Assembly: GCF_004099695.1 (NCBI RefSeq)
Contig: NZ_SCHL01000003.1
Coordinates: forward strand, 186,001 to 250,000
Length of the DNA: 64,000 nucleotides
Direction of reading: 5' to 3'
DNA from: Methanosarcina sp. MSH10X1
Lineage (GTDB): Archaea > Halobacteriota > Methanosarcinia > Methanosarcinales > Methanosarcinaceae
Shown here: piece by piece, positions 1 through 64,000 of the stretch
Layout of the letters: every line of letters begins with the position of its first letter
Position numbering within the stretch: position 1 is the first letter of the stretch
The notes under the pieces: generated by a model
Told to the model about the DNA's origin: nothing
Database searches by the model: none
Seen by the model: only the letters and a program-made list of their open reading frames with translations
Position numbers and translations under genes: made by a program

Positions 1-1289
<1,289 letters not shown>

Positions 1290-1299
1290 CATAATCACC

Positions 1300-1830
1300 T
1301 CAGGCTTTCTGCACGATGTAGATTCCATCCTGGAAAATCCTCGGGTCGAATCTCTTGATTTTGGTCTTCTGTTCAATGTTTGCGGCAGTCTGCCCGACGT
1401 CTTCCTTGTTGATTCCGGAAATAATTACCTCATTTCCGCTTACCTTAACCTTTGTCTCACCAAGAATTTTTGCAAGTCTTGGCTTCTTTTCTCCAAGGAA
1501 GTTTCCGATTACGAAGATCTTACCATCAACTTTTACCTGCATTGGGAAGTGAGCGTACAAGATAGTCATCTTACACTCAAAGCCTTCATTTACGCCTGTG
1601 ATCAGGTTTTTGATATGGGAAGTAAAAGTCCCTACCATGGCTTTCTGTTCTTTCCTGGAGGATTCTGCATCCACCACTACTTCGCCTTCCCTGACTTCGA
1701 TCTTGATTCCGGGGTACCATAACTTTCTTTCTACAGTCCCCATAGGGCCCCTTGCTGTAAACACATCCTGAGATAAAGAGACGGAAACTCCTTCAGGAAT
1801 CTCTATTGTTCTTGCAATTTCCTTAACCAT
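1300..1830 (-). CDS. rpl6: Large ribosomal subunit protein L6
   Basis: The 176-residue product is universal ribosomal protein L6, built from two similar beta-sheet domains that bind 23S rRNA near the sarcin-ricin loop and the factor-binding site. The start [20 protein letters not shown] and the [11 protein letters not shown] segment (about residues 28-38) are typical, and the second domain ends with the [11 protein letters not shown]-like motif seen here as [14 protein letters not shown] purine-rich GGAGGG ribosome binding site precedes the ATG. L6 follows S8 by 17 bases and precedes L32e by 10, consistent with a single transcript. Confidence 0.96.
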
Positions 1831-1847
1831 TTCCTGTTCCCTCCAGC

Positions 1848-2403
<556 letters not shown>

Positions 2404-2913
2404 TTACATGACCTCCACGCCATAGCTTTCGTTAAGGAAAGCAACTGCGTCCTCGACTGTAACCCTGTGGTTAGTCGGGATCTTCCTGGTTGCGATCCTT
2501 CTCTTGCAGATTCTCTCTCCAGGGCGCTTAATCACAACTGTTATGTCCATCCCGAAAACCCCGATGTTAGGGTCATATCTCATACCCGGAAAATCAGTGT
2601 GTTCTTCAACTCCGAAAGAGACATTTCCAAGGGAGTCAAACTGGGACCGGACCAGGGTTTTCTCAACGATATTCAGAGCTATCTCAAGGAACTGCTGGGC
2701 TTTCTGGCCTCTAAGAGTAACTTTGCAGCCTATGGGTTCGTTCTTCTTTATCGCAAAAGCCGGAAGAGTCCTCTTGGCAAAGCACCTGACAACTTCCTGT
2801 CCTGTAATAGACCTGAGGATCTCTTCGGCGTTTACGAGATGCTGGCCACTTTCTCCAACACCCATGTGGACAATTACCTTCTCAACAACCGGCGTGCGCA
2901 TAGAATTACTCAA
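2404..2913 (-). CDS. rpl5: Large ribosomal subunit protein L5
   Basis: The 169-residue protein is L5 (eukaryotic L11), which binds 5S rRNA with L18 and forms the central protuberance contact with the small-subunit head. Typical segments are [20 protein letters not shown] near the N-terminus, [20 protein letters not shown] and the central [21 protein letters not shown] loop. Its start overlaps the last eight bases of S4e, and its stop abuts S14. Its length is normal for archaeal L5. Confidence 0.96.
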
Positions 2914-3613
2914 TTACCTCACCACCGAGCCGAATCTCAGGCTTGTCCTCGCCAATGACGATTACGTAATCTTCAATCGTTTCGAAATCGGTTTCCCCGG
3001 AAATCGCAACTGTGTTGTGTCTGGAACTCTGAACTTCCTTGATTTCCTTAATCGTTCCGATTTCTCCGGAGTGCTGGCCGCCTACAACCATTGCCAGGTT
3101 GCCGACCTTGAACTGAAGGTGCTTTACTACCTGCTTGTCAGGCACGGAAAGAATCAGAGAGTCTTTTGTGCCGTACTCGTTGGAGCCAAGAATATTGGTC
3201 CCATCGTTCAGGTTAAGCTGCACCTTTCCTCCTTTGAGGGAAGTCTTGTTGTTAATCCTGCACAGTTTGTTGACGTTTGTCTCGCTCAACTTGTGAAGGG
3301 TCAGGCGCCCCTTTTCATCCTGGAGCATTCTGTATGTTTCGTTTATGAGCGGGAGTGTAATTACGTCAAAAAGCCCGACAGGGAACCTGAGGTCTTTTCT
3401 CGGAATGCCGTCTACAAGAACCTTGCCTTCCGAAAGAATCCTCTTACCCTCCCTGCTGTTGTTTACGAGCTTGAGAATGTCGCGAATTATGATTCCGAGC
3501 GGAAGACTGCGTGCCTGGCTGTGAGGCCCCGGGTGGGTTGTGGAGACCCATTTATAACCTTTTTTCCCGGCCTTCCAGCTTTTTGGGATTGATAATCTTT
3601 TCTGGTGTGTCAC
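2906..3613 (-). CDS. rps4e: Small ribosomal subunit protein S4e
   Basis: The 235-residue product is archaeal/eukaryotic S4e. It begins [22 protein letters not shown] and carries an S4-like RNA-binding segment (about residues 44-90), a central KOW-type domain around [20 protein letters not shown] (about 173-192) and the C-terminal DYVIVIG stretch. S4e stabilises 16S rRNA in the small-subunit body. It follows L24 by 13 bases and overlaps L5 by eight, so both junctions are consistent with one polycistronic message. Confidence 0.96.
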
Positions 3614-3626
3614 AAAATCACCTGCC

Positions 3627-6171
<2,545 letters not shown>

Positions 6172-6627
6172 TTAGCGCACCTCGGAAAGAATCATCTCAA
6201 TATTTACGGTGTCTGTGTCTTTGGGAGTGGCCCTTCCTCTGGCCCTTGGCATGAACCCGTGAATTGTCCTTCCCCGCTGAATTGCTGCATGGGAAATGAA
6301 CATATTTGCTGGCTCAAGACCCTTATATTCGGCATTGCTTTCTGCATTCTTCAAGACCTTGAGGATCTCTTTCGAAGCATTGACAGGGTACCTGCCTGCA
6401 GCCATAGGACCTTTTCGGTGTCCTGTTCCGTCATGGTGCCTTTTGAAGGGTACAGCCTTTTTCAAAGCAATTACGTCTTCTAAAAACTTTCTTGCTTCAG
6501 CGACCTTCATGCCCTTAATTTTGCAGCAGACTTCACGGGACTTTTTAGGGGAAATATGAAGTTCAGAACCCATAGCCTTAGAGGTTGTCTCAGGGTTTCC
6601 CTTAACTGAATAATCAATTTTTGCCAT
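6172..6627 (-). CDS. rpl22: Large ribosomal subunit protein L22
   Basis: The 151-residue protein is archaeal L22, whose extended beta-hairpin lines the peptide exit tunnel. [20 protein letters not shown], the helix [20 protein letters not shown] and the hairpin region with [11 protein letters not shown]-like sequence (here [20 protein letters not shown]) are characteristic. I start at ATG 6627 because a GAGGTGA ribosome binding site lies six bases upstream; an in-frame start at 6636 overlaps that site. The stop abuts the S3 start. Confidence 0.95.
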
Positions 6628-6637
6628 CCCTCTCACC

Positions 6638-7060
<423 letters not shown>

Positions 7061-7063
7061 TCA

Positions 7064-7783
<720 letters not shown>

Positions 7784-7790
7784 TCACACC

Positions 7791-8797
<1,007 letters not shown>

Positions 8798-8802
8798 TCT
8801 GT

Positions 8803-9845
<1,043 letters not shown>

Positions 9846-10104
9846 ACCAGCCCCTCCGGTCGGCTCAACATGAGTGGCAAAAGAGAAATGCACTGGATTC
9901 CCCGAACGCTACCAGGTGGGGAGGGACGTCTTTCAGACCTGCCTGGCAGTTATGCCTCGAGCAGACCAGAGCTCTATTGCTCCCGGTACCCTAATTCCTT
10001 CAGGTATCTGCAAATATCCGATCCTCTTCCCAGCTTGTCTAGCAGGAGCATACTCTTAAAGGACCGATTTACGATCCTGGCAGACCCAAATCCAGGCATC
10101 CGGC

Positions 10105-10190
10105 CCTGATTTGAAACATTCGTAGCCTGATTTGAAACTTCAGTATTCGGTAACCTGATTTTGAATTCAGTTCCCTGATTTGAAACTTCA
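10105..10190. repeat. Four direct repeats of CCTGATTTGAAAC in the operon leader region
   Basis: Copies begin at 10105, 10126, 10154 and 10174; the third carries an inserted T and diverges after CCTGATTTTGAA. Spacing is 20-28 bases. Read on the minus strand they give GTTTCAAATCAGG, partly encoding a repeated VSNQ in a frame that I do not consider a gene. Clustered short repeats upstream of a ribosomal operon could be protein-binding sites. Confidence 0.6.
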
Positions 10191-10529
10191 TTAGTCAGTG
10201 ACTGCAACCGCGACTCATCGAAAACCTGAACAGTTTCGTGCGATTTTAGGCGCCGTTACGACGCCGAAAGCGGGCGTTTCAAAGCATTGGCCCTTTGACA
10301 CTCATGTTGATCCGACTTTTCTCACTGGATTTATCTTCAATGCAGGAAATCTTCCGTAAAGCACGGCAGAAAACCCATCTCCCGGAAACTTCCGGGAAAG
10401 TTAGCATTAAGCATCACATTGATCTGATTAGATAATTTCAAGCACTAAATACCTGAAATTTCCATCTCTGATGTACTTTGCCTTTAAATAGCACATCTAA
10501 TATATAAAGCCTTTGCAGGCGAGAAGATA

Positions 10530-10735
10530 ATTACAAAAGAAGAATCGACCTCAGAAGAGAAATAAGTAAATAAATTAAAGAGTCCGAACTCGTATTTCCC
10601 CGATCTGAACATTGAGGCATGGAATTACAATCGAAGGAATACGAGTCCTACTTATAAACAAGCAGGAACCCACAGGCCGGCTTGAGAATGCGTTATACAA
10701 CCGGTCTGTGAGTATCTGCCTGTAAGCAGAATTAT
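10530..10735 (+). ncRNA. Candidate structured RNA downstream of a TATA-like box
   Basis: A TATA-like sequence (TAATATATAAAG, about 10499-10510) is followed by a stretch with two strong inverted repeats. The first pairs ACTCGTATTTCC near 10588-10600 with GGAATACGAGT near 10636-10648. The second pairs CACAGGCCGG near 10671-10680 with CCGGTCTGTG near 10702-10711, with one G-U pair and an outer GCAG/CTGC helix. No protein frame covers it. The arrangement looks like a small RNA gene, but I recognise no family, and the ends are estimates. Confidence 0.35.
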
Positions 10736-10942
10736 ACATAGGTGTGTAAGTGTATATTATACATAACCAGTTACTGGGTACATTTGAAACCGGATAGGTT
10801 TTGTTAATTTAGTCATTACTCCGGATTTTCGGATTATTGATCAGATTTTGTTCAGATTTTGTTCAGATTTCTTTCGTACTTTAAATCCCGGTCACCTGCG
10901 TATGAGATTATAAGCCTGATCCGCTGTTGGAATCCAGCAGGA

Positions 10943-11098
10943 TTATGCAGGCATTAAAGGAGAAACTATATTTCTACCCGAATCAGCCTGAGATTTTGAA
11001 AGACAGTGCAGGGTACAGTAAACAGCTTTCCCCTCCCTGTTTTTCAGGACGATAAATTCACTCCCGCAAGCCGGACAAACTTTCTTTATATAATCCAT
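10943..11098 (-). CDS. Small Cys-rich (zinc-ribbon-like) protein, 51 aa
   Basis: A short gene starts at ATG 11098 with a well-placed GGTGAT ribosome binding site at about 11104-11109 and ends at TAA 10943-10945. The product begins MDYIKKVCPACGSEFIVLKN and continues REGKAVYCTLHCLSKSQADS, ending in a 10-residue polar tail. A CPAC pair (residues 8-11) and a CTLHC pair (28-32) about twenty residues apart suggest a single zinc-binding ribbon. The amino-acid make-up and the codon use look coding. I do not recognise a named family. It stands alone: the leader of the ribosomal operon lies on one side and a PEF-CTERM gene on the other. A role in nucleic-acid binding or as a small regulator is only a guess from the motif. 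Confidence 0.65.
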   Translation of the reverse strand: MDYIKKVCPACGSEFIVLKNREGKAVYCTLHCLSKSQADSGRNIVSPLMPA

Positions 11099-11581
11099 CA
11101 GACATCACCGCTTTTTGACGTTAAACTGTGGCATTTGTTTCTTTGCTAAACTTAATCATGCGTTTTATCCGAGGCAAGAACAAAAGAACTCCTCAATAAC
11201 GTGCTAAATAATACATTTAATAAAGGATGGTTTTTCTAATCAGCGGCACATTCTATTTTTGTTCAAGTAGGTCTATTGATTTATTTCTCCGCCTGTAAGT
11301 AGTATGCTCAAAAGGGTAAATAGTATCAAGAATCATAATTTCTGATAAATAGTACTGAAAACAGGCAGCCAGAAAGCTCATACAGCTCTTAAGCTTAGAA
11401 AGACAAATATAGATTCTAACACGAGAGAAATCTGATATCTTTAGAGGTTATAAAAGAAATTATTTTTTATTTACTGCTTAATGTGAGAAGTTTTACACAT
11501 AAAAATGTAGTAAGCGGATAAGAAATCAAAAGTGAATCAGGAGTTAAAAGTTAAAAAATAAAAAAGAAAGGTTGGAAAATA
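11099..11581. other. Intergenic region, AT-rich
   Basis: These 480 bases hold no supported gene. The left part is the upstream region of the small Cys-rich gene, and the right part holds the U-rich termination tract of the PEF-CTERM gene. Nothing else stands out. Confidence 0.5.
11535..11579 (-). terminator. U-rich termination tract after the PEF-CTERM gene
   Basis: Immediately after the stop codon the minus strand reads CCTTTCTTTTTTATTTTTTA and continues with TTTTAACTCC. Runs of U without a hairpin are the usual archaeal termination signal. Confidence 0.6.
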
Positions 11582-12160
11582 TCACAGCCCTTCTTTCCTG
11601 CGTCCGAATACGAAAAGGAGTCCAATTATGCCTGCAATGGGGGCGGCAACAGTTGGAAACTCAGGAATGTTTGCGGATCCAGATGCTGACCCGCTGTCAA
11701 TCGCTACGCTTCCTTGTTGGGAATCTGAAACAGTAGTTGATTTGTAAACAGTTCCTTCATTATCATATACTGTTACTGTACCGGCTTTTAATGGCATATT
11801 GGCTGCATGTCTAACACGTAGAGTAAAGGTCTTCTCTACAACTTCATTATTCGCGTCTTTGATAATACCACCGGAAGAGGTGCCGCTTATAACGTAGTTA
11901 AGACTTTTCATGTTAGTTCCGCTAGCCCATTCACTCATTCCACCAATCTGTGCTTCAATAGATGGATCGCTAGTTGTTACAGAAATTGTTCGATCACCGG
12001 CAACGGCATAGTTATTAATGTATACGGTCGCCTCATCTGTACCCGATGCAATATTGAAAGAATACTTACTGAAATCTACATTACAAGGACTTGCCGCTGC
12101 TGATCCGGCCATACAAAGTATTAATAAACCGCTCACTATTGATATTAACATTTTTCTCAT
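11582..12160 (-). CDS. PEF-CTERM surface protein (archaeosortase C substrate)
   Basis: The 192-residue protein has an N-terminal signal peptide (MRKMLISIVSGLLILCMAGS followed by AAAS) and a beta-rich extracellular part. It ends with a sorting signal: PEFP at residues 166-169, a hydrophobic helix, and the basic tail GRRKEGL. This tripartite tail is the PEF-CTERM signal processed by archaeosortase C, whose gene is at 17579. The body (about residues 25-155) contains no enzyme motif and resembles an immunoglobulin-like fold; I do not recognise its ligand. An AGGGGT ribosome binding site precedes the ATG, and the gene is probably transcribed alone. Likely fate: secretion, cleavage before the membrane helix, and anchoring to a lipid or glycan. 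Confidence 0.88.
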   Translation of the reverse strand: MRKMLISIVSGLLILCMAGSAAASPCNVDFSKYSFNIASGTDEATVYINNYAVAGDRTISVTTSDPSIEAQIGGMSEWASGTNMKSLNYVISGTSSGGIIKDANNEVVEKTFTLRVRHAANMPLKAGTVTVYDNEGTVYKSTTVSDSQQGSVAIDSGSASGSANIPEFPTVAAPIAGIIGLLFVFGRRKEGL

Positions 12161-13050
12161 AATCTATACCCCTACTTTCCAGATATTTTTACTCCACTGT
12201 CTGGGAAGTTAATTAAACTCGACCTATATGAACGCTTAATTTCGGGGGAGACCACTAAAAGAGCTTTTTTTCTGAGTACTGATTAGATCACTCACGTCTG
12301 TTTCTCATTTCTTACATACTGTACATCCAGGTTCTGTACATATGCAAGTCAGGGAAGCAGACTTTCCGGGGGAGCGAAAAGCATTCAGAAGAACAACAAG
12401 TTAATGGGCCACGGCCAATCTTGAAATTAAGCATTTTATAATGTCATAGGATATATCTATCAAGAAATATATAAGGATGTGCAAGCTAAATATATAATAT
12501 AAGATAATCCTTCATTAATTCAACAATATAAATAAAAATGGATAAAAACAAAAACTTGAACGCCAGTATTGAGAAAAGCTCGTAATGAAGCCTTCTTTTA
12601 AGCCATAGCTTATATATTGTTTATATATGAGTATTCTAATTAAGGATTTTTTAGCAGCTTCTTTTTTGAGTTATGAATCATAAAGTGTTACATTCTTAAT
12701 CGAATAGATGTTTATAATATTACCCTTATTCCTATAACTTTCTAACATGATAAAGCAAATATTAGGTTAATATTTCAAAAGCTACCAGATATCACATTAA
12801 CAATTTATAGTCAGTTAACCAGGTTATTTTTAAAATACCTAATTTATAAATTTAGATACTGAGAAAGTCAATGGATTGTAAAGAAATAGAAGATGAGAAG
12901 AGCACAGAAGGCAGAATATTAAAGAAAGAACAAAAAATGCGGAATAGAATGCAAAATAAGGAAGCCCAAAGCCGGAAATAAAGCAAAAAATCAGAGTATG
13001 ATAAGAGAATTAAAAACAAAGAATTAACGGGAAGAAGTACAGGAAAAAAT

Positions 13051-13190
13051 CCTGTACCTCAATATCCTGTACCTCAATATCCTGTACCTCAATATCTGTA
13101 CCTCAATATCCTGTACCTCAATATCTGTACCTCAATATCCTGTACCTCAATTCCTGTACCTCAATATCCGTACCTAAATATCCTGCACCC
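13051..13190. repeat. Tandem repeat of about 15-16 bases (TGTACCTCAATATCC)
   Basis: About nine units of CCTGTACCTCAATAT are arranged head to tail, some lacking one C, and decaying at the right end (CCGTACCTAAATAT, CCTGCACCC). The units are too short and too regular, with no spacers, for a CRISPR array. The tract lies 3' of the DUF1616 gene. Confidence 0.9.
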
Positions 13191-13242
13191 AAAATACTAT
13201 CTTCAAATTCTTCCAGTCTGCTGTTAAAAGTTAAATGCAGCT

Positions 13243-13264
13243 GGCAGGGTTGACCGCGCCTGCC
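13243..13264 (-). terminator. Hairpin after the DUF1616 gene
   Basis: GGCAGG at 13243-13248 pairs with CCTGCC at 13259-13264, five bases beyond the stop codon of the minus-strand gene. It is followed on that strand by a moderately U-rich stretch (TTTAACTTTTAAC), so it may end the transcript. Confidence 0.4.
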
Positions 13265-13268
13265 GGGA

Positions 13269-15686
13269 TCAAGCAGGATGGTCAACTACGAATGTAATAT
13301 TCCCTTCTACTTTTTCAGAGTTCAGATCAGTACCCGTTACTGAGATTTTGTGATCTCCTTCGTCTATTTCGGATTTTATATCCGCTGTGTAATAATAGTC
13401 ACCGTCCGAGTACGACAGATAGGTGACATTAACCTGTTCATTAGCGGATATTGATACCGAAGGCTCCTTTTTCAATGCGGTTGAAGGAGTAACCCTGATC
13501 TCCAGGTCTCCGGTATCAATGCTATGCGGGTTCGCTTCAATTTCGAAGTCGGGCAGGGAATTGTCAACATAAATCTCACCCATTACCGGTACCGTATTCC
13601 CGTAGATATCCGTGCATATCGCTTCCACGATGAAGTAATTTCCATACCTTGTTATGTAACCGCCTGTCCAGGTGATCCCGTCCGTTGAGGTCAGTTCACC
13701 GGTTTCCGGCTTAAAACCGTCCCTGGTAACCCGGCACACGACTGAACTGAGAGGCACGGGATAGGTAACAGTAATGTTTGTGGCGCCTTTACACGGATTG
13801 GGAGAGATGTCCAATGTGGCTACGGGAGTGCCGGTGTAGACTCTGGTTTTTGTATCCGGCGCGGGGTGTGCAGGTTCTTCATTGCCTGCATTATCCATTG
13901 CTCTTGAACGGAAATAGTAGGTCTGGTCATGCTCTCCGGCAAAAACCGACGAGGTGTCAGTAGTCCTTGAAATCCAGGGCTCCCAGTTAACCCCGTCCGT
14001 ACTTGAGTCAATGGAATAGTAAGCAATTCCTGAGTTGTCATCCGTTCCGTTCCAGGAGACCGTAAAGCTGTCCTGGTTAGTGAAAGCCGGAAGTTCCTCT
14101 ACGCTTGATTCCGGAGGGGTTGTTTCGACCGTATTGGAATTCGAAACATACACGGAAAGTTCGGAAAGGGGCTTGAAGGAAATACTGTCCCAGAGTACCT
14201 GTACAGGTGCCAGTTCTCCTGAGGTCTGGTTCAAGCCGAATGCCAGCACATTATCACCCGCATGCAGGGAAACCGGAACCTCAATGTGCTGCCAGTCTTC
14301 GTATTCGCTTATCCCGTCAGTCCAGACAATCTCTCCGTTAACAGTAAGATATTTCACCTGAGCGCCCGCCCCACTGGAACTTGAATTAAAGTCGTCCTTT
14401 ACATATGCTGACAGCACGGTTATGGTTTCTTCATCACATTTTATGCGCTGGGAGATCTCGCCTGACTGCTCGGGAGAATCGAAAAGGGTTCCATTATAGG
14501 AATTGTTCATCCCATACGCAGAGGAAGAGTTTACTCCCAAACCGCTCACATAGGAACCTGTAATTTCATCGGCGTTCGAAGTAAAGTTCCAGCCTGTTGA
14601 AGATTCCATCTCTCCGTTCTCTAGGGAGGGAACTATACTGTAGTTCTCATCGTTCAGATGATTGAAGCTGTTATTGTTTTCTATATAAAGATGAACAGAC
14701 CGGTAAGGGAAATAATCCGGTTTTTGCTTAAACAGCGCAAACTCAAGTTTGGATTTGCCATTCTTCAATTCCTGGCGTGTATATGTAAGATTCTTCTGCC
14801 AGGCTTCCCCGTTCGTTAAGGGAACATTCAGTTCCTTGATAACTTCCCCGTCAAGTCTCATCTGGAGGACATAGACTACATCCCTGAGCTCATGGTTTTC
14901 GATGCCGACCGTGGCATTGATAGGGACATAGAGCAGGCTCTCTTCAGGATAGCCCTCGGCTTTTCCATCCGGCCCGAGGAGATAAAGCATGGTAAAAGTC
15001 TCTTTTTCCCGGGTCATCTTGGCATATGCAAGCATTCCGCTTGAAATGATTATCGAGCCTATAAGGGCAATTATAAGTGCCTTTTCAATCTGCGGAGGCA
15101 AAGGCTTTATTTTGACCCCGGTTTCGGGCTGCTTATACCTTAAGCCCTTTGCTTTAACCTTGCTTCGCGACCTGTGAAAACGCCTCTGTTCGGCAGGAAG
15201 CGGTTCTTCATTTTCAGATTCGCCGGAATCGGCAGCTTCGCTACCTTCCTCAGAAGCATCGGATTTGAGACTTCGTATGAATTCCCGGATTGAAAACGAG
15301 AACTGCTCATCCTCATCCAGAAGCTTTCGCGTAAAAAGCGCAATTATGCTGAAGAATGCCGTTATTCCGACAATGGATACAACAATCGGGATCGGGCGGT
15401 AGCCTGAAGGAAGAAGGCTTATTAAAAATCCGTCAAAAACCGTAAGAATGAGGCTGAAGCCCACACTTAACGTAAAACGCTCTATCCCGCTGATTTCCTT
15501 CTTTCCCGGAAAAAGCGCGGATATGAAAGCATAACCGGGAATAAAGAAAAAGAGAGACAGAGCCAGGGGGATTTTGAAAAAAGTTTCGTTGAAGGGTTCT
15601 ATAAGTACAAAGACTGCTGCGAGACACGAGAAAAAAGTTATCGCAAGTAAATCATCTACATAAACACATTTTTTGAAGTATGGCAT
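13269..15686 (-). CDS. DUF1616 membrane protein with large extracellular beta-rich region
   Basis: The 805-residue protein starts with four membrane helices (about residues 10-120) that include the DUF1616 signature PLALSLFFFIPGYAFISALF followed by IERFTLSVGFSL. After a charged cytoplasmic linker (about 140-195) comes another helix (about 200-222), and then a long outside part. The outside part starts with the DUF1616 C-terminal segment (EKETFTMLYLLGPDGKAEGY). It continues with a carbohydrate-binding-like jelly-roll region (about 355-510), a fibronectin-III-like domain with TVSWNGTDDNSGIAYYSIDS (about 540-630), and two further Ig-like domains. DUF1616 proteins are known companions of archaeosortase and exosortase loci; their role is not established. 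Here it lies between a PEF-CTERM substrate and archaeosortase C, so a part in receiving or attaching sorted proteins is plausible but inferred. The ribosome binding site is weak. Confidence 0.8.
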   Translation of the reverse strand: MPYFKKCVYVDDLLAITFFSCLAAVFVLIEPFNETFFKIPLALSLFFFIPGYAFISALFPGKKEISGIERFTLSVGFSLILTVFDGFLISLLPSGYRPIPIVVSIVGITAFFSIIALFTRKLLDEDEQFSFSIREFIRSLKSDASEEGSEAADSGESENEEPLPAEQRRFHRSRSKVKAKGLRYKQPETGVKIKPLPPQIEKALIIALIGSIIISSGMLAYAKMTREKETFTMLYLLGPDGKAEGYPEESLLYVPINATVGIENHELRDVVYVLQMRLDGEVIKELNVPLTNGEAWQKNLTYTRQELKNGKSKLEFALFKQKPDYFPYRSVHLYIENNNSFNHLNDENYSIVPSLENGEMESSTGWNFTSNADEITGSYVSGLGVNSSSAYGMNNSYNGTLFDSPEQSGEISQRIKCDEETITVLSAYVKDDFNSSSSGAGAQVKYLTVNGEIVWTDGISEYEDWQHIEVPVSLHAGDNVLAFGLNQTSGELAPVQVLWDSISFKPLSELSVYVSNSNTVETTPPESSVEELPAFTNQDSFTVSWNGTDDNSGIAYYSIDSSTDGVNWEPWISRTTDTSSVFAGEHDQTYYFRSRAMDNAGNEEPAHPAPDTKTRVYTGTPVATLDISPNPCKGATNITVTYPVPLSSVVCRVTRDGFKPETGELTSTDGITWTGGYITRYGNYFIVEAICTDIYGNTVPVMGEIYVDNSLPDFEIEANPHSIDTGDLEIRVTPSTALKKEPSVSISANEQVNVTYLSYSDGDYYYTADIKSEIDEGDHKISVTGTDLNSEKVEGNITFVVDHPA

Positions 15687-16129
15687 CCTGTACTGAGGTA
15701 ATTCATTAAGAGATATAATTGTTTTGAATAATAATAGAATTATTCCGGGAAAGGACTGAAAAAAAACGGTTAGGGAAGAATTTTATGCGAAGAGTATATT
15801 TTATATAAAAAGAATTTTTTAGAAAACCCTGGTTTATGTAGAAATTGGCAGGAGCCAGACTTTTGACTGCTTGAGGCTTAATACGCGATACATCCAATAC
15901 GCAATACATCCCGAAAAAGTAGAAAATTGTCATCTCCAGAAAGGTTCAAGAGACAGGATCGTGAAATTTTGGAAAGAGAACTTCCAGGGAATTTTGATTC
16001 GTAAATTATTTACTTTCCTGGGCTCAGTGTTATAGCACAGGCAACAAAAGAAATTACGAAACTGCACACAGATTGTTGATAGAATTATAGATTATTTTGA
16101 AAAACCAGATGATTGCTGGGGATAGAAAA
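15687..16129. other. Divergent intergenic region
   Basis: This 440-base gap separates the leftward DUF1616 gene and the rightward M48 protease gene. It is AT-rich, and no gene is visible. It should carry both promoters; the TATATTTTATATAAAAAG stretch near 15790-15812 is the best TATA-like candidate. Confidence 0.4.
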
Positions 16130-17356
16130 ATGGGTACGTTTGGAGCATCCGGGTCTACTGAATTTCCTTCAGTCCTTGCCTTTATTTTAGAGGCGTTAAC
16201 TAAAAACGTCCTGGTCATACTGGGTTTATCTTTCCTGATAACTCTACTGTTCAGTTACATATATTTCAGGGGCAGCAGGTGGATTCTCAAATGGTACGGT
16301 GCACAGAAGATTCAACGAAATGAGAGAACTCTATTATATTCGACACTTGAAGAGCTTTCGGCGAAGGCAGGAATTAAGACGCCTGAGATGCTGAGTTTTG
16401 AGTCGGAGGTCCCTGCAATTTTTACCGTGGTAAGCGGAAGCAAATCCTTTATTACGGTTTCAACGGCGATGCTTGAGATGTTCGACGGCGTGGAAATGGA
16501 AGCCCTGCTTGCGCACGAAATAGGCCATATAAAAAACGGGGACGTGTACCTGAACACCATTACAGCGTTTCTGGCAGGGCTGGTAATGTCCTTCCCGGAC
16601 CTTGCAATGTGGGGCTCCATGCTTTCGGGTTTCGGGCAGCCTGAAGACCCGGCTCCGAGGTTTTTCAAATTTATGGCAACAGCCCTTGCAGCTCCTCCTG
16701 CAGCAGTTATAATACACCTGACAGACCCTGAAAAACGGGAGTTTGAAGCCGACAGAACAGCCGTGAAACTTACCGGAAACCCGCAAGCCCTGATAAAAAC
16801 GCTTGAGTTCCTTGAAAATTATATTCCTCTCCAGCCGGTTACAGGCAAGTTCAATCCGGGGCATTTTCACCTGTTCAGTACCCATACCCAGCAGATAAGA
16901 GGATACCTGTCCGTTTTTATATCACTGTTTGATACACACCCGGACATTAAAGACCGGATCATGCAGATCCTGAAGAATTCAAACCAGCCTGAAAAAGAAA
17001 TTCCAGGCAGCAAATATTCCAGAGTTCCGAGCTTCTTCGATTTAAGGAGCTGGAAACTTGCCATGGCAACGAGCTTTATCTCTTACATATCACTCCTCTT
17101 CGGGATTATAGTCCTGATAACCTTTGCCATAAAAGACTTCAATTTCCTGCTTAATGGAATAATTGCAGGTCTGTATATCGGAGCCGTGCTTCTTCTCATG
17201 TGCTCCACCGCCGCCCTCTCAAGAAAAGGATATTATCTGGACTCCACCCGGCAAAACCGCAGGAAAGGCCACTATCTCAATGCTATGAGACCAGCCCGCA
17301 AAAAAATCTCTTTGAACCCAAAGCAGCTTTTTAAACACTTCATGAAGAAAAGCTGA
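16130..17356 (+). CDS. M48-family (HtpX-like) membrane metalloprotease
   Basis: The 408-residue protein has a zinc-protease site HEIGH at residues 129-133 and the third-ligand motif EFEAD at about 204-208, the pattern of family M48. Membrane helices lie near residues 15-45, around 146-170, and in the C-terminal third (about 315-375); a basic tail follows. Such proteases remove misfolded or tagged membrane proteins. I choose ATG 16130 because GGGGA at 16118-16122 is a well-spaced ribosome binding site; upstream in-frame starts (TTG 16097, ATG 16109) lack one. It lies between the DUF1616 gene and archaeosortase C and could serve quality control of sorted surface proteins, an inference from context. 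Classical HtpX is shorter and lacks the long C-terminal extension. Confidence 0.85.
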   Translation: MGTFGASGSTEFPSVLAFILEALTKNVLVILGLSFLITLLFSYIYFRGSRWILKWYGAQKIQRNERTLLYSTLEELSAKAGIKTPEMLSFESEVPAIFTVVSGSKSFITVSTAMLEMFDGVEMEALLAHEIGHIKNGDVYLNTITAFLAGLVMSFPDLAMWGSMLSGFGQPEDPAPRFFKFMATALAAPPAAVIIHLTDPEKREFEADRTAVKLTGNPQALIKTLEFLENYIPLQPVTGKFNPGHFHLFSTHTQQIRGYLSVFISLFDTHPDIKDRIMQILKNSNQPEKEIPGSKYSRVPSFFDLRSWKLAMATSFISYISLLFGIIVLITFAIKDFNFLLNGIIAGLYIGAVLLLMCSTAALSRKGYYLDSTRQNRRKGHYLNAMRPARKKISLNPKQLFKHFMKKS

Positions 17357-17578
17357 CGCCCGGTTTTTTCGTCTTCCTCATTACATCCTCCTGGGCAAAA
17401 CTCGGTTTCTTTATGTATGGATTAGTGTTTGAGCAGGGAAGCGGGTAAAACGGACCCGTGCTGTTACAGTTACACACTAAAAGAAAAAATCAGAGATTTT
17501 TCTGTCTCAGAGCGGAATTCGGGCTGTTTCCCCGAGGCAGGACTCGGGCAGCGAAATCCGGAAGGAAATCCGGGCGGC

Positions 17579-18415
17579 TCACTTCTTGCGGTCTATAAAA
17601 TACATTATAAGGGCTGCAACACCTGCAAATATGATCCAGCCTATGTGGGTGTGCACGGTCATCATTGCTTCCTGACCGTACAGGTAGGCTGTCAGATAAA
17701 GGACAATTACCCGAAACAGGTTTGAGATGTAGGCAATGGCTATGCAGAACCCGAGCATTTTCAGGGTCCTGTTGAATTCCATTTTTTCGATCCGGCTGTA
17801 TCCGGAGACGATTCCGATCAAAAGGAACATGGAATAGAGTCCTGAGCAGGGTCCTCCGATAACTACAAGCATTTCCTCGACCCCGCTTACCCGGACGGTT
17901 TCGGTGGCGACCACCTCAAGAGGGATTCCTGCCAGGCCAAGCAGACGCACGGTTGGGAGAAGGATAAGGTAATGGTCGAACTTATGCAGGAAATCAATGT
18001 CCAGGTATGCGAACAGGGAATAGAAGATAAGGTACAGCACTATGAAAACGGATGAAATGTACATTCCAAACCCGGACACCCGGGTGATGTCGGAGCTGCG
18101 GAGCTGAGTGCCTATGAGCGAAAGCCCGAAGAAAACGGTCATTATGTCAAGAGTCCCGAGTTCTCCGCCTCTCCTGAAATTATAGTAGAGGTCAGCGAAA
18201 ACTATGAAAATTCCCGCAAGAAGGCGTACCTTTGATTTCTCCAGCGAGTCCAGGTCGCCAAGGCTTTTGAAGTTGATTCTTGTCAGGAGGAAAACCGAAC
18301 CCAGGAATAGCAAAACTCCTACAGTCGTTGAGCCCTCGCTGATTTCAACTGCCATGCCCGTGAACATTGCGAGCACAAGCAAAATAAGCACAAGATTTTT
18401 GTTTTCTTTCGCCAT
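17579..18415 (-). CDS. artC: Archaeosortase C (PEF-CTERM sorting transpeptidase)
   Basis: The 278-residue polytopic membrane protein shows the exosortase/archaeosortase active-site residues: Cys190 in GGPCSGLYSM, Arg235 in ISNLFRVIVLY and His255/His257 in VHTHIGW. About eight hydrophobic helices surround them. Family members cut C-terminal sorting signals at the outer membrane face and are thought to join the protein to a lipid or glycan; the ArtC branch pairs with PEF-CTERM tails. Two such substrates are encoded nearby (11582-12160 and 38905-40536). The gene is oriented away from the glycan genes that begin at 18890. The assignment to ArtC rather than ArtA rests on the PEF-CTERM partners, because the substrates lack PGF motifs. 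Confidence 0.88.
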   Translation of the reverse strand: MAKENKNLVLILLVLAMFTGMAVEISEGSTTVGVLLFLGSVFLLTRINFKSLGDLDSLEKSKVRLLAGIFIVFADLYYNFRRGGELGTLDIMTVFFGLSLIGTQLRSSDITRVSGFGMYISSVFIVLYLIFYSLFAYLDIDFLHKFDHYLILLPTVRLLGLAGIPLEVVATETVRVSGVEEMLVVIGGPCSGLYSMFLLIGIVSGYSRIEKMEFNRTLKMLGFCIAIAYISNLFRVIVLYLTAYLYGQEAMMTVHTHIGWIIFAGVAALIMYFIDRKK

Positions 18416-18889
18416 TAATAACTCTCTTTTTATACTTATGTATCTTTTTTTGGTAAATCCTTTTAAATTTTATCCTCATAGAGCGCAAAAAACAAGCCCG
18501 GAATCCCAGGAAAAATTTTGTATAAAAAGGTTCAGGCATGTGTTTCTCTGAAAAGGGAACTTTTATAATATTTATCAGTTCAAAAACACAAACTAAATAT
18601 ACTAATTTTAACTATTGGCTATTTATAAAATTCAAAAAGAAGAGTATTTACGGCACCTGAGCCTGTTTTAAACTTTTCTGGCGGGCGGCAGGACTGAACG
18701 GAACCTGGAAAATAGCAGCTTACGGCATGCAGTAAGAACAGCAGCATAACGATTGTTCGGAACGCGGCAGAAAGAGGCAGATGCAGCCGTAAAAACCGAT
18801 CCGGTGTATGGGTTTAAAAAGGGCTTAAAAAAAGCGGATTTCCTGCAAAAACAGGTGTAAAGTAAAAAATAATACAACGGGGGCAGAGT
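18416..18889. other. Divergent promoter region between artC and the glycan locus
   Basis: This 470-base gap holds no supported gene. It is AT-rich near artC, with TATA-like TTTATAATATTTATC at about 18560-18576, and GC-richer at 18661-18830, where short frames look accidental. Promoters for artC (leftward) and for the glycan run (rightward) are expected here. Confidence 0.4.
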
Positions 18890-19819
18890 GTGAGAGATTT
18901 TACCTTACAAAAATACGAGTCTCTTTTACAGGCGATCAAAAGCACGGACTATGCGGTAAGTACAGTGCACGGTTTCCTGGAAACTGCCCCGAAAAAATGC
19001 ATTATCCTGAGGCATGACGTGGACCGGGCGGTCAACCGGAACCTCGAAATGGCAAAACTCGAATACAGGTACGGCATCAGGTCGACCTACTACTTCAGGC
19101 ATGTGGAAGAGACCTTCAAGCCCGAAGCCATTCTCCAGATCGCAAACATGGGGCACGAAATAGGCTTCCACTACGAAGTGATGGACAAAGCGAACGGGAA
19201 CCCGGAAAAAGCAATCGAGATCTTCAAACGGGAACTCGAAGACCTCAGGCTAATTACCAGAGGCGTTACCGAGATCCGCACAGCCTGCATGCACGGAAAC
19301 CCTCTCAAGCCCTGGTCGAACCGTGACCTCTGGAAAAAGTACGATTTCAGGGATTTCGGGATAGAAGGAGAGCCCTATTTTTCAATCGATTACAGCAAAG
19401 TCTTTTACCTGACCGACACGGGCAGAACCTGGGCAGACCTGAAAATCCGGGTCAAGGATACGATTGACAGACCTGAAGCAAACAGCAGGTCAAAAGCAAA
19501 TGCCAGGCAAGGCGTAAATGCAGGTATTGAGCGTACAGGTTCAGGTTCAGATTCATGCTCAGGGTCGGATCTCAGAGATACAGCCCTTGCGGCTGCCGGC
19601 GTTAAAGACATTGCTTCTACGGATGATGTAATCCGCCTGGTAGAGAGCCAGAAACTTCCCCGGATCTGCCTGCTCGTGCACCCGAACCGGTGGTGCGAGG
19701 ATCCTGGAGGCTGGGCAAAGGAACTTGTTTTCCAGAACATAAAGAATGTCGGGAAGGCAGGGATCGTGTGGTACAGGAGCAGGACCCGGAAAAAAGATGC
19801 TATGACTGCGGGGCTTTAA
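18890..19819 (+). CDS. Polysaccharide deacetylase-like protein (NodB-fold)
   Basis: The 309-residue protein starts at GTG 18890 behind a GGGGGCA ribosome binding site. RHDVD at residues 41-45 supplies the metal-binding and catalytic aspartates of the carbohydrate esterase 4 fold; HEIGFHYE at 89-96 supplies the histidines; MHGNP follows near 135. The family removes acetyl groups from amino sugars of surface polysaccharides. Residues about 200-240 form a low-complexity Ser/Ala/Gly/Arg insert that is not part of the fold. No signal peptide is visible, so it may act on a cytoplasmic or lipid-linked glycan. It is the first gene of the glycan run, one base before the FemAB-like gene. Deacetylase plus FemAB-like is the pairing known from bacterial XrtA exopolysaccharide loci. 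Confidence 0.82.
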   Translation: MRDFTLQKYESLLQAIKSTDYAVSTVHGFLETAPKKCIILRHDVDRAVNRNLEMAKLEYRYGIRSTYYFRHVEETFKPEAILQIANMGHEIGFHYEVMDKANGNPEKAIEIFKRELEDLRLITRGVTEIRTACMHGNPLKPWSNRDLWKKYDFRDFGIEGEPYFSIDYSKVFYLTDTGRTWADLKIRVKDTIDRPEANSRSKANARQGVNAGIERTGSGSDSCSGSDLRDTALAAAGVKDIASTDDVIRLVESQKLPRICLLVHPNRWCEDPGGWAKELVFQNIKNVGKAGIVWYRSRTRKKDAMTAGL

Positions 19820-19820
19820 A

Positions 19821-20843
19821 ATGATTGAAATTACGGATTCGGTTGACCGGGAAAAGTGGGATGAGTTTGTATATAACCATCCATATGGAAACATTTTCCA
19901 GAGCAGCTATCTTGCTGACGTGTACAGGGCAACGAAGAATTACGAGCCCATTTCCCTCGCAGCTACGGATTCCGAAAACGGAGATATACTTGCAGTCCTC
20001 CAGGCTGTTATAATCAGGGATGCCCCTGGCCTGGTGGGATCGATTTCCTCAAGATCAATAATCAACGGCGGCCCTCTTTTTGCGGAAGGCAGAAAAGGGC
20101 TTGAAGCCCTTGAAAAGCTGTTAAATTACTACGAGAAGTTCCTGCACAGCCGGGCAATCTACACCCAGATCCGCAACATGTGGGACACCGAAAACTCGAA
20201 AACCGAACTGGAATCCCTGGGATACCAGTACGAGCCCCACCTGAATTACCTGATAAATCTCAACCGCCCCGCAAAAGCGATCTGGGCCGACATCCACAAG
20301 CCCCGCAAAAAAGGGATTAACCGAGCGGAAAAAGCCGGGATCACGATAAGAAAAATCGAAACGAAAGCCGAAGTCGCGGATTGCTATAAAGTGGTCGAGG
20401 AGACCTATAAAAACGTAAGGCTCCCGCTGGCGGACATCTCCCTGCTTGAGAACGCCTATGAAAAACTCGCACCGGCTGGCCTGGCGGACTTCTACCTTGC
20501 GGCCCTGGACGGCGAGGCTGTCGGCTCAAGGGTGGTTTTAAAGTACAGGGGCCTGGTGCACGACTGGTACGCAGGCTCAAAGCCGGAAATAAACTACGTA
20601 AACGAAGCCGTTGTCTGGCACATGCTCTCGGAATACGCCGAAAAGGAAAAGGTTTTCGACTTCGGAGGAGCAGGCCACCCTGACAAGCCCTACGGAGTAA
20701 GGGAATTCAAAAAACGCTTTGGCGGCGAGGAAGTCAATTTCGGGAGATACAAAAAGATCCACAGCAAAGCCAGAGACGAAGTTATGAAGTCAGGATTAAA
20801 AGTTTACAAAACGGTTGGGAAATACATTAACATAGGGATCTGA
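19821..20843 (+). CDS. FemAB-like GNAT-fold protein
   Basis: The 340-residue protein resembles the FemAB/BioF2-like family of double-GNAT acyltransferases. The first half begins with WDEFVYNHPYGNIFQSSYLA, and the second GNAT domain holds the DFYLAALDGEAVGSRVVLKY strand pair (about residues 225-245), followed by HDWYAGSKPEIN and a C-terminal FDFGGAGHPDKPYGVREFKK-type loop. Bacterial Fem proteins add amino acids to peptidoglycan; relatives in exopolysaccharide clusters probably acylate sugars. The acceptor here is unknown; a surface glycan sugar is likely given the neighbours. It follows the deacetylase by one base, so both are co-transcribed. No signal peptide or membrane helix is seen. Confidence 0.8.
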   Translation: MIEITDSVDREKWDEFVYNHPYGNIFQSSYLADVYRATKNYEPISLAATDSENGDILAVLQAVIIRDAPGLVGSISSRSIINGGPLFAEGRKGLEALEKLLNYYEKFLHSRAIYTQIRNMWDTENSKTELESLGYQYEPHLNYLINLNRPAKAIWADIHKPRKKGINRAEKAGITIRKIETKAEVADCYKVVEETYKNVRLPLADISLLENAYEKLAPAGLADFYLAALDGEAVGSRVVLKYRGLVHDWYAGSKPEINYVNEAVVWHMLSEYAEKEKVFDFGGAGHPDKPYGVREFKKRFGGEEVNFGRYKKIHSKARDEVMKSGLKVYKTVGKYINIGI

Positions 20844-20911
20844 TTCTGAAAAACAATCATCCCGTTAAGAGAGCAAGAGAGAGCATTAAAGAATCTTAGG
20901 GAGTAACAAGC

Positions 20912-22108
20912 ATGAGTTCCATTAAACCAGATCCAATGCTGATTCCGCGATTCAACATAGATTATAATATGAAAGATTTCGTGCACTCTCTGACAAATCT
21001 TAAATCTGAAGCCGATATCACACCTTTAACAGAACTTTTTTGTAGCTCATCAATAGCATTTACTAACAGCGGAAGAACTTCTCTTTATGTAATACTGAAA
21101 GCGTTGAACCTGCCAGAGAACTCAAACGTTGGAGTGCCGCTCTATTGCTGTCCCAGCGTATTTGATGCTATAATCCACGCTGGCCACAGACCGCTCTTTC
21201 TTGATACAGATCCTGAGAACTATACAATAAGTCCTGAGCATCTGGAAAAGAAGATTGATGAAATTGAAGCCGTGATTGTAATACATACTTTCGGAAGGCC
21301 TGCGGATCTGGACAGGATAAAGAAGATCGCAGGCAAAAAACCGATTATTGAAGACTGCGCTCACGGGCTTTTAAGCCGATATAAAGGAAAGCTGGCAGGA
21401 ACGATTGGAACTGCAGGCTTCTTCAGCTTCCGCACCGGAAAGTATATTTCAGCCGGAGAAGGCGGGATGGTAATCACCAGAGATTCGAAGCTTGCAGCAA
21501 ACATTAGAGAAGAAATACAGAAACTTCCGGACCCTTCCGACAGCGATGAAATCAAACATACAGTAAAAACCTGTGCACGCTCCACATTATACCACAGACC
21601 CTGGTTCGGAATGGTATCTCTGCCACTCGGGAGCAGGGTTGAAGACAAAGTTGACCTGATGAACAAATACTCATTTAAGACTACAAAAATTCGAAATACG
21701 GATCTTCAGGTTGTCACTAAAAAGCTGCTTGACTTTCAGGAGAAGGTAGAACAGCAGAGAAAAAATTCTCAATATTTGCTTGAAAACCTGAAAGATAGTG
21801 GTCTAAAATTACCCTTTGAAACTAAAAATACCTACTGTAACTATTACCTTTTTCCAGTACAAGCCAAAAACGAGCCCGAAAGGGATAGAATCTGCGAGCT
21901 TTTGAGAACAAAAGGAATAGATACAACCAAATTATTCAGCAAAACACCAGCTATAGCGAGAGCAAATTACGGATATAAAGGAGACTGTCCAAATACCGAA
22001 AGTGTTGCAGACAGGATATTCACGATTCCTAATTATTATACGCTCAATAAAAAAGAGCTTGACCAGATAGTAGACGCAATAAAAAATGGCAGGGTGAATC
22101 AGGTTTGA
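20912..22108 (+). CDS. DegT/DnrJ/EryC1 family PLP-dependent sugar aminotransferase
   Basis: The 398-residue protein is a sugar aminotransferase-like protein. The PLP lysine is probably Lys177 in SFRTGKYISAGEGG, preceded by the pyridine-contacting Asp148 in IIEDCAHGL and by the substrate-site residues in TNSGRTSLYV (about 51-60). The family transfers amino groups to keto-sugars when aminosugars for surface glycans are made. AGGGAG upstream of ATG 20912 is a good ribosome binding site. Its stop overlaps the TTG start of the DUF354 gene, so the two are coupled. From here on the sequence turns clearly more AT-rich than the genes to its left. Confidence 0.85.
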   Translation: MSSIKPDPMLIPRFNIDYNMKDFVHSLTNLKSEADITPLTELFCSSSIAFTNSGRTSLYVILKALNLPENSNVGVPLYCCPSVFDAIIHAGHRPLFLDTDPENYTISPEHLEKKIDEIEAVIVIHTFGRPADLDRIKKIAGKKPIIEDCAHGLLSRYKGKLAGTIGTAGFFSFRTGKYISAGEGGMVITRDSKLAANIREEIQKLPDPSDSDEIKHTVKTCARSTLYHRPWFGMVSLPLGSRVEDKVDLMNKYSFKTTKIRNTDLQVVTKKLLDFQEKVEQQRKNSQYLLENLKDSGLKLPFETKNTYCNYYLFPVQAKNEPERDRICELLRTKGIDTTKLFSKTPAIARANYGYKGDCPNTESVADRIFTIPNYYTLNKKELDQIVDAIKNGRVNQV

Positions 22109-23136
22109 GGGTTTTATTTGATGTCGGACATCCAACAGATGTTAATGTATTCAGGAATGTCATAAAAAAATTAGAGGAAGAAGGACACTCAACAAAAGTA
22201 ACCGCAAGAGATAAGGAAAATACTGTTGAGTTGCTCAAAACCTATGGTTTAGATTATGAAGTTAGCCCACACTATAAAGGAATGCTGAACAAAGCTCTAG
22301 GGCTTCCAAGAGCTGACTATTTTGTATATAAAGTAGCAAAAAAATTCTCCCCTGATGTATTTGTCAGTGCTGGAACTCCTTATGCTGCACAGGTCAGCAA
22401 AATGTTAGGAAAACCTCATATTGCGTTTCCCAATACTGAGCACGCTAAACTTGCGATATACTTAAGTAAACCCTTTACCGACCTGATATGCACCCCTACT
22501 TTTTTTAAAAGAGACCTTGGCAAAAAGCAGACACGCTTCAATAGCTTCAATGAATTAACCTATTTACACCCCAACTATTTCACTCCCGATGAGAGTATTA
22601 TAAAAAAGCTAGGGCTTGAAAAAGATCGCTACGTTCTCATCAGATTTTCAGCTCTGAACTCGCACCATGACCTATCAGCAAAGGGATTTGAGTTCAAGAA
22701 TGAGAGCGAAGTACTCGAATTTATAGAAAAGATCGAAGAGTTTCAGAGAGTAGTTATTACCTCAGAAGTTAAAATTGGAAGTAAATTCGAAAAATATAAA
22801 CTGAATGTACCTTCTGACAAATGGCATGATTTTCTCTACTATGCGACAATGTATATCGGAGAGGGAGCAAAAACTGCCTCTGAAGGTGCTATACTGGGAG
22901 TGCCTGCCATATATGTTTCTAACACCAGAAGAGGATATCTCGATGAACTTGAAGAAAAATACGATATGGCATATACAATTCCTGATAAAAATGATGCACT
23001 AAATAAAGCGGTATCTCTACTAAATCAGGACAACTTAAAAGGAATATGGCGGTCTAAGCGAGAAAAGATGTTAAAAGATAAAGCAGATACGGTTGAGTTT
23101 ATTGTAGATATTGCCAAAAAGTACGGGGAAAAGTAA
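22105..23136 (+). CDS. DUF354 family glycosyltransferase-like protein
   Basis: The 343-residue protein begins at a TTG overlapping the preceding stop. MRVLFDVGHPTDVNVFRNVI, followed by a GT-B-like alternation of strands and helices and GEGAKTASEGAILGVPAIYV at about residues 252-271, is the DUF354 pattern, related to UDP-GlcNAc 2-epimerase and MurG-type folds. The family is common in archaeal surface-glycan loci and is presumed to transfer or modify a nucleotide sugar; no reaction is proven. No membrane helix is visible. Ribosome binding relies on AGGG-like bases inside the upstream gene or on coupling. Confidence 0.8.
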   Translation: MRVLFDVGHPTDVNVFRNVIKKLEEEGHSTKVTARDKENTVELLKTYGLDYEVSPHYKGMLNKALGLPRADYFVYKVAKKFSPDVFVSAGTPYAAQVSKMLGKPHIAFPNTEHAKLAIYLSKPFTDLICTPTFFKRDLGKKQTRFNSFNELTYLHPNYFTPDESIIKKLGLEKDRYVLIRFSALNSHHDLSAKGFEFKNESEVLEFIEKIEEFQRVVITSEVKIGSKFEKYKLNVPSDKWHDFLYYATMYIGEGAKTASEGAILGVPAIYVSNTRRGYLDELEEKYDMAYTIPDKNDALNKAVSLLNQDNLKGIWRSKREKMLKDKADTVEFIVDIAKKYGEK

Positions 23137-23153
23137 ACTGCTAATTTAATGGT

Positions 23154-23855
23154 GTGAAAAAGAAAATGAAGTGGATGCAATCTGAAAATGAAGTGTATTA
23201 TCCGGATTTCGCTAACTCAACACTTATGGGTACATATCTAACTAAAAAAGAGGAAGAATTTATTAATTTCATTTTAGAAAAAGAGCACCTAAATAATTCA
23301 TTATTATTAGATATAGGAGGAGGAAGTGGAAGATTTGCTATACCCCTTCATTTAAAAGGAAGAAAAGTGGTTGTATTAGACTCCAGCGCTAATGCTCTAT
23401 CATCATTAAAAAATAAACAAAGTGATCTTCCGACCATTAGAGGAAATGGGGAAAAACTTCCGTTCAAATCAGGCACTTTTGATATTATCTTTGTCATTGA
23501 AACAATAGAGTATATTGCAGACAAAGAGGATTTTCTAAGAGATTGCCATAAAATGCTTAAAGAAGAGGGTATTCTGATTGTGACTATACTAAACAGGTTA
23601 AGTTACAAAATGCTTCATCCAAATCGTAGAAAAAGACCGGAATTTTATTGGACGACATATAATAAATTTAAAGGATTGCTGGCACTAGCAGGATTTGATA
23701 CTAAGAAAGCTTTTGGTTTTAACTGGATTCCAGCTAATCGTAGTTCTAACAACTCTTTGATACCATATTTTGCTATGATAGAAGATTTGTTGAGATTAAA
23801 ATATCTCCCTTTTATAAGCCCTTGGGTTATAATTTCAGCAAGAAAAAGTAGTTGA
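23154..23855 (+). CDS. Class I SAM-dependent methyltransferase
   Basis: The 233-residue protein carries the SAM-binding motif LLLDIGGGSGRFAIP at about residues 50-64, an acidic residue after the second strand (VVVLDSS), and the post-motif region FKSGTFDIIFVIETIEYI, as in the Methyltransf_11 group. It probably methylates a sugar or lipid-linked glycan intermediate, judged only from its neighbours. I start at GTG 23154; ATG 23166 (fifth codon) is an alternative, since neither has a convincing ribosome binding site. It lies 17 bases after DUF354 in the same direction. Confidence 0.8.
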   Translation: MKKKMKWMQSENEVYYPDFANSTLMGTYLTKKEEEFINFILEKEHLNNSLLLDIGGGSGRFAIPLHLKGRKVVVLDSSANALSSLKNKQSDLPTIRGNGEKLPFKSGTFDIIFVIETIEYIADKEDFLRDCHKMLKEEGILIVTILNRLSYKMLHPNRRKRPEFYWTTYNKFKGLLALAGFDTKKAFGFNWIPANRSSNNSLIPYFAMIEDLLRLKYLPFISPWVIISARKSS

Positions 23856-23916
23856 GATAAGCTCTTTAAAAAAAAATACATGAGTTATAGATATCATCTA
23901 GAAGGGAGGAGTAAAA

Positions 23917-24408
23917 ATAAGATCATTCGAAAAAAAACGCTCACATATTGAGAAATTAACTCGATTAAACGTAAATAGATCTTTTAACGAGTTTTTACTC
24001 ATAGATAATGATCTCGATGGTGTTCTTGAAAAATGGAGTTTAAACAACTTTTCCTTAGATCTTCCTGATAAATGGGAACTATCATTTACTGCATACGTAG
24101 AAGGAAAAGCTGTTGGGTATATGATATGCTCTAAAAAAGAGAATAATACCCATATACACAGGATAGCAATCTGCAAAGAATATCAGCGAATGAATATAGG
24201 AAATAACTTGATTAGGACCTTGGAAAACCGAATTGGTTCAGGGGAGAAAATTACATTAAAAGTTAAAAAATTCAATTTTGTTGCTATCAAGTTCTATAAG
24301 AAAAACGGGTTCATTATATACGGAGAAGAGGATTGTAACTACTTATACGAAAAAACTGTTGGTGATGAGATTGACAAAAAAGGTACTTGCAATGAGTGCG
24401 CATCCTGA
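23917..24408 (+). CDS. GNAT N-acetyltransferase with no canonical start codon (AUA?)
   Basis: The frame is open from 23902 and encodes about 163 residues with a GNAT core: ELSFTAYVEGKAVGYMICSK, then THIHRIAICKEYQRMNIGNN (the acetyl-CoA loop, here KEYQRMNIGN) and FYKKNGFIIYGE at the C-terminus. A strong Shine-Dalgarno GGGAGGAG at 23904-23911 is followed by ATA at 23917, and no ATG, GTG or TTG occurs in frame before 24121, which lies inside the fold. Either AUA is used, or the ATG has mutated and the gene is dying. It likely acetylates an amino sugar made by the neighbouring aminotransferase. The end overlaps the start of the PIG-L gene by 44 bases. Confidence 0.65.
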   Translation: MRSFEKKRSHIEKLTRLNVNRSFNEFLLIDNDLDGVLEKWSLNNFSLDLPDKWELSFTAYVEGKAVGYMICSKKENNTHIHRIAICKEYQRMNIGNNLIRTLENRIGSGEKITLKVKKFNFVAIKFYKKNGFIIYGEEDCNYLYEKTVGDEIDKKGTCNECAS

Positions 24409-25030
24409 TGACATGGAATTTGAAGCAGGAGGCACGATTGCGAAATTTACTAAAAGAGGATATAAGGTACACCTACTTGTATTAACTAACGGAAAATATA
24501 TGGATATGAGCGGTAAGGAACATTCGAGGGTAGATCTGCAAACCGAAGGAAGAAGGGCTGCTGAGATTCTTGGAACTGAAGAACCTATATTTTTTGATAA
24601 TCCTGTTACTAATCTTCGAGTTACCGGTGAGATCGTCACGCAGGTAGACAATATTGTAGATGAAATAAAGCCGGATATATTCATATCTCATCATCCATTC
24701 GATTCTCATCAGGACCATAAAGCTGCGGCTGAAATTATGTTTGCTGTCTGCAGGCAGGGACGGGTCAAAAATGTGCTAAGTGGTTCTACTTTGCCTTACC
24801 GTCCGAATATTTTTGCTTACAGACCTCAGTTTTTCGTAGATATCTCTGAAACAATTGACACGAAAATAGAGTCTATTCGTGCATATAAGAGTCAGTATGA
24901 GAAATTTGGAGGAGAAAAACTTATTGAGAGAATGATAGACATGGCTAAAACTCAGGGCTGGGCCATGGGATATGAATATGCAGAGTCTTTTGAAGTAATA
25001 AGAATGGATGAAAGCATATTAGGGGACTGA
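24365..25030 (+). CDS. PIG-L/LmbE family deacetylase
   Basis: The 221-residue protein is a zinc-dependent GlcNAc deacetylase of the PIG-L family. AHPDD at residues 12-16 supplies the zinc-binding His and Asp, and HHPFDSHQDH near residue 103 supplies the second histidine set. Substrates in the family are N-acetylglucosamine-type sugars on lipids or metabolites. I start at ATG 24365 because it retains the first beta strand (TKKVLAMSAHPDD); the frame is open farther upstream but overlaps the GNAT gene. A GNAT next to a deacetylase suggests exchange of N-acyl groups on an aminosugar. Confidence 0.85.
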   Translation: MRLTKKVLAMSAHPDDMEFEAGGTIAKFTKRGYKVHLLVLTNGKYMDMSGKEHSRVDLQTEGRRAAEILGTEEPIFFDNPVTNLRVTGEIVTQVDNIVDEIKPDIFISHHPFDSHQDHKAAAEIMFAVCRQGRVKNVLSGSTLPYRPNIFAYRPQFFVDISETIDTKIESIRAYKSQYEKFGGEKLIERMIDMAKTQGWAMGYEYAESFEVIRMDESILGD

Positions 25031-25043
25031 TTAAGGGGATTAC

Positions 25044-25715
25044 ATGATTGTAGCGATTCATCAACCAAATCATTTACCGTACTTAGGATTTTTCGACAAA
25101 GTTCTAAAGTCAGATATTTTTGTTATTCATGATGACGCACAGTTTAATGATTCAGACTTTCAGCGTCGAAACAGGATAAGAGTGTATAAAGGCTGGAAGT
25201 GGATTACAGTCCCAGTAGAAAGAAAGGAGATCCCCATTAATAAAATAATGATCAAAAATGATGTAAATATTGGAGAAAGATCCTGGAATAGAGCCCACTT
25301 TGAGATTATCCAGGGTTGGTACAAAAATGCACCTTACTTTGAGACTTACAAGGACGATTTAAGGAAGATATACGAGTCCAAACATGATAAATTAGCGAAT
25401 TTTAACATAGAAATAATAAAATTTTTAATTAAAGCGTTTGATCTTGAAATTAAAATAGTTTTTTCGAGTGATTTTAATCTACCTTCAAAAAAGACAGAGA
25501 GAATAATTGATACTGTAAGAGCAGTTGGAGGAGATACATATTTATCAGGTCCAGCTGGCAAAGACTACATGGATTTGAGCTTATTTAAAGACATAGAGTT
25601 ACAATTCCAGAACTTTAAACATCCCGAGTACCCTCAGTGTTACGCTGGGTTTGTACCTAACATGTCAGCTATTGATGCATTATTCAATGTGGGAAAACTT
25701 CCTATGGAGTACTGA
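25044..25715 (+). CDS. WbqC-like family protein
   Basis: The 223-residue protein begins MIVAIHQPNHLPYLGFFDKV and contains DDAQFNDSDFQRRNRIR and YLSGPAGKDYMD (about residues 170-181), the pattern of the WbqC-like family found in O-antigen and other polysaccharide clusters. Biochemical function is not established; some members act on sugar-linked amino acid or acyl substrates. An AAGGGG ribosome binding site precedes the ATG. It lies 13 bases after the PIG-L gene and 5 before the glycosyltransferase, so it is co-transcribed. Confidence 0.82.
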   Translation: MIVAIHQPNHLPYLGFFDKVLKSDIFVIHDDAQFNDSDFQRRNRIRVYKGWKWITVPVERKEIPINKIMIKNDVNIGERSWNRAHFEIIQGWYKNAPYFETYKDDLRKIYESKHDKLANFNIEIIKFLIKAFDLEIKIVFSSDFNLPSKKTERIIDTVRAVGGDTYLSGPAGKDYMDLSLFKDIELQFQNFKHPEYPQCYAGFVPNMSAIDALFNVGKLPMEY

Positions 25716-25720
25716 ATAAG

Positions 25721-26626
25721 ATGCCGTCAAATTACATACTTGTAACTCCGATAAAGAATGAGGAGAAAAATATCAATGCACTTATAAATTCCATTGTAAA
25801 TCAGACGATTTGCCCTATTCTGTGGGTTGTAATAAATGACTACAGTACAGATAATTCACACATGTATATATCCGAAGCAGAAAAAAAATACCCTTGGATA
25901 AGATGCATAAAACCAGCTAGTGAAAGAAAAGAAAGGGATCTTGGATTCCACCTTCCTAAGATAATGCAAGAGGGATTTGATTTTGCATATAAAGTATGTA
26001 AATCAAAAAATCTTTCTTTCGATTATGTTGGCAATATTGATGGAGATATACAGCCAGATAAAGATTATTTTGAAAACTTAATTAAAGAATTCAAAATAAA
26101 TTCAAAGCTAGGAGTTGCATCTGGAACACCCGTAATAGAATGTAGTGGGGAACTAATCTATCCAAAAACTGTAGAAATCCCATCAGGAGGAGCAATGTTA
26201 GTGAGTAAGAATTGCTTTGAAGTGTGCGGAGGAATCCCCTGTTCCTATTCGTATGATAGCGTTTTAAACGTGAAAGCCAGATTAAACGGATGGGAAGTCA
26301 AACGTTTTCGTTCTGCAGAGCATCACTCCACAAGATATGCTAGAGGAGCAGACAATGATTGGAAGAGGTATGTTACACTGGGAAAAAGCCATTATTATAT
26401 TGGATATAACTCATTATTGGCTATATTAAAAGGGATAAACTTTAGTTTTACCTCCCCGCGTATTGCAGGACTAGCATATGTATATGGATATATGGGTGAT
26501 ACATTATCGCTTAAAAAGAAAATTCCGGATAAAGATGTACAACATTATTTTAAATACAAAAAATTTACAGAAATCGCATCTAGACATTTAAATAATTTCA
26601 GCCATAGCAAAAAACGCTCATTATAA
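25721..26626 (+). CDS. Family 2 glycosyltransferase
   Basis: The 301-residue protein has a GT-A fold. It starts with YILVTPIKNEEKNINALINS (about residues 5-24), the metal-binding acidic motif is in VGNIDGDIQPD (about 106-116), and the acceptor region SGGAMLVSKNCFEVCGGIP follows. The C-terminal part has weak hydrophobic segments but no sure membrane helix. It adds a sugar to a lipid-linked or protein-linked glycan; neither donor nor acceptor can be told. Codon use is AT-rich like the flanking genes. Confidence 0.85.
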   Translation: MPSNYILVTPIKNEEKNINALINSIVNQTICPILWVVINDYSTDNSHMYISEAEKKYPWIRCIKPASERKERDLGFHLPKIMQEGFDFAYKVCKSKNLSFDYVGNIDGDIQPDKDYFENLIKEFKINSKLGVASGTPVIECSGELIYPKTVEIPSGGAMLVSKNCFEVCGGIPCSYSYDSVLNVKARLNGWEVKRFRSAEHHSTRYARGADNDWKRYVTLGKSHYYIGYNSLLAILKGINFSFTSPRIAGLAYVYGYMGDTLSLKKKIPDKDVQHYFKYKKFTEIASRHLNNFSHSKKRSL

Positions 26627-26645
26627 ATAACCTCGTGGGTAAAAC

Positions 26646-28205
26646 ATGGATGTGAATTCCAATCATCAAAAAAGAGTACTGCTTTGTTTATTACTCATAG
26701 TATTGAATGTAGTTATAAGAATTCCTTCTGCTCCACACGAAATCGGTGGAGATACTTATCAATTGCATACAATAGCAAATTCAATAACTCAGTTTGGTGA
26801 ACCACGATGGTGGATTAACTGGCTATCAGTTATTGGTATGTATACATATTCCTATGCAAGTGCTGTCCCCTTTTGTTTATCAGGGATCTCTCAGTTAACC
26901 GGAATTGATATGGAAATTACAATTTATCTATATGCTTTATTTACAGGTTTACTCAGCGCTGGCACTGCATATATTATGGCGAGTACCTTCTACAATGAAT
27001 TTACATTTAAATATCTGGTGTCACTCTTTTATTCTATATCAGCAGGGGTTTTAGCTTTTACATCATGGAATGCTAGCGCTAGGGGTCTATTTTTAGTTTT
27101 ATTTCCATTATTTATTTTTATTTTACTGAAAAAGTTTTCTTCACCGTGGAAAAAATTATGCTTAATAGTTTTACTATTTGCGTTTTTAAGAGCTACACAC
27201 AATTTTTGTTACTTTACAGCACCTTTGATATTAGTATATATTTCCATAGAACTTTTAGGAAAAGGAAATTCGTCTTTTAAAAACTCAAATTTATATAAAT
27301 ATCAAAACTATTTGTACTTACTATTAACTTGTTTTTTTTTCATTATACCATTCTTCACTAAATTATTCATCGTAGGATCAAAATATAAAGCAGTCATTGA
27401 TTTAGTAATAACTACGACAAGATATCTTGGCCCAATAGTAATTTTTGTAATACCAGGGTTTGTATATCTATGTCTAAAGAGCAGTAAAACAAAATATGAA
27501 AATTTTATTCTAATCTCCACTTTATTTTTTATACCTATGTTCTATAATGAAATTTATGGAAAATTCATAACACTGCCTATATTGGTGTTTTATGTAGCGA
27601 TTGCCGTTAAAAATATGACAATAAATAGAAATATAGTCATTAATAAGAAGATGGCACTAAATATTTTACTAGTGTTATTAATTTGTTCACTAACTATGTT
27701 TTCAAGTTTTTACTCCCACTTCCGAACAGGCTCATCAGAAAATTCTTTCACTATGTCGGAATACACAAACGCTGCTGGAGTCTGGTCTAGATATTATACA
27801 AATGAAAATAGCCACGTTTATACGACTAATGCTGAAGTCACAAGAATGGCTGCAGTTTCAAATGGACATATTATTGTCCCGCTGCTTCCAATAGTGTCTC
27901 TGATTTATGGTTATGTCAGTCTTGAAGATGTAGAGAATACATCCATAGAGGTATCCCCATGGTCTAAGGACTATTATTTTGACGGAGCATACTCCCAAAA
28001 GTCAGGTACACTCGTATGGGGACATTATAACTGGAATTCTGAGTTTGGAATCAATGATGGAAGAGTAAAAAGTATGATAAACAAATATAACATCAAATAC
28101 GTTGTTGAGGATAAAGCGTATAGTCCTACAAAACTGACAAGTTCGCTTAATGATGAAAAGGATTTGATATTCAGTAACGGTAGAGTAAATATATGGAATC
28201 TATAA
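26646..28205 (+). CDS. Polytopic membrane protein, GT-C-like
   Basis: The 519-residue protein has ten or more predicted membrane helices (about residues 8-360), followed by a soluble C-terminal domain of some 150 residues. The first outside loop reads IPSAPHEIGGDTYQLHTIAN, an acidic/aspartate loop after helix one that resembles GT-C glycosyltransferases and oligosaccharyltransferase-type enzymes, which use lipid-phosphate sugars. I do not recognise a named family. Given a flippase and glycosyltransferases next door, a role in adding a sugar on the outer face is the best guess. A wzy-like polymerase is an alternative. Confidence 0.6.
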   Translation: MDVNSNHQKRVLLCLLLIVLNVVIRIPSAPHEIGGDTYQLHTIANSITQFGEPRWWINWLSVIGMYTYSYASAVPFCLSGISQLTGIDMEITIYLYALFTGLLSAGTAYIMASTFYNEFTFKYLVSLFYSISAGVLAFTSWNASARGLFLVLFPLFIFILLKKFSSPWKKLCLIVLLFAFLRATHNFCYFTAPLILVYISIELLGKGNSSFKNSNLYKYQNYLYLLLTCFFFIIPFFTKLFIVGSKYKAVIDLVITTTRYLGPIVIFVIPGFVYLCLKSSKTKYENFILISTLFFIPMFYNEIYGKFITLPILVFYVAIAVKNMTINRNIVINKKMALNILLVLLICSLTMFSSFYSHFRTGSSENSFTMSEYTNAAGVWSRYYTNENSHVYTTNAEVTRMAAVSNGHIIVPLLPIVSLIYGYVSLEDVENTSIEVSPWSKDYYFDGAYSQKSGTLVWGHYNWNSEFGINDGRVKSMINKYNIKYVVEDKAYSPTKLTSSLNDEKDLIFSNGRVNIWNL

Positions 28206-28275
28206 GATATTTAGTCAATATGGAAATGAGTATAAGTTCAGTTTATAACAAAGAGATTTTTTATTAGGCGTAAAA

Positions 28276-29415
28276 ATGCAAAATTTAGTGTATTATTATC
28301 CTTTAGGTAGTGGCGCACCGTCAGAGGTATCAAGAAAATTGTTTTCAGCATTAATCAGCAAAAACCTACATTTAAACATAGCCATTTTTCCTCAAAAGAG
28401 AAATAAGAATTTTTTAGATATAGTGGAGAATACTTATCCTAACACGAAAATATACTTAATAAATAACTTATTTCAAAATTACGACGAAAAGTTATTAATG
28501 CATTTTACTATGAGTCCTTTAGTATATCCAAATAGAAAATTTATTCTATATTTAGCAGCATTATTGAATAGAAACAAAAGAAACAAACTAAAACTAATAA
28601 TAAATTATCATGGAGAACCTAGCACTGAATTTAAGATAAAGTTAAAAAATCATGACTTAAAAAGTTTAGTATACGTTCCAAATTATATATTAACACCATA
28701 TATAATGAGAAGTGCTGATGTAATTATTGTTAACTCTTTTATGATAAGAGATCTTTTCGTAACTAAATACAAGGCTAGAAATATAATTGTTATTCCAAAC
28801 GGTATAGATTCTTCATGGTCATCTAATAGCAACAGTAAACTGAAAAAAAATGAAAAAAACACAAAATACTTGTTTTATCATGGAAGACTTGACCCAGAAA
28901 AGGGAGTGGAATTACTAATAAAAGCATTTAGTAATGTTTTAAAAGTAACAAATGAGAATATAAAGCTTTTTATTGGTGGAAATGGTAAACAAAGAAACTA
29001 TTTAGAAAAGTTATGTAATAACTTAAAAATAGAAAATGATGTTACTTTTTTAGGAAATCTTTCACAAACTGAAATAAAATTTTACTTATCTATAGCAGAT
29101 ATTGCAGTTTACCCTTCAATATTAGATGGTTTTTCCCTTTCCGTATTAGAAGCGTTTAGCATTGTTAATGGTCCAGTAATATATTCCAATAAAATAGGAA
29201 TTGATGATTTTGTTAGAAAAAGTGGATTTGAATTTTATACGTTTAATCCATCTATCGAAGAAATCACAAGTATGATCTCAAAAATATTAAAAAATGACTA
29301 TGATAAAAAAATATTTTTAAGACAAAAAGAATTTGCAAGCCATTATACATGGGATAGAATTGTTAATGAATATATAAAAGTATACCAAGATCTTTTTTTA
29401 AATGATGATAATTAA
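28276..29415 (+). CDS. Family 4 glycosyltransferase
   Basis: The 379-residue protein has a GT-B fold. The donor-binding half shows YHGRLDPEKGVELLIKAF (about residues 198-215), LFIGGNGKQRNYL, and the ExxE-like region DGFSLSVLEAFSIVNGPVIY (about 290-309) that binds the nucleotide sugar phosphate. The N-terminal acceptor half is lysine- and asparagine-rich. It is very AT-rich in codon use even for this region. Product linkage is unknown. A 35-codon open frame overlaps its end. Confidence 0.85.
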   Translation: MQNLVYYYPLGSGAPSEVSRKLFSALISKNLHLNIAIFPQKRNKNFLDIVENTYPNTKIYLINNLFQNYDEKLLMHFTMSPLVYPNRKFILYLAALLNRNKRNKLKLIINYHGEPSTEFKIKLKNHDLKSLVYVPNYILTPYIMRSADVIIVNSFMIRDLFVTKYKARNIIVIPNGIDSSWSSNSNSKLKKNEKNTKYLFYHGRLDPEKGVELLIKAFSNVLKVTNENIKLFIGGNGKQRNYLEKLCNNLKIENDVTFLGNLSQTEIKFYLSIADIAVYPSILDGFSLSVLEAFSIVNGPVIYSNKIGIDDFVRKSGFEFYTFNPSIEEITSMISKILKNDYDKKIFLRQKEFASHYTWDRIVNEYIKVYQDLFLNDDN

Positions 29416-29509
29416 TGAAATAATTCATGTTGCAGAACAGAGAGCTGAATCAGAAGGCGAACTTATTGCTGCAAGTAAGTTGGTGAACTCTATTTCAAAA
29501 TTACGTTGA
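29402..29509 (+). other. Short open frame, possible gene remnant
   Basis: A 35-codon frame (ATG ATG start overlapping the end of the GT4 gene) encodes a soluble helix-like piece ending in AASKLVNSISKLR and stops eight bases before the flippase. It has no ribosome binding site of its own and looks like the C-terminal scrap of a lost gene or a chance frame. Confidence 0.2.
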
Positions 29510-29516
29510 GATAATT

Positions 29517-30944
29517 ATGTCTATAGCTAAAAGAATTCTGAAGAACTCTGGTTATTTACTTATCAGTAGGGTAGCAACTAAAGTAGTTAGTTTCTTTATA
29601 CTACTATATATTGCAAATTATCTTGGTCCAGCTAATTTTGGAAAATATTCTTTTGCTTTTGCATTTGTATATTTTTTTAGCTTTATTCCGGACTTAGGAA
29701 TACATCAAATATTGGTACGTGAAGCGGCAAAAGATGAGACAATAATGGATAAACTTATAGGCAATGCTACAATTGTTAAATCCGTTTTATCAGTTGTTGC
29801 TTTTTTACTGTGTTGTTTAACTATAAGCGTTACCGACTATCCATCTTCGACAAAAAACGCCGTATTCATTGCAGCTATTGGGCTGTTAGCAACAAGTCTC
29901 ACAGGATTTGGTATAGTATACGAAGTTAAACTGAGAATGGACTATTCTCTACTATTTAACATAACTGACAGATTGTTTCTTCTTGTATCAGTTTTATACC
30001 TAGCTTGGCACAATCCAAGCTTAAACTTATTTATTGGAGTGACCGTAGCAGCAGAATTTATAAACAACACTTTAATGACTATATCCTCTAAACACTTTTT
30101 AACGCCAAAATTCAAAATAGATTATAATTTAATAAAAAAGATTATATTAGAGGCTCTACCAATAGCTATCTCTTCTGCATTCGTTATGATTTATTTCAGA
30201 ATAGACACAGTTATGCTTTCTCTCTTAACAAATGACACCGAAGTAGGGTTTTATAGTGCTGCCTATCGGCTAACTGAAGCTTTAACTTTTATTCCTTCTA
30301 TTCTTATGGTTTCTACATATCCTATAATGTCAAAGTATTTTAACGAAAAAAACGAGGCTTTTAGTTATATTTATGTGAAATCATTCAAAATATTATTTGC
30401 ATCAGGTTTGATGATCGGAACTGTTGTGACATTTTTTTCTGAAGAAATAATACTCAAAATATATGGATCAGAATACTATGGTTCTATTATCGCATTGCAA
30501 GTATTGATATGGGCTACCTCAGTCATGTTTGTAAATTATCTTGTAACCTCTACATATGTCGCAAGTGGGAATCAAAACATTATGGCTAAAATGTCAGCTA
30601 TTGCAGCAGTATTAAATATAGGACTAAATTTGCTTTTGATTCCTTCTTATAGTTATACAGGAGCTGGCGTTGCAACATTCTTTACCGAGCTTATTTTAAT
30701 GGTTTATGGAGTTTACTGGATCAACAAAAATATTATCCAAATCGGGCTATTTAAAGAAATTATTTATCCTTCAATTAGTATTTGTATAGTATCTGCTTTC
30801 TTGATAGTTTCAAGGAATTACATCGATGTTATCCCTTTAACGGTAGTATCGATATTAATATTCACAGGAATACTCTACATTACAGGATGGGTAGACTCGG
30901 ACGATATAACGTTATTTAAAAAAATTATTCCGATAAAAAAATAA
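29517..30944 (+). CDS. Polysaccharide flippase (Wzx/MATE-like), copy 1
   Basis: The 475-residue protein has about 12-14 membrane helices and the polysaccharide-export signature at the N-terminus: LYIANYLGPANFGKYSFAFA (about residues 29-48) and FIPDLGIHQILVREAAKD. Further features are the YFRIDTVMLSLL helix and YSAAYRLTEALTFIPSILM in the second half. Such proteins move lipid-linked oligosaccharides to the outer face. It closes the rightward glycan run. A close paralogue lies at 36333-37784, but the codon use of this copy is much more AT-rich, so they did not arise by a recent local duplication. Confidence 0.9.
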   Translation: MSIAKRILKNSGYLLISRVATKVVSFFILLYIANYLGPANFGKYSFAFAFVYFFSFIPDLGIHQILVREAAKDETIMDKLIGNATIVKSVLSVVAFLLCCLTISVTDYPSSTKNAVFIAAIGLLATSLTGFGIVYEVKLRMDYSLLFNITDRLFLLVSVLYLAWHNPSLNLFIGVTVAAEFINNTLMTISSKHFLTPKFKIDYNLIKKIILEALPIAISSAFVMIYFRIDTVMLSLLTNDTEVGFYSAAYRLTEALTFIPSILMVSTYPIMSKYFNEKNEAFSYIYVKSFKILFASGLMIGTVVTFFSEEIILKIYGSEYYGSIIALQVLIWATSVMFVNYLVTSTYVASGNQNIMAKMSAIAAVLNIGLNLLLIPSYSYTGAGVATFFTELILMVYGVYWINKNIIQIGLFKEIIYPSISICIVSAFLIVSRNYIDVIPLTVVSILIFTGILYITGWVDSDDITLFKKIIPIKK

Positions 30945-31242
30945 TTACCTTCCATAATAAGATTTACAATTCTTACTATATCCTTGATAAGCTTACAACA
31001 ATAAACAATATTCATGCCAAGATAAGATAATATTTCTCTACAATTATATTATATGAGGGTGTAGATAATAAATTTAATTTTTAAAAAACGGTAATTTCAT
31101 GAAGCTTCCAAATACGGTTAAATATTTTTAGGATATTTAATTCAAAAATTTACAAAACTGGTGTATAACTGAAGATATCAGATGACGATGTTAATTAGAA
31201 AGCTGTTATTAGTTAAGTACAGAATTAATCTTTGTCCAGTGA
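30945..31242. other. Convergent intergenic region
   Basis: Just under 300 AT-rich bases separate flippase copy 1 (rightward) and the GT4 gene (leftward). No gene is visible, and T-rich and A-rich runs may end both transcripts. Confidence 0.4.
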
Positions 31243-32421
31243 TCAAATTCTTTTCTCAAACTCGAGAGTCATTCTCTCAACAACTTTTTCCCATGTAAAA
31301 TTTTCCACACGTTTTCTTCCTTCAGACCCCATTTTCTCCATTAAGTCTTTGTTTTCCATTAAACAGATGATTTTTTGGGCAAGTTGACCAGGATTGTTTG
31401 GTTCTACTAAAAAGCCGGTTTCCCCATTAACTATTATCTCAGGCATTGCACCTGCAGTTGTTCCTATGCATGGTAATTTATATGCCATTGCTTCTAAAAA
31501 TACCAGCCCAAAAGGCTCTCCTATAGATGGCATAACAAATATTGAAGCATCACTGTAAAGTTTATACTTTTCTGTCTCAGATACAAAGCCCCGAACATCC
31601 ACACCCTCAATACTGATATCCGGCTTAGATCCAACTATAACTAATTTAGCGTTTTTCATCTGTGTCTTCACAACTTGAAACGCTTCTAGAAGTACAAATC
31701 CGCCTTTTCTTTCGAAATCTATACCAACAAATAATATAATATTACTATAATTTTTCTCGATGTTTGGTATGTTACTGAGGTCCACACCACCATATACGGT
31801 TACGACTTTGCTTTCATCAACTCCATAGTCACAGATAATTGACTGTCTTGTGTGATTACTGAGTGTAAATACGACATCTGCATTTTGATAAGAGAGCCTT
31901 TCCATTTCAAACCATCTATTGCGATCATGGATATTTAGAAATTTGGCCCATTGAGGAATTTCTCTTTCAGACAATTTTATTGTAAAGTCAGTATAGATAC
32001 ATCTAATAGAGTTATTTCTTTTTGATAAGCAAGGAACCCATCCCGTCTGAAGAATAATGTTATAGTCTTCTTTAACGTAGTTCAATGCTTTTTCCGCTGC
32101 TTGCGTTCTTTTCAGTACATAGTACATGTTTCGAAATCTGCAAGATGCCACGCTTCGATTGTAAATTTCATTAATCGGATGAATATATTTTCTAAAACCA
32201 GGGACTTTTACAAAACAGTACAAAGCGTTATAATATTTCCATATTCCAGAAAGCCTATTGTCAACTACATCAATTAAATTATGTTCTTTGGAAATGGTAG
32301 CGAATAGTTTAGCGTTTACCCCAGAAAAGCCTTTTAAACCACCAGAGGTTATTCCTATTATATTACATTTTTTATTCATATTCGTTCTATTAAACTTTAT
32401 ATCCTGTTTCGATTTAAACAT
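31243..32421 (-). CDS. Family 4 glycosyltransferase (minus strand)
   Basis: The 392-residue protein has a GT-B fold with the typical donor site: IILFVGIDFERKGGFVLLEA (about residues 228-247), GFVSETEKYKLYSDASIFVM, and EPFGLVFLEAMAYKLPCIGT (about 303-322) with the ExxE motif. A Cys/Lys-rich start region precedes the first strand (CNIIGITSGGLKGFSGVN). ATG 32421 is close behind AAAGGG; ATG 32379, fifteenth codon, is an alternative start right before the first strand. It faces the glycan run, so it has its own promoter. Confidence 0.82.
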   Translation of the reverse strand: MFKSKQDIKFNRTNMNKKCNIIGITSGGLKGFSGVNAKLFATISKEHNLIDVVDNRLSGIWKYYNALYCFVKVPGFRKYIHPINEIYNRSVASCRFRNMYYVLKRTQAAEKALNYVKEDYNIILQTGWVPCLSKRNNSIRCIYTDFTIKLSEREIPQWAKFLNIHDRNRWFEMERLSYQNADVVFTLSNHTRQSIICDYGVDESKVVTVYGGVDLSNIPNIEKNYSNIILFVGIDFERKGGFVLLEAFQVVKTQMKNAKLVIVGSKPDISIEGVDVRGFVSETEKYKLYSDASIFVMPSIGEPFGLVFLEAMAYKLPCIGTTAGAMPEIIVNGETGFLVEPNNPGQLAQKIICLMENKDLMEKMGSEGRKRVENFTWEKVVERMTLEFEKRI

Positions 32422-32767
32422 TCCCTTTATTTCTTAACTTACTGTAAAATAAAATACTCTCGTCTGATAAATTATTTGCCAATTTTATCATCGAAGTATA
32501 TATAATACTAATTATCCTGAAAAATCTTCAGTAAGAAGCTTCAATTAAATATTCAATTAAAGTTGCAACTCTACAATGAGCTTACTTACGTCTATCCACT
32601 TTTTCACGAAACCTATCGTCAACTATCCTAAATCTTCATTCTTATTTATCTATTTTTATACTGAGTTTGCCAACAAAGTTAAATAATATCTAAAAATATG
32701 CAGATAGTTTTTTATTCATGAACTAACTTATGTATATTTAAAAAGGTTGGGATATTAAGGGGGAGTT
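32422..32767. other. Divergent intergenic region
   Basis: These 346 AT-rich bases separate the leftward GT4 gene and the rightward beta-helix gene, and hold the promoters of both. A TATA-like TATATTTAAAAAGG sits at about 32733-32746 near the latter. Confidence 0.4.
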
Positions 32768-34963
32768 ATGAAATACTTTAAACTTTTTTTTCTTTTTTTT
32801 GGAATGACTTTATTATGTAGTTGCGCATGCGCTTCGGTTTCAATTTATACTGGATCGATTATAGTGAAAAATGAATCCAATTATACAGTGCAGAAATTAT
32901 ATGATTATCTCTATCCGACCTACGGGAACTCGATTATATACAACGATAGTCACGGAGTATGGTATACAACAAGAGCCTTAGGATGTGATAATTCAAATTT
33001 TTACATTTCTCCTGAGACGGGTGTTGATGAGTTAAGAATGGATACAACGGGCGTAAAATATCTATATAGCACAGTCGCAGGTAGCAACGCAGGATTTATT
33101 ATTGATAATGTAACGTTTACGGGTTGGAACTCCACCGCTGACGCTCCAATGACAAACGTTTATAATAAAGGAATGGAGATTTATAAAGGACATATAAACA
33201 ATACAATTTTTCAGAATGTAGGAAGTGTAAAGTTATATAATATTGCTGATCAAATAATTAACAATATTACGTATGTTAACTGTTACGGCCATCTCCTAGT
33301 TTATAACGCTAGTAATGTAACAATATCAAATATTACTGTACGAGACTTATATCAACCTACTCATTCATCTGGCTACTCGTTTTGCCTTTCAAACAGTACA
33401 AATTGTATAGCTCGAGATGTGATTTTACACAACACAACAAAATATGGTATGGATATCCAATACTGCAATTATACAGAAGCTTATAGATTAGATATCCAAA
33501 AAATAGACAGTTACCTTGCTCAAAATACGGGGCGCGAAGGATTTTCAACTGTTTCTTGTAATCATACAACTGTTCACGATATATATATAGATAATACAGG
33601 ATGGAGTTCTCTCTGTCCAGGCGGTAACTATGGATATTATTATAACTGTACTGTAAGAAACACAGGACATAATAACTTGGACTGTCATAATGTCTTCAAT
33701 TCATATTTTGACAATCTTACATTAGTAGCCGCCCCAACTGCAAATTATACAAATCCCGCAAACAAAAACACAAATACAATGATATTTACGGCTGGGTATG
33801 TTACTTCCCCACATACAACTAATGTAACAGTCAAAAACACAACATGTATTGATGGGCCTGTAGCTATAGACACAGGCGTAGATCATCTTTATTTTGAAAA
33901 CATTAACTTAACCGGGGAAAACGCTGTGTTCTCAATAAGTGCGGATTATTGTTCTCTGAAAAATATTACCATGATAGGAAATTCAGGAAATGAATCAAAA
34001 GCTAAAATCCAAATATGGGCGGGGCACTCTGAAAGTGCTTATAATGTTTCTATAATTGATACATCGTTCTATAGGATAAGCGCACAACAGGGAACTAGAA
34101 ATAGATTCCTGAATTCTAGATATACAGATGCAACTGTAAACAATCATACAAATTATTATTATCTTGATATCGCCGTAAAAGATGCATCAGGTAACCCACT
34201 CGACGGTATAATTACAGCAATAAATACTGTAAGTCCCTCAGATATTTATAGTTCTACAGATGGAAACGCCGAAAATAAAGCATCTTTTAACATAAAATCG
34301 GGTAGAATGTATCTCCCGACACAAAGCAGAAACGATTCAGGTGGTATTGCCGACATTTTTTATCTAGGTAGGGCAACAACTAATTTCAATCATAATTTAA
34401 GCGTATCAACATCTTCTGGAAATGTACTATTAACAGGAATAGATCCTGATTCTTCATGGTACCGTCCAGATCCCAACATTCCAACCTACACCATCACAGC
34501 AATAATTCCTGATTGCTCATCAAACGGTCCTCACATAATAGGCTTTGCACCTAGCACAGAAAATCCATTTGAACCTGGGGAAAAGAAAAACTTCAGAATC
34601 TGGACCGATGGAAGCCTAACAGGGTCAAAATGGACTGTTGATGGGGTGAAAGTAGCTGAAGGGACTCTTAATTACACATGGACTGTAAATGAGAGCGTCA
34701 GCACAGTCGAGTTTAGTGGTTTGAGTACAGATGGAACTGTTGTCAACCATGTCTGGAACTTCCAGAGCAACAACCACCCTCGATGGGATGTTAATAAAGA
34801 TTATGCGGTGAATTTCACAGACATAAACCTGATTGCCCAGAACTATGGAATCGTTAAAAAAGCACCTTATCTAGATTGGGACGTAAACCAGAATGGAACA
34901 GTTGATCTAGACGACCTTCTCATTACAGAAGATCACTTTGGTGAAAGATACAATAAAAATTAA
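32768..34963 (+). CDS. Secreted parallel beta-helix protein with dockerin-like C-terminus
   Basis: The 731-residue protein has a signal peptide (MKYFKLFFLFFGMTLLCSCA then CAS) and a long Asn/Thr-rich region (about 60-470) with short repeating turns such as NNTIFQNVGSVKLYNIADQI, typical of right-handed parallel beta-helices (pectin-lyase-like, NosD). An Ig/PKD-like domain follows (about 590-665). The last sixty residues contain two calcium-loop repeats: DVNKDYAVNFTDINLIAQNY and DVNQNGTVDLDDLLITEDHF, the pattern of dockerin type I. Many N-x-S/T sites suggest N-glycosylation. The ribosome binding site GGGGGAG is strong. A surface or secreted polysaccharide-interacting role is likely. No cohesin is visible in this window. 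Confidence 0.82.
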   Translation: MKYFKLFFLFFGMTLLCSCACASVSIYTGSIIVKNESNYTVQKLYDYLYPTYGNSIIYNDSHGVWYTTRALGCDNSNFYISPETGVDELRMDTTGVKYLYSTVAGSNAGFIIDNVTFTGWNSTADAPMTNVYNKGMEIYKGHINNTIFQNVGSVKLYNIADQIINNITYVNCYGHLLVYNASNVTISNITVRDLYQPTHSSGYSFCLSNSTNCIARDVILHNTTKYGMDIQYCNYTEAYRLDIQKIDSYLAQNTGREGFSTVSCNHTTVHDIYIDNTGWSSLCPGGNYGYYYNCTVRNTGHNNLDCHNVFNSYFDNLTLVAAPTANYTNPANKNTNTMIFTAGYVTSPHTTNVTVKNTTCIDGPVAIDTGVDHLYFENINLTGENAVFSISADYCSLKNITMIGNSGNESKAKIQIWAGHSESAYNVSIIDTSFYRISAQQGTRNRFLNSRYTDATVNNHTNYYYLDIAVKDASGNPLDGIITAINTVSPSDIYSSTDGNAENKASFNIKSGRMYLPTQSRNDSGGIADIFYLGRATTNFNHNLSVSTSSGNVLLTGIDPDSSWYRPDPNIPTYTITAIIPDCSSNGPHIIGFAPSTENPFEPGEKKNFRIWTDGSLTGSKWTVDGVKVAEGTLNYTWTVNESVSTVEFSGLSTDGTVVNHVWNFQSNNHPRWDVNKDYAVNFTDINLIAQNYGIVKKAPYLDWDVNQNGTVDLDDLLITEDHFGERYNKN

Positions 34964-35351
34964 AAAGACAAAAACATAGTAATCACATTAAATCAAAATT
35001 CAAAATGTGACGCAGGCTAAAACCTGCGTCAGAACTAATTTATAGAAACCTTATAAGAAAAACGAACTCTCATATCCACTCACACTTATTCAAAATAACA
35101 TATAGCTACCTAAATATTTTACAATTTTTGCCTAATTCGTAAATGAGCTACCTGATAATAATTTAAGCCATCCACAGTTTGGTTAGTTTCAATTACTTTG
35201 CCTGCCTCAGTCATCTCCATGATATTAATCTTAATATCGCATTCTCGGAATTATAATCTCACATAACGTATGGCTTGTTAAATATATTTTAGTAGAAGTA
35301 TCCAAAACGAATACTTTAAATCAAGTACTGTCATAAACTCTCATAGATAAA
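34964..35351. other. Intergenic region between beta-helix gene and vanZ copy 1
   Basis: No gene is visible. A perfect hairpin lies at 35008-35031. The last 80 bases (from about 35280) are closely similar to the sequence before the vanZ copies at 38666 and 42230. Confidence 0.5.
35008..35031 (+). terminator. Perfect 9-bp hairpin after the beta-helix gene
   Basis: TGACGCAGG, loop CTAAAA, CCTGCGTCA: a perfect stem 45 bases after the stop codon. There is no strong T-run beyond it, so it may stabilise the 3' end of the transcript rather than terminate it. Confidence 0.5.
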
Positions 35352-35864
35352 ATGTTAAGAGTAAAAAATTCCAGAATATTTGTTCCGGCAACGATCCTAT
35401 ACGCAATCTTTGTTTTTTACCTCTCAGTAACATCAAATATAGGAAATATCAAACATCTTCTGGATAATACCCTGGGTGAAGCAATAATACAGATTCTTAC
35501 AGCAGCCCACCTGTCCATTATCCTGAAGTTTCTTGTCGGTTCCCTGCATTTCGTTGAAAGGCAATCTCTGGACCCGGGACATATAGGAATTTACTTCGGG
35601 CTTGGAGTTTTATTATATTTTATGTTTTTAAGCTCCAGAAATAAAATCCTTGAAAAGCATGCGGCTGCTTTTGCCGTCTTTACTGGCACCAGTTATGGCA
35701 TCCTGAACGAATTCTTCCAGACTTTTCTTCCCTACCGCACGGCAAGTGTAGCAGATGCGTTCTCAAACATTCTGGGACTTGTGCTCGCGCAAATCTGTGT
35801 AATTATATTTGTGCTAGTATTAAGTTCAGTTCAGAATAAGACCGTCGAAGAAGCAGTAAATTAA
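35352..35864 (+). CDS. VanZ-like membrane protein, copy 1
   Basis: The 170-residue protein has four membrane helices and the VanZ pattern: an N-terminal helix (FVPATILYAIFVFYLSVTSN), HFVERQSLDPGHIGIYFGLG in the middle, and the conserved EFFQTFLPYRTASVADAFSN segment (about residues 119-138). VanZ proteins are small membrane proteins of glycopeptide resistance and surface loci; the role is unclear. The sequence before it reads ATAGATAAAATG, where the other two copies have ATGGATAAAATG, so translation starts at the second ATG. Promoter-proximal sequence is shared with the copies at 38666 and 42230. Confidence 0.85.
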   Translation: MLRVKNSRIFVPATILYAIFVFYLSVTSNIGNIKHLLDNTLGEAIIQILTAAHLSIILKFLVGSLHFVERQSLDPGHIGIYFGLGVLLYFMFLSSRNKILEKHAAAFAVFTGTSYGILNEFFQTFLPYRTASVADAFSNILGLVLAQICVIIFVLVLSSVQNKTVEEAVN

Positions 35865-36332
35865 ATAAGAAAACTAAGTTAATTACTTAATTTTTTCACT
35901 ATCTCAAATGAAAAAATAACCTCATTAATAAAATTCCTAAATTCTGCTTCGGGAACATGGGATATGCTTTACTTGTTTAGCTCGTTCAAGCGGACTGATT
36001 TATAGCAAAGACATTTAATTTACCCAAAAAGACTTATTTTACAAGTACACGCGAAAATATTTTTTGTAATTTCCGTATTTTCAATGGATAGAGAAAATAA
36101 AATGACTTTCTCTGTGCCCACCATAATTATAGACAAAAAAATGAGTTACATTTAAAACGTGGAGAAAATACCGAATGTTTTTATAATTACTTACCTTATT
36201 TTTTTAGAACTTGATATAAATATATCTTATAATTTTCCAGAAAAAGAGAAATGGCAAAAATTATTTACAAACAATATGCTTTAAAGCGATTGAGTTATAT
36301 TCACCTTTTTTATAAAGATCCCTAAGAGAATT
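35865..36332. other. Intergenic region before flippase copy 2
   Basis: These 468 AT-rich bases hold no supported gene. A 24-codon frame near 36251 is too short to call. TATA-like stretches occur around 36217-36232. Confidence 0.4.
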
Positions 36333-37784
36333 ATGCAAATAGCTAAAAAAGTCGCCAGAAACTCAGCTTTTTTGCTTATCAACGGCATTTCATCCAAAAT
36401 AATCAGCTTTTTTATATTATTGTATATTGCCCGTTATCTCGGTCCTGCTGACTTTGGGAAATATTCCTTTGCTTTTGCATTTATCTACTTTTTTAGCTTC
36501 ATTCCGGATCTGGGAATACATAAAATTCTGGTGCGTGAAGCCGCGAAAGACCAGAAAATAATGGATAAGCTTATAGGAAACGCTACAGTCGTCAAATCCG
36601 TTCTGGCAGTACTTGCTTTTGCATTTTCCTGTTTAATCATAAGCCTTACAGATTATCCGCCTTCCACGAAAAACGCCGTGTATCTTGCAGCGTTCGGCTT
36701 GCTGGCAGTAAGCCTTAGCGGGTTTGGCATAGTCTATGAGGTAAAACTGAGGATGGACTACTCCTTATTTTTCAGCGTAACCGGCAGATTATTTTTCCTC
36801 ATCTCGGTTTTATACCTGACCCGGCATAATGCGAGTTTATACTCATTTATTATCGTATCCGTAGCGGCGGACTTTGTGCATAATATTTTAATGACCGGAT
36901 TTTCCGGGCGGTTTGTAAAACCCAGGCTCAGAATTGACTACAGCCTGATAAAGCAAATCATGCGAGAAGCCCTGCCAATAGCGGTCTCCACAGTCTTTGT
37001 TATGATATATTTCCGGATCGACACGGTTATGCTCTCCTTTCTGACAAACGACACGGATGTAGGGCTCTACAGTGCCGCCTACCGCCTGACTGAGGCTTTG
37101 ACTTTTATTCCTTCGGTGCTTATGGTCTCGATATATCCGCTAATGTCGAAATATTTCCACGAAAAAAATACAGCTTTCAATTATATTTACACAATGTCGT
37201 TCAAGCTGCTTTTTGCTTCGGGCTTGCTGCTTGCAACCGTGATCACATTTCTCTCTGAAAATATTATAGTTGGAATATACGGCTCAGATTACTACGGCTC
37301 AATAGCTGCATTACAGGTGCTGATCTGGGCTACTTCGGTAATGTTTGTAAACCAGCTTCTGAGTTCCACATACATTGCAAGCGGAAACCAGAATGTAATG
37401 GCTAAAATCTCAGCGTTTGCCGCCCTGTTGAATATCGGGCTGAACCTGGCCTTAATCCCACTTTATAGCTATACCGGCGCCAGTATTGCAACCCTGATCA
37501 CGGAATTTCTTGTGATGGTTTATGGGATTTACTGGATTGACAGAAAGCTTGTCCATGAAAATTTGTATAAAGAAATAATCTCTCCTTTAATCGGGGTTGG
37601 AATAATTTCGGCTTTCATGCTGATATCAAGAGATTATGCAAATATTGTTCCCCTGTCCGCAGTATCGGTTCTAATGTTCGCAGCGATACTCTATAACACG
37701 GGCTGGGTTGGTCAGGAGGATATAGCTTTGTTTAAAAAAGTCCTTCCGAAAGGGAGGGATAAAGGAAGTAAATCACTTAAATAA
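36333..37784 (+). CDS. Polysaccharide flippase (Wzx/MATE-like), copy 2
   Basis: The 483-residue protein is a paralogue of copy 1 with the same length, helices and motifs: LYIARYLGPADFGKYSFAFA, FIPDLGIHKILVREAAKD, YFRIDTVMLSFL and YSAAYRLTEALTFIPSVLM. By eye the two agree at about two thirds of positions across the whole chain. Synonymous positions here are richer in G and C, close to the chromosomal style, whereas copy 1 is AT-rich. That suggests this is the older resident and copy 1 arrived with the AT-rich island. It moves lipid-linked glycans outwards. Remnants of aglH and vanZ follow it. Confidence 0.9.
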   Translation: MQIAKKVARNSAFLLINGISSKIISFFILLYIARYLGPADFGKYSFAFAFIYFFSFIPDLGIHKILVREAAKDQKIMDKLIGNATVVKSVLAVLAFAFSCLIISLTDYPPSTKNAVYLAAFGLLAVSLSGFGIVYEVKLRMDYSLFFSVTGRLFFLISVLYLTRHNASLYSFIIVSVAADFVHNILMTGFSGRFVKPRLRIDYSLIKQIMREALPIAVSTVFVMIYFRIDTVMLSFLTNDTDVGLYSAAYRLTEALTFIPSVLMVSIYPLMSKYFHEKNTAFNYIYTMSFKLLFASGLLLATVITFLSENIIVGIYGSDYYGSIAALQVLIWATSVMFVNQLLSSTYIASGNQNVMAKISAFAALLNIGLNLALIPLYSYTGASIATLITEFLVMVYGIYWIDRKLVHENLYKEIISPLIGVGIISAFMLISRDYANIVPLSAVSVLMFAAILYNTGWVGQEDIALFKKVLPKGRDKGSKSLK

Positions 37785-37864
37785 GATATTTTGAGTTAAT
37801 GCAGCTAAATTATAGTAATTATAAGCCTTATATTGGCTCTCCCATCCTTCCTTTAATCATTTTA

Positions 37865-38357
37865 CACCTCCCCTGCATAAAAATCCCTATAAGGCAGAAA
37901 AACGAAGTCAACACATACATCATATAAGTTGCCTGCTTTTCAGCTTTGTAGAAAACCTTTCAAAATGAGCTTCAAGAGGCTAAAACTAAAGTCTCTAACA
38001 AAAATACTTTCACTTATTCCATAACCACGGAATACACCGAAAGCATCGACGAACCGTACCCTATTTCCTTTATTCCGCGTTTTCCGTGGTTAACTTTCCA
38101 CTTGAGATTAGTGAAAAAATTTTGTTTTTCGAAAATAAAAAAATATATCAGGTCATTCAGTTCAAATGAATTAAGATCATTGTTCCATAGGGTTTCTACA
38201 GAGCCTGCTTTTCAGTCACAGGATAGTAGTAAGGCAGAACCCATTTCAAAGTAAGCGGATTCGGACCTCTAGGATACGGCGGTCACATCAATAGAAGCGA
38301 TATGTTAGTGGCAAGCATAAAATAATCAAATGGTGAGACCGAATCAAAGAAGATCAT
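37865..38357 (-). pseudogene. Wrecked copy of the aglH-like gene (start and end pieces only)
   Basis: Pieces match the intact gene at 40880-41860 on the minus strand. The C-terminal end lies at about 37865-37943 (CTGCATAAAAATCCCTATA and onwards) and continues at 38216-38268 (GATAGTAGTAAGGCAGAACC and onwards). The first codons lie at about 38310-38357 (GGCAAGCATAAAATAATCAA and onwards). The whole middle, some 800 bases, is missing. An insertion (37944-38202) splits the C-terminal piece. Even the downstream GCAGCTAAATTA and the upstream region are shared with the intact copy, so this is a decayed segmental duplicate. Confidence 0.85.
37944..38202. mobile_element. MITE-like insertion with terminal inverted repeats
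   Basis: A 259-base segment interrupts the aglH remnant. It is bounded by a 13-base direct repeat GCCTGCTTTTCAG (37931-37943 and 38203-38215), which occurs once in the intact copy's equivalent, so it is a target duplication. The ends are inverted repeats: CTTTGTAGAAAACC on the left, and the right end read in reverse is CTCTGTAGAAACCC. Inside lies an 11-base perfect inverted repeat, TAACCACGGAA (38022-38032) with TTCCGTGGTTA (38082-38092). It encodes nothing, so it must be mobilised by a transposase elsewhere; the long duplication suggests an IS4-type enzyme. Confidence 0.8.
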
Positions 38358-38665
38358 TTTTGACTTCCTTTCTCGTTATTTAAAGTTCCTGCAAATAATG
38401 AAATAAATCTTCATAGTGGCACACCAATTTTAAGAAAAGTAATTAATATAGTTATCGAAAGATTTCGCAATAGTACGTTGGACTTTATAAGTTACGTTCT
38501 GTGTTGTGTGAGGGATGGAATCTTCCGAAAATATGTTATCCATAATTGGTTTTAATAAAAAATAGTGGATTAAAACATGATAAAAACCTGATGAGGACTT
38601 ATTGAGTATATTTAAATGATAATATTCAAACAAATACTTTAAATCATGTATATGTCATAAACTCT

Positions 38666-38883
38666 ATGGATAAAATGTTAAGAGTAAAAAATTCCAGAGT
38701 TATTGCCCCGGTAACGGTCCTATACGCAATCTCTGTTTTCTACCTGTCAGTAATATCAAACATAGGGGACCTCATACATCTCATAGATAATACCCTGGGC
38801 GATTATGTGTAATCATTGTAATCATATTCGTGCTCGTACTAAGTATATCTCAGAACAAGATTATGGAAGAGGCAGCAAATTAA
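38666..38883 (+). pseudogene. VanZ-like gene, internally deleted (copy 2)
   Basis: The first 46 codons match the other vanZ copies up to DNTLG, and the last 25 codons match their C-terminus (VIIFVLVLS then QNK and EEAAN). Some 300 bases in between are missing, and the junction near 38798-38812 shifts the frame, giving a stop at 38810-38812. What remains is a 48-residue peptide with one membrane helix plus an out-of-frame tail. Upstream promoter sequence is retained. The deletion removes all conserved VanZ residues. Confidence 0.9.
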
Positions 38884-38904
38884 AAGTTATAGAAAAAAGG
38901 CAGA

Positions 38905-40536
38905 GTGACTGAATTGAGAACAATAATTGTAACGTTAATGCTTCTGTTTTCCCTATTCCCCGCTTCGGTTTTAGCTTACGAAGAGCCAATCGATACTGGA
39001 AACTACAACGCGACAGCACAAACTGTTCAAACCAATGTCGTGGCAGAGCCTCTTAAAACTCCTGCAATCACCTGGAGCAAACCTGTTGATATAATCTATG
39101 GGACAACATTAAACAGTACTCAGTTAAACGCAGTGGCAACAGAGCCAGTAACTAACGCTCCAGTAGCGGGAACTTTTACCTATGCTCCAGTAAGTGAAAC
39201 CGTACTTAATACAGGCACACAGATATTGCAGGTCGTGTTTACACCCGCTGATACTGCAAAATACAGCACAGTAACACAGACGGTTGAAATCAATGTCCTC
39301 AAAGCTACTCCTGTAATCAACTGGAATAACCCTGCTGACATAGTCTACAAAACGCCATTGGGCAACACTCAGTTAGATGCAGTGGCAGCAAATCCAGCAA
39401 CTAACGCCCCGGTAGAGGGAACTTTTGCCTATACTCCAGCAGATGGGACCGTACTTAAGACAGGTACGCAGATATTGCAGGTTATGTTTACACCCACTGA
39501 TACTGAAAACTACAGTACAGCAATAAAAGCGGTTCAAATCAATGTCGTGGCAGCGCCTCTTAAAATTCCTGCAATCTCCTGGAATAAACCTGCTGATATA
39601 ATCTATGGGACAGCATTAAACAGTGCTCAGTTAAATGCAGTGGCAGCAGATCCGGTAACTAACGCTCCAGCAGCGGGAACTTTTACCTATACTCCAGTAA
39701 GTGGAACTGTACTCAATACAGGTACACAGACATTGCAGGTCGTGTTTACACCCGTTGATACTGCAACATACAGTACAGCGACACAGGCGGTTCAAATCAA
39801 TGTCGTAGCCTCATCAATTGATTCTTTGTCAACTGAGCCTTCCCCAATTGTTTCTGCCTCAACCGGCTCTTCATCAACCAGTCCTTCATCAACTGGTTAT
39901 GTATCAACTGATTCTTCATCAACTGAGTCTTCATCAATTAGTTCTTCCCCAAATGAACCCGCATCAACCAGTCCTTCATCAACTGAATCTTTGCCAGCTG
40001 AATCCTCATCAACTAGTCCTTCATCAATTGAGTCATCTCCAATTGTTTCTTCCCCAACCGATTCTCCATCAACCAGTTCACCACGAACCGGTTTTGTATC
40101 AACTAGTTCTTCCCCAACTGAATCCTCATCAACCAGTCCTTCGCCAACTGAGTCTTCCCCAGCTGAATCTTTCCCAATTAGTTTTGTATCAACTAGTTCT
40201 TCCGCAACTGTCTCTTCATCAACTGATTCTTTATCAACTAGTTCTTCCGCAACTGAATCTTCCTCAACCAGTTCTTCACGAGCTGGTTTTGTATCAACTG
40301 AATCTTCAACTACTGAGCCTTCTACAACCGAGTCTTCCCCAACTGAGTCTTCATCAGCTGATTCTTCCCTGACCGGGTCTTCCCCAACTGAGTCTTCACT
40401 ATATGATCCTTCATTAGTAAGATATGATCCTCTTACAGGGGAGGTCCAAGAAATACCAGAGTTCCCTTCAGTAGCTGTTCCAGTTGTGGCAATACTGGGA
40501 TTGCTTTTCATTTCACAGCGTAGAAAAGGGAACTAA
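38905..40536 (+). CDS. PEF-CTERM protein with three Ig-like repeats and a Ser/Thr-rich stalk
   Basis: The 543-residue protein starts at GTG 38905 with a signal peptide (about residues 1-24). Three repeats of about 85-90 residues follow, each with a W(S/N)KPxDIIYGTxL-type opening and TFTYTPxSGTVLNTGTQxLQ ending, resembling MBG/bacterial Ig-like surface repeats. From about 305 to 505 it is nearly all Ser, Thr, Pro and Glu in SSTESSSTSPS-like repeats, a probable extended, heavily glycosylated stalk. It ends in PEFP (residues 518-521), a hydrophobic helix and the basic tail QRRKGN: the PEF-CTERM signal for archaeosortase C (17579). TTG 38914 is an alternative start. It stands just after the vanZ remnant. 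Confidence 0.88.
   Translation: MTELRTIIVTLMLLFSLFPASVLAYEEPIDTGNYNATAQTVQTNVVAEPLKTPAITWSKPVDIIYGTTLNSTQLNAVATEPVTNAPVAGTFTYAPVSETVLNTGTQILQVVFTPADTAKYSTVTQTVEINVLKATPVINWNNPADIVYKTPLGNTQLDAVAANPATNAPVEGTFAYTPADGTVLKTGTQILQVMFTPTDTENYSTAIKAVQINVVAAPLKIPAISWNKPADIIYGTALNSAQLNAVAADPVTNAPAAGTFTYTPVSGTVLNTGTQTLQVVFTPVDTATYSTATQAVQINVVASSIDSLSTEPSPIVSASTGSSSTSPSSTGYVSTDSSSTESSSISSSPNEPASTSPSSTESLPAESSSTSPSSIESSPIVSSPTDSPSTSSPRTGFVSTSSSPTESSSTSPSPTESSPAESFPISFVSTSSSATVSSSTDSLSTSSSATESSSTSSSRAGFVSTESSTTEPSTTESSPTESSSADSSLTGSSPTESSLYDPSLVRYDPLTGEVQEIPEFPSVAVPVVAILGLLFISQRRKGN
39810..40380 (+). repeat. Imperfect 15-18 base coding repeats (TCTTCATCAACTGAG type)
   Basis: The Ser/Thr-rich region of the PEF-CTERM gene is made of many variants of TCTTCCCCAACTGAG, TCATCAACCAGT and similar units. 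Long accidental frames on the other frames result from this repetition. Confidence 0.8.
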
Positions 40537-40879
40537 CCATTCTCTTTTCTTTTCGTTCGTTTTTAATTTTTTTGCATTTATTATATCTTATTACGTTTTC
40601 CAACTCAGTTCCGATTTATAATTCCTTACATAAAACTGCATCAAAAAACATTTTTTTAAGATTAAAAAAATCTGGTTGTGTCAGCAAGAATTCCAAAATT
40701 TCTAATATAAAACACTGATATATAGGGCTGACATAATAAAAAAATCGAGCTCGAAGCGCTCGATTAACATATATAAATCTCAAGATATAATTAGAAAATT
40801 ATATTTTTAAGCTAATGCAGCTAAATTACAGCTAGTAAAAGAATTATATTGACTTTTTCTCACTTCTACTTTATTCTTA
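40537..40879. other. Convergent intergenic region
   Basis: These 343 AT-rich bases separate the ends of the PEF-CTERM gene and the aglH-like gene. T-rich tracts follow the PEF-CTERM stop (TTTTAATTTTTTTGC near 40561-40575), and a hairpin terminator for the opposite strand lies at 40737-40765. Confidence 0.5.
40737..40765 (-). terminator. Hairpin plus U-run ending the aglH-like transcript
   Basis: AATCGAGC (40743-40750) and GCTCGATT (40758-40765) form a perfect 8-bp stem with a 7-base loop. On the minus strand the stem is followed by seven or eight Us (plus-strand A-run 40738-40744). It lies about 115 bases after the aglH-like stop. Confidence 0.65.
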
Positions 40880-41860
40880 TTACATCCTTCCCGGCATAAA
40901 AATCCCTATCAAACAGAAAACCGACGTCAGCGCATACATTGCATAGGTTGCCTGTTTTTCAGTCATGGGGTAGTAGTAAGGCAGAACCCATTTCAGGGTA
41001 AGGGGGTTCGGGACTTCGAGAATGCCGTCTCCCCTGTCCCTTCCGAATTTGGCGACAGGGTATTTTCGGATTTTCCAGTAGACATACAGCAGAAAGTTGA
41101 CCGTGTGCGGGATAAGCATGACAAACCCGCTTATGACAAACCCCTGGATAACAATAATGGCTCCTATCGCAGCCCCTACCGTAAGGGAGCCGACATTGCC
41201 CCAGAAAATCTTTGAGGGGTTTCGGTCGTAGATGTAAAACCCGATCGTGGCGCCGGTAATGGCTGCAATCGAGATTATATTCTGGACATCGTGTGCGAGC
41301 GCGGATTTTATAATAAGGGAAAGGAGGACGATTACGGACAGCCCGGAGGCAAGCCCGTTGTACCCGGAATGCATATTGACAAGGTTTGAGGCAACCAGCA
41401 CGTAGGTCGGGATAACGAACTGGAAGTAAATTATCCCGAGATAGATATAACCGACTTCGGGAATGGAAAGCGAGGTATGGCCCGTGTACTGGATAAGGGG
41501 ATAAGAACAGTAATACATGATGAGCAGCTTGGAAACCCTGCCGATGTTGATCATGTCGTCGAGCACCCCGAAGAGCCCGAAAAGCGCAATCACAATCATG
41601 GCTACGTAATTTGTGGGCGTGAACCTGAAAAAAAGCGAGTTCAGCGACAGCGAAAGCATGGCAATGAGCAGGATCGCAATTCCGCCCCGGTCGGCTACGA
41701 ATGGAACATCTTTTTTATAGAAGTCCTTTGCTACTATCCCGTTCTTATGCAATTCTTTTATAAAAGAAGGCATAAATACCGCAGTCACAACCAGGGGAAA
41801 CCCGATATTGGTGGCGAGCATAAAATTTTCAAATGCTGAGACTGAACCAAAAAATACCAT
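40880..41860 (-). CDS. aglH: MraY/GPT-family polyprenyl-phosphate sugar-1-P transferase (AglH-like)
   Basis: The 326-residue membrane protein has about ten helices and the motifs of the MraY/WecA/GPT family: DRGGIAIL after the first loop, the catalytic aspartates in FGLFGVLDD (about residues 93-101), NLVNMHSGYNGLASG (about 159-173) and the sugar-nucleotide loop ending KFGRDRGDGILEVPNPLTLK. It transfers a sugar-1-phosphate from a UDP-sugar to dolichyl phosphate, the first step of lipid-linked glycan assembly. In the NxxNxxSGxNG motif Ser replaces the Asp of bacterial MraY, as in the AglH/DPAGT1-type branch. It shares a divergent promoter region with vanZ copy 3. A shattered copy lies at 37865-38357. 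Confidence 0.85.
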   Translation of the reverse strand: MVFFGSVSAFENFMLATNIGFPLVVTAVFMPSFIKELHKNGIVAKDFYKKDVPFVADRGGIAILLIAMLSLSLNSLFFRFTPTNYVAMIVIALFGLFGVLDDMINIGRVSKLLIMYYCSYPLIQYTGHTSLSIPEVGYIYLGIIYFQFVIPTYVLVASNLVNMHSGYNGLASGLSVIVLLSLIIKSALAHDVQNIISIAAITGATIGFYIYDRNPSKIFWGNVGSLTVGAAIGAIIVIQGFVISGFVMLIPHTVNFLLYVYWKIRKYPVAKFGRDRGDGILEVPNPLTLKWVLPYYYPMTEKQATYAMYALTSVFCLIGIFMPGRM

Positions 41861-42229
41861 TTTTCACTGTCCTTATCGTTAGTTAAAGTTCTTGCAAATA
41901 CGAAGCAAACTTTCATATCCGGCACACCCATTTTAAAAAAAGTAATAAATATAGTTATCGAAATATTTCACAATAGTACGGTGGGAATTCGTAAAGTTTG
42001 TATTTATTTTGAAATGGAATAAAATTCCGGACTTATGCGGCGCTCAATACAGCACATATTACAAACATACCGCAAACATGCCGCAAACACACCAGCAAAA
42101 CATACCAGCAAACACACCAGCAAAACATACCGCAAACACACCAGCAAAACATACCAGCAAAACATACCAAATATATTTAGTAGAAGTATTCAAAACAAAT
42201 ACTTTAAATCAGGTATTGTCGTAAACCTC
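41861..42229. promoter_or_regulatory. Divergent promoter region, aglH-like and vanZ copy 3
   Basis: These 369 bases separate the two divergent genes. The half near aglH (GTTATCGAAATATTTCACAA and flanks, about 41950-41975) recurs almost unchanged before the wrecked aglH copy near 38452-38475. The half near vanZ (AATATATTTAGTAGAAGTAT and following, from about 42171) recurs before vanZ copy 1. A tandem repeat tract lies between. Confidence 0.55.
42058..42173. repeat. Tandem repeats of ACATACCAGCAAAACACACC type
   Basis: Units of about 11 bases (ACATACCAGCAAA / ACACACCAGCAAA / ACATACCGCAAAC) are joined head to tail for about 115 bases, some lacking AG. The two other vanZ upstream regions lack this tract. 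Confidence 0.85.
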
Positions 42230-42748
42230 ATGGATAAAATGTTAAGAGTAAAAAGTTCCAGAGTTTTCGTCCCGGCTACGATCCTGTATGCAATCTTTGT
42301 TTTCTACCTGTCAGTCACCTCAAATATAGGAAACCTCAAACATCTCATAGATGACACCCTGGGTGCAGCAGCAATAAGCCTTCTTACCGAAGCTCACCTC
42401 TCTATTATCCTGAAATTTCTTGTAGGTTCCCTGCACTTTGTTGAAAGGCAATCTCTGGATCCGGGACACATCGGAATATACTTCGGGCTTGGGGTTTTAC
42501 TGTATTTCGTATTTTTAAGCTCAAGAAGAAAAACCCTGGAAAAATATTCAGCTGTCTTTGCCATACTTACCGGCACCTCATACGGAATCCTGAACGAGTT
42601 CTTCCAGACATTTCTTCCCTACCGCACGGCAAGCGTGACAGACGCCTTCTCGAACCTGCTTGGGCTCTTACTTGCGCAAATCTGTGTAATCGTATTCGTG
42701 CTCGCGTTAAGCGCAGTCCGGAGCAAAACAATAGAAGAAGCAAACTGA
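42230..42748 (+). CDS. VanZ-like membrane protein, copy 3
   Basis: The 172-residue protein is nearly identical in layout to copy 1: MDKMLRVKSSRVFVPATILY, HFVERQSLDPGHIGIYFGLG, and EFFQTFLPYRTASVTDAFSN with the conserved VanZ Gln/Phe/Arg residues. Four membrane helices are expected. I take ATG 42230 as the start by comparison with the other copies; an open frame continues upstream through the ACATACC repeat tract but that is not coding-like. ATG 42239 (MLRVK) is the other possible start. Function is unknown; its repeated linkage to aglH and a flippase suggests a role in surface-glycan or lipid-carrier metabolism. Confidence 0.85.
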   Translation: MDKMLRVKSSRVFVPATILYAIFVFYLSVTSNIGNLKHLIDDTLGAAAISLLTEAHLSIILKFLVGSLHFVERQSLDPGHIGIYFGLGVLLYFVFLSSRRKTLEKYSAVFAILTGTSYGILNEFFQTFLPYRTASVTDAFSNLLGLLLAQICVIVFVLALSAVRSKTIEEAN

Positions 42749-42814
42749 AGTTAAAGAAAATTAAAGTTGAATAAGCCAGAAAAAGAATTAAAAATAAGCC
42801 AGAAAAAAGAATTA

Positions 42815-42874
42815 AAAGTTAAAGAAAGTAGAAATAAAAGTTAAAGAAAGTAGAAGTAAAACGCAGGCTTCTAC
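42815..42874 (-). terminator. Hairpin plus U-rich tract ending iorAB
   Basis: GTAGAAG (42850-42856) and CTTCTAC (42868-42874) form a perfect 7-bp stem 24 bases after the iorB stop. On the minus strand the stem is followed by repeated TTTCTTTAACTTTTA units. The A-rich direct repeats GCCAGAAAAA(A)GAATTAAAA and GTTAAAGAAAGTAGAA at 42774-42857 make up this tract. Confidence 0.65.
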
Positions 42875-42897
42875 CTTTTAGCATGTATTTTAACTTA

Positions 42898-43497
42898 TCA
42901 GCTTTCCTCTACCTTTTGCCTTCCCGCTTCAAAAGCCCTCAGGTTCACTTCGATTGTTTTCTGCGGTACAAGGGCTTTAACGCTCTCAAGCAGGGTTTCT
43001 TTCGAAATCGGCAGGTAGCCTGAGACTGCCCCTACCATGACAACATTCATTGCAAGCCTGCTCCCTGCCTCAAACGCCAGCTCATCAGCATTGAAGGCTT
43101 TGACTATGTATTTCTCGGAAAGGGCGTCAAGAATGTCCCGGACCTCAGGATATTTCACCTGCCCCGAGGTAACCGTTACAGGTAACACGGGCTGGGTATT
43201 TACTATGATAACTCCGCCGTCCTTCAGGAAATCCAGGTACCTTACGGCTTCCATCGGCTCAAGGGCAAGCATAAGGTCTGCACCTTTTTTCGGGATCATG
43301 GACCCGTAGGTTTCCCCGACCCGGATATGGTTTACAACCGAACCTCCGCGCTGTGCCATGCCGTGGGTTTCCGCAGCCCGGATTGGGAGCCCTGCGACAA
43401 CGGCAGCTTTTCCGATAATGTCCGAGGCAAGGATTGCTCCCTGCCCTCCTACTCCCGTAATAAGCAGGTCGAATTTCTTTTGCTCAGCCTGGTTCAT
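42898..43497 (-). CDS. iorB: Indolepyruvate:ferredoxin oxidoreductase, beta subunit
   Basis: The 199-residue protein is the gamma-domain-type subunit of the 2-oxoacid:ferredoxin oxidoreductase family: FDLLITGVGGQGAILASDII (about residues 9-28), ETHGMAQRGGSVVNHIR (about 43-59) and EPMEAVRYL. With IorA it oxidises aryl pyruvates from aromatic amino acids to aryl-acetyl-CoA, reducing ferredoxin. In methanogens it also works in reverse for aromatic amino acid synthesis. The GGAGGTGA ribosome binding site lies within the end of iorA, and the genes overlap by four bases, so they are co-translated. Confidence 0.93.
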   Translation of the reverse strand: MNQAEQKKFDLLITGVGGQGAILASDIIGKAAVVAGLPIRAAETHGMAQRGGSVVNHIRVGETYGSMIPKKGADLMLALEPMEAVRYLDFLKDGGVIIVNTQPVLPVTVTSGQVKYPEVRDILDALSEKYIVKAFNADELAFEAGSRLAMNVVMVGAVSGYLPISKETLLESVKALVPQKTIEVNLRAFEAGRQKVEES

Positions 43498-45296
43498 CGC
43501 TTCACCTCCTGGATAGCTTCAAACTTGCAGATCTGGGCGCAGACCCCGCACCCGCTGCAGAGAGCCGTAATCACAGCACATTTGTTTTCCTCGTCAAACT
43601 CAATTGCAGGGCAGCCGAACTTTATACACTGTTTGCAGCCCTCACACTTTTCAGGGTCAACAATGTATGGGACCCGGCGTATGCCTGCCCTTTTCCCTGA
43701 AATCACGCAGGGCTGCCTGGCAATAACCACAGCTGTACCCTCAAATTCCTTTGCGGCTTTAAAAGCTTCCTGGATTTCTTCAAGCCTGTACGGATCGACA
43801 ACGGAAACAAATCCTGCGCCCATTGCTTTGCAGAGTTCGGCGAGCGAGACCTGGACGGTTGGCTCTCCTGTTACCGTAAACCCGACGCCCGGATTCGGCT
43901 GGTGCCCGGTCATGGCTGTAATGCGGTTGTCAAGGATTGTAACCGTGATATTTGCCTTATTGACAATCGCGTTCAGGAGCGAGTTCATGCCTGTGTGGAA
44001 AAAGGTCGAATCCCCTATGGAACAGCAGATCGGGCGCTTTTCCCCTGCATGGTAAAGCCCTGAGCCAATACTGATGCTTGAGCCCATGCAGAGCGTGGTC
44101 TCGACCGTACCGCTCTGGATCCCCAGGGTATAACAGCCGATATCGCTCGGATAAATCGCGTCTTTTCCAAAGACTTTTTTCATGGAATAGAAGGTCGCCC
44201 TGTGCGAACAGCCTGCACAGAGGGCAGGCGGGCGGGGAGCAAGCTCAAGTTCCGTGCCCGGAGATTCGGGTTCTGATTCGAGGTCGAAGGTTTTCTTAAG
44301 AGCTTCAAGGAAAGCACTTACGTCCAGTTCCCCTTCCCTTGGCACAAACCCGTTAGCTTTCCCGAGCACCGAGACCGCAAGCCCTGCTTCCTGTGCGATC
44401 ATCCTTACCTGTTCTTCAACTACAGGCTCAAGTTCTTCGAACACAAGCACGGCATCCACGGTTTCAAGCAGCTCAAGAATGAGCCGTCCTGGAACCGGGT
44501 AAGTTCCTATCTTAAGGAAAGAAGCTTCAATTCCAAGCTCAACAAGCGCCTCTTTTGCATACACTGCCGCAATGCCTGCACCTATTACTCCCAGTTTTGC
44601 ATCGGGTTTAAGTTCAAGGGAATTCCAGGGAGATTCGGCAAGGGCGTCCTCAATAGGTTGCTGGATGGAGAGGAGATGGGTATGGCGTGAGCGGGCGTTC
44701 TTCGGAAGCATGACCCAGCGGTCCAGAAGTTTTTCAAAATGAGGAGCCGGTTTTTCCACCGGGATCTCTCCGAGCTCGATATCCGATTTCCCGTGCGAGA
44801 TCCGGGTCGTGGGCCTGAAGATTACAGGGACTTCAAATTTTTCAGAAAACTCGAAAGCATAGGGAAGCATATCCTTGGCTTCCTGAGGGGTTGAGGGATC
44901 AAAACAGGGCACAAGGGCAAACCGGGCATAGCGCCGCGTATCCTGTTCATTCTGGGAGGAATGGCAGGACGGGTCATCGGCAACGATTGCAATCAGCCCT
45001 CCTTTCGTCCCTGCATACGCAAGCGTCATAAAGGGATCGGCTGCAACGTTTAACCCGACATGTTTCATCGTCACAACCGAGCGGACGCCTGCCCAGGCAG
45101 CTCCGACTGCAACTTCCATTGCAACCTTTTCATTAACCGACCATTCTATATGGTAATCACGGGCTTCCCGGCACGCAAGCGTATCTATAATCTCCGATGA
45201 GGGGGTTCCGGGATAGCCTGCAATAACCTGCACGCCGCCTTCAAGAAGCCCGCGGGCGATTGCCACGTTTCCAAGCATGTACTCACGCATTGTCAT
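43494..45296 (-). CDS. iorA: Indolepyruvate:ferredoxin oxidoreductase, alpha subunit
   Basis: The 600-residue protein joins pyrimidine- and TPP-binding halves. Visible are the N-terminal VQVIAGYPGTPSSEIIDTLA, the TPP/Mg site GDSTFFHTGMNSLLNA in the second half (about 420-440), and two 4Fe-4S clusters at the C-terminus: CEGCKQCIKFGCP and CSGCGVCAQIC. Together with IorB it converts indolepyruvate and phenylpyruvates to acyl-CoA with ferredoxin as acceptor. I start at ATG 45296, where a GGAG lies eight bases upstream; an in-frame GTG at 45314 overlaps that site. Length and motifs are complete. Confidence 0.93.
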   Translation of the reverse strand: MTMREYMLGNVAIARGLLEGGVQVIAGYPGTPSSEIIDTLACREARDYHIEWSVNEKVAMEVAVGAAWAGVRSVVTMKHVGLNVAADPFMTLAYAGTKGGLIAIVADDPSCHSSQNEQDTRRYARFALVPCFDPSTPQEAKDMLPYAFEFSEKFEVPVIFRPTTRISHGKSDIELGEIPVEKPAPHFEKLLDRWVMLPKNARSRHTHLLSIQQPIEDALAESPWNSLELKPDAKLGVIGAGIAAVYAKEALVELGIEASFLKIGTYPVPGRLILELLETVDAVLVFEELEPVVEEQVRMIAQEAGLAVSVLGKANGFVPREGELDVSAFLEALKKTFDLESEPESPGTELELAPRPPALCAGCSHRATFYSMKKVFGKDAIYPSDIGCYTLGIQSGTVETTLCMGSSISIGSGLYHAGEKRPICCSIGDSTFFHTGMNSLLNAIVNKANITVTILDNRITAMTGHQPNPGVGFTVTGEPTVQVSLAELCKAMGAGFVSVVDPYRLEEIQEAFKAAKEFEGTAVVIARQPCVISGKRAGIRRVPYIVDPEKCEGCKQCIKFGCPAIEFDEENKCAVITALCSGCGVCAQICKFEAIQEVKR

Positions 45297-45410
45297 AATT
45301 CTTGTCTCCAGCACTTAAACAGGAAAATTTCTGTCAAGATAACAGATTAAATATATTTTTACTCGTTTGCTTCAGTGGTTAAGCATTCCTCTTGATCAAT
45401 GCCAGCAAAC

Positions 45411-45458
45411 TTGAAGTTTATTAAGATTTGAAGTTCAATGAGATTTGAAGTTCAGTAA
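45411..45458. repeat. Three 17-base repeats (TTGAAGTTCA) upstream of iorAB
   Basis: TTGAAGTT recurs at 45411, 45428 and 45445, exactly 17 bases apart; the last two units (AGATTTGAAGTTCA) are nearly identical. They lie 115-162 bases upstream of iorA and could be binding sites for a regulator. Confidence 0.55.
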
Positions 45459-45808
45459 GGACAGTCCGGCAACTAGACCTGCCGTCCGAAACCAGGTAAA
45501 CTTTTGCATTATTGAAATAACACGATCAATAATATACTTTCGGATAAGTGCTCTGATGTTTCCTTCTTTTGCGATCAGTTAACGGGTAGGAAAAATGAGA
45601 AGCAATCAAGTTTATACTTTTGACAAAACGGAAAATATAAAGGGTCCTGAAAAAACGAGCGCATTCACCTTCCTCAGGTGATCAGGGGGGAAGAAGCAGA
45701 AACCATAAACGAACTTGCCAGACTGCCGGGTCGCGGTCAAGCCCGTGCCTTAAACGGCCTAAAATCTGGGAGTGTTCAGGATTGGATCGCCGCCAGTAAA
45801 GGACTTAT

Positions 45809-45845
45809 AAAAAAGGGGCGTAGCGGAACCAGAAAAGGTTCGCTT
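45809..45845 (-). terminator. Hairpin plus U-run ending the CooC gene
   Basis: On the minus strand, an AGCGAACC / GGTTCCGCT stem with an A/U-rich loop (45822-45844, one bulged base) is followed by CCCC and six Us. It lies about 45 bases beyond the CooC stop. Confidence 0.6.
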
Positions 45846-45887
45846 ACTGCCCTGTTCATGGATGAGTAACTCAATTTTACCGGAAAT

Positions 45888-46691
45888 TCACATTCTTCCC
45901 AGGAATTCTGCAAGCTTTTTTATTTCATCCAGTTCGAAATCAAGTTCTTTGCCTTTCAGGGATGCTTTAAAGATCTCTCTTTTTTCGGGGATTTCAGCCA
46001 CAACATTCACGCAGTTCACCGATGCCAGCATTTCTTCCCTGATATCCGGTTCAACCTTATTAAGCACAAAATAAACTTTGCACCCGCACTGGGCACCAAA
46101 TTCATCGAATTTCTTTGAGAGCCTGAGGGATTCGTAGGAAGGGTCTACAACCACGAGAATGAGGTCAAAGTCCTTATCAACCCCGCGCCCGAAATGCTCG
46201 GTGCCGGCTTCCGTATCCACGATTACGATATCGTCTTTCCCGAGATCCAGGTTTTCAAGAAACTCCCTGGTCAGAACTCCCATTGGGCAGGCGCATCCCT
46301 CCCCATAATTATGGATCTTGCCAACCGCCATCAGCCTGACTCCGTCCTTTTCTTCAACAAATTCCGGAGGGAGGTCGGAAAAACTCCACCTATTCTTAAA
46401 AAACCGGGACTGTTGTTGTGCCGGCTGCCCCGCAGTACCCCCATTTGCTGCAAGCCCCCAGAACTGGGTGGTTTTCGGAGCAGTTTTCTGCTTTTCTTTA
46501 AAACCTTTCTTTCCTCCGAAATACTCCATAAGGTCCCGTGGAGCTGCCATTCCTAACTGGCTGTGCAGCCCGTAATTGGACTCATCAATGTCAAGCACAA
46601 GCACGTTTTTAGTTTTTGCCATTTCCTTTGCCAGGAGAGCCGAAATCGTACTTTTTCCGCTTCCTCCTTTCCCGCAGACTGCTATTCTCAT
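45888..46691 (-). CDS. cooC: CooC-type nickel-insertion ATPase
   Basis: The 267-residue protein belongs to the SIMIBI P-loop ATPases. The deviant Walker A GKGGSGKST spans residues 7-15 with the signature first lysine (Lys8); DTEAGTEHFGRG (about 159-170) is the second nucleotide motif. The metal-binding CxC pair is in GCACPMG (Cys133 and Cys135). CooC dimers load nickel into carbon monoxide dehydrogenase. No dehydrogenase gene is in this window, so it serves an enzyme encoded elsewhere. A Gln/Gly/Pro-rich insertion at about 83-96 is unusual for the family. A hairpin terminator follows. Confidence 0.88.
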   Translation of the reverse strand: MRIAVCGKGGSGKSTISALLAKEMAKTKNVLVLDIDESNYGLHSQLGMAAPRDLMEYFGGKKGFKEKQKTAPKTTQFWGLAANGGTAGQPAQQQSRFFKNRWSFSDLPPEFVEEKDGVRLMAVGKIHNYGEGCACPMGVLTREFLENLDLGKDDIVIVDTEAGTEHFGRGVDKDFDLILVVVDPSYESLRLSKKFDEFGAQCGCKVYFVLNKVEPDIREEMLASVNCVNVVAEIPEKREIFKASLKGKELDFELDEIKKLAEFLGRM

Positions 46692-47333
46692 ATCCGATTC
46701 ACCTAACCCAGTAATTTATCCTGCTAAATTAAAAATACTTTCTTTAAACATTTTCTGAGCAGTAGGGTCAAAAAAGAGATATCAGGAAAGATAAGGAGAA
46801 AAGACGGAAAGAAAGAGATATAAGAAAAACCTGTCAAACTTCGAATAGTTACATAGAATCGTGACAGCAAAATAACGGATGGAAAGCGATAGGACAAAAG
46901 TCAGGAATTAGATACCAGACATTGAAAAAAATTCCGTTTTTAAATGGAGATTAACAGGTGGTTATGGGAGGGTAAACGATTAAAAAAACCCTCTCCGGTC
47001 CTTGCGTGCAGGACGCAATGGGGTGAGCGAATCCCTAACAAATATTATGAACTTTTGGTATATAATGGCACATGTTTTGATTTTTTTCGGGGCAGCTCAA
47101 GAATCTGGAAGCTGCTTCTTCCCTGTATACCTCGGCTCTTAATCTGCATAAAAATGAACAAATTTGGTGCCTCAGAACTCATAGGGCTCATCATGAAATC
47201 AGCACAATTTTTCATCACAGGCACCCAATTGATATCAGACAATATAGGCGGTTAATATAAGAAATAGATATCAGAAAAAATATTAAGACAAATATGCCTT
47301 AAAAAGAAATCTGTCTTTAATTTGCTTTCGGTT
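46692..47333. other. Intergenic region between pyrF end and cooC start
   Basis: These 642 bases hold the cooC promoter and the pyrF terminator. Open frames at 46944-47255 and 47045-47242 have no ribosome binding site or family features. A small hairpin GTCCT-TGCGTGC-AGGAC lies near 46998-47014. Nothing else is clear. Confidence 0.45.
47275..47317 (-). terminator. Probable pyrF terminator
   Basis: AAGACA (47285-47290) can pair with TGTCTT (47312-47317). On the minus strand the stem is followed by AATATTTTTT, 17-59 bases after the pyrF stop. Confidence 0.4.
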
Positions 47334-47999
47334 TCAGTTTTCTCCCCTTATTTCGGCCTCGATTTCGGCAGCAATTTTCCGGGCAGCTTCTTTTGGAGAT
47401 TCTGCTTTGTAGATACTCCTTCCTACGATTACCCAGTCTGCGCCTGCGGCAATAACATCCGATGCCTTTCCTCCCTGGGTGCCGACTCCGGGCGAGATAA
47501 TGGTGAGTTTATCTCCGACAATTTTCCTTATAATCTTTACTCTTTCCGGTCTGGTCGCCGGAGCAACAAGGCCGAATGCTCCTGCTTCAGCCGCCATCCT
47601 TGCGATTGCTTCTCCTGCTGGCTGCAGGAATTCGGCTCCACCCGGATGGCTCATCTCGCTTACCACGAACACATCTCTCCTGTACTCGGAGGCGACTTCG
47701 ATACAGGCATCAAGACTGTCCCTGCCTGTGAAACCATGTACTATAACGGCATCGGCTCCTGCTTCAAAGACCTGCTCGCAGATAAGGCGGTTTGTGTTGG
47801 GAATATCGGCAACCTTGAAATCGGCTATTACAGGCGCAAACTCAGCAAGTTCCCTGATTATCCCGAGCCCGGTAGCCAGGACCAGAGGATAGCCTACCTT
47901 TATAGCGTCCACGAATTCCGAAACGGCTTCTGCGATTTCAAGCGCTTCTTCCCTGTCGGAAACGTCAAGGGCAAGAATCATACAGGTTTTCCTTTCCAT
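47334..47999 (-). CDS. pyrF: Orotidine 5'-phosphate decarboxylase
   Basis: The 221-residue protein is OMP decarboxylase, the last step of UMP synthesis. A TIM barrel carries the catalytic [11 protein letters not shown] motif (about residues 61-71, lysine and aspartates), followed by HGFTGRDS and, near the C-terminus, SPGVGTQGG and VGRSIYKA, the phosphate-gripping loops. I start at ATG 47999 because GAGGTG at 48005-48010 is ideally spaced; the longer frame runs into the deoxyhypusine synthase gene. The two genes are four bases apart, so they form an operon. Confidence 0.95.
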
Positions 48000-48003
48000 A
48001 AAA

Positions 48004-48957
48004 TCACCTCTTTGAAAGACGCGTACGCACAGCAGCAACCATGAGCGGGAGAGTAATAGTTGCATCTGCATACACGGTCACGGACTTTGCATTTTCTCCG
48101 ACCTTTCCCCAGGATTGGGCTTCATCAAGCGTTGCCCCGCTCAGGCCGCCGGTCTCAGGACGGTCCATAGTCAGCTGGATTGCATAATCAAAGGACCTGG
48201 GAGTTACAAGCATGGACTGAAGGATGTAGTTTTTCGGAACTCCGCCCCCAAGAAGAAGGGCACCTGCACTCTCAGCCCCATAGCAGATTTCCATAAACTC
48301 GTGCATGTCAGCAAAGGCGTCCACATGCAGAGGATTTCCTTCTTTATATAGCCAGGCTTGAAGTCCTATTACTGAATCCTGAAGGGCAGGGCAATACACA
48401 GGCACGCCCATCTCTGCTGCGGTTTTCAGGATAGAGGAGTTGTCATCAAGGTTTTTCCCTATCTCGGTGAGCACCTGCCGGATAGAGAGCTTTTCCTGCG
48501 GAAGCCCGGCGTAGATGCCCTGCAGAAATTCCTCAAGGTCCGTAAAGTGCTGGTCAGGCAGGTAAACATCATAGATCCTGTCGATGCAGTCATGCCTGAG
48601 CTGGATATCATTTGCACAGGCTGTACCTTTATAATGGTGAAGACCCAGAGCCTCAACGGTGTCATGCACCATATTCGCCCCTGTCGTGACAAGCACGTCG
48701 ATATGGCCGTCACGTATCAAATCTGCGACAATATTTCTCATGCCTGCAGGAGTCATTGCCCCTGCAAGCCCGAAAAATTTCGTGGTTTTTTCAGAAGCCA
48801 GCATCTCATAATAGATATCCACGGCTTCAGCCAGCCTGCCTGCTCCAAAGGCGCAGCCGCCATATTCCCTTACAAGTTCGTCTACAGTCATATCCGCAGT
48901 TATTTTCGCGCCCCTGACCGGAGTTGTAAGATTTTTAGAAGAAGTTTCAAAATCCAT
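48004..48957 (-). CDS. dys: Deoxyhypusine synthase
   Basis: The 317-residue protein makes deoxyhypusine on translation factor aIF5A from spermidine or a related polyamine. It has an NAD-binding fold with [20 protein letters not shown] (about residues 90-109), and the catalytic lysine in [13 protein letters not shown] near residue 288. The sequence is complete and of normal length. A GAGGA ribosome binding site precedes the ATG. It is followed by pyrF four bases downstream; that pairing of translation-factor modification with pyrimidine synthesis has no evident logic beyond shared growth-rate expression. Confidence 0.94.
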
Positions 48958-49277
48958 TTTTATTCCTCAAGGTTACAGAATTAAATTAGGAGATTATTGA
49001 AAGAGTAGTTACAGGTCCACATTTAAACTGGAGTACTGATATGAAATGATTTATGTGAACATGTCTGTATACATAAACCTTCTCTTCTGAGAAGTTTCTC
49101 TTCTAAGAAACATAGTAAAAAGATTCCTTAGAAAATTGTAGTTGAGGAATTTCCGGAAAAGTAAGTATATCATCCTCGCTTCAATTAAGGTTACTTTCAA
49201 TGAGTTCGGGCCTGTAAGAAAGAAGACCTCCAGGTAAAAGAAAAAGGAAAAAGGAGTCCGGACCGCTGATTTGCAGA
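48958..49277. other. Intergenic region
   Basis: These 320 bases between the deoxyhypusine synthase start and the thioredoxin-like stop hold no visible gene. A repeat TTCTCTTCTGAGAAGTTTCTCTTCTAAGAA (two halves of 15) lies near 49081-49110. Confidence 0.4.
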
Positions 49278-49670
49278 TCAGGCATATCCCGTAATGTTCT
49301 GACCGATTGGAGTGCTTTTACTTATACATTCCTCTCCGTAATTAATCACATCTTCAACTGCATTTTTCAGTATGGAGGGATAGATCTGACCTACCTGCTC
49401 CCATACAGGTCTTCCGCGACAGAAGAACTTAAACGTAGGCGTACCCTGGACTCCATATCTTTCTGCAGTCCACGGACTTGTTTCGATATTTGTGCGTCCA
49501 AAAACTGCCGAGTTCTTGAATTCTCTTGCATAATTAATAAAATAAGGTTCCATAGCTTTGCAGTAAGGGCAGGTAGAGCTATAGAACATTACGACAACCG
49601 GCTTTTTAGAGCTTTCTACTACTTCTCCCCAGTTTATATCTCCAATTTCTATCACATTGCTTCCATTCAA
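49278..49670 (-). CDS. Thioredoxin-like protein (CPYC)
   Basis: The 130-residue protein has a thioredoxin fold with VVVMFYSSTCPYCKAMEPYF (about residues 25-44) and the cis-proline motif VQGTPTFKFFCRGRP (about 73-87). The active site is CPYC, the glutaredoxin-like pair, rather than CGPC. The start is TTG at 49670 behind a GGGGGTAA ribosome binding site. No signal peptide, so it is cytosolic. A general dithiol reductase or a partner of an unknown enzyme; no neighbour suggests which. The C-terminal tail (about 20 residues) is longer than usual. Confidence 0.85.
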   Translation of the reverse strand: MNGSNVIEIGDINWGEVVESSKKPVVVMFYSSTCPYCKAMEPYFINYAREFKNSAVFGRTNIETSPWTAERYGVQGTPTFKFFCRGRPVWEQVGQIYPSILKNAVEDVINYGEECISKSTPIGQNITGYA

Positions 49671-50326
49671 TCGATTACCCCCGAAGTTATTGATAATTTG
49701 ACAGGATAAAACTAATAGAATTTCGGTCCTGGCAAGTCAGTCTTTCCTTTATCGGATTCTGTCTGCAGGATTCTGTTTATTAGATCAATATTCTCTATTT
49801 TCATAAGATTAATATTTATGCTTCATAAAATTAAGGTTCATACTTTTACGGAAAAGTCTAATAAAAGATATGCCTGAGGAACTGCTTTTTTCAAACCCGG
49901 AAATTTCAGATAGGTAAGGAAGAGGAATAAAAAGGATAGAAAGAATAGAAGATAACAGGAGTAAAGGAAAATAAAGAAAAAAATGAAAAATAAAAAAAAT
50001 AAAAATAGAAATGGAAAATAAAATAAAAAGGGAAAAATAAAAATAGAAAAGGGAAATAAAAAGGGAAAACAAAGAAAAAATAAAGAAAAGAAAAACAAAG
50101 AAAAAGGAAATAAAAAGGAAAATGAAAATAGAAAAGGGAAATAAAAAGGGAAAATAAAGAAAAGAAAAATAAAGAAAAAGGGATTAGAGTAAATTAGAAA
50201 AAGCTGGTGGAAGGACTGAGAAACCAGTTCCGCAATTTCCGGACAGTTTTCCCAGAATTGCACCCGATTCTTGCCCATAGATTAAAAATTCAGGGAGAGG
50301 AAATTAAGTTTCACACGGGTTCCCGT
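49671..50326. other. Intergenic region with A-rich, C-poor tract
   Basis: No gene is believed here; phenylalanine-rich frames on the minus strand are products of the base composition. The part at 49950-50196 is a remarkable A-rich tract described separately. The left end is the promoter region of the thioredoxin-like gene. Confidence 0.6.
49950..50196. repeat. A-rich, almost C-free low-complexity tract
   Basis: About 245 bases made of AAATAAAAAGGGAAAATAAAGA-like units in irregular repetition, with only two Cs. Read on the minus strand it is a U-rich stretch (TTTTTATTTCCC) beginning about 130 bases after the stop of the zinc-protein gene, so it may end that transcript. Confidence 0.85.
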
Positions 50327-50674
50327 TTAAATTCTCTCTTCTTCGCCCTCAGGATTCATTGTTTCGCAAAAACATGTGCTGCAGATGTATCTGTCGTCAA
50401 GACATGTTTCTTTAAAGTCGACTTTGGGGCCGCCCGGCTTTGTGGTTGCCTCCCTGAATACATAGAACTTTTCGTTGAATTCTATTGGCTGCCCGCATCT
50501 CGTACATACAAAGGGTGGATTTTCAACCGAGTCAATCGCACACTCAATGCAAATCAGATCGGACTTATCCCCGTGGACCTCTTTGAACTTTATTGGTTTC
50601 AAATCCAGGCTAGTATCCACAACCAGTACGTCTTCCAGCAATTCCCGACCACAAATATTACAATACTCCTTCAT
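50327..50674 (-). CDS. Small zinc-ribbon protein
   Basis: The 115-residue protein has three pairs of cysteines: YCNICG (residues 4-9), LICIECA (about 40-46), VCTRCGQPI (about 55-63) and YICSTCFCE (about 95-103), the last two of which look like rubredoxin/zinc-ribbon knuckles. I start at ATG 50674 because GGAGGC lies seven bases upstream; the frame is open farther but not coding-like. It has no enzyme motif and I do not recognise a named family. Zinc-ribbon proteins of this size often bind nucleic acids or form part of a complex. A hairpin lies in its leader. Confidence 0.7.
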   Translation of the reverse strand: MKEYCNICGRELLEDVLVVDTSLDLKPIKFKEVHGDKSDLICIECAIDSVENPPFVCTRCGQPIEFNEKFYVFREATTKPGGPKVDFKETCLDDRYICSTCFCETMNPEGEEERI

Positions 50675-51267
50675 TGTGTCGCCTCCCTTATTCAGAGGAT
50701 TTTTCGCCAGGCCCTGTGCTGAGCCTACACAGGGTTTCAATATCTCCGTGTTTGCACTCAAATCATATACCCCATTTTCAGTTTATTACCCTTACTCATA
50801 CCGAATCAGGCTATTTTGAGCTGTCCAATCCGGCTCAATCTTTCATACTATTGAGTTGTATTTTACCTGCCGGCATTACCCGACACACACAACAACTTAG
50901 AGAAGATCGGCCCAGAGCTGGAAAAGCAAACAATACGGAATAACAGAATAATATTTATGTTGATGTTGTTTCAGAAACACTTTTCGCATTCGGATCGAAA
51001 CAACATTAGAAGACACTTAGTAAAATGCGTTTTAAACCGCTTTCTAGCCTCTGGTTTTAACTTCCCTATGGAAATATATGACCTAAAACTATATACAGTT
51101 ATTGATTTTGACCAGAAACCAGGTGAATAATAGAATAAAGAGGAAGATGCATAAAAACAGAAAAAAAATAAAAAGTTGGTAATAAAGAGAATAAAACAAA
51201 GAATTTTATTGTTCCTTGATCAATACATAAGACGGGTAAAGAAGATTATTCAAAAGGGTTCGAAAAA
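50675..51267. other. Divergent intergenic region
   Basis: About 590 bases separate the leftward zinc-ribbon gene and the rightward HARP gene. It includes the hairpin above and AT-rich sequence near 51000-51267 that must hold the HARP promoter. No gene is visible. Confidence 0.45.
50712..50734 (-). promoter_or_regulatory. Leader hairpin of the zinc-ribbon gene
   Basis: CCCTGTG (50712-50718) and CACAGGG (50728-50734) form a perfect 7-bp stem with a 9-base loop. On the minus strand a TATA-like GTATATG lies near 50765-50771, so the transcript would start at about 50740, directly before the hairpin. It may stabilise or control the message. Confidence 0.45.
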
Positions 51268-52017
51268 ATGCTTAAGCAGAGATTTGTGCTGGACACTACA
51301 GCATTAACGGATCTGCAGACACGTGAGGTTATGGGCTACGCTTCCCTTTGCGAGGGAATGAAAGCAATTCTTGACCTGATAGCCGATGCTCGCCTGCAGT
51401 TCGGGATAAGTTGTTACGTCCCCTATCCGTCAGTGTATAAAGAGATGTATGAATTCGCAAGCCGCAATGGCTGTGACCGGGAGGTTATGGCTAAAATAGA
51501 CACCTGGCTTGTGAAGAAATCTCCTGACCGGTATAGAGTTAATGTAACTTCCCAGATTTTTCATGAATATGTTGCTTACATGCGGGAAAGGATTAACCGG
51601 GGCATGGGAGTTGCAGAAGACGCAATATGGGAGGCAGCTACTGAATGCCTCTTCATGGAGAATCCGCAAAATAAGAAGAAAGAGTATAAGGAAGAGGTTG
51701 AAAGGGAAGTAATCGGGGGGATTATTGGCAAATTCCGGAACAAGTATCGCGCTGCCCTGAGATATGGGATTCTTGATAGTGCTCCTGATATTGATGTTCT
51801 CATCCTTGCCAAGGAGCTTGACGCTGCAGTCATTGCAAGCGATTATGGGATTGAAAAGTGGGCGGAGCAGCTTGGAGTCCGCTTTGTGCCTGCAAACACA
51901 TTTCCGATGATGATGAAAGAATATCTTAGGCATCTTCCGGAAAGTGAAAAAGAACCCGAGCCCGGAGGCGGAAACAAAAGCAAAAAAGGATCATCGGAAG
52001 AATTAGAATTCATTTAA
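51268..52017 (+). CDS. Protein-only RNase P homologue (HARP, UPF0278 family)
   Basis: The 249-residue protein has a PIN-like nuclease fold: [10 protein letters not shown] at residues 6-15 with the first acidic residue, further acidic positions in the middle (EYKEEVERE), and the closing [20 protein letters not shown] (about 173-192). It matches the HARP/UPF0278 family, homologues of Aquifex RNase P, which remove the 5' leader from pre-tRNA without RNA. Several methanogens carry it as well as the RNA-based enzyme, whose Rpp29 subunit is encoded here at 4717; deletion studies in M. mazei found it non-essential for RNase P activity. A glycine/serine/lysine tail is not part of the fold. Confidence 0.82.
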
Positions 52018-52294
52018 TAGCTTTATCTCGATGCCTTAATAATAAAAATAAAAAGGTTGCTGAGTAATAATTTAATAATAAGAGGACTGGGACTTAATAG
52101 AATAAAAATCTTGAACAGGGCAGACAAAAAGCCTGGAAAAATTAATCAGGGGAGTTAGCTTCAGGCTGAGTTACCGAAATTCGAATTTCAGTAAGAAACA
52201 GTGCCATTAATCGGTATCAATCTATGGGATTAACACCTTTAATGGAATTTGCCTTAAGGAAACCGTGCCTTTAAGGAACTTGGGGGGTAAGAGT
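52018..52294. promoter_or_regulatory. Upstream region of mat with a 24-base inverted repeat
   Basis: TTAC-C-GAAATTCGAATTTC-A-GTAA spans 52171-52194, an inverted repeat with one mismatched pair, 101 bases before the mat start codon. The 14-base core GAAATTCGAATTTC is a perfect palindrome. It resembles an operator for a dimeric repressor more than an RNA hairpin because there is no loop. Confidence 0.5.
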
Positions 52295-53527
52295 TTGAGA
52301 AATATAGTTATAGAAGAATTAAAAGCGTCTGAGGTTTACCGCCAGAGAGTTGAGGTTGTCGAAAGAAAGGGGCTGGGGCATCCGGACTATATCTGCGATG
52401 CTGTCATGGAACAAATTTCAGTGAGCCTGAGCCAGAAATACCTTGAAACTTTCGGGACTATCCTGCACTATAATATCGACAAAGGCATGCTTGTTGCAGG
52501 AGAAGTGGAAGGAAAGTTTCAAGGAGGCAGAATCTTAAGCCCTATGAGGCTTATCATCGGGGACAGGGCGACTTTTGAAGCGCAGGGAATAGAAATTGAC
52601 GTGCCTGAGCTTGCGGTCAGTACGGCACAGCAATGGATTCAGGATAACCTCCGCTTTGTGGATCCTGAGAATCTCATTTACCAGGTAGAACTAAAAAAAG
52701 GTTCTGCAGAACTTACGGATATCTTTAGCAGGGGAGAGGGGATTCTCGGAGCAAACGATACTTCCGCAGCAGTCGGATATGCGCCTTTGAGCCCTACTGA
52801 AAGGCTTGTTTTTGAGTGTGAGCGGTACCTGAATTCAAGAAAGTTCAAAAAGGAATATCCTGAATCCGGAGAAGACATAAAAGTTATGGGGCTCAGGCAC
52901 AGGGAAGATATGCACCTGACCGTTGCAATGCCGCTAGTGGACAGGTTTGTTGAATCTGAAGAAGAGTATTTCAAGAAAAAGATCGAATTGCATGAGCGGA
53001 TAGAGGAGTTTTCTGCCGGGTTTGCAGAGAAGGCAAGGACTGAGTTCGAAGCCTGTATGTGCCTGAAACCGACGGCTTCCCTGAACACTCTGGATATTCC
53101 GGGCAGAGGGCTACGGGGAATTTATACCACTGTAACCGGCACTTCTGCAGAAGACGCAGACGGCGGGCAGGTAGGGCGCGGAAACCGCGTAAACGGAATA
53201 ATTCCCTTAAACCGTCCTGTTAGCAGTGAAGCGGCAGCAGGTAAAAATCCTGTGAGCCACATAGGAAAGGTTTACAACCTTCTTTCCCACAGGATTGCAG
53301 CCAGGATCTATAGAGAAGTGCCTGATGTTTCCGAAGTGTATGTCTGGCTGTTGAGTGAGATAGGGACTCCAATCGACCAGCCTCAGATTGCAACTGCTCA
53401 GTTGATAATGGAGAAAGGGTCTGCCAGCGAAGTGGAAAAGGAAGCAGCCGAAGTAATGGAAAAGGAACTTGAGAATATACAGGCTTTTTCAATGGAACTG
53501 GTTGCAGGAAAATGCCCTGTCTGCTGA
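52295..53527 (+). CDS. mat: S-adenosylmethionine synthetase (archaeal type)
   Basis: The 410-residue protein is archaeal methionine adenosyltransferase, unrelated in length and detail to the bacterial enzyme. It begins [20 protein letters not shown], with [20 protein letters not shown] (about residues 24-43) and [20 protein letters not shown] (about 287-306) as hallmark segments. It makes SAM from methionine and ATP. I start at TTG 52295 because GGGGGGT at about 52280-52286 is a strong ribosome binding site for it; the in-frame GTG at 52265 overlaps nothing useful. Normal length. Confidence 0.93.
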
Positions 53528-53611
53528 GAACTGCTCAGTTGGGAAAACTTTATGCATTTTTGATAAACCATTTCAGAAAAAAAGTTTTGAATCAGCTTAG
53601 CCGGGGACGGA

Positions 53612-54481
53612 TTATACCCCGGCAATAAAAGCAATAAGAGCAAAGAACATACCGATTTTAAACATTTTTGAAGATTTCGCAGGATTGTTCCGAACCAGAA
53701 TCTGGTATATGGCTGCAAATAATCCCAGGTCTGCCAGAAGAACAAGATAAAGATAACGTGAACCAAGTATAGACATGAGGTAGGGAAGAGGGCTTAAAAA
53801 TACAGCAACAAATCCAATAAACGCTGCCATATAGCCTGCTTTTTTCGCTCCTATCCTGAGAGGCAGGGTATCTGCTCCTTCCATTTTATCCCCTTCCACG
53901 TCTTCAATATCTTTTACAATTTCTCTGGCAGTAATCGCAAGGGCTGCAAGCAGGAAGAGTACGGAAAGGGCTTTTAATCCTTCAAACCCGAAAATCGAGG
54001 CTCCGAATAGAAAGGTTGAGCCTGTGAGATAACCTATGCTCAGGTTTCCTAAAAGGGGAGTTCCTTTGAGAGTTTTTGCATAGAAGATAAGCAGCAGGGA
54101 ATTAAACAGTGCGATAAACCCGCAAATAGGGTTGATTGAGAAAGCCAGAAGCGTCCCCAGAGCAAACAGTAAATAAGAGAAATAAAGGGCTTCCTTTAAT
54201 TTTATCCTGCCTGAAGGAATAGGTCTGTCAGGGCGATTTATTGAGTCTATCCTGATGTCAAAATAATCATTAATAGTATTTCCTGCGCCTGAAATCGCGA
54301 ATACGGCCAGGAATATAAAGCCTGAAGCAAGGAAAGGGAATTCTTCAGGGTTATAAGAGCCAGGAGCATCCGAGGTCAGGATATTAAAAGCTATCAGTGT
54401 TCCGATTACGGCTGCAAAACCCGCCATCAGGCAGTTACCGTATCTCATAATTTCCAGGTATATGCGTACGCCTGCAGACAT
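53612..54481 (-). CDS. Digeranylgeranylglyceryl phosphate synthase (UbiA family)
   Basis: The 289-residue protein has about eight membrane helices and the UbiA prenyltransferase motifs: [19 protein letters not shown] (about residues 66-84) and [20 protein letters not shown] (about 190-209), which bind magnesium and prenyl diphosphate. In archaea this enzyme adds the second geranylgeranyl chain to make the ether-lipid core. It ends convergently with mat, about 85 bases apart. Confidence 0.9.
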
Positions 54482-55162
54482 TAGAAGAAAGCAGTATTAT
54501 AAAGTATTAAAGGTATCGGATTTTTCCACCCGAATTGTGCCTCAGGATCGCAGGAAATCGAAGTTTTTCAGAGAGTTGCCATGTAAAGGTTGGTATTAGA
54601 GAATAAAGCTACAGAGAATAAAGCTACTGTCAACCCTGAGTCGATATGATGGAGAAAGACAGCTTCGAGAAGGAAGAAATCCGATTAGCGCGAAAGTGGA
54701 AAGATCCATATTATCTATCTCTCGAATTATTGAATTCTCCGATGTATTTATTTAAAATTGTGCGATGTAAGAGAAAACTTCACAGATGGATGCACGGATA
54801 TTGAATCAAAGGAAATTTATAGTAACTTTAAGGTAACATACTAATCAAAAAGATAATATTAAGTAAGACAGGGTTTTATGTCTTGCCGTTTTCCCCTTTG
54901 ATATATATTGAGGGTTAGCCAGTTTCAATAGAAAAGCAAATGCAGGCAATGCCTGTGGAGCTTAAATAGAGTCTGTTTCGATCTTAAGCAAATCAGGATA
55001 CTAATAGAAACAGAAAATGTACTGGATCAGGCATCTATTGGAAAAGATTTACCTATTCAAGATCTTAAATTTTATCTTTATGAGTTAGATAATTAGCGTT
55101 CAATAAGTTAAGAAAGTACCGGAAACTTCTATTTACTTATGTGTGGGTGGAGGCCAATAAAA
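54482..55162. other. Divergent intergenic region
   Basis: About 680 bases without a supported gene. Features: the direct repeat GAGAATAAAGCTAC (near 54599 and 54613), a hairpin AAGACA...TGTCTT (54865-54884), and CAGGCAATGCCTG near 54943-54955. It carries promoters of the DGGGP synthase and of the Ser/Asp-repeat protein. Confidence 0.45.
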
Positions 55163-56896
55163 ATGAAAACTGATTTTTTTAGTTTTTTGATTTATATATT
55201 AGTGATAATGCTAATAATTCCTGGAGCGATTTCCGGCATGGCATCTGCTGTATACCAGGAACCCGGAGATAGTGGAAGTTTAGATAGCGGAGACTCAAAT
55301 CTAGATGCAGCAAACTCAGACACAGGAGATTCAGGTTCAGATACCGGAGACTTAACGTCTGATAACGGGGACTCGGATTCCGGCTCAGATGATGGATCAG
55401 ATGATGGATCAGATGATGGATCAGATGATGGATCAGATGATGGATCAGATGATGGATCAGATGATGGAGATTCGGACTCTGGTTCAGACGATGGAAACTC
55501 AGATTCCGGGTCAGAGAATGAAGATTCAGACACAGGCTCAGATGATGGAAACTCAGATTCCGGGTCAGAGAATGGAGACTCGGACGCCGGATCGGACAGT
55601 GGGAACTCAGATTCCGACAACGAAGATCCAGATGATGGAGATTCGGATCCCGATTCAGACGGTGGGAATTCGGGTTCCGATCAAGATAATGGAGATGCAG
55701 GCTCCGGAGCAGATGATGGAGATTCAGATCCCGGCTCAGACGGAGGGGATTCGGACGCCGGTCAGGATAATGAAAATCCAGGTTCCGGACCAGATGATGG
55801 AGATTCAGACCCCGATTCAGATGGTGGGAATCCGGACTCCGGATCAGATAGTGGAGATTCAGGTTCCGGATCAGATGATGGAGACTCAGACACCGAGAAT
55901 TTGAATACAGGCTCGGACACAGGAGATTCCGGTTCAAACAGTGGAAACTCAAATACGGATGACACAGAAAATTCAGGCACAGAAAAACCGGACACCGTAA
56001 CTTCAGATGGAGGGAATTCTGATACCCAGAACTCAGGTAACCAGAGTTCAGGTAAGAATTCAGATACCGGAAGTTCCAGTACTCAAAATGAGGGTTCCAA
56101 TTCTTCTTCCGGTAGTTCATCCTCTTCTACCAATTTATCCTCTTCTACAAATTCATCTTCCTCAAACAATTCGTCCTCTTCTGACAGCTCGTCTTCTAGC
56201 GGTTGGGGAATGAATCTGGTTTCCAGCGAGGACGTGAGCAATATCGCCGTCAAGGAACTTGCCACTCGAAGTGTTATGAGTGGTTATCCTGTAAAGTTTG
56301 ATTTTGTGGAAAATGTCACATGCATTACTTATATCAAATTTGATCCAAAGAAGACATTCAGGAGAACGACGACAATTGTAGAGGAACTTAAAAGCCAATC
56401 CACTCTAGTCCCGACATCTCCTTCCGGCACGGTATATAAGCATGTAAATATCTGGATAGGAGATAAAGGGGCAGGACTTCCTACTTCCATCAGAAACGGG
56501 CTTATAGAGTTTAAAGTTGAAAAGTCGTGGATTAAAGATGAGAGTATTAATGAGACCCTTATAACCCTTCAAAGGTATGATGAAGATTGGCAGCCTCTTT
56601 ACACGGAGAAGGTCAGAGAAGATGATAGTTACGTTTACTTTGAAGCTGAGACCCCTGGCTATTCCTTCTTTGCAATAACGGAGTATGCCGGGAATGGAAA
56701 AGAGATCAGGGGCGCTAATAAAATACATGAAACCCTCAGAAGCTTTGGAAGCGAAGGAAGGGCGGCTCTGTACGGAAACGCCGGAGAGAATAGTAGAATC
56801 AAGAATCCTATGGGAACAGCCAGAGTATTTATGGCAATTTCCTTACCGCTCTTCATGATTATTGCCGGATATTGCGTATTAAAGAAAAAGATTTGA
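55163..56896 (+). CDS. Surface protein with Ser/Asp-rich repeats and PGF-pre-PGF domain
   Basis: The 577-residue protein starts at ATG 55163 behind GGTGGAGG. A signal-type hydrophobic segment (about residues 5-30) leads into a long region (about 35-350) of SDSGSDDGDSD-like repeats that is almost entirely Asp, Ser and Gly with some Asn, likely an extended, calcium-binding stalk. The C-terminal third holds the PGF-pre-PGF domain: ATRSVMSGYPVKFDFVENVT, YKHVNIWIGDKG, IEFKVEKSWIKD and YFEAETPGYSFFAITEYAG. A membrane helix and KKKI end the chain. A PGF-CTERM motif itself is not visible, so it may be a plain membrane protein. A T-rich tract follows the stop. Confidence 0.85.
   Translation: MKTDFFSFLIYILVIMLIIPGAISGMASAVYQEPGDSGSLDSGDSNLDAANSDTGDSGSDTGDLTSDNGDSDSGSDDGSDDGSDDGSDDGSDDGSDDGSDDGDSDSGSDDGNSDSGSENEDSDTGSDDGNSDSGSENGDSDAGSDSGNSDSDNEDPDDGDSDPDSDGGNSGSDQDNGDAGSGADDGDSDPGSDGGDSDAGQDNENPGSGPDDGDSDPDSDGGNPDSGSDSGDSGSGSDDGDSDTENLNTGSDTGDSGSNSGNSNTDDTENSGTEKPDTVTSDGGNSDTQNSGNQSSGKNSDTGSSSTQNEGSNSSSGSSSSSTNLSSSTNSSSSNNSSSSDSSSSSGWGMNLVSSEDVSNIAVKELATRSVMSGYPVKFDFVENVTCITYIKFDPKKTFRRTTTIVEELKSQSTLVPTSPSGTVYKHVNIWIGDKGAGLPTSIRNGLIEFKVEKSWIKDESINETLITLQRYDEDWQPLYTEKVREDDSYVYFEAETPGYSFFAITEYAGNGKEIRGANKIHETLRSFGSEGRAALYGNAGENSRIKNPMGTARVFMAISLPLFMIIAGYCVLKKKI
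55386..55472 (+). repeat. 12-base tandem repeat (GATGATGGATCA), about 7 copies
   Basis: Near-perfect 12-base units in the Ser/Asp-rich region encode D-D-G-S repeats. The perfect identity of neighbouring units indicates recent slippage or gain; copy number may vary between strains. Confidence 0.9.
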
Positions 56897-57018
56897 GAAA
56901 GGAATAAAATCAGATGGAGTATGTGAGATTTTTATTTTCGCTGCTCCTCATTATTTTTTTCTCGTTATAACAATTTGAGTAAACCATGAAAAACAGCAAG
57001 GTTTAAAGCACTGGCTTC

Positions 57019-57933
57019 TTATCGGATTTTTACCGCTAGCATACGGTCAAGCGCTTTTTTTGCCCTCACCCTGATATCGCAGGGAACAGTCACTCTGTTC
57101 TGCATTGTTTCAAGGGATATCAGAACTCTTTCAAGATTGATCATTTTCATGCTCGGGCAGCAGGCAAATTCTGAAATACAGTAGTATTTCTTTTCAGGAG
57201 CCGCTTTATGGAGGCCGTGGAGAAGTCCGCATTCCGTACCTATGATAAACTCCTTTGCGGGGGAGTTTTTTGCATACGTTACCATCCCTCGCGTACTTGC
57301 TATATGGTCTGCAAGCTTCAGAACCTCAGGGCGGCACTCAGGATGTGCAATAAACTTAGCCTCAGGATGTTTTTCCTTCATTTTCAGGACATCTTCTCTA
57401 AGGATCTGATGATGAGTGGGGCAGTGCCCTTCCCAGGGAATAATTTTTTTGTCAGTCCGGGCTTCAACGTAGGCAGCCAGATTTTTATCTGGCACAAAGA
57501 TAACCTCACCGGCTTCCAGGGAGTTTACTACCTCAACGGCATTTGCAGACGTACAGCAGATATAAGATTCAGCCTTGATAGCAGCCGAGGTGTTAACATA
57601 GCAGACAACAGGGGCATCAGGATGCTTTTCTTTTTCTTTTCTGAGACCTTCGATATCCACCATATCTGCCATAGGGCAGGTGGCATCGACTTCCGGCAAA
57701 ATGACAGTTTTATCCGGACAGAGAATTGCAGCGCTTTCTCCCATAAAATGGACACCGCAAAAGACAATAACATCAGCAGTCTGATGGACAGCCTCCTGGC
57801 TCAGGCCGAGAGAGTCTCCGACAAAATCTGCAATATCCTGAACCTCAGGACGGGAATAATAATGAGCAAGAATTACTGCATTTCGTTTTAGTTTGAGTTC
57901 TTTGATCCTTTCGATAAGCTCTGCTTGCTGCAT
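57019..57933 (-). CDS. nadA: Quinolinate synthase
   Basis: The 304-residue protein is NadA, an iron-sulfur enzyme that condenses iminoaspartate and dihydroxyacetone phosphate to quinolinate. It begins with a substrate-binding [20 protein letters not shown] segment (about residues 14-33). Cysteines that could ligate the 4Fe-4S cluster are in [14 protein letters not shown] (about 80), in [10 protein letters not shown] (about 237) and in FACCPSMK near the C-terminus. Ribosome binding site AGGTGG precedes the ATG. It lies in the same direction as nadX, separated by 440 bases; nadC is divergent beyond that, completing the pathway to nicotinate mononucleotide. Confidence 0.94.
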
Positions 57934-58373
57934 TGGACCACCTGGTTTTTGAAATAAGATCCGGAAAATAAGGTCCGGGTCTGAGATTGAAGATCAGTTT
58001 GAAATAATCCAGTTTTAATTTAATAACAGGGAAATAGACGAAAAAAGAGTTCAGCAACGGAAATCCTATCCAGCGTGTTCTTTTTTTCAAACGTGTCATT
58101 TGCTCCTGAGAACTTAGGAGCTTAACTCTCCCGCACTATATAATATTTGTGAACCACCTGAGTCCAGTCTCGCCCGAGTACAGTCCGGGAGGACGGCCCA
58201 ACATGCGTCTAAAAATATTAAGGATTAGGTTAGCTAGCTTTCCTCTTCAGGCTGACTAGTTTATGAGTGAGTAGTTTTCTTTTTTTGTTCAGATGTACCC
58301 GGGTGAGGAATATTGCATTCCAGACTAAAAATCGGGTGAGACGGCAAGTTAATTTCTTATCTTTTCTGCCATA
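57934..58373. other. Intergenic region with a GC-rich island
   Basis: This 440-base gap lies between nadA and nadX. Most of it is AT-rich, but a TATA-like CTATATAATATT (58136-58147) is followed by an abrupt GC-rich stretch described separately. No protein frame is supported. Confidence 0.5.
58148..58225 (+). ncRNA. Candidate small RNA in a GC-rich island
   Basis: A GC-rich stretch of about 60 bases stands out from AT-rich flanks directly after a TATA-like box. It can form GTCC-GGGA-GGAC (near 58184-58195) and CTCG-CC-CGAG (near 58171-58180) hairpins. It has the profile of a small RNA gene, but I see no known family, box C/D or H/ACA pattern that convinces me. Confidence 0.25.
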
Positions 58374-59189
58374 TCAGGTTCCTATCTGGACCGGGTTCAG
58401 GATTTTTTTCAGGGTTGAGATTGCAGAAAGGGCTGCAAGGTAACTGGTTTTCGGGTTTTCCGGGGAGGGAACATTTTCGATTCTGGTAAAGAATTTACCG
58501 AATTCGCCTTCTACGGTTATCTCGTGCACGTTTCTGGTCAGGGAAGGGTCGGCGATTACCTTCACCCTCGTCCGCTCAAAGCCTATGCCTGCAAGGCTTA
58601 TCGTGGCTGCGACGTTTACATTTGCAGGGAAGGCTTTAACGGCTTCCGAGGCAGTCCCTTCAAAAAGCAGGGTTTCTCTCTCGATCTTTTCAAGCTCTAC
58701 TCCCAGAGCTTCGATATGAGGAGCTCCTGCGAGGCTCAGAGGCGGTTTTCTGGTGGTGAGGGTAACTGAGGAAATTTCTGCTGCAGACGCGGAGTTAATG
58801 CCGTCTATACTGGCAACTGCACCTGAGGGGAAATAGAGTTTGCAGTTGTGCTGTTCCGCAAGCCTGAAGAGCCTTTTCCGGAGCTCTTCATCTGCAAGCG
58901 CGCCTACACTGAGCACCATTACGTCACATCCGGCTTCCAGAGCCTTGGGTACTATGAATCTGACAGCACTCTGAGAGGCACTTTCTACAACAAGATCTAC
59001 ATTTTGCAGTAATTCTTCAATTCCCATATAACCAGGGCTGCACCTTTCCAGGGAGGCTGCAAGTTCAAGGGCTTTGTTATGAGAAGAGTCCGAAAGAGCA
59101 TACAACTCCGCATTAACAGCCCCAGTATCAATAGCCCTGCAAATCTGTCCACCAATAAATCCGCAACCAATAATTCCTATTTTCAGCAT
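58374..59189 (-). CDS. nadX: L-aspartate dehydrogenase
   Basis: The 271-residue protein is NadX-type aspartate dehydrogenase: a Rossmann start KIGIIGCGFIGGQICRAI (residues 3-20), the central VVESASQSAVR and FPSGAVASIDGI segments, and GTASEAVKAFPANVNVAATI (about 200-219), typical of the family. It oxidises aspartate to iminoaspartate, replacing the usual flavin enzyme NadB, and feeds NadA. I start at ATG 59189 behind CAGGAG; the upstream extension does not resemble coding sequence. It is divergent from nadC. Confidence 0.9.
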   Translation of the reverse strand: MLKIGIIGCGFIGGQICRAIDTGAVNAELYALSDSSHNKALELAASLERCSPGYMGIEELLQNVDLVVESASQSAVRFIVPKALEAGCDVMVLSVGALADEELRKRLFRLAEQHNCKLYFPSGAVASIDGINSASAAEISSVTLTTRKPPLSLAGAPHIEALGVELEKIERETLLFEGTASEAVKAFPANVNVAATISLAGIGFERTRVKVIADPSLTRNVHEITVEGEFGKFFTRIENVPSPENPKTSYLAALSAISTLKKILNPVQIGT

Positions 59190-59438
59190 TCCAGTCTCCT
59201 GAGAAACAGTCAATAGATTTGAAATTATCTTTAGGTTTAAATTATTTTTAGGCTTATTTCTAGCGACAGGCTTCATAAGCCCGAGAACAGGGATACTGTA
59301 TTCCGTTCCCTATCTTTAAATCTTCTGCTAGACCTCTTTAGTAGAAACCTGCCGTTCTTTAACGGTTTATACGGAATCCGGCAGCAAAGGCACCGTACCT
59401 CTTATAAATTCGGGGAACATAACATAGCAGGGTAAAAC

Positions 59439-60263
59439 ATGTTTATTAAAGAAGTTGAAAGCTTTATAGAAGAAGACCTGGGTTACGATGATGTTTCGTG
59501 TACTATTGTCCCGGACAGACCTGTAGAAGCCATTATTTTTACTAAAGAAGCCTGTATCATTGCCGGAACTAAAGAAGCCGGATCGATTTTTTCCTATCTT
59601 GGGATTCAGGCTGAAACCACACTTAAGGATGGAGACCGGGTAAAAGAAGGCGAGATAATTTTCAGGCTAAAGGGAGGAGCTGTATCCATTCTGAGAGCAG
59701 AGAGGCTTGCGCTTAATTTCCTGGGCCACCTTAGCGGGATTGCAACCCTTACCAGAGCCTGTGTTGATACGGTAAGGAGATACTCGGAGACTACAAGGGT
59801 AGCCTGCACCAGGAAAACCACTCCAGGCATAAGGAAATTCGAAAAACTGGCTGTAGCCGCAGGTGGAGGGGACACCCACAGGTTCAACCTTTCAGATTCG
59901 CTTATGATTAAAGATAACCACGTCAAACTGATGGGAATAGAAGCCGCAATTGAGGCCGCAAAAAGCACCAGCTTCACCCGGAAGATAGAAGTTGAGGTAG
60001 AATCTGCAGAAGACGCCGTGTTAGCTGCAAAACTCGGAGCCGATATTATAATGCTGGACAACATGCAGCCAGAAATTGTCCGGAGAACGCTGGATATACT
60101 TAAAGGAAAGGGACTTAGAGAATCCGTTATTGTAGAAGCATCCGGAGGGATTTCCCAGGTAAATCTTGAGAGCTATGCAAAAACAGGAGTGGATGTAATA
60201 TCCATGGGTTCTCTTATCCATAAATCAAGCTGGATAGATCTCAGCCTGGAGATAGTCAGTTGA
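59439..60263 (+). CDS. nadC: Nicotinate-nucleotide pyrophosphorylase (quinolinate phosphoribosyltransferase)
   Basis: The 274-residue protein is NadC, forming nicotinate mononucleotide from quinolinate and PRPP. It has EEDLGYDDVSCTIVPDRPV near the start, RLALNFLGHLSGIATLTRAC (about 88-107), TRKTTPGIRKFEKLAVAAGG (about 129-148) and the closing barrel strand VEASGGIS. Sequence and length are normal. It is transcribed away from nadX, and with nadA completes the three-gene aspartate route to NAD. Confidence 0.94.
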   Translation: MFIKEVESFIEEDLGYDDVSCTIVPDRPVEAIIFTKEACIIAGTKEAGSIFSYLGIQAETTLKDGDRVKEGEIIFRLKGGAVSILRAERLALNFLGHLSGIATLTRACVDTVRRYSETTRVACTRKTTPGIRKFEKLAVAAGGGDTHRFNLSDSLMIKDNHVKLMGIEAAIEAAKSTSFTRKIEVEVESAEDAVLAAKLGADIIMLDNMQPEIVRRTLDILKGKGLRESVIVEASGGISQVNLESYAKTGVDVISMGSLIHKSSWIDLSLEIVS

Positions 60264-60598
60264 TAGTTCTTTTCAGGAAGTCATGGGAAGGAATATAAAA
60301 TATAAAAACGGAGATAAGAGAGACAGGAAAATCATAAAATCCATGTTATTAATAGGTAAGGAACAGGATCCGTTATCGTTAGAATTCGTTCTGCAACCGA
60401 ATTCACAGGTTTAAAAGTTCATTCTCACATTTTTCTTTTAAAGAGAAGAAAAAGAAAAGATCACAAACTTTATATCTGCTTTTGTTGAAGATATTTAAGG
60501 TCAAGGGAGTAGGATTACTGTTAAAACAGCTTATCTAAAACATTCAGGTAATAACCTGCTGTAGACAGGCTTTTTTATCAGGTCTTTGGGGTAAAGAA
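60264..60598. promoter_or_regulatory. Leader region with attenuator-like hairpins
   Basis: Before the surface-protein gene the leader can form CAGGT-AATA-ACCTG (60545-60558) or, using the same CCTG, CCTG-CTGTAGA-CAGG (60555-60569), which is followed directly by CTTTTTT. Competing hairpins before a U-run, 23 bases before the start codon, look like an attenuator, though short stems could be chance. Confidence 0.35.
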
Positions 60599-61858
60599 GT
60601 GAAACTGAAAAGGATTCATATAACTTTGTTACTTGCGTTTTTCATTCTGCTGGTATCGGGCAGCGCAGCATCGGCAAAAACTGCCGTGTATGAAGGGAAC
60701 ATTAAGGACGGGCAGGCATACCAGCTTAATAATTACGTGATCGAAATCACTGATATCTTTCCTGAAGCCAATACGGCTTCATATTATGTGTATGAGAAGG
60801 ATAAGGAAGTAACAGACGGCCTGCTGGGTGTGAATAAGAATGCAGATTTCAGTTTTGAGGAAAAGGGCAAAGTCGAGATGCGCCTGAAGTCGGTACATAG
60901 CGGCGGAGTAGTTACGGTTGAAATAACAATGTCAAACTACAGCACAGGAGACCTTTATACAAACAAGCTCCTTGAAAAAGGCCGCTCTGAAGCGGTTTTT
61001 GCAGGCGATCCCGAGGTCGTGATAACAAAAAGTACAGATAAATCAAAAATAAAACTCGGAGAGAGCGTAACCGTTACTGTAAAGGCAAAAAACTCAGGAA
61101 ATGATACTGCACATAACGTTTCGTTTGCGGATCCGAAGCAGGAACATTTTGTCCTGGAAGAAACCACATATGAAGTCTCCGGTACCATTCCTGAAATCGG
61201 TTATGGGGAATCGGTCCCTGAAACGCTCGTCTATATATATAAGTTAAAGGCAACCGATGCAGGCGCCTTCGAGCTCAAAGCTGTTAATGCAAGTTACACC
61301 AACAGTGCTGGCCAGACCTATAAGGCTTCTTCTAACACGCCTTCCATAAACGTAAGTGAAGGAAATAAATTGCGTGCAAATGTTGAAGCCAGACTGAACG
61401 TTGACAGCTTATCCGTACAAAGAAATGAGAAAATAATCTCAACCATAATCCTGAAAAATAAAGGTAATGCCCCTGCGCAGGCTGTCCGTGTTGATATCCT
61501 TATTCCGGAAAGCTTTGAGTATGTGGAAGGTGGAGAAGACATTGAGACCGTAGATGGAACCCCCAGGGTATACATTGAAACCCTGGAGCCCAACAACGAT
61601 AAAGAGTTCACGTACACATTAAAAGCAAAAGAAGTTGGCACTTATAACATAAGTTCCGAACTTTCTTATGAATATAATAACGGCATAGAAGCAGTAAACC
61701 TGAAAAAGAGCAATAATTCGACCGCACTGAGCATCAATGTGAAAGAAGGAAAGTTCGATTTTCTCATTAAAAATCCGCTGTATATTGTAATTTCTACCAT
61801 TATTCTTGCAGCTGCTGGCGTTCATATATATAGAAAGCATAAAGAATACCGATATTAA
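60599..61858 (+). CDS. Surface protein with CARDB/DUF11-like repeats, membrane-anchored
   Basis: The 419-residue protein starts at GTG 60599. A signal peptide (MKLKRIHITLLLAFFILLVS then GSAASAK) is followed by an N-terminal beta domain (about 25-135) and two Ig-like repeats with LKNKGNAPAQAVRVDILIPE and VKAKNSGNDTAHNVSF, as in the CARDB/DUF11 adhesion-type families. A C-terminal membrane helix and a basic tail (YRKHKEYRY) anchor it. No sorting motif is visible. Function unknown, presumably S-layer or cell-surface association. It lies just upstream of the tubulin-like gene, which could be co-transcribed. Confidence 0.78.
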   Translation: MKLKRIHITLLLAFFILLVSGSAASAKTAVYEGNIKDGQAYQLNNYVIEITDIFPEANTASYYVYEKDKEVTDGLLGVNKNADFSFEEKGKVEMRLKSVHSGGVVTVEITMSNYSTGDLYTNKLLEKGRSEAVFAGDPEVVITKSTDKSKIKLGESVTVTVKAKNSGNDTAHNVSFADPKQEHFVLEETTYEVSGTIPEIGYGESVPETLVYIYKLKATDAGAFELKAVNASYTNSAGQTYKASSNTPSINVSEGNKLRANVEARLNVDSLSVQRNEKIISTIILKNKGNAPAQAVRVDILIPESFEYVEGGEDIETVDGTPRVYIETLEPNNDKEFTYTLKAKEVGTYNISSELSYEYNNGIEAVNLKKSNNSTALSINVKEGKFDFLIKNPLYIVISTIILAAAGVHIYRKHKEYRY

Positions 61859-61987
61859 ATAATTGGGTTGGAATATTAGAGAAAAGCCATTCGAGGTGAA
61901 GCCTGGGGAGTGAAACCTTGACCGAAAAAGCTGATAAATAACTCCGGATAGGAAAAGTATAAAATACCCTTGAAATGGAGGAGTTTT

Positions 61988-63103
61988 TTGCTCAATATAC
62001 TGGTAATAGGAAACGGGCAATGTGGGAACAGGATTCTTGATTCCATTAACCGGCACGCTCTGGGAGGGGGGAAAAGCTGCAGTAAGCTTGCAAGGTTTTA
62101 TTCCAGACAGAAATTCAAGAGCCATGTGGAAACTCTTGCACTGAACACTGCAATTAATGATCTTAAGGAAATGAAATTTACGAAAGCCAGAGATAGAATC
62201 CATATCGAGCAGCTGCACGGCGTAGGTGCAAACCGTAATATAGGGAAGCAGGTCTTTGAGGACAAAAAAGAGAGAATAATGCGGCAGATTGAAGAAAGGG
62301 GCAATTTTGATATCGCTTTCGTGATAACCTCGGCATCGGGAGGGACTGGCTCTTCTTTTACTCCTCTGCTCGTAAAAGAAATGAAAGCCCGGTACAACTA
62401 TCCTGTTTATTGTCTCGTTGTGCTTCCTTTCAGGGAGGAAGGAACGCTTTATCTGCAAAATACCGCCTTTTCGATCCGGGAAATCCGACAGAGCGGAGCC
62501 GATGGGATAATCCTTGCAGATAACCAGTACCTTAAAAATATCGGAGGAAGCATTCAGGAGGCGTACGACGGTATCAATGACATGATTACCGAACGCATTC
62601 TTTTCCTGCTCGATGCCCTTGACAGTGAGATGATGATGGTTACGGACCTTGGGGACTTTAAATCTGTTATGAGCGGGGGAGCAGGGATTGCTACAATGGG
62701 CTTTTACAGGGCTGAGAGGGAAACATCCATTAAAACCGCAATCCAGAATACCCTCTCTCCGTCAGGGCTTCTCTTTTCCACAGACATATATGAGGAAGCA
62801 AGCCGGGCAATGATCATTATAAGAGGCGACCGTAAGTACCTGAATGTAGATGAGATCTCAGGTGAAATCGAAAAGCTCTCAGGAGCCATAGGACACGTCT
62901 TTAAGGGAATAATCGTGCGCAGCGGTGAATTTCCTCAGGTTCTGTCCGTACTTACCCTGGAGTCAGCCCGTGAAATGGAAAAGCTGTACGGTGTAGCTAT
63001 CCAAGCAATCCAGCAGGAAAAAGAAAAAAAGCAAAGGGTAGAAAAAGAAGCCGAGCTTGACAAAACTTTCTCGCGGATCGAGGGACTGGAACCTGAATAC
63101 TGA
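61988..63103 (+). CDS. Divergent tubulin/FtsZ-family GTPase
   Basis: The 371-residue protein has the tubulin-type nucleotide-binding start NILVIGNGQCGNRILDSI (residues 3-20), in which GNGQCGN resembles tubulin's GQCGNQ as much as FtsZ's GGAGNN. The signature glycine loop is ITSASGGTGSSFTPLLVKEM (about 113-132), with GGTGS at 118-122. The GTPase fold seems complete, and a coiled, charged tail follows (about 340-371). TTG 61988 is the start with GGAGGAG at 61977-61983. Canonical FtsZ genes are not in this window; this is a third-type archaeal relative of the CetZ/FtsZ-like proteins, with unknown role, perhaps in shape or division. Confidence 0.8.
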   Translation: MLNILVIGNGQCGNRILDSINRHALGGGKSCSKLARFYSRQKFKSHVETLALNTAINDLKEMKFTKARDRIHIEQLHGVGANRNIGKQVFEDKKERIMRQIEERGNFDIAFVITSASGGTGSSFTPLLVKEMKARYNYPVYCLVVLPFREEGTLYLQNTAFSIREIRQSGADGIILADNQYLKNIGGSIQEAYDGINDMITERILFLLDALDSEMMMVTDLGDFKSVMSGGAGIATMGFYRAERETSIKTAIQNTLSPSGLLFSTDIYEEASRAMIIIRGDRKYLNVDEISGEIEKLSGAIGHVFKGIIVRSGEFPQVLSVLTLESAREMEKLYGVAIQAIQQEKEKKQRVEKEAELDKTFSRIEGLEPEY

Positions 63104-63349
63104 ACTAAGGAATTTCTCACTTTGAGGTTTCAGGTTAACAGGCAAGAAGATTACCTTTTTAACAGGACTTTAAGAAATCCACTTTTGAAAGCGTCCCGGC
63201 TCCCGGTTCAAACTTTTAGAAATTTAAATATCTCTTAAAAACGCGAATTTATTTATCTAGCGTAACTCTTTTGGGAAGAGATTTATGAATAACGTATTAT
63301 TTAATTTCTATCCGATCTCTATTAATTTCCATCTATTTTTCTGATATTA

Positions 63350-63441
63350 TTCAATTTTACTAGCAATTAGCAGATCTTTATTCAATTTTACTAGCAATTA
63401 GCAGATCTTTATTCAATTTTACTAGCAATTTAGCGAATTTT
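63350..63441. repeat. 31-base tandem repeat, about 2.6 copies
   Basis: TTCAATTTTACTAGCAATTAG plus CAGATCTTTA begins at 63350, 63381 and 63412, exactly 31 bases apart. The first two units are identical; the third diverges after about 20 bases. Roughly three helical turns per unit would place bound proteins on the same face upstream of the transporter gene. Confidence 0.9.
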
Positions 63442-63668
63442 TACCCAATTTTTAACCAGCAATCTTGCGGATTAGCTTACGGGTTAATACTTACAAGCAT
63501 CAATCCGCCAAAAACAGAAGCAATCAAAGATTATTAATTCAAGCGATTGGGGGCAAGCCAGGTTCGAGTTATGCAGCAGGTTTAGTTTCATTCCGGTTTA
63601 AAGATCATAATAAATCACTAAATTATGCATGATGTTAAGACTTAAACAATAAACAGGTAAATTTAGTT

Positions 63669-63681
63669 AATTATATGTAAT
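63669..63681 (+). promoter_or_regulatory. TATA-like box before the ABC transporter lipoprotein
   Basis: AATTATATGTAAT is placed about 40 bases upstream of ATG 63714, giving a leader of about 15 bases that carries the GAGGATGGT ribosome binding site (63702-63710). Confidence 0.4.
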
Positions 63682-63713
63682 ACTTTTACTCTCTATTTAC
63701 AGAGGATGGTAAC

Positions 63714-64000
63714 ATGAAATTAAATTATAGTAACAAATTAAATAAAATTATTTTAATAGGTCTACTTATTGCTGCTCTGGTAATGACCTCCGGATGCGCG
63801 GAAGATTCCGCCTCAAGTGATAATTCGGAAGCACCGGTTCAGGTAGAAGCTTCAGCAGTTGTGGATACCGGTGAGGTAGCAGAGTCAGCAGATCTCACAA
63901 TCACGGACGGGTTCGGCAGGGAAGTTACCATACCCGGAAATGCGGAAAGGGTCGTTTGCTCGGGAGCTGGCTGCCTGCGCTACCTTGTGTACCTGCAGGC
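63714..64000 (+). CDS. Metal-chelate/cobalamin-type ABC transporter substrate-binding lipoprotein (partial)
   Basis: The frame starts at ATG 63714 and runs off the right edge. A signal peptide ends in a lipobox, VMTSGCAED (the cysteine is about residue 28), so it is a membrane-anchored lipoprotein. After a Ser/Ala/Glu linker comes LTITDGFGREVTIPGNAERV, the typical start of the iron-siderophore/cobalamin/corrinoid binding-protein family (BtuF-like). Only about 95 residues are present, so ligand and partners cannot be told. The upstream 31-base repeats may be regulatory. Confidence 0.85.
   Translation, partial: MKLNYSNKLNKIILIGLLIAALVMTSGCAEDSASSDNSEAPVQVEASAVVDTGEVAESADLTITDGFGREVTIPGNAERVVCSGAGCLRYLVYLQ

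Follow-up and report, generated by a model that had tools for sequence, protein, structure and literature searches.

In Gram-positive bacteria, a FemAB-family enzyme supplies the amine acceptor of the transpeptidase sortase A, in the form of FemABX-modified lipid II. That system differs from the archaeosortase C (ArtC) system in that its acceptor is a peptidoglycan precursor and its sortase is unrelated. To our knowledge, PorU of the type IX secretion system (T9SS) is unrelated to exosortases. The XrtA/PEP-CTERM locus (TIGR03109, TIGR03006, TIGR03019) associates an exosortase-superfamily enzyme with a CE4 deacetylase, a FemAB protein and glycosyltransferases; our reference XrtA loci were those on plasmids of Vibrio alfacsensis and Nitratidesulfovibrio vulgaris. 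A deacetylase and a FemAB-like aminoacyltransferase likewise serve a sortase-type reaction in the Wbp/Vim linking-sugar pathway, which we liken to the present case by its described function (PMC7468200). There, VimE is thought to deacetylate a sugar and VimA, which matches TIGR03019, to add serine or glycine to the sugar amine, and the T9SS sortase joins its cargo to this linking sugar (PMC7468200). In archaea, a lipid amine has been proposed as the acceptor of ArtA, whose substrates are reported to be lipid-anchored (PMC7157517).

The window (i.e., the whole 64-kb stretch of DNA that was analyzed) contains artC opposite a CE4-fold deacetylase-like gene, followed by a FemAB-type gene and a glycan cluster. 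The relevant features are the following:

11582..12160, minus strand: PEF-CTERM protein, predicted ArtC substrate (TIGR03024, 27.9 bits; cut-off 23)
13269..15686, minus strand: DUF1616 membrane protein (PF07760, 168 bits)
16097..17356, plus strand: M48 (HtpX-like) peptidase (PF01435, 65 bits)
17579..18415, minus strand: archaeosortase C, artC (TIGR03762, 403 bits; cut-off 100)
18890..19819, plus strand: CE4/NodB-fold deacetylase-like protein with a divergent metal site (from the predicted structure)
19821..20843, plus strand: FemAB/FemX-fold protein, presumed aminoacyl-tRNA-dependent aminoacyltransferase (PF02388 and PF13480, both over cut-off)
20912..22108, plus strand: DegT/DnrJ/EryC1 sugar aminotransferase (PF01041, 176 bits)
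22105..23136, plus strand: DUF354 protein, which we take to be of the GT-B/epimerase-like class (PF04007, 67.8 bits)
23154..23855, plus strand: methyltransferase (PF08241, 70 bits)
24278..25030, plus strand: PIG-L/LmbE-type sugar de-N-acetylase (PF02585, 88.8 bits)
25044..25715, plus strand: WbqC family protein (PF08889, 223.5 bits)
25721..26626, plus strand: family 2 glycosyltransferase, GT2 (PF00535, 47.9 bits)
26646..28205, plus strand: hydrophobic 519-aa protein, probably GT-C-like, a class we infer (no Pfam or NCBIfam match)
28276..29415, plus strand: GT4-like glycosyltransferase (read from the sequence; relatives at artC loci)
29517..30944, plus strand: polysaccharide flippase (PF01943, 129 bits)
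38905..40536, plus strand: PEF-CTERM protein, predicted ArtC substrate (TIGR03024, 34.3 bits)

All the genes named by an earlier note on this DNA lay where it had placed them, but its run omitted the methyltransferase and the PIG-L-type second deacetylase. It also left out DUF1616 and the M48 peptidase, though their association with artC is no weaker. The hydrophobic 519-aa protein is a conserved partner of the GT2 enzyme, beside which it recurs at artC loci.

The assignment to the ArtC/PEF-CTERM system agrees with the TIGR03762 score, the presence of PEF-CTERM substrates and the conservation of the Cys, the Arg and the third catalytic residue: of 61 relatives, at least 97% retain each of C190, R235 and H255. 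Against the XrtA model TIGR03109, the window ArtC scored 28.7 bits, far below the cut-off of 208. Three PEF-CTERM proteins exceeded the cut-off in the genome, two of them encoded inside the window, in the same island as artC. Our literature search found nothing on the chemistry of a mature PEF-CTERM protein.

The product of the gene facing artC, previously labeled a polysaccharide deacetylase, matched none of the Pfam or NCBIfam models, and TIGR03006 gave no match up to E 0.1; what supports the label is a CE4 (NodB) fold by structure prediction. The AF2 model (pLDDT 83) had CE4 deacetylases as its best PDB neighbors, with VIA Z values up to 12.7, versus 7.6 and below for unrelated folds. The HDxD and HP motifs are present, and residues H42, D43, D45, H94, E96, H135 and H264 are invariant across 98 relatives. 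The second metal-binding His of the CE4 H-x3-H motif is absent from its usual place; the invariant E96 or H135 could stand in for it.

The FemAB-like protein scored 38.4 bits with PF02388 (cut-off 24), also exceeded the PF13480 cut-off, and was predicted to adopt the tandem GNAT fold of FemAB/FemX enzymes (AF2 model, pLDDT 95). Its closest solved structures were FemX (E 3e-20), Sbb17/Sba18 and MprF, and we presume that it is an aminoacyl-tRNA-dependent aminoacyltransferase. The Sbb17/Sba18 structure was solved with an amino-sugar antibiotic.

Linkage of the two genes with artC extends well beyond one genome among the methane-forming archaea, contrary to the possibility, raised by the earlier note, that they adjoin artC only here. 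Among 39 artC loci in the class, each with at least 12 kb of sequence on the glycan side, 32 had a deacetylase and 28 had both a deacetylase and a FemAB gene, in several families of the order. Neither gene was near artC at the remaining 7 of the 39, mostly in one family (f5). The window deacetylase belongs to a tree clade of 34 rows, 32 of them artC-linked; of the other two, one (G134) has a divergent ArtC-like gene and one (G181) carries artC on another short contig. All 27 rows of the corresponding FemAB clade are artC-linked. The deacetylase clade occurred in 42 of 62 ArtC-positive genomes, being missing from several artC genomes, versus 2 of 176 others, and both of these exceptions carry divergent ArtC-like genes. 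Within the genus, 8 of 31 genomes have artC and exactly the same 8 have the deacetylase clade (Fisher 1.3e-7, uncorrected for phylogeny).

Non-orthologous families fill the two slots beside artC. The 28 pairs (deacetylase/FemAB) comprised 22 window-type/window-type, 4 window-type/TIGR03019-type and 2 XrtA-type/TIGR03019-type combinations. On the other side of artC, DUF1616 and M48 relatives were found at 45 and 43 of 62 artC loci, respectively. A hexapeptide acyltransferase is present at many artC loci, and the distal glycan genes vary strongly. We ruled out the site next to the ribosomal operon as a fixed site for artC; relatives carry other glycan genes, or none, there.

Such variability could also mean that the neighborhood has no functional content, artC sitting at a hot spot for surface genes and being gained or lost with whatever glycan island is present. 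The site beside the ribosomal operon does bear other glycan loci in some relatives. However, the order DUF1616, M48, artC, deacetylase, FemAB is kept in many genomes, the two slots have been refilled repeatedly, and artA loci are devoid of such genes, which makes this explanation very unlikely.

The artA loci, taken from the same genomes as the artC loci, had a deacetylase or a FemAB gene in 0 of 20 cases. Because 28 of 39 artC loci have the pair versus none of these, the adjacency of artC, deacetylase and FemAB is not due to chance. The linkage of protein sorting and glycan genes as a system, which the earlier note had suggested, is thus borne out: it spans several families, survives replacement in the slots, and is absent from artA loci. 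At the three artA loci checked, the neighbors were a phosphatidylserine-type decarboxylase and an archaetidylserine synthase. The archaeosortase ArtA likewise has neighbors, PssA and PssD, that could together produce an amine for it to use as acceptor (PMC7157517), in this case a lipid amine rather than the sugar amine that we propose for ArtC, and at a separate locus of the same genomes.

An alternative is that ArtC shares the archaetidylethanolamine (PssA/PssD) proposed for ArtA, the glycan cluster independently glycosylating the substrates or the cell surface. The pss genes adjoining artA are available in the same genomes, and ArtA substrates are reported to be lipid-anchored (PMC7157517). 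Yet artA and artC each keep a consistent set of neighbors, the two sets differ, and no pss gene appeared among the window genes around artC scanned with Pfam; we consider a shared lipid unlikely.

The locus had been described as a counterpart of the XrtA locus, which holds by function but not by descent. The window FemAB scored 46.9 bits with TIGR03019 (cut-off 260), and the suggested tree comparison placed the bacterial XrtA proteins in a clade separate from it. Together with the lack of a TIGR03006 match, this ruled out orthology with the XrtA pair: the deacetylase and FemAB fall in subfamilies distinct from those of that pair, ArtC is not XrtA, and the substrates are PEF- rather than PEP-CTERM proteins. 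An XrtA-type pair was found beside artC only in genomes G084 and G067, whose FemAB proteins scored 292 and 287, respectively, with TIGR03019; the replacement deacetylase of G084 had TIGR03006 as its best match (74.7 bits), below the cut-off of 276. Our literature search found no paper joining an exosortase, FemAB and a polysaccharide deacetylase, although an earlier mention may exist.

The nearest bacterial relatives of the window pair were instead in Bacteroidota polysaccharide clusters with no adjacent exosortase or ArtC-like gene. A FemAB-DUF354-deacetylase cassette of the same subfamilies is common in such surface-polysaccharide clusters; in Spirosoma oryzicola, with a similar gene set, the FemAB and deacetylase relatives are 31% and 38% identical, respectively. 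The module also occurs in archaeal glycan loci without artC and is therefore not dedicated to sorting. A T9SS sortase scored over cut-off in 22 of 32 deacetylase-carrying bacterial genomes, a count that carries no information in the absence of a baseline.

These exosortase-free and artC-free occurrences, along with the deacetylase-bearing bacteria with no T9SS sortase over cut-off, are what would be expected if PEF-CTERM proteins bound, or were co-regulated with, a surface polysaccharide made by the cluster, the pair merely decorating it and no covalent bond being formed. This reading, which we find rather doubtful, leaves unexplained why the cluster varies least in the two enzymes nearest to artC, and why both have been replaced by functional equivalents.

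Our own proposal, which we put forward with as much reservation as confidence, is that the genes adjoining artC make the acceptor for ArtC, namely an N-aminoacyl amino sugar whose amine takes the PEF-CTERM protein. ArtC, through Cys190, Arg235 and His255, would cleave PEF-CTERM proteins and retain them in thioester linkage. The genes downstream of the pair would assemble a glycan or its precursor, in which the CE4-type enzyme would free the amine of an amino sugar by removing its N-acyl group, and the FemAB-type enzyme would load an amino acid from aminoacyl-tRNA onto that amine. The amino group of the added amino acid would attack the ArtC thioester, so that the mature C-terminus would be amide-linked to the surface glycan. 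The data establish the conserved linkage, the refilling of both slots by non-orthologous enzymes, the predicted folds and the contrast with the artA loci; from these we infer the enzyme activities, the identities of the sugar and amino acid, the order of the steps and the covalent link.

The VimE/VimA precedent lends this proposal support by analogy. Further parallels with the Wbp/Vim pathway are the DegT sugar aminotransferase in the window and the hexapeptide acyltransferase noted above; neither WbpA nor WbpB turned up in our scans of window genes. Counting against the proposal are the artC loci with neither gene, the window deacetylase's departure from the usual CE4 metal site, and the fact that the module, being found in artC-free archaeal and Bacteroidota loci, exists independently of sorting. 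More tentatively still, the two archaeosortases of a single cell may differ in their acceptors, the genes for which lie beside each of them, PssA/PssD providing a lipid amine for ArtA and the deacetylase and FemAB an aminoacylated amino sugar for ArtC.

Our analysis suggests that it is a surface glycan, not a lipid, to which PEF-CTERM proteins are joined. The gene neighborhood yields a candidate acceptor for ArtC, which bears on the acceptor question for exosortases and archaeosortases, and it offers one scheme for XrtA, type IX secretion and ArtC, three systems in which a deacetylase and a FemAB protein are found close to a protein-joining enzyme. If each archaeosortase does use the acceptor made beside it, PEF-CTERM proteins would be archaeal proteins joined to glycan through their C-terminus, and bacterial XrtA would obtain its acceptor by the same chemistry.

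The window (positions 186001-250000 of contig 33, in an archaeal genome of 3.56 Mb, probably of Methanosarcina or a near relative) carries the archaeosortase C gene, artC, faced across about 475 bases by a plus-strand gene run:

11582-12160, PEF-CTERM protein flanking the artC locus
13269-15686, DUF1616 protein, artC neighbour
16097-17356, M48 peptidase, artC neighbour
17579-18415, minus strand, artC (TIGR03762, 403 bits)
18890-19819, plus strand, deacetylase-like gene
19821-20843, plus strand, FemAB-like gene
38905-40536, PEF-CTERM protein flanking the artC locus

The run, whose FemAB-like gene begins one base past the deacetylase-like stop codon, continues with an aminotransferase, DUF354, a methyltransferase, a PIG-L deacetylase, WbqC, GT2, a hydrophobic 519-residue protein, a glycosyltransferase and a flippase; the M48 peptidase and the DUF1616 protein lie on the opposite side of artC. 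Genome-wide, three PEF-CTERM proteins pass the cut-off.

Some other genes of the island deserve mention. The PIG-L-type enzyme (24278-25030), the second de-N-acetylase of the cluster, has relatives at 17 of 62 artC loci and could be another source of freed amine. A PF00953 (MraY/WecA-like) sugar-phosphate transferase gene at 40880-41860 closes the island and could encode the starter of a lipid-linked glycan. Two flippase genes (29517-30944 and 36333-37784), less than 7 kb apart, look much alike by eye, which suggests a duplication inside the island.

The earlier note had seen a deacetylase and FemAB run beside artC, as we confirmed, and had suggested that sorting and glycan assembly form one linked system. 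ArtC passes the cut-off in 62 of the 238 genomes of the class, and we compared artC neighbourhoods of up to 20 kb each. The order DUF1616, M48, artC, deacetylase, FemAB, DUF354, GT2, 519-residue protein is repeated in most members of the same family and recurs, rearranged, in other families of the order. Where at least 12 kb was available on the glycan side (39 loci), a CE4-type deacetylase occurred at 32 loci and both genes at 28, which bears out a conserved system. The suggested profiling of the deacetylase against artC agreed: scored as present at 200 bits or more, it occurs in 42/62 artC genomes versus 2/176 others (Fisher 7e-29, shared descent uncorrected), and each of the two exceptions carries a divergent ArtC-like gene. 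Of 31 genomes of the genus, 8 have artC and the same 8 the deacetylase, again uncorrected for shared descent. We found no description of this linkage in the literature searched, which did not include the founding archaeosortase paper.

Some artC loci, chiefly in one family (f5), lack the pair. In that family DUF1616 and the M48 peptidase still adjoin artC where the glycan genes are absent, and therefore these two may be core ArtC partners. Two same-genus genomes (G170 and G175) encode several PEF-CTERM proteins over the cut-off without any ArtC match.

The strongest sign of function is the refilling of both slots. Among the 28 loci, 22 combine a window-type deacetylase with a window-type FemAB, four a window-type deacetylase with a TIGR03019-type FemAB, and two (genomes G084 and G067) an XrtA-type deacetylase with a TIGR03019-type FemAB. 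The FemAB adjoining artC in G084 passes the TIGR03019 cut-off (292 against 260), as does that of G067 (287 bits); the best model for the G084 deacetylase is TIGR03006, at 74.7 bits, under cut-off. In quick-search trees, supported by SH-aLRT only and weak at the deep forks, the window FemAB clade is artC-linked in 27 of 27 rows (SH-aLRT 97) and the main deacetylase clade in 32 of 34, the others being G134, whose ArtC-like gene scores 64 bits, and G181, where artC sits on a different short contig. Additional deacetylase lineages occur at artC loci outside this clade. If taken to mean descent from the bacterial XrtA pair, the note's interpretation is wrong: family-model scores and a separate clade in the FemAB tree place the window pair outside the XrtA families.

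The predicted FemAB structure (pLDDT 95) is nearest to FemX, followed by Sbb17/Sba18, aminoacyl-tRNA-dependent enzymes whose structures were solved with an amino-sugar antibiotic, and by MprF-type lipid aminoacyltransferases. The structure predicted for the deacetylase (pLDDT 83) resembles those of CE4 deacetylases (Z up to 12.7), and all of 98 relatives share its HDxD and HP motifs and one metal-binding His. We can only infer deacetylase activity, because the second His of the usual CE4 motif is absent from its place in these sequences. The protein also bears a Ser/Gly/Asn-rich insert (about residues 195-235), modelled with low confidence and missing in most relatives.

The type IX secretion sortase of Porphyromonas gingivalis and Tannerella forsythia attaches cargo to an N-seryl or N-glycyl linking sugar; VimE is thought to take off an acetyl group and VimA, which matches TIGR03019, to put on the amino acid, a scheme the same authors proposed for PEP-CTERM systems (PMC7468200). 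The pair beside artC fits such a scheme. That the pair provides ArtC with an aminoacyl-sugar acceptor is our best explanation, one that we regard as evenly poised between right and wrong. Prevotella intermedia uses an N-alanyl linking sugar by a route not known (PMC11969387); two Prevotellaceae loci with the deacetylase and DUF354, L235 (which additionally has two FemABs) and L247, are a possible lead to it.

This deacetylase belongs to a family with a wide distribution in Bacteroidota; the candidates include 573 relatives. Of 82 bacterial and plasmid loci, 40 have a FemAB relative, in many cases together with DUF354, and none has an ArtC relative. Glycan loci of archaea that are free of artC likewise carry deacetylase, FemAB, aminotransferase, DUF354 and flippase. 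The deacetylase-FemAB module is therefore a general modified-sugar maker that came to be tied to artC. Relatives lacking artC have a protein of 567 residues (L170:6143-7846) in which the window-type deacetylase is joined to one that resembles TIGR03006 (136.6 bits) and has DUF3473.

The other archaeosortase, ArtA, served as a control. Of the family's 112 genomes, 105 have ArtA over the cut-off. In 20 genomes with both genes at artC, neither a deacetylase nor a FemAB was found within about 10 kb on each side of artA. The next genes there (three loci, NCBIfam scan) are a phosphatidylserine-type decarboxylase and an archaetidylserine synthase, hypothesized to make archaetidylethanolamine, whose amine would resolve the ArtA thioester (PMC7157517). 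Thus, in these cells, each archaeosortase adjoins a different amine-capable gene pair.
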